From the NCBI GenBank assembly GCA_016235875.1, contig JACRII010000083.1:1-41007 (forward strand): a stretch of 41,007 nucleotides of DNA, given 5' to 3'. The position numbers and the translations under genes are program-made. This stretch comes from Planctomycetota bacterium. GTDB lineage: Bacteria; Planctomycetota; Brocadiia; Brocadiales; Brocadiaceae. Every line of letters starts with the position of its first letter. Within the stretch, counting starts at the first letter, position 1. The notes below the pieces were generated by a model. The model had not been told where the DNA came from. It did not search any database and saw only the letters and a list, made by a program, of their open reading frames with translations. Below, one piece after another: positions 1-41,007 of this stretch.

Positions 1-350
1 GCAATAAATACAGCCGGAGTTATATAGGGAATATTAAAAAAACGTAGCCTCTTAATAAACCTTTTATCATCGCTGCATATTGCATCGTATTCCCCTTGTT
101 GAAATATTGAAAATATTTCATCCTCGCCCTTTTTAGAGGAAGAAGACATAGTGTTTATTGTTATCAGTTTATTCTCTATGTTTTCACTTATAATCATCGC
201 GTCAAAATGTTCTTGGGTATTGTATGTAATTTCCTCTTTTACAATTTGTGGAATAACTACAGAGAAGTTCTTACATACAAGCTCTTTTAATTTTGATTTG
301 GTTAATTTGATGAGACAATCGGCATCCATTAACAATCTCATGTATTGCAT
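1..350 (-). CDS. PIN-domain protein, partial (runs off left edge)
   Basis: An open frame runs on the minus strand from ATG at 350 to the window edge, giving 116 residues with no stop, so the C-terminus is missing. Residues 6-15 read LLMDADCLIK, the usual first beta strand and acidic residue of a PIN ribonuclease fold. E39/E40 follow in IVKEEI, then G75-E76 and the SDD at 93-95 in AICSDDKRF. These are the spaced acidic residues that bind Mg/Mn in PIN nucleases. No Shine-Dalgarno sequence lies before ATG 350; ATG 341 (M4) is an equally good start. PIN proteins are often toxins paired with a small upstream antitoxin, but no antitoxin frame is visible in the 200 bases upstream. The role is therefore open: orphan nuclease, decayed toxin or other PIN protein. 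Confidence 0.7.
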   Translation of the reverse strand, partial: MQYMRLLMDADCLIKLTKSKLKELVCKNFSVVIPQIVKEEITYNTQEHFDAMIISENIENKLITINTMSSSSKKGEDEIFSIFQQGEYDAICSDDKRFIKRLRFFNIPYITPAVFI

Positions 351-582
351 TGTAATAATTATATTGCCAAATGTCAAATAGTGATATGATAAGAATTATT
401 TTTAAACGACACAGCCCATGATTTATGAATCTTTTGGTAATGTAGTCAAATTGTAGTCAATTCTTGCGGAATCCAACGGAAGACATCGGAATTACGAGGC
501 ATTCAAAAGGTCAGGGGTTCGCTACCGTCCTGACTTTGCGACTCGACGCTGAGCGTGCATACCTTAAATTATAATATTTCTG
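351..582. other. Gene-free spacer with direct repeat and T-arm-like hairpin
   Basis: No convincing gene lies here. The motif TGTAGTCAA occurs twice within about 20 bases near 440-462. At 510-534 a hairpin has stem GTCAGG/CCTGAC, two further G-C pairs and the loop TTCGCTA. This resembles a tRNA T-arm, but no acceptor stem, anticodon arm or CCA end can be built around it. It may be a degenerate tRNA or attachment-site remnant, which is weakly supported. Confidence 0.3.
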
Positions 583-611
583 TTGTATATATTCTCTTTA
601 TGTGATATATT
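583..611 (+). promoter_or_regulatory. Predicted sigma-70-type promoter for the zinc-ribbon gene
   Basis: A TTGTAT -35 box (583-588) and a TATATT -10 box (606-611) are separated by exactly 17 bases. The predicted start near 618 places the strong hairpin at 631-680 about 13 bases into the transcript. A second TATAAT at 570-575 has no matching -35. Confidence 0.4.
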
Positions 612-630
612 TATTGTGTTGTTACTTCTA

Positions 631-684
631 AAGGCTTTACTTATTGTGTACCTTTCAAAGTACCCAATGAGTGAGGCCTTTTTT
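631..684 (+). terminator. Strong leader hairpin with U-run (candidate attenuator)
   Basis: Bases 631-651 pair with 660-680 in a stem of about 21 positions, with one mismatch (647/664), three G-U pairs and an 8-base loop (CTTTCAAA). The run TTTTTT at 679-684 follows directly. This is an excellent intrinsic terminator, yet it lies between a predicted promoter and the Shine-Dalgarno sequence of the gene starting at 721. It could therefore act as an attenuator, a 5' stabiliser, or simply end transcription arriving from the left. Confidence 0.6.
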
Positions 685-720
685 ATTTCCTGTAAAAATT
701 TATAAGAAAGGAGGTTAATA

Positions 721-999
721 GTGAATACATTTTTTGTATGTCCCAGATGTGGTAATGATAAAGAATTTAAAATTTTTACCACGCACTTTCAGGCTATCAG
801 ACAGTCGCCTGAGATTGGAAGGCGTGTAGACGAAAGCGATCTTTTGCCTAGTTTACGACAAAACGATTCTTACATTGAATGCAAATGTTGTTTTCAAAGA
901 ATTGAGTACGATAGCGCAGCTTCTACCGGAAGAAGATATGTCCAGGCGACACAAAGACTCTTGAATGCAAAACGCGCTACAATTAATAGAATATCTTAA
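721..999 (+). CDS. Small zinc-ribbon protein, function unknown
   Basis: This 92-residue protein starts at GTG 721 behind a very good Shine-Dalgarno sequence (GGAGG at 709-713). C7-P-R-C10 and C54-K-C-C57 form two CxxC-type knuckles about 44 residues apart, the layout of a zinc ribbon. The C-terminal third is basic (GRRYVQATQRLLNAKRATINR) and could bind nucleic acid. I do not recognise the family. It stands alone, with a candidate attenuator in its leader (631-684) and a weak hairpin after its stop (1030-1059), so it looks like a separately regulated single-gene unit. A transcription or translation factor role would be a guess from the fold only. Confidence 0.65.
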   Translation: MNTFFVCPRCGNDKEFKIFTTHFQAIRQSPEIGRRVDESDLLPSLRQNDSYIECKCCFQRIEYDSAASTGRRYVQATQRLLNAKRATINRIS

Positions 1000-1029
1000 G
1001 TTTTAGATGTTCGACAGCCACATAGAAAT

Positions 1030-1059
1030 CTTGAGAAGGTATTAACAGACCTTTTCAAG
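1030..1059 (+). terminator. Weak hairpin downstream of zinc-ribbon gene
   Basis: CTTGAGAAGGT (1030-1040) pairs with ACCTTTTCAAG (1049-1059) around an 8-base loop, with one G-U pair. No T-run follows, so it is a poor intrinsic terminator but sits 30 bases after the stop at 999. Confidence 0.3.
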
Positions 1060-1138
1060 AAATCTGGGCTATGACAATGGCCTAAACACCTCGTAAATAA
1101 TAAATACTTCCTGCGAACCAATAAATTTTCACATCTTT

Positions 1139-1534
1139 CTATTGCAAGAGTTTCCTGAGTTTTTCTGGCATTGGGGTGGGTCTGCGATTAGCGTTAAGGC
1201 AGGCTAGCTTGGTAGAACCTTCTGCAATAAGGCTCTTGTCACCTTCGCGTATCACTTTATAACTGAATTCTATCGTAGCATGCTTCAGTTCAGAAACACC
1301 TGTTTGGATAATCAGGACGTCATCGTAATGGGCAGGTGAGCGAAACCGGCAGTGGGCTTCAGTAACCGGGAAATAGATGTGTTCTTTTTCCATCTCCGAA
1401 TACGGTAATCCAAGACTCCTCAAATATTCCGTCCGGCCCATCTCGAAATACACAAAGAAATTGGCATAATAAACAATACCCATCTGGTCGGTTTCCTGGT
1501 AACGAACGCGGGTTTTAATTTCGTGAATTTTCAT
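1139..1534 (-). CDS. Acyl-CoA thioesterase, YbgC/4-hydroxybenzoyl-CoA thioesterase type
   Basis: A 131-residue hotdog-fold thioesterase. The family signature is near the N-terminus: TRVRYQETDQMGIVYYANFFVYFEMGR is the standard pattern, with D16 in the position of the catalytic aspartate, followed by the YANFF helix. It likely hydrolyses short or aromatic acyl-CoA esters in the cytoplasm; the exact substrate cannot be read from sequence. I chose ATG 1534 because the family normally starts just before this beta strand. The frame stays open upstream to 1612, but that extension would be translated through a terminator hairpin (1551-1572). It is the last minus-strand gene after the acs cluster, 450 bases from acsE, and is probably transcribed separately. 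Confidence 0.85.
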   Translation of the reverse strand: MKIHEIKTRVRYQETDQMGIVYYANFFVYFEMGRTEYLRSLGLPYSEMEKEHIYFPVTEAHCRFRSPAHYDDVLIIQTGVSELKHATIEFSYKVIREGDKSLIAEGSTKLACLNANRRPTPMPEKLRKLLQ

Positions 1535-1572
1535 ATGAAAAAAGAAAAAAGGCACGGTTTTTAAATCGTGCC
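1535..1572 (-). terminator. Intrinsic terminator immediately upstream of the thioesterase start
   Basis: Read on the minus strand, GGCACGATT pairs with the complementary arm ending CGTGCC (1551-1572) and is followed by TTTTTTCTTTTTT, which ends right at the ATG at 1534. There is no Shine-Dalgarno sequence between hairpin and start. It either ends transcripts from the acs direction or acts in the thioesterase leader. Confidence 0.65.
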
Positions 1573-1987
1573 TTATGAAAATACATCTATTCACCGCAGA
1601 GGCGCATAGCACGCGGAGAAAAAAAAGTTTAATATAAAAACGACTGCATTAGGTTGCCTTCGGCAGCAGCATATTACCCACAAAACACGCGAAAAGAAAC
1701 GAACCTCCCCCTTTATCCCCCTCTGGAGGGGGACAGGGGGAGGATACTTTCGTGTCTTTTGTGGGCAAATTGAAATTTCCCGCAAGAATTTAGCTTTTTG
1801 AAAATTCGTATTTATGACAATATTATTTAAACTTTAAACGTTTGTTTTTAAACACACCCCCGGCCCCTCTTGATAGAGGGGAGGTTTGAAGTCCCCTCTA
1901 AGAAGAGGGGATTTAGGGGTGTGTATAATGTGTTTCAAAAAACTAAATTGATACAGATCCCCAGACATTACTATTACTTCCTGACTA
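1573..1987. repeat. Spacer made of dispersed palindromic repeats
   Basis: No gene is visible. Four repeat units occupy the spacer. 1589-1619 is an inverted copy of 4757-4788 (the CCGCAGAGGCGC.. unit). 1649-1667 matches 6744-6762 (TTAGG-TGCC-TCGGCAGC type) with two differences. 1704-1743 is a nested C/G-rich hairpin: CCTCCCCCT pairs with AGGGGGAGG and holds a second hairpin inside. 1852-1924 is bounded by ACACACCCC and GGGGTGTGT and contains two CCCCTCT/AGAGGGG hairpins, the same family as 6774-6853. An apparent minus-strand reading frame across 1591-1785 is only repeat translation. Confidence 0.7.
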
Positions 1988-2773
1988 TCACTTCCTGCAT
2001 GCCGTGAGATAGGAATCGCTGTACACGTGCTGGTTCATGATGATTTCAGCGGTTATCGCAGCGTCCATTAAGTCCTTGTCAAGCACGTCCATTACGGCGG
2101 CATCCAATCCGTACGAAATGCCCATCGTCAGGAATATACGGGCTAAAAGCCTTTTCTCTTTCGTCCCCTGTGAGAAATTGCTCAAACCCACATTTCTGTG
2201 CGGCGGTGGGTCAGAAATCATTTTAATCTGATTGAAGATGTCAAACATGAGCGCTGGTTGCTTCTGATCGACATTAATAGGGAAGAGCACGGGATCAATA
2301 TAGACCTTTGAGAGTTCAAACTCATGCTCTACCGCCTTTTCCACAATCGTCATAGCAATCTCCATGCGGCGTTCAACATCCTGAGGAATACCGCATTTGT
2401 CCATCGTGAGACACATCAGTGATGCATTATATTCTTTTGCTATGGTCATGTATTTGTCTAACTCTTCAGGGTCTCCTTTTGAAGAATTGATCAAGACCTC
2501 GTTCTTGATTACCGATAAACCCGCCTTCAATACATCAAATTTCTGGCTATCAATGGCAATCGGTGTCTTTACGGTATCCTGAATCACTTCAATCAGCCAT
2601 TTCATTGCCCCTGCAGGATCGGCAGTGGCTGTTCCCACGTTCACATCCAGGAAGCTCGCCCCGGCTTCCGTCTGTTTTATGGCAAGTTCTCTGATAGCCT
2701 TCGGATCCTTGTTCTTTATAGCCTCTCGTACATCTTTAAACATACCGTTGATGCGTTCTGCTATGGATAACAT
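1988..2773 (-). CDS. acsE: 5-methyltetrahydrofolate:corrinoid/iron-sulfur protein methyltransferase
   Basis: A 261-residue TIM-barrel (pterin-binding) methyltransferase that moves the methyl group from methyl-tetrahydrofolate to cob(I)amide on the AcsC/AcsD corrinoid protein, joining the methyl and carbonyl branches of the Wood-Ljungdahl pathway. It starts MLSIAERING like the clostridial enzyme. Counting from ATG 2773, D75 (AIDSQ), N96 (LINSS), D160 (YIDP) and N199 (GLSNFSQ) fall at the residue numbers known for the folate pocket of the Moorella enzyme. The frame is open 12 codons further, which would overlap acsD; ATG 2773 has an AAAGGA upstream and fits the family. It follows acsD by 19 bases, so it is the last gene of the acs transcript. 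Confidence 0.95.
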   Translation of the reverse strand: MLSIAERINGMFKDVREAIKNKDPKAIRELAIKQTEAGASFLDVNVGTATADPAGAMKWLIEVIQDTVKTPIAIDSQKFDVLKAGLSVIKNEVLINSSKGDPEELDKYMTIAKEYNASLMCLTMDKCGIPQDVERRMEIAMTIVEKAVEHEFELSKVYIDPVLFPINVDQKQPALMFDIFNQIKMISDPPPHRNVGLSNFSQGTKEKRLLARIFLTMGISYGLDAAVMDVLDKDLMDAAITAEIIMNQHVYSDSYLTACRK

Positions 2774-2792
2774 CGTATGTTTTCCTTTCTTT

Positions 2793-3752
2793 TTAATATA
2801 AACGATCAATACATTTTTTTACCGCTGCAACAGCCTTTGGATGCTGCATACGGATAATGTCAACACCTGACTGCAAGAGGCTAACGGCTGTGATGGCCTC
2901 CCACATTGGTCCTCTTTCCTCCCTGGATCCCCATTGTGGCGCTTCACTATCGCCTGATTTAGCCTCCTTGGCACGCCATGCCTCACGCCCAACATCGCAA
3001 ATTACCGGCATTGCCATCATCTTGTCACCAGTAAGCGCCGCAAGCCGCTCGCGCTCCTGAATTGAGTATGTATACTCCAAACCATAGCCCAGCGCCCCGG
3101 TTGACTGGAACATTACGATTCGATTGAGCGGAAAGTCCATTTCGGACACAAGAATATTAATCTGCTTCCCGATATTAATATCCACAGGCGCCATGGTAAT
3201 AAGGGAGTGCCCATCTGCCAGACACGTTGCAGTAAGTGTTTTGTAACTATTCTGAGATACGATTCCCATGAGGCAATTTTCTCCCTTAGCGGCCTGGCTT
3301 ACCTTGGGCATTACCTCGTTGTCCTTTTCATCCTGTTCACATCCCCAAATTATTAGAGGCACACCCACAGCGGCAAGGACGGATTTTACTGTTTTTACCG
3401 CCTGTTCTGCACTTTTATTACCTTTGTCAGGATGAATCCCGTCTAATTTGAGGCATATCATATCCGCCCCATACTGCTCAACACATTTCTTAGCCCATTG
3501 TGCCGGATCATTGAGGACATCAGCAAAAGGCTTGCTCATGGTCTCAGACCAGTCATCAGGCGGCACGTCACAAATGTCCATTGCAACAACCGGCTTGTGA
3601 CCTGGATTACCCTCAAAATCCATAAAAGGGACGCATTTTGAACCACCGATGGTAATCGTCTTTGTTCGAGTACCGCCATTATCCTTCGTAGCGCCAAGGG
3701 TAATTTCATTGACTCCACTTGACCACTTGTCAGCTAAATTTGGTATTTCCAT
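2793..3752 (-). CDS. acsD: Corrinoid/iron-sulfur protein small subunit
   Basis: A 319-residue CdhD-type protein, matching the usual length of the bacterial small subunit. It folds as a TIM barrel and pairs with AcsC to hold the corrinoid cofactor that carries the methyl group between AcsE and acetyl-CoA synthase. Recognisable stretches include GGSKCVPFMDFEGNPGHKP near residue 37, DMICLKLDGIHPD near 96 and GALGYGLEYTYSIQE near 220. ATG 3752 has GGGAGA about 11 bases upstream. It is followed closely by acsE (19 bases) and preceded by 190 bases of repeat-bearing spacer after the cooC-like gene. Confidence 0.95.
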   Translation of the reverse strand: MEIPNLADKWSSGVNEITLGATKDNGGTRTKTITIGGSKCVPFMDFEGNPGHKPVVAMDICDVPPDDWSETMSKPFADVLNDPAQWAKKCVEQYGADMICLKLDGIHPDKGNKSAEQAVKTVKSVLAAVGVPLIIWGCEQDEKDNEVMPKVSQAAKGENCLMGIVSQNSYKTLTATCLADGHSLITMAPVDINIGKQINILVSEMDFPLNRIVMFQSTGALGYGLEYTYSIQERERLAALTGDKMMAMPVICDVGREAWRAKEAKSGDSEAPQWGSREERGPMWEAITAVSLLQSGVDIIRMQHPKAVAAVKKCIDRLY

Positions 3753-3822
3753 AATAACTCAATCTCCCAACACATTTTATTTCTAAAACTAATCACAGAA
3801 ATCAATGATGGGTTCGCCCTCG

Positions 3823-3896
3823 CCCATTCGACAAGTTCAGGACAAGCTTAACCCATCCTACGCCTGTGTAGGGGCAGGTTTGAAACCTACCCCTAC
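3823..3896. repeat. Dispersed repeat fragments between cooC-like gene and acsD
   Basis: 3823-3850 contains the TTCGACAAGTTCAGGACAAG type fragment that is dispersed in many bacterial genomes. 3868-3896 is a palindrome, GTAGGGGcAGGTTT pairing with AAACCTaCCCCTAC, of the same style as the units at 9109, 9196, 23779 and 32691. Confidence 0.6.
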
Positions 3897-3942
3897 TATA
3901 GATACAATCAACATATGGCTTTTTTCAAAAAACTGAATTACT

Positions 3943-4734
3943 TTAAACACGACTCACGGTACTCTTTGTAAGCATACTTGACGGCAAATGTTTTTGTAAG
4001 AACCCGCCCAGCTTTCGATACAATTCATTCTCGCGAGAAATCTCAAATATAGAAGCCCCGCATGCGGCTGTATCGTATACTTCCTGGTCGAACGGAAATA
4101 TGGCAGATATTCCTACTCCCAGACTGTCTAGCTTCTGTTGAAGATTTGCGTGGATGCCGTCCCTGGGCACACGGTTTAATATACAGAGCTTTTGTTTAAT
4201 CGTAATCGGAAGTGAATCGGCTAGTTTAAGAATCCGCTGCATTGTCAATGCGCCGACAATCGTTGGTTCACTTACGATCAGCAATAAATCCACGTTATTC
4301 GTCGTCCTGCGGGAGAGGTGCTCCATCCCTGCCTCATTGTCTGTCACAATGAAAGGATAGGTCGTCCCTACTTTATCCAGATATTTACGAAGGAGATTAT
4401 TCACGTAGCAATAGCACTTCGGGCCTTCAGGCCTGCCCATCGTGAGAAGGTCGTATTTGTCCTTCTCAACGATAGATTCTTCGATAGAATACTCAATGTA
4501 CCTATCCTTGGACATCCCGGAAAAATCCACCTTCTTTTCTACGATGTCCTCACGTATATCAGCAATGGTACTTTGCACGTGCAATCCAAGCAATGCGCCT
4601 AAAGAAGCATTGGGATCGGCATCCACAGCGGATACCGGTTTGCCAAGCTCTTCGGTAATATATCGAATAATGAGTGCGGAAAGTGTCGATTTTCCCGTTC
4701 CACCCTTACCAGCTACTGCGATATTAAATGCCAT
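3943..4734 (-). CDS. cooC: CooC/AcsF-type nickel-insertion ATPase (copy 1)
   Basis: A 263-residue MinD/ParA-like P-loop ATPase of the type that matures the nickel sites of CO dehydrogenase or acetyl-CoA synthase. It shows the deviant Walker A KGGTGKST (residues 10-17), Walker A' VDADPNAS (37-44) and the CYCY pair C107/C109 in GRPEGPKCYCYVNN, the metal-binding CxC of CooC homodimers. ATG 4734 follows GAGGATTTAAT. It sits between acsV and acsD, far from acsA, and differs clearly from the second copy at 14184. Which copy serves AcsA and which AcsB cannot be told from sequence. Confidence 0.88.
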   Translation of the reverse strand: MAFNIAVAGKGGTGKSTLSALIIRYITEELGKPVSAVDADPNASLGALLGLHVQSTIADIREDIVEKKVDFSGMSKDRYIEYSIEESIVEKDKYDLLTMGRPEGPKCYCYVNNLLRKYLDKVGTTYPFIVTDNEAGMEHLSRRTTNNVDLLLIVSEPTIVGALTMQRILKLADSLPITIKQKLCILNRVPRDGIHANLQQKLDSLGVGISAIFPFDQEVYDTAACGASIFEISRENELYRKLGGFLQKHLPSSMLTKSTVSRV

Positions 4735-4756
4735 ATTAAATCCTCATAATTATTCA

Positions 4757-4788
4757 TCTCCGCGCTCTCTGCGACCTCTGCGGCGAAT
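4757..4788. repeat. Dispersed repeat unit, inverted copy of 1589-1619
   Basis: TCTCCGCG..CTCTGCGGCGAAT here matches the reverse complement of 1589-1619 with a few changes. It fills the short gap between acsV and the cooC-like gene. Confidence 0.55.
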
Positions 4789-4795
4789 ATTTGTA

Positions 4796-6721
4796 TTAAA
4801 CCAACAACTCCTCTGCAACTGACGGAAATTTTTCAATGTTCGTATGGGGTAAAAAGTTCGCCGAAACGTATTCTTCCATATATTTATTGTTACACATCAG
4901 ATCGAAGTAAGTCATCTTGGACGCGATTGTCCTGGCAACTTCATAGGCATCCTGAGAGAAGAGGGACATTTTTGCTCCAATCACTGAGGTGTTCCCTACA
5001 AACTGAACTTTTGAGATAGAGATATCAGGAAGCATGCCAATCGTTATGGCGCTTCGCACATCTAAATAATTACCGAACCCGCCTGCAAGGTATACCTGCT
5101 CAATATCCGTTACGCTCATATTCATAGATTCAAGCAGTGTGGAAATTGCCGAATAAATGGCCGCCTTTGAACGTATAAGGTTTTGAATATCCGCCTGCGT
5201 AATTACAATATCCTTTTTCGTAATTGTATCATCCCTGTGGACAAGAATAAACTCATACCCATTGTCCGTCTTTCTCAAACGGTCTGTTTCTATCCCTTTC
5301 TGAAAATTTCCCGTTCTGTCAATAACTCCGCTCCTGACCAGATTTGCAAGACAATCCAGCAACCCTGAACCGCATATTCCACTCGGAGGGGCGTCGCCAA
5401 TTGTTTTACAAATGACATCATAATTCTTCTTGATATTAACCTTCTCTATAGCGCCCTTTGCTGCACGCATACCGCAGGAAATGCCGCTCCCCTCGAAAGA
5501 AGGACCCGCAGACGCGGAACAGCAAACCATCCAGTCCTTATTCCCCAGTACGATCTCGCCATTCGTGCCGATATCAATAAGAAGCGATAACGCTTCGGCC
5601 TTGTCCAGGCGGACGGCCAAAACACCGGAAGAAATGTCTCCGCCCACATACGCACCAACACACGGCAGTGTGTAAAGCAAACCATACTTATTAATTTTTA
5701 TGCCCACCACATCGGCTCTCAGTGGCGGCACAAAGCTTGCGGTTGGAAGATACGGCTCTTTTCGTATATTTATCGGGTTTAAACCCATCAGGAAATGTGT
5801 CATCACCGTATTCCCTGCACAAACGACCGAGTTAATATCGTGGATACTTAATTTATTTCTTTTAACAAGAGTGGATATCAGATAATTAACATCTTCTATT
5901 AACACCTCCTGCATAATTTCCATTGCATCATGCTGCTCGGCGTAGATAATCCTTTGAATATAGTCATCACCGTACTTAATCTGGGAGTTATAGGTAGCCT
6001 CAATATCAATAGTCTCCGCGCTGGACAGGTTAAGGAGATGGGCTACAACGGTGGTAGTGCCCACATCCACAGCAACGCCATAATTATTTGCGCTAACATC
6101 GCCTGGCTGCACTTCCAGGATTTCCACCGTAGAACCACGATAACCAAGGGTCACAGTAACCTTCCACTTACTATCTCTTAAGATGACAGGTAAAAGTTTC
6201 AAAGCTGTAAAATTTGTTGTTAATTTTTCCAGCGGAATACCGGTCTTCACCATAATACTCTGGCAGAGTCTTTCATAATCTGCCATACTGTCATCCATGC
6301 TGGGAGGCGATAACTCCAGATATAACCTGGAAACCAGCGGGTCTTGTTTAAACTGCTCTGCGCCCAAACTTACCGCTGCCTGTGCACCCGGGAATTGTGG
6401 ATAATCACCGACAAGGATTTGACTTTTATCAAGTTTTGATTCTTCAGGTATTAAGACCTCCAGGTCGCCCATTACTTTTGTCCTGCATGCAAGGACATAT
6501 CTCTTCCTGGTTTCAGCTTCAGTAATATGAGTTGTGGGCAGGCTTTCTACCTTACCGCTGCTAAGAATTACTTTACATTTCCCGCAGGTACCATCACCAC
6601 CACACAGGGCATTGATAAATAAATCTCCCATCCTTGATGCATTCAGGATGGTTTTACCTTTTTCAATTTCTACGGTAACGTCGCCTGGAAGAAAGTGAAC
6701 TTTATAATGTGAATTTTCCAT
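4796..6721 (-). CDS. acsV: Reductive activator of the corrinoid/iron-sulfur protein (RACo)
   Basis: A 641-residue protein that reduces accidentally oxidised cob(II)amide on AcsC/AcsD back to the active cob(I) state using ATP. The N-terminal 90 residues are a [2Fe-2S] ferredoxin domain with C40, C46, C49 and C79 (LCGGDGTCGKCK...LACR). From about residue 215 an ASKHA-type ATPase domain follows, with VAVDVGTTTVVA at 216-227 and a second phosphate motif in LLIDIGTNGEI, matching the DUF4445/RACo family. The ATG at 6721 has no clear Shine-Dalgarno. It lies between acsC and a cooC-like gene, the normal acs-operon setting for this activator. Confidence 0.93.
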   Translation of the reverse strand: MENSHYKVHFLPGDVTVEIEKGKTILNASRMGDLFINALCGGDGTCGKCKVILSSGKVESLPTTHITEAETRKRYVLACRTKVMGDLEVLIPEESKLDKSQILVGDYPQFPGAQAAVSLGAEQFKQDPLVSRLYLELSPPSMDDSMADYERLCQSIMVKTGIPLEKLTTNFTALKLLPVILRDSKWKVTVTLGYRGSTVEILEVQPGDVSANNYGVAVDVGTTTVVAHLLNLSSAETIDIEATYNSQIKYGDDYIQRIIYAEQHDAMEIMQEVLIEDVNYLISTLVKRNKLSIHDINSVVCAGNTVMTHFLMGLNPINIRKEPYLPTASFVPPLRADVVGIKINKYGLLYTLPCVGAYVGGDISSGVLAVRLDKAEALSLLIDIGTNGEIVLGNKDWMVCCSASAGPSFEGSGISCGMRAAKGAIEKVNIKKNYDVICKTIGDAPPSGICGSGLLDCLANLVRSGVIDRTGNFQKGIETDRLRKTDNGYEFILVHRDDTITKKDIVITQADIQNLIRSKAAIYSAISTLLESMNMSVTDIEQVYLAGGFGNYLDVRSAITIGMLPDISISKVQFVGNTSVIGAKMSLFSQDAYEVARTIASKMTYFDLMCNNKYMEEYVSANFLPHTNIEKFPSVAEELLV

Positions 6722-6743
6722 TGATTATCGATATCGGATTTAA

Positions 6744-6937
6744 TTAGGCTGCCTACGGCAGCGACTTTTAAAGCTTCCCTCTAGAAAGAGGGGCCGGGGA
6801 GATGTTATGGCATTTTTACACACCCCTTTATCCCCTCTTTTTAGAGGGGAATTATAAAAGATTGAAATTCCTGAACATTTAATTAAGCGGGTTATACGAT
6901 GTATGCCATAAAGAATCCCCCTTTTCTAAGGGGGATT
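6744..6937. repeat. Cluster of palindromic repeats between acsC and acsV
   Basis: Three units fill the 232-base gap. 6744-6762 matches 1649-1667. 6774-6853 holds two CCCTCT/AGAGGGG hairpins in the same arrangement as 1852-1924 (including the ACACACCCC edge at 6820). 6914-6937 is a perfect palindrome, AATCCCCCTT, loop TTCT, AAGGGGGATT. Transcripts crossing the gap would fold strongly here. Confidence 0.7.
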
Positions 6938-6953
6938 AACTCGAAACAGATTA

Positions 6954-8294
6954 TTAAGCTCGCCACACCGTCTTTAAATAAGAAGGAAGACCAGACGCCT
7001 CTCTGGGTCCTACCAATATTTCCCAGCCAAGTGTTTCTTGCAACTTACCGGACATTACGGCCACGAGTCCTGGAATAATCAATTTTCTATGCTTTACTTT
7101 CGTTTCTACCTGGGCGTCTGCCATTGCCTTGGCGACAACTTTGTCGTTTAGTTTATCGCCCGAATACGCCGTCAATACCGAAGTCCCACCAGTATCCACG
7201 GACAATATATATGCGGGAATACGGCTCCCTTCAACCTCACCCTCAACGGTATAATAGGTAAGTGAAAAATTTGTTGTGAATAAGACGGGCGAATCTTCTT
7301 TGGCGTCGCCCACGGCATACAATCTCGGTTCAACCTGGATTGGTTTTTGTGGATCGGTAAACAGATTTGTCCTTGCAGTGAGTAATGGCATAATCCCCCA
7401 GGGTTCACAGGTATTAACTGCAACAATGCCTGCATATTTTGCCAGATACGTAGATGCCAGAGAAATTTCCTGGAATGGGTCGTCATCGCAAACAAAGGTA
7501 ATCATGGGAAACCCAAGCGTTCTAAAGTTTTTCTTTAGTGCGGCGCGTCTTATCTTTGTCAGTTTCTGCAGTACTTCTTTAGGATTGTTACCGCTTACAT
7601 CCAGCATAATTTCCTCGACGCCTGCTTTCTTTGCACATTCAGCCATGTCGGCAAGTTCCTCAAGCGTTGGGGCGGTTACGGTCATCGGGCAGTTCTTTTC
7701 CTTTGCCAAAGCAGCCATGGCCTCACAGTTCTGCGAATTTGCACCGTGAACCAAAGGCCTCTTTTCAGCGCAGTTTGCCAGAGCGGCCTTCATGTTTTCA
7801 ACAGAAGCACTGCTCAAAATGATGCTCAGATGGGAACCGCTGCTGACCTTCTTTGCCGCTTCAGCAAATTTGTTTACATTATTACTTTTATTAATGACTG
7901 CGACCAGATCAATTTCAATCTCCGTACCAACCCTGGAAAGCTTCAGGCTGTTAATCTTTTTTAAACGATCGTTAAAGTCGGCATCACTTAAATCATCGCT
8001 GATAGTAACTGCCACGCCTGTTGGATGATAAAATTTCTCTTCATGTCTGAATAATACATTTTCCTCGCCAACCTCTACTTTTTTTGCCCCCGTACCTACC
8101 GTTACCAGCTTGATGGGAGGCGCAGAGGCTGCTCCCAAAACTTTCTTCGCCTCTTCACTCACGTCGGGACAATCGGACAGGTTTGCCTTTTTCTGGGCTA
8201 ATTGCATGGCAAACGCCAGACATGTGGGTCGCCCGCATTTTTTACAATTTGTCTTGGGAAGTAGTTTATAAATGTCTAGTCCAGTTAGTGCCAT
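6954..8294 (-). CDS. acsC: Corrinoid/iron-sulfur protein large subunit
   Basis: A 446-residue CdhE-type subunit. The N-terminal domain carries the [4Fe-4S] motif C17-x2-C20-x4-C25-x16-C42 (NCKKCGRPTC...DC), the low-potential cluster that reduces the corrinoid. A TIM-barrel domain and a C-terminal corrinoid-binding Rossmann-like domain follow (SVDTGGTSVLTAY and VIPGLVA-like strands near 370-420). Together with AcsD it carries the methyl group from AcsE to AcsB. Length matches clostridial AcsC. ATG 8294 follows AAAGGATCG. It is flanked by clpP upstream and by acsV after a repeat-filled gap. Confidence 0.95.
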   Translation of the reverse strand: MALTGLDIYKLLPKTNCKKCGRPTCLAFAMQLAQKKANLSDCPDVSEEAKKVLGAASAPPIKLVTVGTGAKKVEVGEENVLFRHEEKFYHPTGVAVTISDDLSDADFNDRLKKINSLKLSRVGTEIEIDLVAVINKSNNVNKFAEAAKKVSSGSHLSIILSSASVENMKAALANCAEKRPLVHGANSQNCEAMAALAKEKNCPMTVTAPTLEELADMAECAKKAGVEEIMLDVSGNNPKEVLQKLTKIRRAALKKNFRTLGFPMITFVCDDDPFQEISLASTYLAKYAGIVAVNTCEPWGIMPLLTARTNLFTDPQKPIQVEPRLYAVGDAKEDSPVLFTTNFSLTYYTVEGEVEGSRIPAYILSVDTGGTSVLTAYSGDKLNDKVVAKAMADAQVETKVKHRKLIIPGLVAVMSGKLQETLGWEILVGPREASGLPSYLKTVWRA

Positions 8295-8436
8295 TCGTTA
8301 CGATCCTTTCGCATAAAATAAATTTGCACAGCATCAAATGAAAAGCCACCCATTCATTCTCCTTTGCAAAAAGGGGGAAAAGGGGTGGCCATAAAACACA
8401 GAACATTCCAGTTGATGTTGGGCAATTACCATAAAA

Positions 8437-9051
8437 TCATACTTTTAAATCATCACTGGTCTGTATAATTTTACTGACCAATCCATACTTAAGCGCCTCT
8501 TCGGCGGACATCCAGAAATTTCTTTTCGTATCTGATTCTACTTTCCCCATGGTCTGTCCCGTTTCCACTGAAATCAACCGATTAATCTTTTCACGGCATT
8601 TGAGTATTTCACTGGCCTCGATTTGAATATCAGCGGCAGTACCGTGTATGCCGGTTGAAGGTTGATGAATCAGAACGCGGGCATTTTGCAGACTCAACCG
8701 ATTTTCCTTTTTTGCACCAAGGAGAATGATTACGGCAGCGCTGGCCGCTACTCCCGCACATATAGCCTTTATCTTCGGCTTGACAAATCGCATCATATCA
8801 AAGATTGCAAAACCGGCATCGGCATCTCCGCCCGGAGAGTTGATATACATCTTGATATCATCGTTATTTTCTGCTTCAAGGAGCAAGAGTTGCGTTATGA
8901 TCTGCTGTGCCATTTTTTTCGTCACTTCGTCCGTCACCATAACGGTACGCGTTTTTAATAACTTTGCAATCAAATCACCACCTGGTTGCTTTTCCTTCTC
9001 TTCCCCAGCACCTTCATTCTGTTTCTCTACAAATGGCATATCAAAGATCAT
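8437..9051 (-). CDS. clpP: ClpP-type serine protease
   Basis: A 204-residue ClpP peptidase. The catalytic triad is complete: S104 (AGVAASAAV), H129 (LIHQPS) and D174 (ESDTKRN). The oxyanion glycines are in NSPGGDADAG (71-80). I chose ATG 9051, which has GGAG eight bases upstream. The longer open frame to 9135 would translate an intergenic palindrome. The N-terminus has a charged linker (GAGEEKEKQPGG) longer than in E. coli ClpP. It lies inside the acs cluster between the DUF pair and acsC, an unusual place for a general protease. No Clp ATPase is nearby, so it may be one of several ClpP copies in the genome. Confidence 0.9.
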   Translation of the reverse strand: MIFDMPFVEKQNEGAGEEKEKQPGGDLIAKLLKTRTVMVTDEVTKKMAQQIITQLLLLEAENNDDIKMYINSPGGDADAGFAIFDMMRFVKPKIKAICAGVAASAAVIILLGAKKENRLSLQNARVLIHQPSTGIHGTAADIQIEASEILKCREKINRLISVETGQTMGKVESDTKRNFWMSAEEALKYGLVSKIIQTSDDLKV

Positions 9052-9108
9052 GAATAGACTCCAGATTAAAAAAATACGTGTTATAAATAAGCATTTAGTC
9101 GCCTTCGC

Positions 9109-9220
9109 GGGTTCAAGTTTGTAACTTGAACCCAAATATTTATACCTTCGAAAGCTTGATTGATAGCATATGGACTATTGTTCAGTCAAATTTAAGGGTT
9201 CAGGTTACAAACCTGAACCC
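9109..9220. repeat. Two related intergenic palindromes upstream of clpP
   Basis: 9109-9133 is a 25-base palindrome with arms GGGTTCAAGTT/AACTTGAACCC. 9196-9220 is a second 25-base palindrome with arms GGGTTCAGGTT/AACCTGAACCC and centre ACA. They differ mainly at one compensated pair, a sign that the hairpin itself is the conserved unit. The pair at 32691-32747 belongs to the same style. Confidence 0.75.
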
Positions 9221-9259
9221 GCTGGAAAACATTTGATTTTTTAAAATTTTAAATATGTT

Positions 9260-9746
<487 letters not shown>

Positions 9747-9860
9747 ACTTTATTGCCTTTTTCGCTGGCACAATCACAATACGTATCAATCGTTTGCCCA
9801 GGCACGGATGGCTCACGATCCACTTTTCCATTTCTAAACAACAATTTACACCATCAAACC

Positions 9861-12044
9861 TTAGAACATCGGCGCTAAAGTCAGCGCGGGATGGTTAACC
9901 TTCTGCATATATGTCAGAACCTCTTCTTCGGTCTGTGCTACAGTTTCATCGGCTATCTTGTTGAGAAAATCTTCCAGACGCAGACTTTCGGCGGTTTTAA
10001 CCAGCATTTCACCCAACTCTTCCTTCAATGCCTTAGGCATCCACACAACACGCGCAAGACCTCCATCCGCAGAGATAAATTTTCTGCTGCTCAGATAGAA
10101 CTTGCTGTGACCCATAAAACCGGGGGTTTGTAATCCACCGCCAACTGTGCCAGCCAGGGTGGAGAACTTCATACCGCACGGTGTCATTTCGGTAAAGTCT
10201 CGGTCTACCACCATGATCCCATTGGTCATAGGCAACATGGCTGAAATACACTCAAAACACCCGCAACTTGTCATCGGGTCTGTCATGATGCTATACAAAC
10301 TCACCTTCTCAAGCGCCCTGTTCGAACCATTGAATATAAATGAATTTGTGCCTTCCCACTGCCCCAGATTATCATTAACAACCTTTCCTCTTTCGATCGG
10401 CTGGTTTGGTCCTGTGGGATTAATCTCATAACCCGCCTTTCCGTCAAGCCAGCTAACTGAACCGCATAAACCAGAACGCTCAGGGGTAACAACACAAATG
10501 TGGGTGGGCGCAAAACTCTGACAGAGCGTACAGCTATAAAACAAATTTACCGAATCATCTGTCATACCTTTTAATCGTGCATCACGCTCTGTATAGGCGG
10601 CGCGCACGTCTTTCAAGAGATTTTCCACATCTTCCTTTTTTGTGTACAGGGTCACTTGAACCTTGTCTAAAATGGCGCCAAATTCACCATGGAATTTGGC
10701 ATGAATGATACTCCCTATGTGTTTGATCCTGAAACCTGCTTTAAAGGCTTCCTTACTGATACGATGGCGAATCATGTCCCTCTGTCCCATATGAAATAAT
10801 CCCTGAGCCTCACCCAGGAATCGATGCATCTGCCGTTCAAAAATGGGTTCAAAATCTGGCTGCATCTTTCGACCATATACTTCTACCATTATGCCTAAAG
10901 ACACACCGGGACCTGGCTTGATTTCGTCCAAATCAGGACCTATAACCTGTATTTTACCGTCTTCGACCTCATGGCCTTCTTTTGTGCAGACATACTCAAA
11001 GGCTGGTACACCAGGACCTCCGATTTCAATTTGCATGTCCTCTCTTCGGATACGTTCACCCTCAAAGGCAGGACCATAAGCTACCGGGATATCCAACTTA
11101 TGAATCGAAATCTTTAGGCCGCGTACTTCGACACACTTATCAACGATCTTGTCGACCGGTACCCTGGAAACCACGTGCTCGTACGTGCAAACCCCAGTAG
11201 GTAATATTTCGGGAATATCAATATTGGTGATCGTCGGGAAACCATAATTTATCGCACCGGCAGCATTCGCATACTGCTCGTCGGTAACTCTCGTACCTAA
11301 TGCCAGAACAAAGGCAAAGATACGGTTCTTATTATAGAGGAGATTTCTCCTGAAATCGCCAGGCGGCACGTTTCCAAAGGAAAGGGCTGCCCTATTGGCA
11401 AAACCCAGAGAATACACGGCAGCAGAGGTTTCCTTACCAAAAGGCACAAGCCGGGTATCCCAACCCATCTGTACCCCTTTTTCAGCCAACTGCTCAGCAA
11501 AAGACACACCCAGGTTGTCGGATTGAATAAACACATACAGGTTCTTTTGCTGGAGTTCTCTGGCAATCTTAACGGCTGTGTCTGCATCAGGCGCACATCC
11601 CACAATAGCAGCAAAACCAGGCGCCGTGCCGTCCACAAATTCAATACCGCGTTCACGCATAATAATATCATCAGCAGCGCCCAACCATATCCCATCTACG
11701 GGATGAGGTCCAATAAGATATTTACAGACTTCATAAATCTCTTCTGCAAAAAGCGTTGCCATGCCCGCATCCAACGTGTGCCCCAGGTATGGAACCCAGT
11801 GGTGTTCGGCAGGCAGCGGAGGCAACATGCTTCTTGCCAGGCCTAACACATGGACACAATCCTCCAAAGTTTTTACCGGAATGCCTGTCATTGAGTAAAT
11901 GATGGGCAAATAATAGGCTGTATTGGGGAATTCGACCTTACAATCACGCCCTTTCTGCGCAATTGTTTCTGAAAGCTTTTTATCAGCCTTATCTACAATT
12001 TGATAAGCGCCGCGAATGGCGGCGGAACAGATAATCTTCGACAT
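9861..12044 (-). CDS. acsB: Acetyl-CoA synthase, full-length bacterial type
   Basis: This 727-residue enzyme joins CO, the methyl group from the corrinoid protein and CoA to make acetyl-CoA at the Ni-Ni-[4Fe-4S] A-cluster. All ligands are present: C505, C508, C517, C527 (FYSCTLCQSFAPTHIC...GLC), with C594 and C596 in SCGCFEC. These are exactly one residue below the Moorella numbers (506, 509, 518, 528, 595, 597), so the alignment is almost gap-free. The N-terminal domain that docks on CO dehydrogenase is complete (IICSAAIRGAY..), unlike the short archaeal CdhC. ATG 12044 follows AAAGGGG. It is 27 bases downstream of acsA, so the two subunits of the complex are co-transcribed. Confidence 0.97.
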   Translation of the reverse strand: MSKIICSAAIRGAYQIVDKADKKLSETIAQKGRDCKVEFPNTAYYLPIIYSMTGIPVKTLEDCVHVLGLARSMLPPLPAEHHWVPYLGHTLDAGMATLFAEEIYEVCKYLIGPHPVDGIWLGAADDIIMRERGIEFVDGTAPGFAAIVGCAPDADTAVKIARELQQKNLYVFIQSDNLGVSFAEQLAEKGVQMGWDTRLVPFGKETSAAVYSLGFANRAALSFGNVPPGDFRRNLLYNKNRIFAFVLALGTRVTDEQYANAAGAINYGFPTITNIDIPEILPTGVCTYEHVVSRVPVDKIVDKCVEVRGLKISIHKLDIPVAYGPAFEGERIRREDMQIEIGGPGVPAFEYVCTKEGHEVEDGKIQVIGPDLDEIKPGPGVSLGIMVEVYGRKMQPDFEPIFERQMHRFLGEAQGLFHMGQRDMIRHRISKEAFKAGFRIKHIGSIIHAKFHGEFGAILDKVQVTLYTKKEDVENLLKDVRAAYTERDARLKGMTDDSVNLFYSCTLCQSFAPTHICVVTPERSGLCGSVSWLDGKAGYEINPTGPNQPIERGKVVNDNLGQWEGTNSFIFNGSNRALEKVSLYSIMTDPMTSCGCFECISAMLPMTNGIMVVDRDFTEMTPCGMKFSTLAGTVGGGLQTPGFMGHSKFYLSSRKFISADGGLARVVWMPKALKEELGEMLVKTAESLRLEDFLNKIADETVAQTEEEVLTYMQKVNHPALTLAPMF

Positions 12045-12071
12045 AAAAAATTACCCCTTTAGATCTTTTTG

Positions 12072-14039
12072 TTAATGATGTCCTTCCGGAACAGGTTTAC
12101 ATTCCCTTTCCAGCGCCCTTCTTTCAGCCATGTCGTAAAGCTTTCTCTCCTTCGCTACGTTTATGCCAAGCGCGTCTCTTTTCTTTTCTATGTGATCCAT
12201 TAACATCTTGCCTACCTTTTTGAGATCGCGTTCAAAATCCCACCTGGCGCCGACCAGGTCTTCCATCTCTTTGGTCAGCAACCTTTGCATATCAGGAGCA
12301 CCCGCTACGGGTGAATTCATACCAAAGACTACATAAATACCAGATGCTACGAAATATTGCCCGATAGCAATTGCCTTTTCACTCATCCATTCCAGACACG
12401 CCCCGGCAACCGGTAAATCACTTATATCATTTCCCAAACCACCTTCTTTTGCCATCTCAGACACGGCAATAAGAATACGACTATTATCGACACAGGCGCC
12501 TGAATGCAAAACAGGCGGGATGCCAACGGCCTCACAAACCTCCTTAAGACCCTTGCCACACGCATCTTTCAACTCAGGAAGCATCAAACCGCCAGATGCA
12601 CACTGTCCAGCTGCGCAACCAGTCGCCACAACCAAAAAGTCATTTGCTATGAGTTCTTTTACCATACTTACATATGATTCTTCACCCGCTGCAACCCGCG
12701 GACTCGTGCAACCGGCAATTCCAACAACTCCCCGAATTCTTCCGTTTATGATATTGTCATTTAAAGGACGGTAGCTTGCGCGATACCTGCCACCCAGCAT
12801 ATATTTAATCGTTTCATGGCTAAAACCAGCGATAAGATTAGGCTCCGCAGCGCTGGGGATAAACACCTTATTGTTATCGCGGTTTTTATAGTTTTCTATG
12901 GCCATCATGATAATCTTCTTTGCCGCTTCAAGGGCATGTTCATCTTCGAACTCCACATGCTCTGCACCAGTAATCTTTGCCTTTGATAGTGTCGTAACAA
13001 TTTTGGTGTGAAAATGCTTTGCAGTTTCAGCAAGCGCCTGCATTACGCACTGTATATCGACAACCATCAACTCAACAGCACCTGTTGATATGGCACCTTC
13101 CTGCATGGTCATGTGACCAGCCATTGGTATTCCGTGTCTCACAAGAAGTTCATTGGCGGTGCAGCAAAGACCGGCTATAACAACACCTTTTGCCCCAACT
13201 GCCTTTGCCGCCTTTTCAACTTCCGGATCGCTTGCGGCAAGAACTATAGACTCGGCAAGCTGTGGTTCATGCCCATGAACCACAAGATTCACATAATCTT
13301 TCTTTATAACGCCAAGGCTTGATCTTCCCTGTACAGGTTTTGGAGTACCAAACATAATGTCTTGCAATTCGGTTGCTATCATACAACCACCCCAACCATC
13401 TGCCAATGACACCCGCATAGCTTGTTTGGTGAGATTTCGATAGTCCTGGTCGCCGCCCATCCCCGTTCGGTGCATACTCTCTGTAACTTCGCGATCTATG
13501 GCCCTTGGGGCAATACCTAATTTTTCCCATATCTTCTGCCGTGCCTCCGGCGCCCTCTTGAGAAACAACAAGGTGCCGTAAGGCTTCCCAAATTCCATCA
13601 GCGCCATCTCCCCGACTTCCTCAGCAATTTCATTAACCTTTCGGTCTTTCGTCTTTATCCCGAAACACTCAGCAACCATCATGAGTTTCTCTACGTCTTT
13701 TATCCTATAACCCGGAGCTTCGCCCCGTGCTGTAGCCACCAATAGATGAGCCGCAGCGCGTGCATGGTCGGAGTGGCATGCAGTGCCTGCACCACTCATA
13801 CGCAGATAGTGTCTGGCTGCAAAGGTATTAGCATCTGCGCCGCAAACGCCTTTTTTCGGTCCTTTCCCGAATGGATCGATATTGCAAGGACCATAATTAC
13901 AATGGCGGCAGCATAACGCAAGACTGCCATATCCACACTGTGGAAGCTGCGCCTCGTATCTATCATACATAGTTTCTACTTTGATTTCTTTCATTCGATC
14001 AAGCATTACTTGATCTACTGTTTTTTGTTTTTCTTCCAT
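12072..14039 (-). CDS. acsA: Carbon monoxide dehydrogenase, bacterial Ni type
   Basis: A 655-residue CooS/AcsA protein that reduces CO2 to CO and passes it to AcsB through the shared tunnel. C35 and C43 fit the D-cluster that bridges the dimer. C44, C47, C52 and C66 fit the B-cluster (CCRHCNYGPC...GVC). Likely C-cluster ligands are H257 (VHGHEP), C293 (GLCCTANE), C331 (DIQC), C444 (IAGC), C475 (ATGC) and C516 (SGAC). ATG 14039 has AGGAGA at good spacing. With acsB directly downstream and a CooC-type ATPase upstream, it belongs to an ACS/CODH complex rather than a stand-alone CO-oxidising CooS. In an anammox host the expected direction is CO2 fixation. Confidence 0.97.
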   Translation of the reverse strand: MEEKQKTVDQVMLDRMKEIKVETMYDRYEAQLPQCGYGSLALCCRHCNYGPCNIDPFGKGPKKGVCGADANTFAARHYLRMSGAGTACHSDHARAAAHLLVATARGEAPGYRIKDVEKLMMVAECFGIKTKDRKVNEIAEEVGEMALMEFGKPYGTLLFLKRAPEARQKIWEKLGIAPRAIDREVTESMHRTGMGGDQDYRNLTKQAMRVSLADGWGGCMIATELQDIMFGTPKPVQGRSSLGVIKKDYVNLVVHGHEPQLAESIVLAASDPEVEKAAKAVGAKGVVIAGLCCTANELLVRHGIPMAGHMTMQEGAISTGAVELMVVDIQCVMQALAETAKHFHTKIVTTLSKAKITGAEHVEFEDEHALEAAKKIIMMAIENYKNRDNNKVFIPSAAEPNLIAGFSHETIKYMLGGRYRASYRPLNDNIINGRIRGVVGIAGCTSPRVAAGEESYVSMVKELIANDFLVVATGCAAGQCASGGLMLPELKDACGKGLKEVCEAVGIPPVLHSGACVDNSRILIAVSEMAKEGGLGNDISDLPVAGACLEWMSEKAIAIGQYFVASGIYVVFGMNSPVAGAPDMQRLLTKEMEDLVGARWDFERDLKKVGKMLMDHIEKKRDALGINVAKERKLYDMAERRALERECKPVPEGHH

Positions 14040-14183
14040 AATATTCTCCTAAACTTTTTCTGATACCAGTCGACCGATGGCATTAACCATGCAGTCACAC
14101 TAAATATCCGTCCCCATTTGAGGGGAGTTAGAACAAATCATTATAAATTTTAATGGATTGAAATCAAGGGAAAATACAAACTT

Positions 14184-14957
14184 TTACTTGATTTTTATAC
14201 AATCTTCCAACCGGCTTTTTATGCGTCTTACTTCTGTCAACAACTGACTATTTTCAGCGAAGGCAGCCCGTCCTACAATATCCGACTCAAGGACTTTATC
14301 GTTATACGAAATATACCCTAAAACCGGGATGCCATTCAATCCCTTTTCTATCAATGACCGATGGCTGTCGGAGTCCACTTTGTTACCCACGGCAAAAATC
14401 GATTTGAGCCCTATATCGTCAGCCAGCTTTTTGACCTGAAAGGCCGTTTGGATACTTTTTGAACCTGGCTCAACAATTACAATTAACGCATTCACTGACC
14501 TTACTGTGGCGCGGCCGAGATGCTCAACCCCTGCCTCCATGTCAACAATCACTACCTCGTCTCTTTGCACGATAAGGTGACTCAACAGCGCCCTTAAAAA
14601 AGCGCTTTCAGGACACGCACACCCCCCGCCCCCGCGTTTTATAGCGCCCAATACCATAAGCTTCATTCCTTCGTGTTCCAGTGAAAGTTTTTCAGGTAAA
14701 TCAGAAACTGTGGGATTAAGCGAAAAAAATTTCCCGTATTCATCCGAAGCGCCCGTACGCTCCTTTATTAAATCCTTCATCTGGCTGATTGGCACTATCT
14801 CCGTTACATTTTTAATACCCATCGTCACTGCCAGATTAGATACAGGGTCTGCGTCTATCGCAATAACCTTTTTCCCGTTCTCCGCAAAAACCTTTGCGAG
14901 TGTAGCCACAAAGGTCGTTTTCCCAACACCACCCTTACCTGAAACCGCAATTTTCAT
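14184..14957 (-). CDS. cooC: CooC-type nickel-insertion ATPase (copy 2)
   Basis: A 257-residue MinD/ParA-like ATPase with deviant Walker A KGGVGKTT (8-15), IDADPVSN (34-41) and the metal-binding C113-A-C115 in GGGGCACPES. This glycine-rich CxC is the usual form in CooC proteins that load nickel into the C-cluster of CO dehydrogenase. It is the first gene of the acs run and precedes acsA by 144 bases. ATG 14957 follows AAAGG. Compared with the copy at 3943 it has a different CxC context (GGGGCAC against GPKCYC), so the two are old paralogs rather than a fresh duplication. Confidence 0.92.
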   Translation of the reverse strand: MKIAVSGKGGVGKTTFVATLAKVFAENGKKVIAIDADPVSNLAVTMGIKNVTEIVPISQMKDLIKERTGASDEYGKFFSLNPTVSDLPEKLSLEHEGMKLMVLGAIKRGGGGCACPESAFLRALLSHLIVQRDEVVIVDMEAGVEHLGRATVRSVNALIVIVEPGSKSIQTAFQVKKLADDIGLKSIFAVGNKVDSDSHRSLIEKGLNGIPVLGYISYNDKVLESDIVGRAAFAENSQLLTEVRRIKSRLEDCIKIK

Positions 14958-15408
14958 AAATTTTACCTTTAAAATTCAAACAATAATTGTGTAATCATTA
15001 CTATTTACCAATAAATATTACATCAAATTTTAGCAAAGTTCCTGAAGATAAACCACGAAATTTTTTAAAAATAATTTTTGTTTTTAGTGTTTATTCGAGA
15101 AATCTTTTGACCACTGAAATTACAAGGTTTACAGATTTCTCCCTTTGGTCGAAATGACAAAAGTATGGGGTTTCGTTAGATTACCACATTGTAAAAACTT
15201 CTTTTCCCCATTTTCATGAGGACACGTTTTAACAAGTTTTTACACTACGCTGTAAAGCGAACTTAAGTTCGCCTTACTTCATCCCCCATTTTGCAATGGG
15301 ATAAAGAGAAGGTTAACTGGGTTGTGTCGTAGCCACGCCAGATAATATTGGGAATTACTTTTTAGAAGGGAGCAATTTATTTTTCTGATCAAATTAATTA
15401 TGAAAAAA
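14958..15408. repeat. 451-base spacer with dispersed repeats; likely acs promoter region
   Basis: No gene is visible. 15190-15241 matches 40870-40921 in the same orientation over 52 bases with about nine differences. 15257-15272 is a perfect palindrome, GCGAACTTAAGTTCGC. A fragment near 15138-15170 (TTTCTCCCTTTGGTCGAAAT) resembles another common dispersed sequence. The minus-strand stretch 14960-15060 is AT-rich and should hold the acs promoter, but I see no convincing -35/-10 pair there. Confidence 0.55.
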
Positions 15409-15864
15409 CTATCCCTTTGAAAGCATCAACAAAATTGCTTTTTTACAATCCATGAGGTTGGAGAGAGTCAGGCCAAAGATACGCTGCCCAAAATTGGGAA
15501 TCCATGCCCGTACGGACAACCGGCAATGCCGCTTCCCACCCTCTTTCGTGAGGGATGGGTAAATTGCCACGTCGTATCCTGACGCCTCACGGAAGATATT
15601 CTCGTGTTCACGTAGCCAGGCTCGTTCATCAATCTCTAAATCCAGCCCAAACCTGACAAAATGCTCACCCAGCGGCGCCTCGCAATACAGCCTTTCTTCC
15701 CCGGAATTATCCCTAAATTTCACAAGAAACGCACTATTCCAATTCCCATCGAATGGGAAGTCCTCGGACTCCAGCTTAAAATCATGTTTGGTACACGCAA
15801 AATCCAGTATCTGGTTTCTAATAGCCTCTAAATCTAACCTATCCGGTCTTCTTTTTTCTTTCAT
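15409..15864 (-). CDS. Conserved-looking hypothetical protein
   Basis: A 151-residue soluble protein without signal peptide or membrane segment; I do not recognise a family. It is acidic and tryptophan-containing in the first two thirds (NWNSAFLVKF, RAWLREHENIF), with a basic patch KEGGKRHCRLSVRAW near 108-122. Codon use looks like the neighbours. GGAGG lies 17 bases before ATG 15864, too far for a normal ribosome site, so the true start may differ. It is separated from the acs cluster by a 451-base spacer and from hemB by 124 bases; no functional link can be inferred. Confidence 0.6.
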   Translation of the reverse strand: MKEKRRPDRLDLEAIRNQILDFACTKHDFKLESEDFPFDGNWNSAFLVKFRDNSGEERLYCEAPLGEHFVRFGLDLEIDERAWLREHENIFREASGYDVAIYPSLTKEGGKRHCRLSVRAWIPNFGQRIFGLTLSNLMDCKKAILLMLSKG

Positions 15865-15988
15865 AAAATTTTACTGATTAACCTCCGAGATAAAATTAAT
15901 ACGAAATATTTTTTCGTGACTTGGTGTCTTGATGGCGAAAAGTTGCCGAAGGCCTAATTTTGATGTATTCGTTCTTTCGTGGCTGAAC

Positions 15989-16981
15989 TTATTTCTTTAA
16001 CCATTGTGCGGCGTCCTTTGCCCAGTATGTAAGGATCATATCTGCGCCGGCGCGTTTGATGCCGGTCAAAATTTCCAGTGCCACGCGCTTCTCGTCAATC
16101 CACCCCTTTTCCGCCGCTGCCTTCACGACTGAAAATTCACCGCTTACGTTATAGGCCGCGACAGGATGATTGAATGTATCCTTTATCATCCTGATAATAT
16201 CGAGATAGGCCAACGCCGGTTTTACCATCACGATATCAGCCCCCTCTTCTATATCCAGCGTCACCTCACGCAACGCTTCATTAGCATTGTGCGGGTCCAT
16301 CTGGTAGGAGGAGCGATCCCCGAACCCTGGTGTAGACTCGGCGGCCTCACGGAATGGCCCATAGAAACCAGACGAATATTTTGCAGAGTACGCCATGATT
16401 GGGATATGTTCAAAGCCATTTTCATCAAGTCCATCACGGATTGCCCCTACACGGCCGTCCATCATATCACTGGGTGCAACAATATCTGCACCTGCCTTCA
16501 CATGGGAAACGGACTCTTTTACCAGGAGTTCCAGGGTCATGTCATTATCCACATCAAAGTGACCTGTCTTGTCGTCTCTTCTGACAAATCCGCAGTGTCC
16601 GTGGCTGGTATATTCACACATACAGACGTCCGTAATCACTAGGATATTCTTTGCTTCTTTTTTAATGGCAATAATGGCCTTTTGAATTATCCCTTCATCC
16701 GAATAGGCATCGGAACCCATTTCGTCCTTCTTATCGGGAATACCGAAGAGGATGATACCGGGTATTCCAAGCCCTTCCAGGATCTTTACCTCTTCAACCA
16801 GCTTATCAACGGACATCTGGTAATTCCCCGGCATAGAGGGTATCGGCTGTTTAATACCTTTTCCCGGACGGACAAAGAGGGGCATAATCAGGTCATCTAT
16901 GGACAATTGTGTTTCTCTGACCATTCTTCTCATATTTTCGTTCTTACGTAATCGGCGTAGTCTATGTTCTGGAAATCCCAT
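15989..16981 (-). CDS. hemB: Delta-aminolevulinic acid dehydratase (porphobilinogen synthase)
   Basis: This 330-residue enzyme condenses two 5-aminolevulinate molecules to porphobilinogen, the first common step to heme, siroheme and corrinoids. The zinc-site cysteines C120, C122 and C130 are present ([14 protein letters not shown]), so this is a Zn-type enzyme. The active-site lysines are K201 (YSAKYSS) and K254 ([11 protein letters not shown]). I chose ATG 16981, preceded by AAGGGA; the open frame nine codons longer has no ribosome site. A promoter is predicted at 17056-17084. In an organism with many cytochromes c and corrinoid-dependent carbon fixation this is a key supply gene, and it lies close to the acs cluster. 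Confidence 0.95.
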
Positions 16982-17055
16982 AATATTTTCCCTTCTAAAA
17001 CAATCCAAAAAATTTTCTGTGATTTACTATCGGTAACTATTTACTTCCATTTAAA

Positions 17056-17084
17056 AGAATAAATATCTTTAATCAGTTCGTCAA
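17056..17084 (-). promoter_or_regulatory. Predicted sigma-70-type promoter of hemB
   Basis: On the minus strand TTGACG (17084-17079) and TATTCT (17061-17056) are separated by 17 bases. The predicted transcript start near 17049 gives a leader of about 68 bases before ATG 16981. Confidence 0.5.
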
Positions 17085-17199
17085 TGGTTTTGTCATCTTA
17101 CTATGTCAAGCATACAGAAAGAAATTCATCTATTGCATTTTTTCATTGAATTCGGGGAGGATAATCTCCTTTTTTAGGAAATGCACAACTTTGGCGAAC

Positions 17200-17244
17200 G
17201 GCACATTCTACCTTGCAGGTGCGCTGCACGACCTACGTTGTGCC
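17200..17244. repeat. Imperfect palindrome in the hemB/restriction gene spacer
   Basis: GGCACA (17200-17205) and TGTGCC (17239-17244) bound an internal GCAGGTGCGCTGC self-complementary core. It resembles the other intergenic palindromic units of this window. A short hairpin GGAG/CTCC followed by TTTTTT lies at about 17156-17176 but has no plus-strand gene before it. Confidence 0.4.
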
Positions 17245-17273
17245 ACTTATTTGTCGTCATTTTTTATCTATCT

Positions 17274-20200
17274 CTATTTAGACAATACCATTCTTGTATC
17301 ATCTTCTACTTTTGGATAAATATCGTCTATTCCTTTCTGAATCTCAATGGTCTTTTTAATGGCTGTAACGATGTTGCAATAATGTTTTATATCATCAAGC
17401 GATAATTTTCTCTCCTTCCTGTCTTTCAGCCATTTTTCACATACCTGATAACCTCCAATTTGGTACTCAAATACTTCTGGTTCTATGCCTTCAAAATATT
17501 GGTTTTCATTGATAAACAATCTTGCAGATTCATATCTTAATTTCTCGACCTTGTTGTCACCTTTGCCCTGAAATTTGGCTATGGATGGGGTAATCTCCGT
17601 TGATTTCAGCAGGTGCAAATCAACGAGCCTTTTCCCATAATCATTCATTTTGATGAACAATTTGTAGTCTTTCGGAAAAGGTATTCTGGGGAAATCAATC
17701 TTCAGGAATTCTGCATATTTTGTGCGATAGATATTCGAATAGAGTACAGCGTAGATATAAAAGAAGATTTGTTCAGGGGTAGATGATTTCTTATAATTCT
17801 CCGTTAATTGCTCAATTATTGTAGAAGACAGATTAGGCTTTTTTACTTCATAATCCGCCTTTGGCTCAAAAAGCATCAAATTACGAACTGAAGATTGTTT
17901 CCCTGGGTTACTTTTTTCTGGGTAAACGTAAAGAGGAAAAAGATATGATTGCACTGTTGATTCACCACACTTTGTTTCCATAATTTTATCGGTACAAAAG
18001 AAGTGATTCATTTCAGACGACTTATTGCTTCTTGCTGTTATTAATCCCAAATTATCCTTCATCATATGTTGCATGACTTCTTTACGAGAGCGTTCAACAA
18101 CTGCATCGTGGTAAAAAATCCATTTAATATCAAACGGCCTATACAAAATCTGTTTTATTGAGTCCTGCCAATTTCCATCTTTTCCTACCTTTTCACGAGC
18201 AGCCCTTAATTTCCAGTTTGATTTATCTTTTAAATTGAAGGTTTGTCGAACGTGGCCATCCGGTATTTTCTCATCAGCAAACATTCTCACACGCTGTTTG
18301 AGCTTTTCTTTATCGGTGTTTATTACAAAGTTATCCCTTGCCGTAACAATTCCCACGCTATTTTGGATAAAGATATCTGTTATCTTTGGATAACTTTCGT
18401 ACTCCTTCAAAAGCCTTTCATCTCTGGGAATAAAGAGATAAAATTCTGATTTTGGAAATAACCTTTTCCATTTGGTGGTGTTAATATCATTCTTCAAGAG
18501 CCAACGGTATTTTTGTTCTCTCAATCCCCAGATTTCTGAATGATAAACCTTACAACCGTCCTTTTTATCCTTCCTTTTAACAAAAAGGGCAATTGCCACT
18601 CCTTGTTGAATATCAAAGACATTTTCGTCTTTTGAGCCGTCAGGGCATTTTTCCTTTTTGAGGCTGTTGCCGTGCAGGTCAAGGATATAAATTTCATCAA
18701 AACTATTCATCAAGGATTGTCTCATACCTCTGAAGGTTGGATTATCAAGGTAACTGTGGTTTGTAATAAATCCAAGAACTCCTTCGCCTGCCCGGTCAAT
18801 CTTCCATTGGGCAAAACGAATAAATTTTACATAGTCATCCTGCAACCACTTTGGATTTTTTTCTCCTAGGGGTTTTCCGTCAACCTGATAGTAAACCTTA
18901 ATTTCCCTAGATATCCAATCGCCGATGTTAGAAGAATGTCCTGCATATGGCGGGTTACCAAGAATAACTAAAATTGGTTGTTCCCTTTTTACTTTGCCAG
19001 CCAGGTGAGATTCTTCTGAAATTGATATCCAACCTGGCCCAAGATATTTGCTTTCGTCAGGTTCTTTCATTTCAAGGGTGTTAGTCAGATAGAGTTTAAA
19101 CCTGTCATCATCATTTAAGCGATAGCCAAGTTCTTCCAAAAGAAAAGACATCTTTAAATGACCAATTGCATAAGGTGACATCATCAGCTCGAAGGCATAG
19201 AAATTCTTGAGGATATGTTCCTTGATAAACCGTGCCCTGCCACCTTCTCCATATTTGGAAGTAAATTCTTCCAGAGCAAGTTTCGAGGCTTCGGCTAAAA
19301 AGGTCAATGTACCTGCCGCCGGGTCAAGTACCGTAACCGATTCGTTTGCAAAACCGTCGTTTCTGTCAAAGCGTTCTTTCAGAATAGCATGTAGAGAACG
19401 CACAATATAAGAAACAACAGGTTCAGGGGTGTAATAAACTCCCCTGCGTTCTCTTGTTTTAGGGTCATATTCAGCAAGAAAAGTTTCATAGAAATGAATA
19501 ACAGGGTCTTCTCCCTTGCCTTTATGAAAGTATTGATGAAGGATATTTTTTACATCGGTAACCGCCAGCACCTCTGCGATATCGTCAATGATCCACTCCA
19601 TCTGCCGTGGAAGTTCTTCAAGCGAAATAAATCTGAAAATGTCCCTTAAAATTCCAATCGTGTGCGGTATGTTTTTATGCGCAAGCTCTCTGTTAAAGAT
19701 GCCCTTTGCCCGAATCCTTGAGGCAAAGAGTCCATAGGTGATAGTTTGTGAATACAGGTCGGCAAAATCTTCTTTCGAAAGATTACTTATGAGGTATTGT
19801 TTAAATGCCTCGTAAAATCCAGTAATGCTTTTTCTTTTTCCTTCCTCTTCTTCCCGCAATTCCTGGGTAATTACTTCGTCCCTTAGAAAACGTGTCTTAT
19901 CTGCTAAAACCATTGCAAGGGATTCGGCATCGTAGAATTTTGGCAGTGAGAAGGAAAAGAATTTTTCAAGCAGTTTAAAGAAATCTGGTTCGTTCTCAAC
20001 CGGAGGAACTGTTTTAAGCATATGCATGACAAACGGCCTGCCGATACGGACTTTGTCAATTAGATCGCCGTTGCGATAGAGCCTGAATTCAACGAAGTTG
20101 GTTAGTATCAGATTAGGAAATGTCTTTAAGTAACGTTTTAGCTGATCTGTGGTTTCTATCTGATCTAAATATTCGGTAGTTGGTGTTTTTGCTTCTATAT

Positions 20201-20411
20201 AGCCAACGATATGTTGATTACCGTCCCATATTCTGAAATCGGGATTGCCTGCATCCGTCTTTTTGGGCAGGGTAGTTATGTGGATGCTTTTCTTGTTGGT
20301 TAATTCGGCATATTTCTGCAAAAAACCTTCAAGGACAGAATAGAAGCTTTCTTCTCTGGCATCTCCACGACTGGAAACCTCGTATATTCCTTTTAAATAA
20401 GATTTTAACAA
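17274..20411 (-). CDS. Single-chain restriction-modification enzyme (Type IIG-like, Type ISP-like C-terminus)
   Basis: A 1045-residue protein. Residues 1-130 are a PD-(D/E)xK nuclease domain with D58 and E73-x-K75 (NPDFRIWD...GYIEAKTP). An adenine-specific methyltransferase follows, with motif I DPAAGT (363-368) after YYTPEPVVSYIV, and NPPY at 486-489. The last 200 residues (IYAVLYSNIYRTKYAEFLKIDFPRIPFP) match the specificity domain of Type ISP enzymes. There is no helicase between nuclease and methylase, so it should cut without ATP translocation. The start is TTG 20411; a stop lies two codons upstream, so no longer start exists. It lacks partner genes and probably methylates and cuts alone. 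The recognition site cannot be read. Confidence 0.88.
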   Translation of the reverse strand: MLKSYLKGIYEVSSRGDAREESFYSVLEGFLQKYAELTNKKSIHITTLPKKTDAGNPDFRIWDGNQHIVGYIEAKTPTTEYLDQIETTDQLKRYLKTFPNLILTNFVEFRLYRNGDLIDKVRIGRPFVMHMLKTVPPVENEPDFFKLLEKFFSFSLPKFYDAESLAMVLADKTRFLRDEVITQELREEEEGKRKSITGFYEAFKQYLISNLSKEDFADLYSQTITYGLFASRIRAKGIFNRELAHKNIPHTIGILRDIFRFISLEELPRQMEWIIDDIAEVLAVTDVKNILHQYFHKGKGEDPVIHFYETFLAEYDPKTRERRGVYYTPEPVVSYIVRSLHAILKERFDRNDGFANESVTVLDPAAGTLTFLAEASKLALEEFTSKYGEGGRARFIKEHILKNFYAFELMMSPYAIGHLKMSFLLEELGYRLNDDDRFKLYLTNTLEMKEPDESKYLGPGWISISEESHLAGKVKREQPILVILGNPPYAGHSSNIGDWISREIKVYYQVDGKPLGEKNPKWLQDDYVKFIRFAQWKIDRAGEGVLGFITNHSYLDNPTFRGMRQSLMNSFDEIYILDLHGNSLKKEKCPDGSKDENVFDIQQGVAIALFVKRKDKKDGCKVYHSEIWGLREQKYRWLLKNDINTTKWKRLFPKSEFYLFIPRDERLLKEYESYPKITDIFIQNSVGIVTARDNFVINTDKEKLKQRVRMFADEKIPDGHVRQTFNLKDKSNWKLRAAREKVGKDGNWQDSIKQILYRPFDIKWIFYHDAVVERSRKEVMQHMMKDNLGLITARSNKSSEMNHFFCTDKIMETKCGESTVQSYLFPLYVYPEKSNPGKQSSVRNLMLFEPKADYEVKKPNLSSTIIEQLTENYKKSSTPEQIFFYIYAVLYSNIYRTKYAEFLKIDFPRIPFPKDYKLFIKMNDYGKRLVDLHLLKSTEITPSIAKFQGKGDNKVEKLRYESARLFINENQYFEGIEPEVFEYQIGGYQVCEKWLKDRKERKLSLDDIKHYCNIVTAIKKTIEIQKGIDDIYPKVEDDTRMVLSK

Positions 20412-20761
20412 TTTTTATCTAAGTAAACCTAAAATTAGAAATATTATGCATTAAATTTACAATTTACTCAGTTAATTATGTTCGCAATTTGACCGAAGTA
20501 TAAGGTATTTGAAATAGTATTTCAACCGTTATTTTCAATCTAACTAATCACGTACTGAGTAGAGCGTTAGCCATGCGTGAGCGTAACGAAGCACGGCAAG
20601 ATAAACACGATTATTTAAGGAATAGACGATTGTTTATCATCAACGTGTTTGACTTCAATAAAAATAATTGCTAGAATTCTCTGGCATAAATAATGTTCGC
20701 AACCTAGAAGTCCCCCCACGAAATAACAGAGTTGTACGAAATAGAGATATGTTAACTTAGG
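20412..20761. other. 350-base spacer, no gene recognised
   Basis: An AT-rich spacer between the divergent restriction-modification gene and the four-helix-bundle gene. ATGTTCGCAA occurs twice (near 20477 and 20693). AAACACG near 20607 is mirrored by CGTGTTT near 20645. I see no convincing promoter or RNA. Confidence 0.3.
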
Positions 20762-21198
20762 TTGGAGGTAAAGAGGTTAGAGGTGGAAGAAAGTAAATTC
20801 ATATTCCCATTTGAGAAACTAGATGTTTGGCAGGTGTCGGTTAACTTAACAGCTTATGTCTTGGAATTACTTGAGAAAATTCCTTTCAATAAACATTTAC
20901 GTCTAGTTTCTCAATTGGAAGGTGCTGTGGCATCAATCGCCCAAAATATTGCTGAAGGAAAAGGACGTCAATACAAGAAAGAATTTCTTCAATACCTCAG
21001 TATTGCGCAAGGATCCCTTTACGAAACTATTACACTTAACGAAATCTTTCGCCGGAAAAAGATATTTTCAGAGGATGAATCAAAAGAAATAAGGATACGG
21101 GGAGAAGATATAGAGAGAAAGCTAAATGGACTTATGAATTCAATCAGAGGAAAGAAGAGAGATGGAAGCCTCTAGCCTCCAACCTCTGACCTCCAAAC
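20762..21198. repeat. GAGGT-rich terminal inverted repeats around the four-helix-bundle gene
   Basis: The left arm TTGGAGGTAAAGAGGTTAGAGG begins at 20762. The right arm (21170-21198) reads CCTCTAGCCTCCAACCTCTG then ACCTCCAA. Aligned as inverted repeats they agree except for about four substitutions and a six-base gap. Each arm is built from GAGG(T) periods. The arms overlap the start and stop of the coding frame, so the gene fills the unit completely. Confidence 0.6.
20783..21175 (+). CDS. Four-helix-bundle protein, S23/23S-rRNA intervening-sequence family
   Basis: About 130 residues. The core matches the family: FEKLDVWQVSVNLTAYVLELL (helix 1), HLRLVSQLEGAVASIAQNIAEGKGR (helix 2), YKKEFLQYLSIAQGSLYETITL (helix 3) and a C-terminal helix. 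Related proteins are encoded in rRNA intervening sequences, and the Avd proteins of diversity-generating retroelements share the fold; here neither rRNA nor reverse transcriptase is near, so it is the free-standing type of unknown function. I prefer GTG 20783, with GAGG six bases upstream; TTG 20762 is in frame but would translate the left inverted repeat. The stop TAG lies inside the right repeat. Confidence 0.85.
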   Translation: MEESKFIFPFEKLDVWQVSVNLTAYVLELLEKIPFNKHLRLVSQLEGAVASIAQNIAEGKGRQYKKEFLQYLSIAQGSLYETITLNEIFRRKKIFSEDESKEIRIRGEDIERKLNGLMNSIRGKKRDGSL

Positions 21199-21267
21199 AT
21201 TCAGTGTTCTTATGGCAAAAAAGTTATGGAAAACTGTTATTAAATTTTAAATATCGGTAAATTACTT

Positions 21268-22095
21268 ATGACTACATCTGAAGATAAATCAACTTCACTA
21301 TTTCACGATTTGGTTGAACTGATGCGGAAGTTACGCAGTAAGGACGGATGCCCGTGGGATAAGGAACAAAGCCATGCGTCCTTAAAACCTCATCTCGTAG
21401 AAGAGGCTTACGAGGTCATAGACGCCATAGACTCAGGAAATCCCGATAAACTCAAAGAAGAACTGGCAGACCTTTTCTTTCACATCATCTTTCACTGCCA
21501 GATTGCAAAGGAAAAGAAAGAGTTTGATATCGAAGGCGTGATGGCTCTCTGCCTTGATAAAATGACGCGGCGTCATCCCCACGTCTTTGGGGACGCTACA
21601 GCAGCCACACCTGAAGATGTAATCCATCAATGGGAGCAGATCAAGAAACAGGAAAAAGGAAATGAAGAACGGAAGTTCATTGTGGACGGCCTGCCCAAAC
21701 ATCTCCCCGCCCTCCAGAAGGCGCAGAAACTACAGAAGAAGGTGGCCAAAGTAGGTTTCGACTGGCCGGATATTACTGGCGTGATTGCCAAGGTAGATGA
21801 AGAACTGGCAGAGGTCAAAGAGGCAATCCAGGAAAATAAACCCGAAAATATTGAAGAGGAGGTTGGAGACCTCTTGTTTTCGATTGTCAATCTCTCTCGC
21901 TTCCTAAAGCTGGATACGGAGAACGTCCTCCACAAAACCATCTATAAGTTTGTCGACCGTTTCAAAAAGGTAGAGATGGAACTTGCGGCTATGGGAAAGG
22001 ACATTGAAAAATGTACCTTAGAAGAAATGGATGCCGTCTGGAATAAGGTAAAAATAAATCAGAAGCAAGAAGTCAGACTTCAGAAACCAGAATAA
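21268..22095 (+). CDS. mazG: Nucleoside triphosphate pyrophosphohydrolase MazG
   Basis: A 275-residue protein with two tandem MazG all-alpha domains, as in E. coli MazG. It cleaves (d)NTPs to NMP and pyrophosphate, cleaning aberrant nucleotides. Metal-binding acidic motifs appear twice: EEAYEVIDAI...EELADLFFH (45-72) and DEELAEVKEAI...EEEVGDLLFSIVN (about 182-213). The N-terminal GCPWDKEQSHASLKPHLVEE is the family signature. ATG 21268 has no clear Shine-Dalgarno sequence. A purine permease gene follows after 68 bases, so both may belong to nucleotide housekeeping in one transcript. Confidence 0.93.
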   Translation: MTTSEDKSTSLFHDLVELMRKLRSKDGCPWDKEQSHASLKPHLVEEAYEVIDAIDSGNPDKLKEELADLFFHIIFHCQIAKEKKEFDIEGVMALCLDKMTRRHPHVFGDATAATPEDVIHQWEQIKKQEKGNEERKFIVDGLPKHLPALQKAQKLQKKVAKVGFDWPDITGVIAKVDEELAEVKEAIQENKPENIEEEVGDLLFSIVNLSRFLKLDTENVLHKTIYKFVDRFKKVEMELAAMGKDIEKCTLEEMDAVWNKVKINQKQEVRLQKPE

Positions 22096-22163
22096 AAGAA
22101 TGAAAACTTCATCCGTATATTACTGCTGATGCTACGCGCTGACGGCAGACTGCCTACAAACTC

Positions 22164-23510
22164 ATGATGCTTGAAAAAATCTTTAAACTAAAGGAAAACA
22201 ACACCCGCATTACCACAGAAGCAGTGGCGGGCACAACCACCTTCCTGACGATGTCGTACATCATCTTTGTCCAGCCTGCCGTGCTTTCCAGTTGCGGAAT
22301 GGATTTTGGGTCGGTCATGGTGGCCACGTGCATTGCAAGCGCCATAGCGTGCATCTTGATGGCCTTCCTTGCCAATTACCCCATTGCATTAGGACCGGCT
22401 ATGGGACATAATTTTTATTTTGCCTTTACCGTGTGTGGCCCTATTGTGGCTGGCGGCATGGGTTATCCCTGGCAGGTGGCACTGGGAGCAAATCTCATAT
22501 CAGGCACATTGTTCGTCATATTGTCATTCTTTGGGTTGCGCGAATTAATTACATCCATAATTCCTGACTCATTAAAAAATGCGATCGCCGTGGGAATTGG
22601 ACTTTTAATCGCACTGGTAGGATTTGAATACGGCGGCATAATCGTTGACACGCCAGGCTCGCTGGTTGGATTAGGAAACCCCAAGTACCCCGAAGTATGG
22701 CTTTCCTTGTTTGGTGTGATGGCTATGGGAGTAATGATTGCCGTAAAAATACGGGGCGCTATTTTATACGGGATTATCGCAACAGCGCTCGTTGGAATCC
22801 CTTTAGGCACAGTCAAGTATTATGGTATTATCAGCATGCCTCCCTCAATCAATCCAACGATGTTAAAATGCGACCCTGTTAAAATTTTTACAGAACCAGG
22901 GTTTATCTCTGTTATATTTGTGTTACTCTTCCTGGATGTCTTTGATACCATTGGTACTGTCGTGGGAATTGGTGAACAAGGAGGATTTTACAAAAACGGC
23001 AAAATTCCCCGCGTAAAACAAATCCTGCTCTCAGATGCACTCGGCACAGTGACAGGAGCACTCTTAGGAACTTCAACTATCACCAGTTACATTGAAAGTT
23101 CGGCAGGTATTCAGGCAGGCGGGAGAACTGGTTTATCAAATATTTTTACGGCCTGCCTTCTCCTTTTATCGTTATTATTCTATCCCCTGATAAAGATGAT
23201 TGGCGGTGGTTATCAAACTCCTCAGGGAAACTATCTCTATCCCGTCATTGCTCCAGCCCTGATTGTTGTGGGAAGCATGATGATTTTTAACGTACGGAAA
23301 ATAAAGTGGGAGGATCCCACTGAGGCACTCCCCTCATTTCTCACCCTGGCAATCATGCCTTTTTCCATGAGTATCACAGAAGGCCTGTCCTTTGGGTTCA
23401 TTTCGTATTCCATATTAAAACTCGTCAGCGGCAAGGCGCGTCAGATACACTGGGCATTCTACCTGGTCTCCGCGGCATTTATTGCAAGATACATCTTCCT
23501 GAAGACATAA
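22164..23510 (+). CDS. NCS2 family purine permease, AzgA/PbuG-like
   Basis: A 448-residue inner-membrane transporter with about 12-14 hydrophobic segments. It opens with LKENNTRITTEAVAGTTTFLTMSYIIFVQP, the AzgA-subfamily signature, and has FLDVFDTIGTVVGIGEQGG near residue 257 and the GTSTITSYIESSAGIQAGGRTGL stretch near 296. Known members import adenine, guanine or hypoxanthine with protons. At residues 78-87 it reads AMGHNFYFAF where AzgA usually has GMGLNAYFAF, so the substrate may differ. MqnE chemistry downstream leads to a hypoxanthine- or adenine-bearing by-product, but the 460-base gap to mqnE gives no direct link. Confidence 0.9.
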   Translation: MMLEKIFKLKENNTRITTEAVAGTTTFLTMSYIIFVQPAVLSSCGMDFGSVMVATCIASAIACILMAFLANYPIALGPAMGHNFYFAFTVCGPIVAGGMGYPWQVALGANLISGTLFVILSFFGLRELITSIIPDSLKNAIAVGIGLLIALVGFEYGGIIVDTPGSLVGLGNPKYPEVWLSLFGVMAMGVMIAVKIRGAILYGIIATALVGIPLGTVKYYGIISMPPSINPTMLKCDPVKIFTEPGFISVIFVLLFLDVFDTIGTVVGIGEQGGFYKNGKIPRVKQILLSDALGTVTGALLGTSTITSYIESSAGIQAGGRTGLSNIFTACLLLLSLLFYPLIKMIGGGYQTPQGNYLYPVIAPALIVVGSMMIFNVRKIKWEDPTEALPSFLTLAIMPFSMSITEGLSFGFISYSILKLVSGKARQIHWAFYLVSAAFIARYIFLKT

Positions 23511-23973
23511 AAAATCATTAAAAGGATGTTCAATTGATACGAATCCGCATCACCCTCCCTTAATCCCTCCCATCGTTCGACTGAGCTCACGACGAAGTCA
23601 AGGGAGGGAAAGTACCCTCGCCCCTTGTGGGAGAGGGTCTGGGTGAGGGGTGTTTTAGCGCCAATTAATGAATCCATGGTGTTTAAGTGATGGGACATAT
23701 TCCTTGATTTTGACGTCAAATTCTGATATTTTCTAAAAAATTGATCTAAATTAGGACACGGATTTTCACAATACAGTAGGGGTTTAAGATTTTAAACCCC
23801 TGCATTTATGTTCAGAAATTTCATAGTTGGAGATTGCTTCGTCGTTTCACTCCTCGCAATGACAAAATGCCACACATGTCGTTGTGAATGGTAGCGAAGC
23901 AATCTAATTTATAATAAATCCATGTTTATCTGCGTTCACCTGCGTCCAAAATTCTTACATATATTTAGTAAAA
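23511..23973. repeat. 463-base spacer composed of palindromic repeats
   Basis: No gene is visible. At 23552-23610 CCCTCCCTT and AAGGGAGGG bound a unit whose centre (23573-23599) is a 27-base sequence found exactly, inverted, at 37655-37681. 23617-23652 holds a CCCTCGCCCC/GGGTGAGGGG hairpin. 23779-23800 is a palindrome, GGGGTTTAA/TTAAACCCC. At 23831-23905 AGATTGCTTCGTCG and the mirrored AGCGAAGCAATCT bound a unit of the type widespread in bacteria. 23917-23953 carries the ATCTGCGTTCACCTGCGTCC fragment. The mqnE promoter is not obvious. Confidence 0.65.
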
Positions 23974-25095
23974 ATGGAAAACCTATTAAGAACATCTTCT
24001 ATATATGATATCCTTAAAAAGGCCAAACAAGGTGAGAGGCTGAGCTTTGATGATGGCGTACGACTTTTCAGGTCAAATGATATCCTCCACATTGGACATA
24101 TAGCGAATATCGTCCGTGAAAGAAAGAACGGCAATAAGGCATACTATATTACCAACCGGCACATCAACTATTCCAATATTTGCAAGAACCGGTGTAAATT
24201 CTGCGCCTTTAGCAGAGACAAGGAAGAGGCAGGTTCGTACGCCATGGAGATGGAAGACATCATGGAAAAGGCTGTGGCTGCTGTAGAAGAAGGCGCAACG
24301 GAACTCCATATCGTAGGCGGGCTGCATCCAGACCTTCCGTTCGATTTTTATGTAAAGATGATCGGCGAAATTCACGAATGCTGCCCTGACGTGCATATCC
24401 AGGCATTTACCGCAGTCGAAATCGAGCACCTGTCTCAAATAGCAAAACTTCCCGTACGTCAAACGTTAAAAACACTCAAAGAGGCCGGTCTTGGTTCTTT
24501 GCCCGGCGGCGGCGCTGAGGTTTTTGCGCCAAAAATCCGCGAGCAACTGTGTCCGGAAAAACTCAGCGGTGAAGGATGGCTTCAGGTAATGCGTGAGGCT
24601 CATAATCTGGGATTACACAGCAATGCAACGATGCTGTACGGTCATGTGGAAACTCCCGAAGACAGAATAAACCATCTCATCAAGTTGAGAGAACTTCAGG
24701 ATGAAACAGGCGGGTTTATGTCTTTCATCCCGCTGGCTTTCCATCCCAAAAATACCGATCTATCAAACCGTTCCGGTACTACCGCTATGCTGGATCTGAA
24801 GGTTATTTCAATCAGCCGGTTGATGCTCGACAACTTTGACCATATCAAGGCATTCTGGATCATGCTGGGAATCAAGCTGTCCCAGATTTCCCTCAGTTTT
24901 GGGGTAGACGATATTGACGGCACGGTAAAAGAAGAAAAAATCACCCACGCTGCGGGCGCCGAAACGCCGGAGGCACTGTCTGTCCACGAAATTATTAAGC
25001 TCATCAAAGAGGCTGGACGTGAACCCGTGGAACGGGATACACTCTATAATCCAGTAAAAAGACATCAAAAGAACATCGTGCTTCAAAAAGTGTAG
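23974..25095 (+). CDS. mqnE: Aminofutalosine synthase (futalosine menaquinone pathway)
   Basis: A 373-residue radical-SAM enzyme that joins 3-[(1-carboxyvinyl)oxy]benzoate with S-adenosylmethionine to give aminofutalosine. The cluster motif is C70-x3-C74-x2-C77 (NICKNRCKFCAF). GATELHIVGGLHPDLPF (about 99-115), GSLPGGGAEVFAPK and SNATMLYGHVETPEDRINHLIKLRELQDETGGF are diagnostic of MqnE rather than MqnC or FbiC. The neighbouring pathway genes mqnA, B, C and D are not in the window. ATG 23974 has no good Shine-Dalgarno. An oxidoreductase gene follows after 156 bases on the same strand. Menaquinone made this way fits an anaerobic respiring bacterium. Confidence 0.93.
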   Translation: MENLLRTSSIYDILKKAKQGERLSFDDGVRLFRSNDILHIGHIANIVRERKNGNKAYYITNRHINYSNICKNRCKFCAFSRDKEEAGSYAMEMEDIMEKAVAAVEEGATELHIVGGLHPDLPFDFYVKMIGEIHECCPDVHIQAFTAVEIEHLSQIAKLPVRQTLKTLKEAGLGSLPGGGAEVFAPKIREQLCPEKLSGEGWLQVMREAHNLGLHSNATMLYGHVETPEDRINHLIKLRELQDETGGFMSFIPLAFHPKNTDLSNRSGTTAMLDLKVISISRLMLDNFDHIKAFWIMLGIKLSQISLSFGVDDIDGTVKEEKITHAAGAETPEALSVHEIIKLIKEAGREPVERDTLYNPVKRHQKNIVLQKV

Positions 25096-25151
25096 ACCAA
25101 CATTAGCCTTGCTCCATAATCTTATTTTTTCTCAGTTTTAGCAAGAAATTG

Positions 25152-25214
25152 AAAATTACGATTTGCGAATTACGATTTTAAATCTCAAATCCAAAATCGT
25201 AAATCTAAAATTTT
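25152..25214. repeat. AT-rich inverted repeat between mqnE and the flavin oxidoreductase
   Basis: TACGATTTT (25171-25179) pairs with AAAATCGTA (25193-25201), and copies of ATTACGATTT and CGTAAATCT flank it. This is another dispersed-looking intergenic unit, without a U-run, so not a clear terminator. Confidence 0.45.
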
Positions 25215-25251
25215 ATTCTGGTTTGTCTGGATCTAGGAGGTTTTATAATCA

Positions 25252-27177
25252 ATGACTTCGTTCACTAAGCTTTTCAGCCCATTTAAGATAGGTTCTCTCG
25301 ATATAAAGAATCGCATGGTAATGTCACCTATGGAAACCCATTTGTGCGATAAAGAGGGTTATGTCACAGACGAAATTATCGCCTATTACAAAGAACGTGC
25401 CCTGGGCGGTGTAGGCTATATCACCGTTGAAAATACCAGCGTTGATCCCGTTGGCAGGGTTAACGACGGTATGTTATGCATACATGATGATAAATTCATC
25501 CCCGGCTTTAAAAAACTAACGGACGGTATTCATGCAGTGGGCGGGAAGATTGTCCTGCAATTGAGCCATGCAGGAAAGGAGGCGTTGCCTTATTTTACCG
25601 GTACAAAAACCGTATCCGCTTCTGCCATTCCAAGCCCTCTAACGAAAGAAATGCCCACAGAATTAACTGTCGAAGGAATCAAGGCCACAGTCAACAAATT
25701 TACCGAAGGTGCTAACCGTGCTGTAAAGGCTGGATTCGACGGCGTTGAAATCCACATGGCGCACGGTTATCTGGTCAATCAGTTCTTTTCACCGGAATCT
25801 AATGCACGAACAGATGACTATGGTGGCGATACAATCCGACGCTCACGATTTGCCAGGGAAATTGTCGAAGGCATCAGAAAACTCGTTCCCGGAGATTATC
25901 CGGTAATCTGCCGTATCAGTGCAGACGAGTATACCGACATGGGACTCAAATTGGAGGAAAGCAAAGAAATCGCCAGGATACTTGAAAAGGCCGGCGCCAG
26001 TGCTATTCACGTTTCCGCATGCAATTATGCATCCGCATTTTTTAACATACCGTGCTATTATTTAGAAGAAGGCTGCTTTATTCATCTTGCGGCGGGTATC
26101 AAGTCTGTCGTAAAGATACCTATTTTGACGGTGGGTAGGATTATCAATCCTGCTATGGCAGAAAATGTCCTGCAAGAGAATAAGGCCGACCTTATTGTGC
26201 TGGGTCGCACATTAATTGCCGATCCAGACTTTCCCAACAAGATAAAAGAAGGCCGACTCGATGACATAAGAACCTGTTTGAGCTGTAACCGATGTATCGA
26301 GAGTATTTCTGATAAAAAGCTTGTGTGCACGGTCAACCCTTATATTGGGAAAGAAGGTGTTTCCCACTTACAAAAGACCAGCAAGCCCAGGAAAATATTG
26401 GTGGTTGGGGGTGGTCCGGCAGGATTGTCAGCCGCCCACTTATTATCGAGCCGCGGGCACAACGTTACTTTATGGGAAAAGGATTCTCAGCTTGGAGGAA
26501 GTTTTCGTTACGCCTCTATGGCGCCGAGAAAAGAGCCTATGCGGAAGTTCCTCGATTATTTGATTAACCAGGTTAAAAAGACAAATACCCCGGTACATCT
26601 CAACAAAGAAGCAACGGCAGAATCAATCAAACAGTTCGCCGCCGATGTGGTTATCCTTGCACATGGGGCAAAACACGTCCTTGTTGAAATCAACGGCGCA
26701 CAAAATAACCGTGTACTCAACGTCAAGAAAGCCTTTTCCTCTGCAAACTCACTTGGAAATAATATAGCAATCGTTGGAGGAGGCCCGGAAGGCTGTGAAC
26801 TTGCAGACTTCCTTGCCTCCAGAGGCAAGAAGATTACCCTTATAGAGATGCGGCGCGTTCTCGGACTAGAGTTGGTTGCTCACCCTCGTTATCATGTTTG
26901 TGAACGACTCAAGAAGATGGGAGCTCAATTACACCTCAACACAAAGGTAGTGGAAATCGGACACAATTACATAGTCGTCAGTCGTCGAAGGGAGGCAGAC
27001 CAAAAACTGGAAGGTTTTGACAATATCGTCATTCCTACGCTCCATCAATCCAATAATACACTTGCAGAATCCATCAAAGGCTTTGTTCCAGAAGTTTATA
27101 CGGTTGGCGATGCGGTGGAAGGCCGTACAGCGCTTGAGGCAATAGCCGATGGGGCAGAAATTGGAATGAAATTATAA
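25252..27177 (+). CDS. Old-yellow-enzyme-type FMN/FAD/[4Fe-4S] oxidoreductase (2,4-dienoyl-CoA reductase-like)
   Basis: A 641-residue, three-part enzyme. Residues 1-335 are the FMN-binding TIM barrel (GVEIHMAHGYLVNQFFSPESNARTDDYGG at 165-192, with the active-site H171). Cysteines C342, C345, C348 and C359 (TCLSCNRC...LVCTVNP) would bind a [4Fe-4S] cluster. From 380 a dinucleotide-binding domain follows (ILVVGGGPAGLSAA, then a second GxGxxG in IAIVGGGPEGCE). FadH and trimethylamine dehydrogenase share this plan. It likely reduces an activated C=C bond with NAD(P)H; the substrate is unknown. A very good AGGAGG precedes ATG 25252. It lies three bases before the MBL gene and downstream of mqnE. 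Confidence 0.88.
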   Translation: MTSFTKLFSPFKIGSLDIKNRMVMSPMETHLCDKEGYVTDEIIAYYKERALGGVGYITVENTSVDPVGRVNDGMLCIHDDKFIPGFKKLTDGIHAVGGKIVLQLSHAGKEALPYFTGTKTVSASAIPSPLTKEMPTELTVEGIKATVNKFTEGANRAVKAGFDGVEIHMAHGYLVNQFFSPESNARTDDYGGDTIRRSRFAREIVEGIRKLVPGDYPVICRISADEYTDMGLKLEESKEIARILEKAGASAIHVSACNYASAFFNIPCYYLEEGCFIHLAAGIKSVVKIPILTVGRIINPAMAENVLQENKADLIVLGRTLIADPDFPNKIKEGRLDDIRTCLSCNRCIESISDKKLVCTVNPYIGKEGVSHLQKTSKPRKILVVGGGPAGLSAAHLLSSRGHNVTLWEKDSQLGGSFRYASMAPRKEPMRKFLDYLINQVKKTNTPVHLNKEATAESIKQFAADVVILAHGAKHVLVEINGAQNNRVLNVKKAFSSANSLGNNIAIVGGGPEGCELADFLASRGKKITLIEMRRVLGLELVAHPRYHVCERLKKMGAQLHLNTKVVEIGHNYIVVSRRREADQKLEGFDNIVIPTLHQSNNTLAESIKGFVPEVYTVGDAVEGRTALEAIADGAEIGMKL

Positions 27178-27180
27178 AAA

Positions 27181-27951
27181 ATGGAACTAACGATTATTGG
27201 TTCGGGCACGGGAATTCCTTCGAAAACAAGGGCATATCCATGCACCCTGGTAAAGATAAAAGACAAACACCTCGTTTTCGATACGGGTCCAGGTTCATTG
27301 AGACAACTATTCCTTGCTGGTGTTACTTATTTGGATATCGATCACATATACTATTCCCATTTTCACCCAGACCACTCTCTTGACCTCGTTTCAATCCTCT
27401 TTGCGATGCGATATAATGAACCTAAAAGAACCAGGCCGCTGTATATCACAGGCCCGACTGGTCTAACAGCATTTCATGAAGGTTTGTTATCAACATTTGG
27501 AGAAGTGATAAAACCCAAGACCTTTGATCTCCATTTCAAAGAAATTGACAGAGGGAAACTTACCTATGATGGTTGGAAAATTATTGTAGAACCGTTACTG
27601 CATTCAATGAATAGTATTGGCTTTCGAATAGAATCTCGTGACGGTAAAACATTGACATACTCCGGCGATACAGACTATTGTGCCGGCATCATCCGTCTGG
27701 CCAGGAAAGTTAATACACTGGTTCTTGAATGTTCTTTTCCGGACGATCAAAAGGTCGAAGGACATCTTACCCCACAACTGTGTGCCAGAATTGCTAGTGA
27801 ATCACAATGCGAAAGATTAATCCTGTCACACTTTTATCCCGTATGTGATACGAGTATAAAGGAAAATAATAAAGACTTGTTAAAAAAGCTTAAAAATATT
27901 TATAATGGTGTCATTATATTTGCGGAGGATTTTACCCGGTTTGCAATTTAA
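27181..27951 (+). CDS. Metallo-beta-lactamase-fold hydrolase, RNase Z-like
   Basis: A 256-residue protein. The metal motif H60-x-H62-x-D64-H65 (SHFHPDHSLD) is intact, with YSGDTDYC (D of metal bridge), ECSFP, GHLTP and LSHFYP further on, the layout of the RNase Z/ElaC branch. It is shorter than typical RNase Z (about 300) and lacks an obvious exosite arm, so it may process a small molecule rather than tRNA. Its ATG is separated by only three bases from the stop of the oxidoreductase gene, so the two are surely co-transcribed and probably act in one process. Confidence 0.85.
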   Translation: MELTIIGSGTGIPSKTRAYPCTLVKIKDKHLVFDTGPGSLRQLFLAGVTYLDIDHIYYSHFHPDHSLDLVSILFAMRYNEPKRTRPLYITGPTGLTAFHEGLLSTFGEVIKPKTFDLHFKEIDRGKLTYDGWKIIVEPLLHSMNSIGFRIESRDGKTLTYSGDTDYCAGIIRLARKVNTLVLECSFPDDQKVEGHLTPQLCARIASESQCERLILSHFYPVCDTSIKENNKDLLKKLKNIYNGVIIFAEDFTRFAI

Positions 27952-27985
27952 TAAGTTCGGTTGCATTTAAAATTGGATTGAAATT

Positions 27986-28528
27986 ATGAAAAAATCAAAG
28001 AAGTCCGATAATGAATCGTACGCCCTTCTTGTTACCGACATGTTGAATGACTTTGTCAATAAAGGTGCCACTCTTGAAGTACCCGCAGCAAGAGCAATAA
28101 TTCAGCCCATTAGGAAAGAAATAGACAAGGCGAGAAAGGCACAAATCCCCATTATTTATTGCTGTGACGCACACAAAGATAATGACCCTGAATTTAAGTT
28201 ATGGCCCAGACATGCGGTAAAAGGAACGGCAGGTGCAGACGTTATCAAACAACTCAAACCTCATAAAGAAGATTATGTGATATCAAAAACCTATTATTCC
28301 TGTTTTTATAAAACCTCTCTGGACAAATTACTAAAAAAATTAGACATAACCCACCTGATACTTACCGGCGTTGTAACTAATATTTGTATTTTATATACCA
28401 CAGCGGAAGCTTATATGAGAGGATATAAGGTCACGATACCCAAAAATTGTGTTGCAGCGCTTACAAAGATTGAACATCGATTTGCCTTACAACAAATGCA
28501 GCATGTTTTTCACACCGAAATAATATAA
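27986..28528 (+). CDS. Isochorismatase-family cysteine hydrolase, nicotinamidase-like
   Basis: A 180-residue protein with the catalytic triad D18 (LVTDMLNDF), K101 (ISKTYYSCF) and C134 (GVVTNICIL). The metal site expected of nicotinamidases is also visible: D61 and H63 in CDAHKDNDPEF and H76 in LWPRHAVKGT. It probably hydrolyses an amide such as nicotinamide to the acid and ammonia, though the family has several substrates. It starts 34 bases after the MBL gene and closes the plus-strand run. Two hairpins follow (28555-28661), where it meets the cytochrome genes head-on. Confidence 0.85.
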   Translation: MKKSKKSDNESYALLVTDMLNDFVNKGATLEVPAARAIIQPIRKEIDKARKAQIPIIYCCDAHKDNDPEFKLWPRHAVKGTAGADVIKQLKPHKEDYVISKTYYSCFYKTSLDKLLKKLDITHLILTGVVTNICILYTTAEAYMRGYKVTIPKNCVAALTKIEHRFALQQMQHVFHTEII

Positions 28529-28554
28529 ATCTTAAATTTTACACGAACAAAAAA

Positions 28555-28584
28555 GGCATATGAAACTATCACATTTCATATGCC
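28555..28584 (-). terminator. Intrinsic terminator for the cytochrome genes (minus strand)
   Basis: GGCATATGAAA (28555-28565) pairs perfectly with TTTCATATGCC (28574-28584) around an 8-base loop. Read on the minus strand it is followed by TTTTTTGTT, as expected for the end of the cytochrome transcript. Confidence 0.75.
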
Positions 28585-28631
28585 GATTCAAGACACCCGA
28601 CTCAGCAGAGTCGACTGCATATATAAAAAAA

Positions 28632-28670
28632 GGGCATATGAAATTTACACTTCACATGCCCTTTTGTTTT
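28632..28670. terminator. Bidirectional intrinsic terminator, sequence relative of 28555-28584
   Basis: GGGCATATGAA (28632-28642) pairs with TTCACATGCCC (28651-28661) with one A-C mismatch. TTTTGTTTT follows on the plus strand and TTTTTT on the minus strand, so it can stop both converging transcripts. The stem shares the GGCATATGAA core with the hairpin 50 bases to the left. Confidence 0.75.
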
Positions 28671-28712
28671 CAATTGGATGGATTAAGATTACTAATACAA
28701 CCCGACATCAAA

Positions 28713-29093
28713 CTACTTTGATCCAAAATTTCTGACAATCTCCACCATCTTCTCGATCATCTCAGGTGACATCTTTCCCTGGTATCCAGGGCATTTCCCC
28801 TTGCCTGCATTGATGTGCTTTACCAGCTGTTCGTCTGTTTTTGACGATTGGAAAGTAGCGTCAGTAAAATCGGGTACACCATATTCATGTCCCTTAGCAG
28901 TACCTTTGCCACCATTTCCGTGGCAGTAATAACAGCTCTCCTGCACGGCAAAACCAAGACCAGCAAAAATGGTATATGGGCTCTTCGTGGTATCACCTGG
29001 TTCGTGATGTGTTAAAGCCCAAGCAGAACTCCCTAAAGATAACCCCAAACCAGCAATAACTGGCAATATGTATGATAAACGAAACATTTTCAT
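28713..29093 (-). CDS. Exported monoheme cytochrome c, class I
   Basis: A 126-residue precursor. Residues 1-26 are a signal peptide ending SSAWA; the mature protein would be about 100 residues. The heme site is C54-Y-Y-C57-H58 (SCYYCHG) and the distal ligand probably M108 (YQGKMSPEM). It is a soluble periplasmic (or anammoxosome-side) electron carrier; its partners cannot be named. ATG 29093 follows GGGGAGG at ideal spacing. It sits 47 bases after the class II cytochrome at 29140 and ends before two terminators, so it is the last gene of a small cytochrome operon. Confidence 0.9.
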   Translation of the reverse strand: MKMFRLSYILPVIAGLGLSLGSSAWALTHHEPGDTTKSPYTIFAGLGFAVQESCYYCHGNGGKGTAKGHEYGVPDFTDATFQSSKTDEQLVKHINAGKGKCPGYQGKMSPEMIEKMVEIVRNFGSK

Positions 29094-29139
29094 AATTCAA
29101 CCTCCCCTCATTTTATGTTTATGTAGGATATTTATTATA

Positions 29140-29550
29140 TTACGGAACGAGCTTTAACTCCGACTTATAAATCTTATGACAATTCCTGCAGGCAATGGTA
29201 AGTCTTCTAAACTGAACCTGAATTTCTTCCAGATCCTTGCTTCCAGCCGCCTTATCAATCTCACCTGAATGATAGAGAACTTCGCCATTCAAAACTTTGT
29301 AATTTTTATCAGATGCAAATTTCTCTGTTGATGTATTGGTGTCTGCAATGATTGACTTCGCAAAACCTGCAAATTTTCCAAATTGTTCGTCACTAGCTGC
29401 TGAAAGCCCCGTCATTGCCCTCATTCCCTGGAAATTATCCCACATTTTTTTGCATAATTCGCCCTGACTTGCCTGTCCATAACTTACCGAACTCACTGCT
29501 GCAATGAACAATGTAATTGTCCCTGCGATAATACCCTTTCTTAGGCTCAT
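29140..29550 (-). CDS. Exported cytochrome c'-like (class II) monoheme protein
   Basis: A 136-residue precursor with signal peptide (residues 1-25, ending VSYG/QA). The only heme motif, C121-R-N-C124-H125, lies near the C-terminus (IACRNCHKIYKSEL), the class II layout in which a four-helix bundle holds the heme. Helix-forming, charged segments (CKKMWDNFQGMRAM, EQFGKFAGFAKSI, LEEIQVQFRRLTIACRNCH) support this. Such proteins bind NO or CO or carry electrons; the role here is open. ATG 29550 has GGAGGGG upstream. It precedes the class I cytochrome by 47 bases, and a sigma-70-type promoter is predicted at 29900-29928. Confidence 0.88.
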   Translation of the reverse strand: MSLRKGIIAGTITLFIAAVSSVSYGQASQGELCKKMWDNFQGMRAMTGLSAASDEQFGKFAGFAKSIIADTNTSTEKFASDKNYKVLNGEVLYHSGEIDKAAGSKDLEEIQVQFRRLTIACRNCHKIYKSELKLVP

Positions 29551-29642
29551 TTTCTTCCCCTCCTCACTTTCCTTTTTTAAAATTACGTAATAATCTACAT
29601 GACTATTTCTACAAGTATTGAATTTCTATGCAACAAGTATTC

Positions 29643-29741
29643 CTAAGCGTTAACCCACTTATTAATGTAGAGAGGGCACCAATTCTTAAAATTAGTATCT
29701 CTGAAATTTTCAAATCCGCCCCCAAACCTTAGACCTTTCAC
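29643..29741 (-). CDS. Possible small ORF between cytochrome genes
   Basis: A 32-codon frame begins with GTG at 29741, directly behind AAGGGAGG, one of the best ribosome sites in the window, and ends with TAG. The peptide MKGLRFGGGFENFRDTNFKN... is soluble, aromatic-rich and without a heme motif or signal peptide. It lies in the leader between the predicted promoter (29900-29928) and the class II cytochrome. It may be a leader peptide or chance. Confidence 0.22.
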   Translation of the reverse strand: MKGLRFGGGFENFRDTNFKNWCPLYINKWVNA

Positions 29742-29899
29742 TTCACCTCCCTTCATACCAAAAAATCGCTAGCATAGAACCGTATGCCATAATCTAACCT
29801 ATTATTAACAAGGCAACCCTGCAATATTAAATTGACGCCTTGTAGATATTTTTAAAACAACACATTAAACGAAGCAGTCTTCAAGAGACAGAGTTGGAC

Positions 29900-29928
29900 A
29901 ATATATCATTGAAAGCAAATTGAGTCAA
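29900..29928 (-). promoter_or_regulatory. Predicted sigma-70-type promoter for the two-cytochrome operon
   Basis: On the minus strand TTGACT (29928-29923) and TATATT (29905-29900) are separated by exactly 17 bases. The predicted start near 29893 gives an unusually long leader of about 340 bases before ATG 29550. Confidence 0.55.
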
Positions 29929-30018
29929 GTAAAAATTTTCTGGATAATTGTACCGAAAATTTCAAAGAAATCAATTTTTTGCAATCGGCAAATTCCAACA
30001 TCCCCCGCAAAACATCTG

Positions 30019-30567
30019 TTACCAATCTTTTGGAATATTTGTTTCTTTCGGTGCAGGAATCTCCGCCTGACCAGGATGTAATTCCTCTTTTTTGCCAGGA
30101 TACAGTTGAGGATAAATAGTAATCCCTAGATGCTTGTGACACAAGGCGCATGTCTGCCTCAATCTTCTCACCTGCCATTGGGCATCTTCCAACGCACCCT
30201 GTTCACCCTTATGGCTAACAATTTCATACATTTTCTCGGCCTCTGTCAACATTGTCTTATTAAGGTCCTGGTATTTTTGGTCGTCAGGACGAGAAAATTT
30301 ACTGATGACTGTCTTCGTTAGCTTTGCAATGTTCTCACTCGATTCGGCTATTACCTTCCAATCATTGTCGCTGTACTTATAATAACCCGAAATTTCTTCG
30401 ACTGCCTTATAGCTTTTATCTATGCCACTCATGAGTTTGGCCAATTCACTCTTCTCTTTTTCCTGCTTGGGCGGCGGCTCATCAGCAAACACATAGGTCA
30501 TTATCCCGCATACGCCAATGATCAAACCCGTTAAGATCGTTCTTCTTACCAACTCTTTCACCTCCAT
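30019..30567 (-). CDS. Exported class II-like monoheme cytochrome c
   Basis: About 180 residues with a signal peptide (RRTILTGLIIGVCGIMTYVFA), a proline/lysine linker, a helical body and one C-terminal heme motif CALCH (LRQTCALCHKHLG), so again the class II plan. A tail of about 35 residues rich in P, E and K follows the heme (EELHPGQAEIPAPKETNIPKDW). ATG 30567 has no Shine-Dalgarno. TTG 30552, in frame, has GGAGG eight bases upstream and would begin directly at the signal peptide (LVRRTIL), so it may be the real start. It lies 468 bases before the second cytochrome, with a promoter between, so it is probably transcribed separately. Confidence 0.85.
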   Translation of the reverse strand: MEVKELVRRTILTGLIIGVCGIMTYVFADEPPPKQEKEKSELAKLMSGIDKSYKAVEEISGYYKYSDNDWKVIAESSENIAKLTKTVISKFSRPDDQKYQDLNKTMLTEAEKMYEIVSHKGEQGALEDAQWQVRRLRQTCALCHKHLGITIYPQLYPGKKEELHPGQAEIPAPKETNIPKDW

Positions 30568-30570
30568 CAA

Positions 30571-30922
30571 TGAATCAAATCAACCCCATACTAAAAATGG
30601 AACAAAATATTTATTACTCAATTTAACATGGAATTACGATACACTTTTTATGAAAGAAAAAATCCTTTAAACCAACCATATCACAAGGACATTTTCCTGA
30701 TGAGTCTCATGAAAAAACAACGAGCAAATTATTATAAATAAAAAATTCAGCATGTCAAATATTTATTTTCGGGTAAACTATTACGAACTTTAGATTCAAA
30801 AAGAGGTATGAAATACTTCAAATGATTTTAATCCTTGAAAGCACATGATAAAAAATTATAATGTCTTTCATTATTAACATTCAAATTATACACATGTAAT
30901 TCTTTTAAGGAATATACGACAG
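30571..30922. other. Divergent AT-rich spacer between cytochrome and proS
   Basis: This 352-base region separates divergent genes. It contains the proS promoter (30835-30862) and must contain the promoter of the cytochrome at 30567, which I could not place with confidence. No repeat unit of the types seen elsewhere is present, which is unusual for this window. Confidence 0.4.
30835..30862 (+). promoter_or_regulatory. Predicted sigma-70-type promoter of proS
   Basis: TTGAAA (30835-30840) and a perfect TATAAT (30857-30862) are separated by 16 bases. The predicted start near 30869 leaves a leader of about 54 bases, with AAGGAA before ATG 30923. Confidence 0.55.
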
Positions 30923-32638
30923 ATGAAATGGTCACAAACGCTGATCCCCACACTGAAGGAAAGTCCGTCAGAGGCAGAAATCGATAGTCACAAACTCATG
31001 ATACGCGCCGGTCTCATTCGGAGAATCACGTCCGGCGCTTACGCCTATTTGCCGCTCGGAACACTGGCCTTGAATAAGGTCATTGCCATTGTGCGTGAAG
31101 AAATGAATCGGGCGGGGGCTGTCGAAGTATTCCTCCCCGCACTCCAACCGCTGGACCTCCTGGAAGAGAGCGGACGTTTGTCGGTATTTGGAGACGACCT
31201 GATCACCTTTGAAGACAGGCATGGCAAAACCACCGCATTAGGCCCTACCCACGAAGAAATCATAACGGATATCGTAAGAAATGAGATGAATTCCTACCGG
31301 CAATTCCCGATCACCCTCTACCAGATTCAAACTAAATTCCGGGATGAGACAAGACCCCGGTTCGGCGTTCTGCGCAGCAAGGAATTTATCATGAAAGACG
31401 CCTATAGCTTTGACGTGGATTATGACGGGCTTAACAAGAGCTATAAATTAATGTACGACGCCTACTGCCGCATATTCGACCGATGCGGTCTTGACTACAT
31501 CGTAGTCGAGGCGGATTCAGGCGCTATGGGTGGCGACGTTTCTCATGAATTTATGGTTCCAAGCCCTGTGGGTGAAGATATCCTGATCCGGTGCTTGAAA
31601 TGCGGTTACAGCGCCAACCGTGAACGGGCCGAAACAGCTCCGATCCCCCGGGAAAACCCCATAACTCTTCAAACGATGAAAGAAGTCCATACGCCCAACA
31701 AACATACCATTCAGGAAGTCAGTGAGTTTTTGAAGGTAGATCCACGCCAGATGGTAAAAACGATGATTTATATATCGGGAGGACAACCCGTAGCCGTCCT
31801 CCTGCGCGGTGACCACGAAGTCAATGAGACCAAATTGACCAAGGTTCTTGGTCAGGAAACCGTTGCACTTGCAGACCATAATACCATAGAACACGTCACA
31901 GGTGCGCATGTGGGATTTGCCGGTCCCGTAGGGTTGAAGATAAAAATCATTGCCGATCAGGCCGTATCCATACTTCGCAATTTTGCCACTGGCGCCAATA
32001 AATCGGACGCCCATTTATTAAATGTGAATCCCGAAAGGGACTTCAAGATTGACCAGATTGCCAATATCCGTTACGTAACGAGGGGCGATACATGTCCGAA
32101 ATGTAACCACGAACTTGACGTTTCACAAGGCATTGAAGTTGGACACGTCTTCAAACTGGGGACGAAATACAGTGACGCACTGAAAGCCAGGTTTCTAGAC
32201 GCCAACGGCAAAGAAAAATCCTTAATCATGGGATGTTATGGGATTGGAGTCAACCGTATCATAGCATCCCTTATCGAAAGATCGCATGACGAGCATGGTA
32301 TTATATGGCCGCTTTCAATAACTCCATACCAGGTCATTATAATTCCCGTCAACGTCAACGATACCAATAGCATGAAAATGGCAAATTCCATCTATGACGA
32401 CCTCACCAATAATGAAGGCATTGACGTCCTGCTGGACGACAGAGACCAGAGACCCGGCGTAAAATTCAAGGATGCCGACCTGATTGGAATTCCCATAAAA
32501 ATTATCATCGGTAAAAAATTTACGGAAACAAAAGAACTTGAGATAAAATTAAGGAAAAGCGGCGAGACTTTCCTGACTCCACCCGAAGAAGTTATGTCGA
32601 AGATTAAAAACCTGTTTGAAATGTTATCGAAGCCATGA
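30923..32638 (+). CDS. proS: Prolyl-tRNA synthetase, bacterial type with editing domain
   Basis: A 571-residue class II synthetase that charges tRNA-Pro. Motif 1 lies in the GAYAYLPLGTLALNKV region (38-53), motif 2 in YQIQTKFRDETRPRFGVLRSKEFIMKDAYSF (133-162), and motif 3 in GCYGIGVNRIIASLIE near 440. The insertion between motifs 2 and 3 (about 225-400, including TIQEVSEFLKVDPRQMVKTMIY) is the YbaK-like domain that removes mischarged alanine. The anticodon-binding domain is at the C-terminus. Length equals E. coli ProS. A promoter is predicted at 30835. DUF4416 and ndk follow after 128 bases containing two palindromes. Confidence 0.96.
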   Translation: MKWSQTLIPTLKESPSEAEIDSHKLMIRAGLIRRITSGAYAYLPLGTLALNKVIAIVREEMNRAGAVEVFLPALQPLDLLEESGRLSVFGDDLITFEDRHGKTTALGPTHEEIITDIVRNEMNSYRQFPITLYQIQTKFRDETRPRFGVLRSKEFIMKDAYSFDVDYDGLNKSYKLMYDAYCRIFDRCGLDYIVVEADSGAMGGDVSHEFMVPSPVGEDILIRCLKCGYSANRERAETAPIPRENPITLQTMKEVHTPNKHTIQEVSEFLKVDPRQMVKTMIYISGGQPVAVLLRGDHEVNETKLTKVLGQETVALADHNTIEHVTGAHVGFAGPVGLKIKIIADQAVSILRNFATGANKSDAHLLNVNPERDFKIDQIANIRYVTRGDTCPKCNHELDVSQGIEVGHVFKLGTKYSDALKARFLDANGKEKSLIMGCYGIGVNRIIASLIERSHDEHGIIWPLSITPYQVIIIPVNVNDTNSMKMANSIYDDLTNNEGIDVLLDDRDQRPGVKFKDADLIGIPIKIIIGKKFTETKELEIKLRKSGETFLTPPEEVMSKIKNLFEMLSKP

Positions 32639-32690
32639 TATTCGTGTAAATTCGTGGCTGAACCATTATCATTGTTTTCTCTTCTGTGCT

Positions 32691-32747
32691 GGTTCAGGCT
32701 GCAAGCCTGAACCAAAACATTTCGGTTCAACCGAGGACGGTTGAACC
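32691..32747. repeat. Two adjacent palindromes between proS and the DUF4416 gene
   Basis: 32691-32713 has arms GGTTCAGGCT/AGCCTGAACC around three bases. 32724-32747 has arms GGTTCAACC/GGTTGAACC around GAGGAC. They belong to the same style as 9109-9220. The preceding TTCGTGTAAATTCGTGGCTG fragment (32641-32660) is also of a dispersed type. Confidence 0.7.
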
Positions 32748-32766
32748 ACTCAAATAATCCTGGATC

Positions 32767-33309
32767 ATGGGTCAAATTTCTAAACCAAAACCGGTAAACT
32801 TAATTGCTGGCGTACTGACAAGTATTCCTGAACTTCTTGAACAGATCGACAAGACCCTGGAAAAATATTTCGGTTTGATAGACCTTCGAAGTGATGTACT
32901 ACCCTTTACCTTTACCGATTATTATAACGAGGAAATGGGGAAAGGCATTTTAAGGCAATTTTATAGCTTTGAAAAACTGATTATGCCCGATGAGCTTGCT
33001 TCTATTAAAGTACAGACCAATCATATAGAAGAATCTATAACCACTTCAAAAAAATACTCCGTAAAGCGCCCCATCAATATTGATCCCGGTTATATGAATG
33101 AAAGCAGATTAGTCCTTGCCTCTACCAAGGATTTTTCCCATCGTATTTATTTGCGTGATGGAATATATGCAGAAGTGACCCTTAATTATCGTGGTGGAAG
33201 ATACGAATCCTTCCCCTGGACGTTTCCCGATTATAAATCTTCCGATTATCATAAGTTCCTTCTCATGGCAAGGGAACTCTATGTCAGGAAACTTAAAAAA
33301 GAGGAATAA
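32767..33309 (+). CDS. DUF4416 family protein
   Basis: A 180-residue soluble protein of the DUF4416 family. Recognisable family stretches are KPVNLIAGVLTS near the start, PFTFTDYYNEEMGKGILRQFYSFEKLI (46-72), KRPINIDPGYMNESRLVLASTKDFSHRIYL (98-128) and the closing FPWTFPDYKSSDYHKFL. The function of the family is unknown; conservation of acidic, tyrosine and histidine residues suggests an enzyme or ligand-binding protein. It lies six bases before ndk, so the two are translated from one message, and 128 bases after proS. Confidence 0.85.
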   Translation: MGQISKPKPVNLIAGVLTSIPELLEQIDKTLEKYFGLIDLRSDVLPFTFTDYYNEEMGKGILRQFYSFEKLIMPDELASIKVQTNHIEESITTSKKYSVKRPINIDPGYMNESRLVLASTKDFSHRIYLRDGIYAEVTLNYRGGRYESFPWTFPDYKSSDYHKFLLMARELYVRKLKKEE

Positions 33310-33315
33310 AATTTT

Positions 33316-33786
33316 ATGGAAAAAACTTTACTTATTTTAAAACCAGATGCCGTTCAACGCCGTTTGATGGGAAAGATTATCTCTCGATTTGAAGAAAAGG
33401 GGTTCCAGATAATAGGACTAAAAATGATCCAGATTTCAGAGACCTTAGCGAGAAAACACTACGGCGTGCATGAAGGCAAGGACTTCTTCGAACCCCTGGT
33501 CAGATACACAACCTCCGCACCCGTAATCGTCATGGTGCTAAAAGGTAAAAACGCCGTAGAAATCGCCCGGAAAATGATGGGTGTTACCTTTGGCTCAAAG
33601 GCTGAACCAGGGACCATTCGCGGCGATTACGCCGTCAGCAACCGTTTTAACCTGATACATGGCTCTGACTCTCCTGCATCCGCGGAAAAAGAGATTGGTA
33701 TCTTTTTTAAGAAAGAAGAACTCTTTGAATACAACCCTGCAGATCTCCAATGGGTATACGATATGTCAACGGGGGACATTGTCTAA
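33316..33786 (+). CDS. ndk: Nucleoside diphosphate kinase
   Basis: A 156-residue enzyme that transfers phosphate between nucleoside tri- and diphosphates through a phosphohistidine. The active-site histidine is in FNLIHGSDSP, after GTIRGDYA. LILKPDAVQR at the N-terminus and the Kpn-loop region are normal. It is slightly longer than typical (about 140) because of the C-terminal extension EYNPADLQWVYDMSTGDIV. GAGGAA, lying at the end of the DUF4416 gene, serves as ribosome site. It ends three bases from the stop of the convergent histidine kinase gene, with no terminator between them. Confidence 0.96.
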   Translation: MEKTLLILKPDAVQRRLMGKIISRFEEKGFQIIGLKMIQISETLARKHYGVHEGKDFFEPLVRYTTSAPVIVMVLKGKNAVEIARKMMGVTFGSKAEPGTIRGDYAVSNRFNLIHGSDSPASAEKEIGIFFKKEELFEYNPADLQWVYDMSTGDIV

Positions 33787-33789
33787 AAT

Positions 33790-36591
33790 TTACGTTCCAG
33801 GCTTATCCAGTATTTTCCTCACCTTTTCTAGGAGATCGTCAGGAGAAGACGGCTTTAAAATACAGTCTAATCCCTTGTCGAGGAAGTCCCTTTTGCGGAT
33901 GATGTCGTCACTATATCCACTCATAAAAAGCACTTTCATGCGGGGTTTCATTTTCTTTATTGCCTCATACACTTCTTTGCCATTTTTCCTCGGCATTATT
34001 ACATCAAGTACGAGAATATCTATGTCGTCTTTGTTTTCGCTGAACTTATTCAGGGCATCTTCCCCGTCAACCGCCTCAATCACCGTGTATCCGGCGTGCT
34101 CAAATACCATTTTGATTAACTCCCTGACCTCTGGCTCATCCTCTGCCAGAAGCACCGTCTCGGTACCCCCTCTTGAGAGAACGGTATGAGACTCTCCTCT
34201 TCCTTTCTCAGCCTCTAATTTGATAAGTGGCAGGTATATGTTGAATGTAGCCCCTTTGGCCGGTTCACTCTCGGCATTGATATAGCCGCCATGCTGTTTG
34301 ACTATTCCATACACACTTGCAAGACCAAGTCCCGTCCCCTTCCCCACCTCCTTCGTCGTAAAGAACGGTTCAAACACCCTCATCCTTGTATTTTCATCCA
34401 TACCAACACCTGTATCGGTAACCAATATATGGACATATATCCCGGCGCTTCCATACCCGTAGGAACGTATAAAGGCATCGTCCATTTCCATTATATCCGT
34501 GTGTATTGCCAAATTACCCCCGTTTGGCATGGCATCCCGCGCGTTGGTCGCAAGGTTCATTAACACCTGCTCTATCTGGCCAACGTCGGCCATGACGGTG
34601 GTATCTTCCCGGGTAAGTATCGTCTTAAGTGCAATATCTTCCCTGATGAGCCTCGACAGGAGGGACTCTGACTGTTTGATGATTTCATTGACATTGACCG
34701 GCTTTGCGCTGATGGGCTGTTTTCTGCTGAACGCAAGGAGGTCCTGGGTTAAACTGGCTGCCGTCTCTGATGACTTCAATATTTTTTGCACATAATCCTT
34801 TAATTTATTCTTCTCCTCCAGTTCCTTATTCAACAGGCTTGCATAGCCCATGATTACGGTGAGGAGGTTATTAAAGTTATGAGCGACACCGCCGGCAAGC
34901 TTTCCAATAGAGGCCAGGTTCTGAGAACGGTAGAGTTGTTCCCAGAGCTTTTTCCGCGCATCTTCAGCCTGTATGCGCCTGATAATCGAACCTATTTGTG
35001 ACAACATGCTTAAAATGAGCTTTGCGAGATGATCGTTCCTTTCTTCTGCCTTTAAACTGTAAAATACGAAAACAGAGACCACCTCGCCGTCGGCGATAAC
35101 AGGAAAGCCGATTCCCGTCTTCAAACCGACTTCGCTGGCAATTGTCGCACGCAGATAATGCGGATCCTGTGTTACGTCCTTTATCCAGACAGGCTGTTTT
35201 TCTGCCCATGAGCGACCGGGAAGTCCACTGCCAGGAGTGAAGGTAAGCCCGCAAGAATACCCACTGAATTTTTCCAGACCCTCAATACTACTGTAGAATG
35301 CATTATCGCGTTCCAGACGTGTGCCATCCTGATTGGGCACCCACGCCTCTCCATAAATCCAGCCTGTATAGTTGCATATCTTTTGCATTGCAACAACCAG
35401 CGCATCATGCAAGTTCCCGGATGCGCTAACTACAATGGCCAATGATTGAAGCAGATATATTTCTCCAGTGCGCTCAGAGACTCTTGCCTCAAGTTCCTTG
35501 CTGTAATTCATCAGGCGATCCTGGCTTTCTTTTAACCCTGCCGTCATTGTATTAAAGCAGGCATACAGTTGACCTACTTCATCCTTCGATGTGGTTTCTA
35601 ATTTTACACCAAAATTCCCTTTCCCAATTTCAAGAGCGGCATCCCTGAGACTGACAATCGGTTTCGTCATCAATCTTGCAAAAACCATTAAAATTGGGAT
35701 AAGAAATATTCCGAATGTTGACGCAATTACCGTCATCTTATTTCTTAATTCAACGGCGGGTTTTAATGCAATTTTCAGCGGAATACGCACTATCAACACC
35801 CAATTATTCCCTTTAAAATCAAGAAAACCACATTCAGGGGTAACTACGTAAAAAGACTTTTCTCCCGCATATTGAGAAACAAAACAATATTCCTTTCCTG
35901 CAAGGTAATTATTAACAACCTCCAAGTCCGCAAGTTTATCTTTCAATACTCCTTTTCTGTTATAATTGGAATACACCAACAAACCATCGCTATTCACAAG
36001 GTCAAACTGTATATGCTGATTATGCGCATCGGGATTTAATTCGCCGAGGATATCATTTAATTTATTTATTGGCATTTTTGCGTTAATGACTCCGATTTTT
36101 CGACCTTCTGGATTTTTAACAACGTGCATAAAACAAATTATCGGGACCTGCAATGTTTCATCTACATAAATACACATGGCAAAATCTTTATCCTTTAAAA
36201 TTTCCTCCCAGCAAGGACTCAAACGTTGTTGTTTACCGATATCCAATCCATACGTGTCTGCCAAACTGATTCTGTTCATGTCAAAAAACGATAATGATAA
36301 GTATGTCTTATAACTATTTCTGAATTCAATAAACTGCTTTGTAATATCTTTTCCGGTAAAACATTTGTGAGTAAATACAGGTGACTTTGCCAGTACCTTT
36401 ATATCAGCAACCCTTGCAAATAACATCCTGTCCAGTTTGTCTATTGTATTAATTGATTGTTCCTTATACCTGCTGATAATCTGGTTTTTCAGGACGTTGG
36501 CATTCGCTATGTAAACAAAATAGGACGCTGCAAATCCCACAACCAATACGATGCCGGTTACGATGAATGTTAGTTTTGTTGCAAATTTCAT
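33790..36591 (-). CDS. Membrane hybrid histidine kinase (Cache-HAMP-GAF-HisKA-HATPase-REC)
   Basis: A 933-residue inner-membrane sensor. A membrane helix (8-28), a periplasmic double-Cache-like sensor (30-280) and a second helix (285-305) are followed by HAMP (306-360), a GAF domain (385-540), HisKA with phospho-acceptor H571 (GGVAHNFNNLL), HATPase with DTGVG (726-730) and GTGLGL, and a C-terminal receiver with D863 (VLDVIMP). The kinase is of the HNFNN type with its own receiver. Its ATG overlaps the stop of the lipoprotein gene upstream (ATGA at 36588-36591), so the two are translationally coupled. The binding lipoprotein may present the ligand to the Cache domain. No separate output regulator is adjacent except the diguanylate cyclase gene upstream. 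Confidence 0.92.
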   Translation of the reverse strand: MKFATKLTFIVTGIVLVVGFAASYFVYIANANVLKNQIISRYKEQSINTIDKLDRMLFARVADIKVLAKSPVFTHKCFTGKDITKQFIEFRNSYKTYLSLSFFDMNRISLADTYGLDIGKQQRLSPCWEEILKDKDFAMCIYVDETLQVPIICFMHVVKNPEGRKIGVINAKMPINKLNDILGELNPDAHNQHIQFDLVNSDGLLVYSNYNRKGVLKDKLADLEVVNNYLAGKEYCFVSQYAGEKSFYVVTPECGFLDFKGNNWVLIVRIPLKIALKPAVELRNKMTVIASTFGIFLIPILMVFARLMTKPIVSLRDAALEIGKGNFGVKLETTSKDEVGQLYACFNTMTAGLKESQDRLMNYSKELEARVSERTGEIYLLQSLAIVVSASGNLHDALVVAMQKICNYTGWIYGEAWVPNQDGTRLERDNAFYSSIEGLEKFSGYSCGLTFTPGSGLPGRSWAEKQPVWIKDVTQDPHYLRATIASEVGLKTGIGFPVIADGEVVSVFVFYSLKAEERNDHLAKLILSMLSQIGSIIRRIQAEDARKKLWEQLYRSQNLASIGKLAGGVAHNFNNLLTVIMGYASLLNKELEEKNKLKDYVQKILKSSETAASLTQDLLAFSRKQPISAKPVNVNEIIKQSESLLSRLIREDIALKTILTREDTTVMADVGQIEQVLMNLATNARDAMPNGGNLAIHTDIMEMDDAFIRSYGYGSAGIYVHILVTDTGVGMDENTRMRVFEPFFTTKEVGKGTGLGLASVYGIVKQHGGYINAESEPAKGATFNIYLPLIKLEAEKGRGESHTVLSRGGTETVLLAEDEPEVRELIKMVFEHAGYTVIEAVDGEDALNKFSENKDDIDILVLDVIMPRKNGKEVYEAIKKMKPRMKVLFMSGYSDDIIRKRDFLDKGLDCILKPSSPDDLLEKVRKILDKPGT

Positions 36592-37607
36592 TTGTTATAA
36601 TTTTCCGCTGGAGTTGTTCGTAAAAGTTTTATATTCTCAGCAAAGCGCGGTTCAATAATTTTGCTCACATCCTGTTTTTGAGATATCTGACCGCTGGTAA
36701 TATAAAAATCCGTTATTGCGTCAAATGAACGATATAAGGAAGTCTCTTTGCTTGACACCTTCATGGCTTCTACGTTTTCATCGAGGTCAAGTAAATGAAC
36801 CCCGTTAATGCCGCTTTCCATTTCTTCGGTTGCCATCCCTTCTGCCCTTGCCATAATCTCTATAGCTTCTTTTCTATTTGAAAAAATAAAATCCCGTGCC
36901 TCTATTAGGGATTTTACTATACCCTGTATATCATCAGGTCTTTCTTCTACGATCTTTTCATGGAATGCCAGTACGTCTATTATTACACCTGGGATATCTC
37001 CGGCAGTGATAAGCACCTTATATCCCTTTTTTATTGCCTGTGTCTTTATTGGCTCCCATGTATGCCCTGCATCTATTTTTCCACTTTCCAGGGCATTGAG
37101 TACCTCCATCGCAGGTAAATTTTCAAACTGTACTTCCGTCTCGTCTATTCCAGCCTTTTTTAATGCCCTTAAAACAAAAAGATGAGAAAACGAATTTACG
37201 CCTTCAAAGCATAATCTTTTGCCTTTAAGGTCGGAAATTGAATTTAATTCAGGTCTTCCGATAATCACGTCTCCGGAGGAAGAATAGTCAGTTATATATA
37301 CAACTTTAGTGGGGATTCCTTCAGAATTGATAACAACCACATCCGTAAAGACATCAAAAAAACCATCGACACCGCAGTCTTTAAATAATTTAGCGGATTC
37401 ACTAATAAGATTTTTAAATATCAGTTCAACTTCCACATTATTTTTGCTGAAAATCCCCTTTTCCTGTGCGATGAATGCATACGCATAACCGGACCACAAA
37501 TTTATACTTATTTTTATAGGCCCTTTCCGTTCAATCTTTGTGCAGCCAGTTGATATAAAAAGAATCAATAAAACCGAAAGGGTAAACAGAAAGAATTTAT
37601 TCTTCAT
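36588..37607 (-). CDS. Orphan substrate-binding lipoprotein, SsuA/NMT1-like
   Basis: A 339-residue periplasmic-binding protein. A signal peptide with a lipobox-like end (LFISTGC, C22) predicts a lipid-anchored protein. INLWSGYAYAFIAQEKGIFSKNNVEVELIF is the opening of the SsuA/THI5-like (NMT1) fold, which binds small organic ligands such as sulfonates, taurine, nitrate or pyrimidines. I chose ATG 37607; the longer frame to 37739 only translates an intergenic repeat. There is no ABC permease or ATPase nearby, while the stop codon overlaps the start of the histidine kinase. It is therefore more likely a co-sensor than a transporter part. The ligand is unknown. Confidence 0.88.
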   Translation of the reverse strand: MKNKFFLFTLSVLLILFISTGCTKIERKGPIKISINLWSGYAYAFIAQEKGIFSKNNVEVELIFKNLISESAKLFKDCGVDGFFDVFTDVVVINSEGIPTKVVYITDYSSSGDVIIGRPELNSISDLKGKRLCFEGVNSFSHLFVLRALKKAGIDETEVQFENLPAMEVLNALESGKIDAGHTWEPIKTQAIKKGYKVLITAGDIPGVIIDVLAFHEKIVEERPDDIQGIVKSLIEARDFIFSNRKEAIEIMARAEGMATEEMESGINGVHLLDLDENVEAMKVSSKETSLYRSFDAITDFYITSGQISQKQDVSKIIEPRFAENIKLLRTTPAENYNK

Positions 37608-37638
37608 TTTAATCTTTTTTTTGAATAATGTTTTTGAA

Positions 37639-37750
37639 TTTGTGTAAGTTTTTAGACTTCGTCGTGAGCTCAGTCGAACGAAATAGTGACGTGTGTCGAA
37701 TGACGAGTGGCGAGAAAAAACGTCACCCGTCACCTGCAACTCGCCACCCG
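37639..37750. repeat. Dispersed repeat (copy A), carrying a 27-base insertion
   Basis: 37639-37655 and 37681-37750 together match 40908-41000 in the same orientation, with strong identity over TTTTTAGA and GACGTGTGTCGAATGACGAG. Copy A contains an extra block at about 37655-37681 that copy B lacks. That block is identical, inverted, to 23573-23599. A misleading reading frame upstream of the lipoprotein runs through this repeat. Confidence 0.65.
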
Positions 37751-37815
37751 AGCTTGTTTTCGACTATTTTAGGTTGCGGATGCGCTGCGCTAGGAAATAC
37801 CTGATACGTTAAAAT

Positions 37816-40800
37816 TTATATTTCCGATACAGAACGCGGTTTGCCGATGTAATAACCCTGCGCATAGTTTACACCAAATTCATGCAGCAGACGAACTGCT
37901 TCCTTATCGCTGACAAACTCTGCAATCGTCTTTTTCCCCAATCCACGCGCTACCTCTACAATTGCCTTGACCAGGTGCTGGTCGACCTTGTTATTGGGCA
38001 GATTCTGTATGAAGCTGCCGTCTATTTTTAGATAATCCACAGGTAAATACTTCAGGTAATTGAACGATGAAAAACCGATGCCAAAATCGTCCAGCGCAAA
38101 ATTACATCCGCAGTCCTTCAGGGTAGCAATAAAATGCTGCGCAGTAGCCATATTTTCGACCAATGAGGATTCTGTAATCTCAAAGGTGAGGTTTTTGGGG
38201 TCGATCTTTGTTGCTGACAGCTCTTCGTTTATCGTGGATAGTAATTCGATATCTGAAAGAGACCTGCCGGAAAGATTGACTTCGAGATATGCGGGCTTGC
38301 CCTCATGCTGTAACTTTTGAATGATAGACATCGCCTTATGCACCACCCATCGGTCTATATCATGAATAAGTCCAAATCGTTCCGCAATTTCAAGGAAGTT
38401 TGACGGTAAAATCTCCTTCCCGTCCGTATCCATCATTCGTAATAACGCTTCATGCCCGACGATACAGTTTTGCTGCAAGTCCAGGATAGGCTGCAAATAC
38501 AAGGCGAATTGGTCTTGTTTCAGGGCGGCGCGAATGCGTTTTTCCCACAGAAGCCGTGATTCGATTTGTGATTTTTGCTCAGGTGTATAAACACAGGCAA
38601 GGTTGCGTCCCTTTTCCTTTGCGCGGTACATGGCAAGATCGGCATTGGTAAGAAGTTCTTCCACCGTATTACCATGAGCCGGGAACAGAGCGATGCCGGC
38701 GCTGAAGGTAATGCTGACAGGTTGCCCCTCTTCTGTGAAGTCGTGGCATTCTATCATTTCCATTAATTGCTTTGCAGTGATTTCCGCCTGGCTTGCAGTG
38801 ACATAAGGCAGGATAATGGCGAATTCGTCTCCCCCCAGCCTTGCCAGGGTATCGGTATTGCGCAATCGTTTCCTGAGGAAGCTGCCAATGAACTTGAGTA
38901 ATTTGTCGCCTACATGATGGCCGAGCGAATCATTGACATATTTAAAATTATCAAGGTCGAGGAACAATATCGCCCCGTATATGCCGTATCTTCGCGATTG
39001 TACAAGCCATCTCTCCAGTTCTTCCTGAAAAAAGCGACGATTAAAAAGCTCTGTAAGGGGGTCACGGTCTGCAAGATATATAATTCGATTTTCAAAACGT
39101 TTGCGTTCCGAAATATCGCGCCCTATGGTAGAAAGGTACTCCACGTCTCCAGCGGTGCTTTTATGAGCAATGATTACCTGAGAAACAGGAATTTCGCGTC
39201 CATTACGACCGAGAAGTGCGATCTCTCCGGACCAGACGCCGTTTTTTATTGCGAATGATATTGCCTCCTCTTGAGTCAAAACATTCGTCAGGGCAGGATG
39301 AATATCTGAAATTTTCAGGTTTGAAATATCTTCATCATCGGCTATTCCCAGCATAGTTCGTCCTGCTTTGTTAACGTAGAACAAATGTCCGTCCCTGCTG
39401 GCTGTTCCAACAAAGTCGGTTGTCGTCTCCAGGATTGCAGCCAGTCTTGTCCTGGTTTTTTCCATGTTCTTCCGTTCGGTTATGTCCCAGAAAATGCCTA
39501 AAATACCGGTCACATTGCCTTCATCATCCTTTATGGGGGTTTTGGCTGTTTGTACAATAAATTCCTGTCCATCCCTGATATATCTCTCCTCAAGTTCTTC
39601 TGTTTGCCCTGATTCCATAATTCTTTTATCATCTGCCCGGTATTTATCGGCCAATTCCTTTGGATAAAAATCATAATCTGTTTTTCCCGCTATCTCATCC
39701 GGTGAGATCCTCAAATCACGCGCATAATGCTCATTGCAGGATACATAAACTGAATTTTTATCCTTCTGAAATATCTTTTGAGGAAGGTGTTCCAGAAGCG
39801 TCCTGTGCTTCCGCTCGCTTTTCCGCAACAGTTCTTCCGCCACTCTGCGATTTATGAAGGCGCCTACACGCCTGCCAATATCAGCCATAATAGCAAAAAC
39901 TTCCTTGTCGGGCTGCCGGACATCCCTGGTAAAAAAATCCATTACGCCCATTACCTCGTCTCTTGTTGCGATCGGAAATGCCATAGCTCCGTGTATACCG
40001 GGTTTTTGGGCAAGTGCCACACGGGGGAAATTTTTATCGTTAACGACATCCGTTATCCATACCGGCTGACCGCTTTCCCAGACCCTGCCCGGCAAGCCTA
40101 TTCCTTTTGAAAATGTATACGATTTGCTTACACTTTTAAATTCATACAATTCCGTTATATGCTCATGCCAGATATCTTTCAGTCGCAAACAGTGTGAATC
40201 CGGGTCCACACACCAGAGCTCTCCATATTCCCATTCGAAACCGTGGCAAATGGTCTGGAGGATTTTTGGCGCAGCCTCTGCAAGCGTGGCAGATTCGGTT
40301 AAAACAGTGGTAAGGGTAAACTGGGCGAGTTGGCGGGATTCCCTCAATTTGCGGTTGGCGATTTCGTTTTCGAGTTCTTTTACCTTTTCTTCGAGTTTTG
40401 CGGTTACAATATGACTGTAATTACTGAGAAATGTCTCATCGTCTGCAAAAGGTATTTTCTTCGCGTCTATTTCTTTAGTTTTTGCGCTTTCAAGCGTATT
40501 TCTTATCTCCCTCCATAGTTTTTCCGGATCTTTCGGTTTTTCAAAAAATGCGAGGGCTCCTTGCGAACAAGCCAGTTCTTTATCTTTACTACCCGTGTAA
40601 ACGGCTGAATAGAAAATAAAAGAAATAGATTTTAGAAATTCATTACTTTTCATGTTCTTGAGAAACTGGAAGCCGTCCATATTGGGCATAAGGATGTCTG
40701 AAATTATCAGATCGGGCTTGTGTTCCAGCGCCTTGTTTAACCCATCCTGCCCGTCTTCCGCCTCAATAACTTCGTTGCCGTTTTTTTCAATGATAAGTCT

Positions 40801-40848
40801 TAAAATCTCTCTATTTTCGCCGTTGTCGTCTACAAGCAGTATTTTCAT
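37816..40848 (-). CDS. Diguanylate cyclase/phosphodiesterase with REC, GAF and PAS domains
   Basis: A 1010-residue cytoplasmic protein without membrane segments. The order is receiver with phospho-site D51 (IISDILMPNMDG), a helical linker (145-185), GAF (185-335), PAS (345-460), PAS (465-582), GGDEF (590-755) and EAL (765-1010). The cyclase site is intact (LARLGGDEFAIIL, 669-681). The phosphodiesterase has E800-A-L, ITESSL, DDFGIGFSS and LKIDGSFI, so both activities on cyclic di-GMP look possible. The receiver lets a kinase control it; the hybrid kinase downstream on the same strand is the obvious candidate. AAGG precedes ATG 40848. Its GAF domain resembles that of the kinase. Confidence 0.94.
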   Translation of the reverse strand: MKILLVDDNGENREILRLIIEKNGNEVIEAEDGQDGLNKALEHKPDLIISDILMPNMDGFQFLKNMKSNEFLKSISFIFYSAVYTGSKDKELACSQGALAFFEKPKDPEKLWREIRNTLESAKTKEIDAKKIPFADDETFLSNYSHIVTAKLEEKVKELENEIANRKLRESRQLAQFTLTTVLTESATLAEAAPKILQTICHGFEWEYGELWCVDPDSHCLRLKDIWHEHITELYEFKSVSKSYTFSKGIGLPGRVWESGQPVWITDVVNDKNFPRVALAQKPGIHGAMAFPIATRDEVMGVMDFFTRDVRQPDKEVFAIMADIGRRVGAFINRRVAEELLRKSERKHRTLLEHLPQKIFQKDKNSVYVSCNEHYARDLRISPDEIAGKTDYDFYPKELADKYRADDKRIMESGQTEELEERYIRDGQEFIVQTAKTPIKDDEGNVTGILGIFWDITERKNMEKTRTRLAAILETTTDFVGTASRDGHLFYVNKAGRTMLGIADDEDISNLKISDIHPALTNVLTQEEAISFAIKNGVWSGEIALLGRNGREIPVSQVIIAHKSTAGDVEYLSTIGRDISERKRFENRIIYLADRDPLTELFNRRFFQEELERWLVQSRRYGIYGAILFLDLDNFKYVNDSLGHHVGDKLLKFIGSFLRKRLRNTDTLARLGGDEFAIILPYVTASQAEITAKQLMEMIECHDFTEEGQPVSITFSAGIALFPAHGNTVEELLTNADLAMYRAKEKGRNLACVYTPEQKSQIESRLLWEKRIRAALKQDQFALYLQPILDLQQNCIVGHEALLRMMDTDGKEILPSNFLEIAERFGLIHDIDRWVVHKAMSIIQKLQHEGKPAYLEVNLSGRSLSDIELLSTINEELSATKIDPKNLTFEITESSLVENMATAQHFIATLKDCGCNFALDDFGIGFSSFNYLKYLPVDYLKIDGSFIQNLPNNKVDQHLVKAIVEVARGLGKKTIAEFVSDKEAVRLLHEFGVNYAQGYYIGKPRSVSEI

Positions 40849-40869
40849 GGTTACCTTATAGTATTACCC

Positions 40870-41000
40870 TGTAATAACTTCTTTTCCCCATTTTTATGAG
40901 GACAAGTTTGTGTAGGTTTTTAGAAATAGGGACGTGTGTCGAATGACGAGTGACAAGTAAAACTTCACCCGCCGCCTGCCACACGGCACTTGTCTTATCT
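40870..41000. repeat. Dispersed repeats at the right edge (copy B without insertion)
   Basis: 40870-40921 matches 15190-15241 (52 bases, about nine differences). It runs directly into 40908-41000, which matches copy A at 37639-37750 but without the 27-base block. The sequence CACCCGCCGCCTGCC and the closing TTCACCGC are again repeat-like. No gene starts between 40849 and the window end. Confidence 0.65.
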
Positions 41001-41007
41001 TCACCGC

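Follow-up and report, generated by a model that had tools for sequence, protein, structure and literature searches.

The 41 007 nt stretch of Brocadiaceae DNA analysed here (the window) contains a gene for a predicted solute-binding protein (SBP) that overlaps the gene for a hybrid histidine kinase. This raises the question of whether the SBP serves the kinase, as the initial annotation had proposed in describing a two-part sensor, or belongs to an importer encoded elsewhere.

The overlapping gene pair

The features at the centre of the question are as follows.

36588..37607, minus strand: NMT1/SsuA/TauA-type SBP lipoprotein, 339 aa, predicted to be lipidated at C22 (Pfam/NCBIfam, AlphaFold2, lipobox pattern)
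33790..36591, minus strand: hybrid histidine kinase, dCache-HAMP-GAF-HisKA-HATPase-REC, 933 aa (Pfam, two predicted membrane helices)
35737..36504, minus strand: extracytoplasmic dCache domain, kinase residues 30–285, on which the lipoprotein probably docks (AlphaFold2, fold match, divergence tracking that of the SBP)
36588..36591, minus strand: ATGA stop-start overlap of the two genes (sequence)

The lipoprotein gene runs from an ATG at 37607 to a stop codon ending at 36588; this start was preferred to the TTG at 37739 in the program-made reading frame, which represents an upstream extension. The N-terminus of the product includes MKNKFFLFTLSVLLILFISTGC, a match to the lipobox pattern used, with a signal peptide and C22. 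Together with Pfam matches to NMT1_2 (6e-16) and NMT1 (8e-16), this is consistent with the earlier description of an SsuA/NMT1-like lipoprotein. The match to the NCBIfam model SsuA_fam (TIGR01728; 1.6e-35, 122.7 bits) fell below the curated cut-off of 163.5 bits. An AlphaFold2 model had a confident two-lobed fold (pLDDT 93.1), for which the top PDB match was the taurine-binding protein TauA (6ssy, TM 0.75/0.85). The further best folds were SsuA, a pyrimidine-binding protein and Thi5, with none of the ribose-binding type.

The domain order given for the kinase in the initial annotation was recovered in full, with dCache_1 (residues 33–268), HAMP, GAF, HisKA, HATPase_c and Response_reg all above the Pfam cut-offs and the Cache domain identified as dCache_1. 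This domain sits between predicted membrane helices at about residues 10–28 and 286–304, and the model of the ectodomain (pLDDT 87.4) was most similar among PDB folds to the tandem Cache domain of PscC (TM 0.76). At the junction, GCGGAAAATTATAACAAATGAAATTT, the kinase ATG overlaps the lipoprotein TGA by the 4 nt (ATGA) originally reported. Overlaps of 4 nt were likewise found between SBP and receptor genes at loci L023, L086, L092, L142 and L144, and 40 of 52 SBP-receptor junctions either overlapped or were separated by ≤20 nt.

A further gene on the same strand ends 208 nt before the lipoprotein ATG.

37816..40848, minus strand: REC-GAF-PAS-PAS-GGDEF-EAL protein, candidate output partner (c-di-GMP) and putative member of the system (Pfam, neighbourhood in relatives)

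The other window genes scanned include a CODH/acetyl-CoA synthase cluster and housekeeping genes. The cluster (1988–14957) includes the activators RACo and CooC-like ATPases and has a ClpP-like protease gene inside it, and a type ISP restriction-modification protein is encoded at 17274–20411. No ABC permease or ATPase was found in Pfam scans of the 23 larger window proteins (reading frames below about 180 aa fell mostly outside the scan), in agreement with the claim that no such gene lies nearby.

Occurrence of the pair in other genomes

If the two genes had come together recently and by chance in this genome, the pair would not be expected elsewhere. A contig scan, using patterns drawn from close relatives of the window SBP and hence with counts that favour this subfamily, found SBPs with 45–49% identity directly upstream of dCache receptor genes at five loci. 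Patterns for a family-wide search could not be built, as too few stretches are conserved across the whole SBP family.

L083, unclassified bacterium: SBP directly upstream of a dCache receptor
L084, Thiotrichaceae: SBP directly upstream of a dCache receptor
L085, Omnitrophica: SBP directly upstream of a dCache receptor that is cut by the contig end
L086 and L087, two Nitrososphaerota records: SBP directly upstream of a dCache receptor

Further pairs were found at L175 and L180 and, in fragmented frames, at L181, while the SBP was solitary at L088 and L174. Most of the loci compared are from metagenome-assembled genomes. Pairs in this SBP clade span Planctomycetota, Omnitrophota, Thiotrichaceae and Nitrososphaerota. 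In the archaeal family of the Nitrosopumilus record (G336) only 4 of 151 genomes carried a close homologue, and the archaeal distribution is therefore patchy.

Within the Brocadiales, the closest orthologues (57–61% identity, in G012, G039, G040 and G041) have no kinase gene next to them, and the order-wide search found no match to the window kinase sensor domain in these four genomes. An aconitase gene immediately precedes three of the four, and in the fourth it is separated from the SBP gene by two small genes. The pairing is thus not universal, and the missing kinase weighs most heavily against a fixed pair; it is also the one point in favour of a chance arrangement. More distant homologues in G051, G031 and G002 are directly upstream of genes for kinases or dCache-like receptors, in one instance with an ATGA overlap, and the best order-wide matches to the window sensor domain were the G002 receptors adjoining these SBPs. 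In one Brocadiales relative (L017, 7606–14978), the SBP orthologue is in a same-strand run with aconitase, a DUF6036 gene, a protein-kinase-like gene and a gene for a dCache-HAMP-PAS protein with no recognised output domain, possibly a separated receptor.

The gene pair is nevertheless conserved well beyond this genome, as the order SBP-then-dCache-receptor recurs in Omnitrophota, Thiotrichaceae, Nitrososphaerota and Cyanobacteria. A chance neighbour was rejected on these grounds, and we consider this explanation highly improbable.

SBP phylogeny and the absence of ABC partners

A second possibility is that the lipoprotein works, as an orphan SBP, with an ABC importer whose genes lie elsewhere in the genome, and that it does no more than share a transcript with the kinase, which would regulate that importer. 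The fold and family are typical of ABC SBPs, and in the case of BctC one SBP serves both a transporter and a kinase (PMC9602780). In addition, the assembly is 83.5% complete, and a missing permease is conceivable.

In a tree of 119 SBPs the window protein fell in a clade of 13 (SH-aLRT 100). Seven of these are encoded immediately before a dCache receptor gene, one of them via a second SBP copy, and six have no clear partner. Homologues that normally adjoin ABC genes were what the initial annotation had said would count against it; in the tree rows with neighbourhoods, none of the 13 clade members had an ABC gene beside it, though more distant homologues are often found in ABC operons. The permease and ATPase adjacency expected of an SsuA/TauA-type ABC binding protein was thus absent both from the window scans and from the clade. 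The two SsuC-like ABC loci examined in the same genome each have their own binding protein. An ABC orphan was rejected on the basis of the ABC-free clade and these dedicated binding proteins and, given also that SBP divergence follows the kinase ectodomain (see below), we regard this explanation as unlikely. Elsewhere in the genome (L028, 2298–4223), a 641 aa protein, SsuA-like in its N-terminal half and with a membrane helix and an unassigned C-terminal half, is encoded beside an ABC permease and ATPase.

A second clade of 41 cyanobacterial SBPs (support 99) consisted entirely of proteins encoded upstream of dCache receptor genes, with a kinase, a diguanylate cyclase or a SpoIIE phosphatase as the receptor output. 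The receptor label required 11 changes on the tree compared with 39.8 in shuffles, a difference to which near-copies contribute. A topology holding the window and cyanobacterial clades together was not rejected (p-AU 0.32), but the free tree needs several partner changes, so that receptor coupling may have arisen once or more than once. Across these relatives, though not in every one, the SBP gene has a transmembrane receptor gene beside it, and the two are conserved together.

Tandem SBP genes were also seen. In several cyanobacteria (L091, L092, L093, L142 and L144) two to four tandem copies precede one dCache receptor gene, which suggests that one sensor may respond to several ligands. In a Nitrososphaeria record (L090, 5900–10623), tandem SBPs of the window clade are convergent with a gene for a CHASE-domain kinase.

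Co-variation of the SBP and the receptor ectodomain

Using 12 thinned pairs, SBP distances correlated with those of the receptor ectodomain (r = 0.904) more closely than with those of the kinase core in the same receptor (r = 0.614), with partial correlations of 0.879 for SBP and ectodomain given the kinase and 0.474 for SBP and kinase core; these values in part reflect shared ancestry. Some cyanobacterial kinase cores are nearer to that of the window than are the archaeal cores, and the SBP and ectodomain show the reverse. Closer tracking of the ectodomain is as expected if it and the SBP form one physical module.

Most of the paired SBPs have a lipobox, and two archaeal SBPs have an N-terminal hydrophobic stretch without one. 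A short motif was also associated with pairing.

37050..37070, minus strand: codons for A-G-H-T-W-E-P, residues 180–186 of the lipoprotein, a marker of receptor-coupled SBPs (motif counts)

A-G-[HQ] preceding the T-W-x-P hinge was found in 47 of 63 receptor-coupled SBPs, 0 of 32 ABC-coupled SBPs and 5 of 25 that were unassigned, all five being members of the window clade. As shared ancestry contributes, the motif is a marker and no proof of a contact site.

Since direct ligand binding is common among dCache domains, the SBP may do no more than modulate the kinase. A third explanation is that ligand sensing lies in the dCache domain itself, with the lipoprotein as an accessory inhibitor or scaffold that can act without a ligand. 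The most closely matching solved dCache structures do bind amino acids directly. However, the amino-acid dCache motif was not evident in the alignment examined, and the SBP retains a confident two-lobed fold with hinge and loop residues that are strongly conserved throughout its clade in the sequence alignment. We consider an accessory role of this kind improbable.

Exchange of output domains

The dCache_1 domain was found in partners with histidine kinase, GGDEF (diguanylate cyclase) and SpoIIE phosphatase outputs. Judged from these architectures, the SBP-dCache input module is kept in relatives while the output is exchanged. The SpoIIE phosphatase partners (L096, 6362–8365; L142; L144) represent an output that we did not meet in a partial search of the literature on SBP-activated receptors. 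Certain planctomycete kinase partners have shorter ectodomains, and some NMT1-type SBP-kinase pairs therefore lack dCache. In Oculatella (L123, 9203–13309), two NMT1-type SBPs outside the main clades are encoded near a chemoreceptor (HAMP-GAF-MCPsignal) for which Pfam gave no Cache match. A gene for a REC-GGDEF-EAL protein is downstream of the pair at L083, and GGDEF genes are beside or after several of the cyanobacterial pairs.

As the pairing, with interchangeable outputs, recurs in several phyla and in archaea, it represents a recurring sensing module and no one-off. A broader reading, which we consider about as likely as not, is that these SBPs are a dedicated family of membrane-tethered ligand-presenting proteins with a G-H/Q-T-W hinge signature and one conserved docking partner (dCache). 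The SBP-dCache unit would then have passed, as an interchangeable input, from one to another of three receptor types (kinases, diguanylate cyclases and SpoIIE phosphatases), and would also have crossed between bacteria and the archaeal Nitrososphaerota.

Comparison with known SBP-activated receptors

SBP-activated receptors are an established kind of system, exemplified by LuxPQ, NspS-MbaA and CuaDSR. As in the window pair, the binding-protein gene of LuxP-LuxQ in Vibrio adjoins that of a hybrid kinase whose periplasmic part is a double-PAS/Cache domain. LuxP is soluble and of the ribose-binding type, whereas the window SBP is a TauA/SsuA-type lipoprotein. It resembles the TauA/SsuA ABC binding proteins in fold and nearest solved structures but differs from them in having no permease or ATPase partner, in its G-H-T-W motif and in scoring below the threshold of the SsuA family model.

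In NspS-MbaA (Vibrio cholerae, Sinorhizobium) the SBP gene is also immediately upstream of that of a membrane receptor, and the output is c-di-GMP (PMC8079147, PMC9993111). There, a polyamine SBP is combined with a GGDEF-EAL receptor, whereas the window has an NMT1-type SBP with a kinase, and GGDEF receptors occur only in its relatives. CuaD-CuaSR of Ruminiclostridium cellulolyticum includes a predicted lipid-anchored SBP beside a HAMP kinase with two membrane helices, but the SBP binds cellobiose and the CuaS ectodomain has no predicted domain (PMC10384115). In Pseudomonas aeruginosa the SBP genes PA0602 and PA4985 are close to the sensor kinase genes agtS and aruS; their products bind GABA/5-aminovalerate and appear to lie outside the window SBP family (PMC11113362). 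The same paper describes SBP and kinase gene adjacency as common and cites papers on the LuxPQ complex. Activation of receptors by SBPs is described as general and widespread, archaea included, though only about ten SBP-kinase cases have been characterised (PMC9602780).

No description of an NMT1/SsuA-type SBP with a dCache receptor was found in a partial search of the literature. The initial annotation had called the split, lipid-anchored arrangement less documented. This holds for the NMT1/SsuA-dCache combination but not for the mechanism, which is known, including a predicted lipid-anchored SBP beside a kinase (CuaD, PMC10384115). The apparent novelty lies in three features: dCache ectodomains as partners of this SBP family, the exchange of outputs, and the occurrence of the pairs in archaea as well.

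Proposed mechanism and significance

The conservation of the pair, the ABC-free clade and the co-variation of SBP and ectodomain support the two-part sensor first proposed for this locus, with ligand binding and contact between the proteins as its conjectural elements. The lipoprotein is made together with the kinase and most likely passes a ligand signal to it. We think it probable that the two proteins are one sensor in two polypeptides, in which the ligand-loaded SBP signals via the dCache ectodomain. The lipoprotein would be anchored outside the inner membrane and, given its predicted fold, would bind a small ligand in a two-lobed cleft. The gene pairing and matched divergence suggest that the lipoprotein, once closed around its ligand, docks on the ectodomain, and docking would shift the kinase-phosphatase balance through HAMP and GAF. 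Judged from the domain architecture, HisKA would pass phosphate to the REC domain fused to it, from which a separate partner would probably receive it. The best candidate for this partner, more tentatively, is the neighbouring REC-GGDEF-EAL protein, and the gene neighbourhood makes c-di-GMP a plausible output.

Overall, this appears to be a real, conserved two-part sensor module, with a mechanism of known kind in a variant that appears undescribed. For many dCache receptors no ligand is known. If a whole class of them reads a partner protein rather than a free ligand, screens on the isolated domain will fail unless the SBP is present. Because different outputs are joined to one input, the system can be tested in Nostoc relatives. 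The archaeal pairs, in which an N-terminal helix seems to hold the SBP at the membrane, would extend what is known of SBP-kinase sensing in the Nitrososphaerota.
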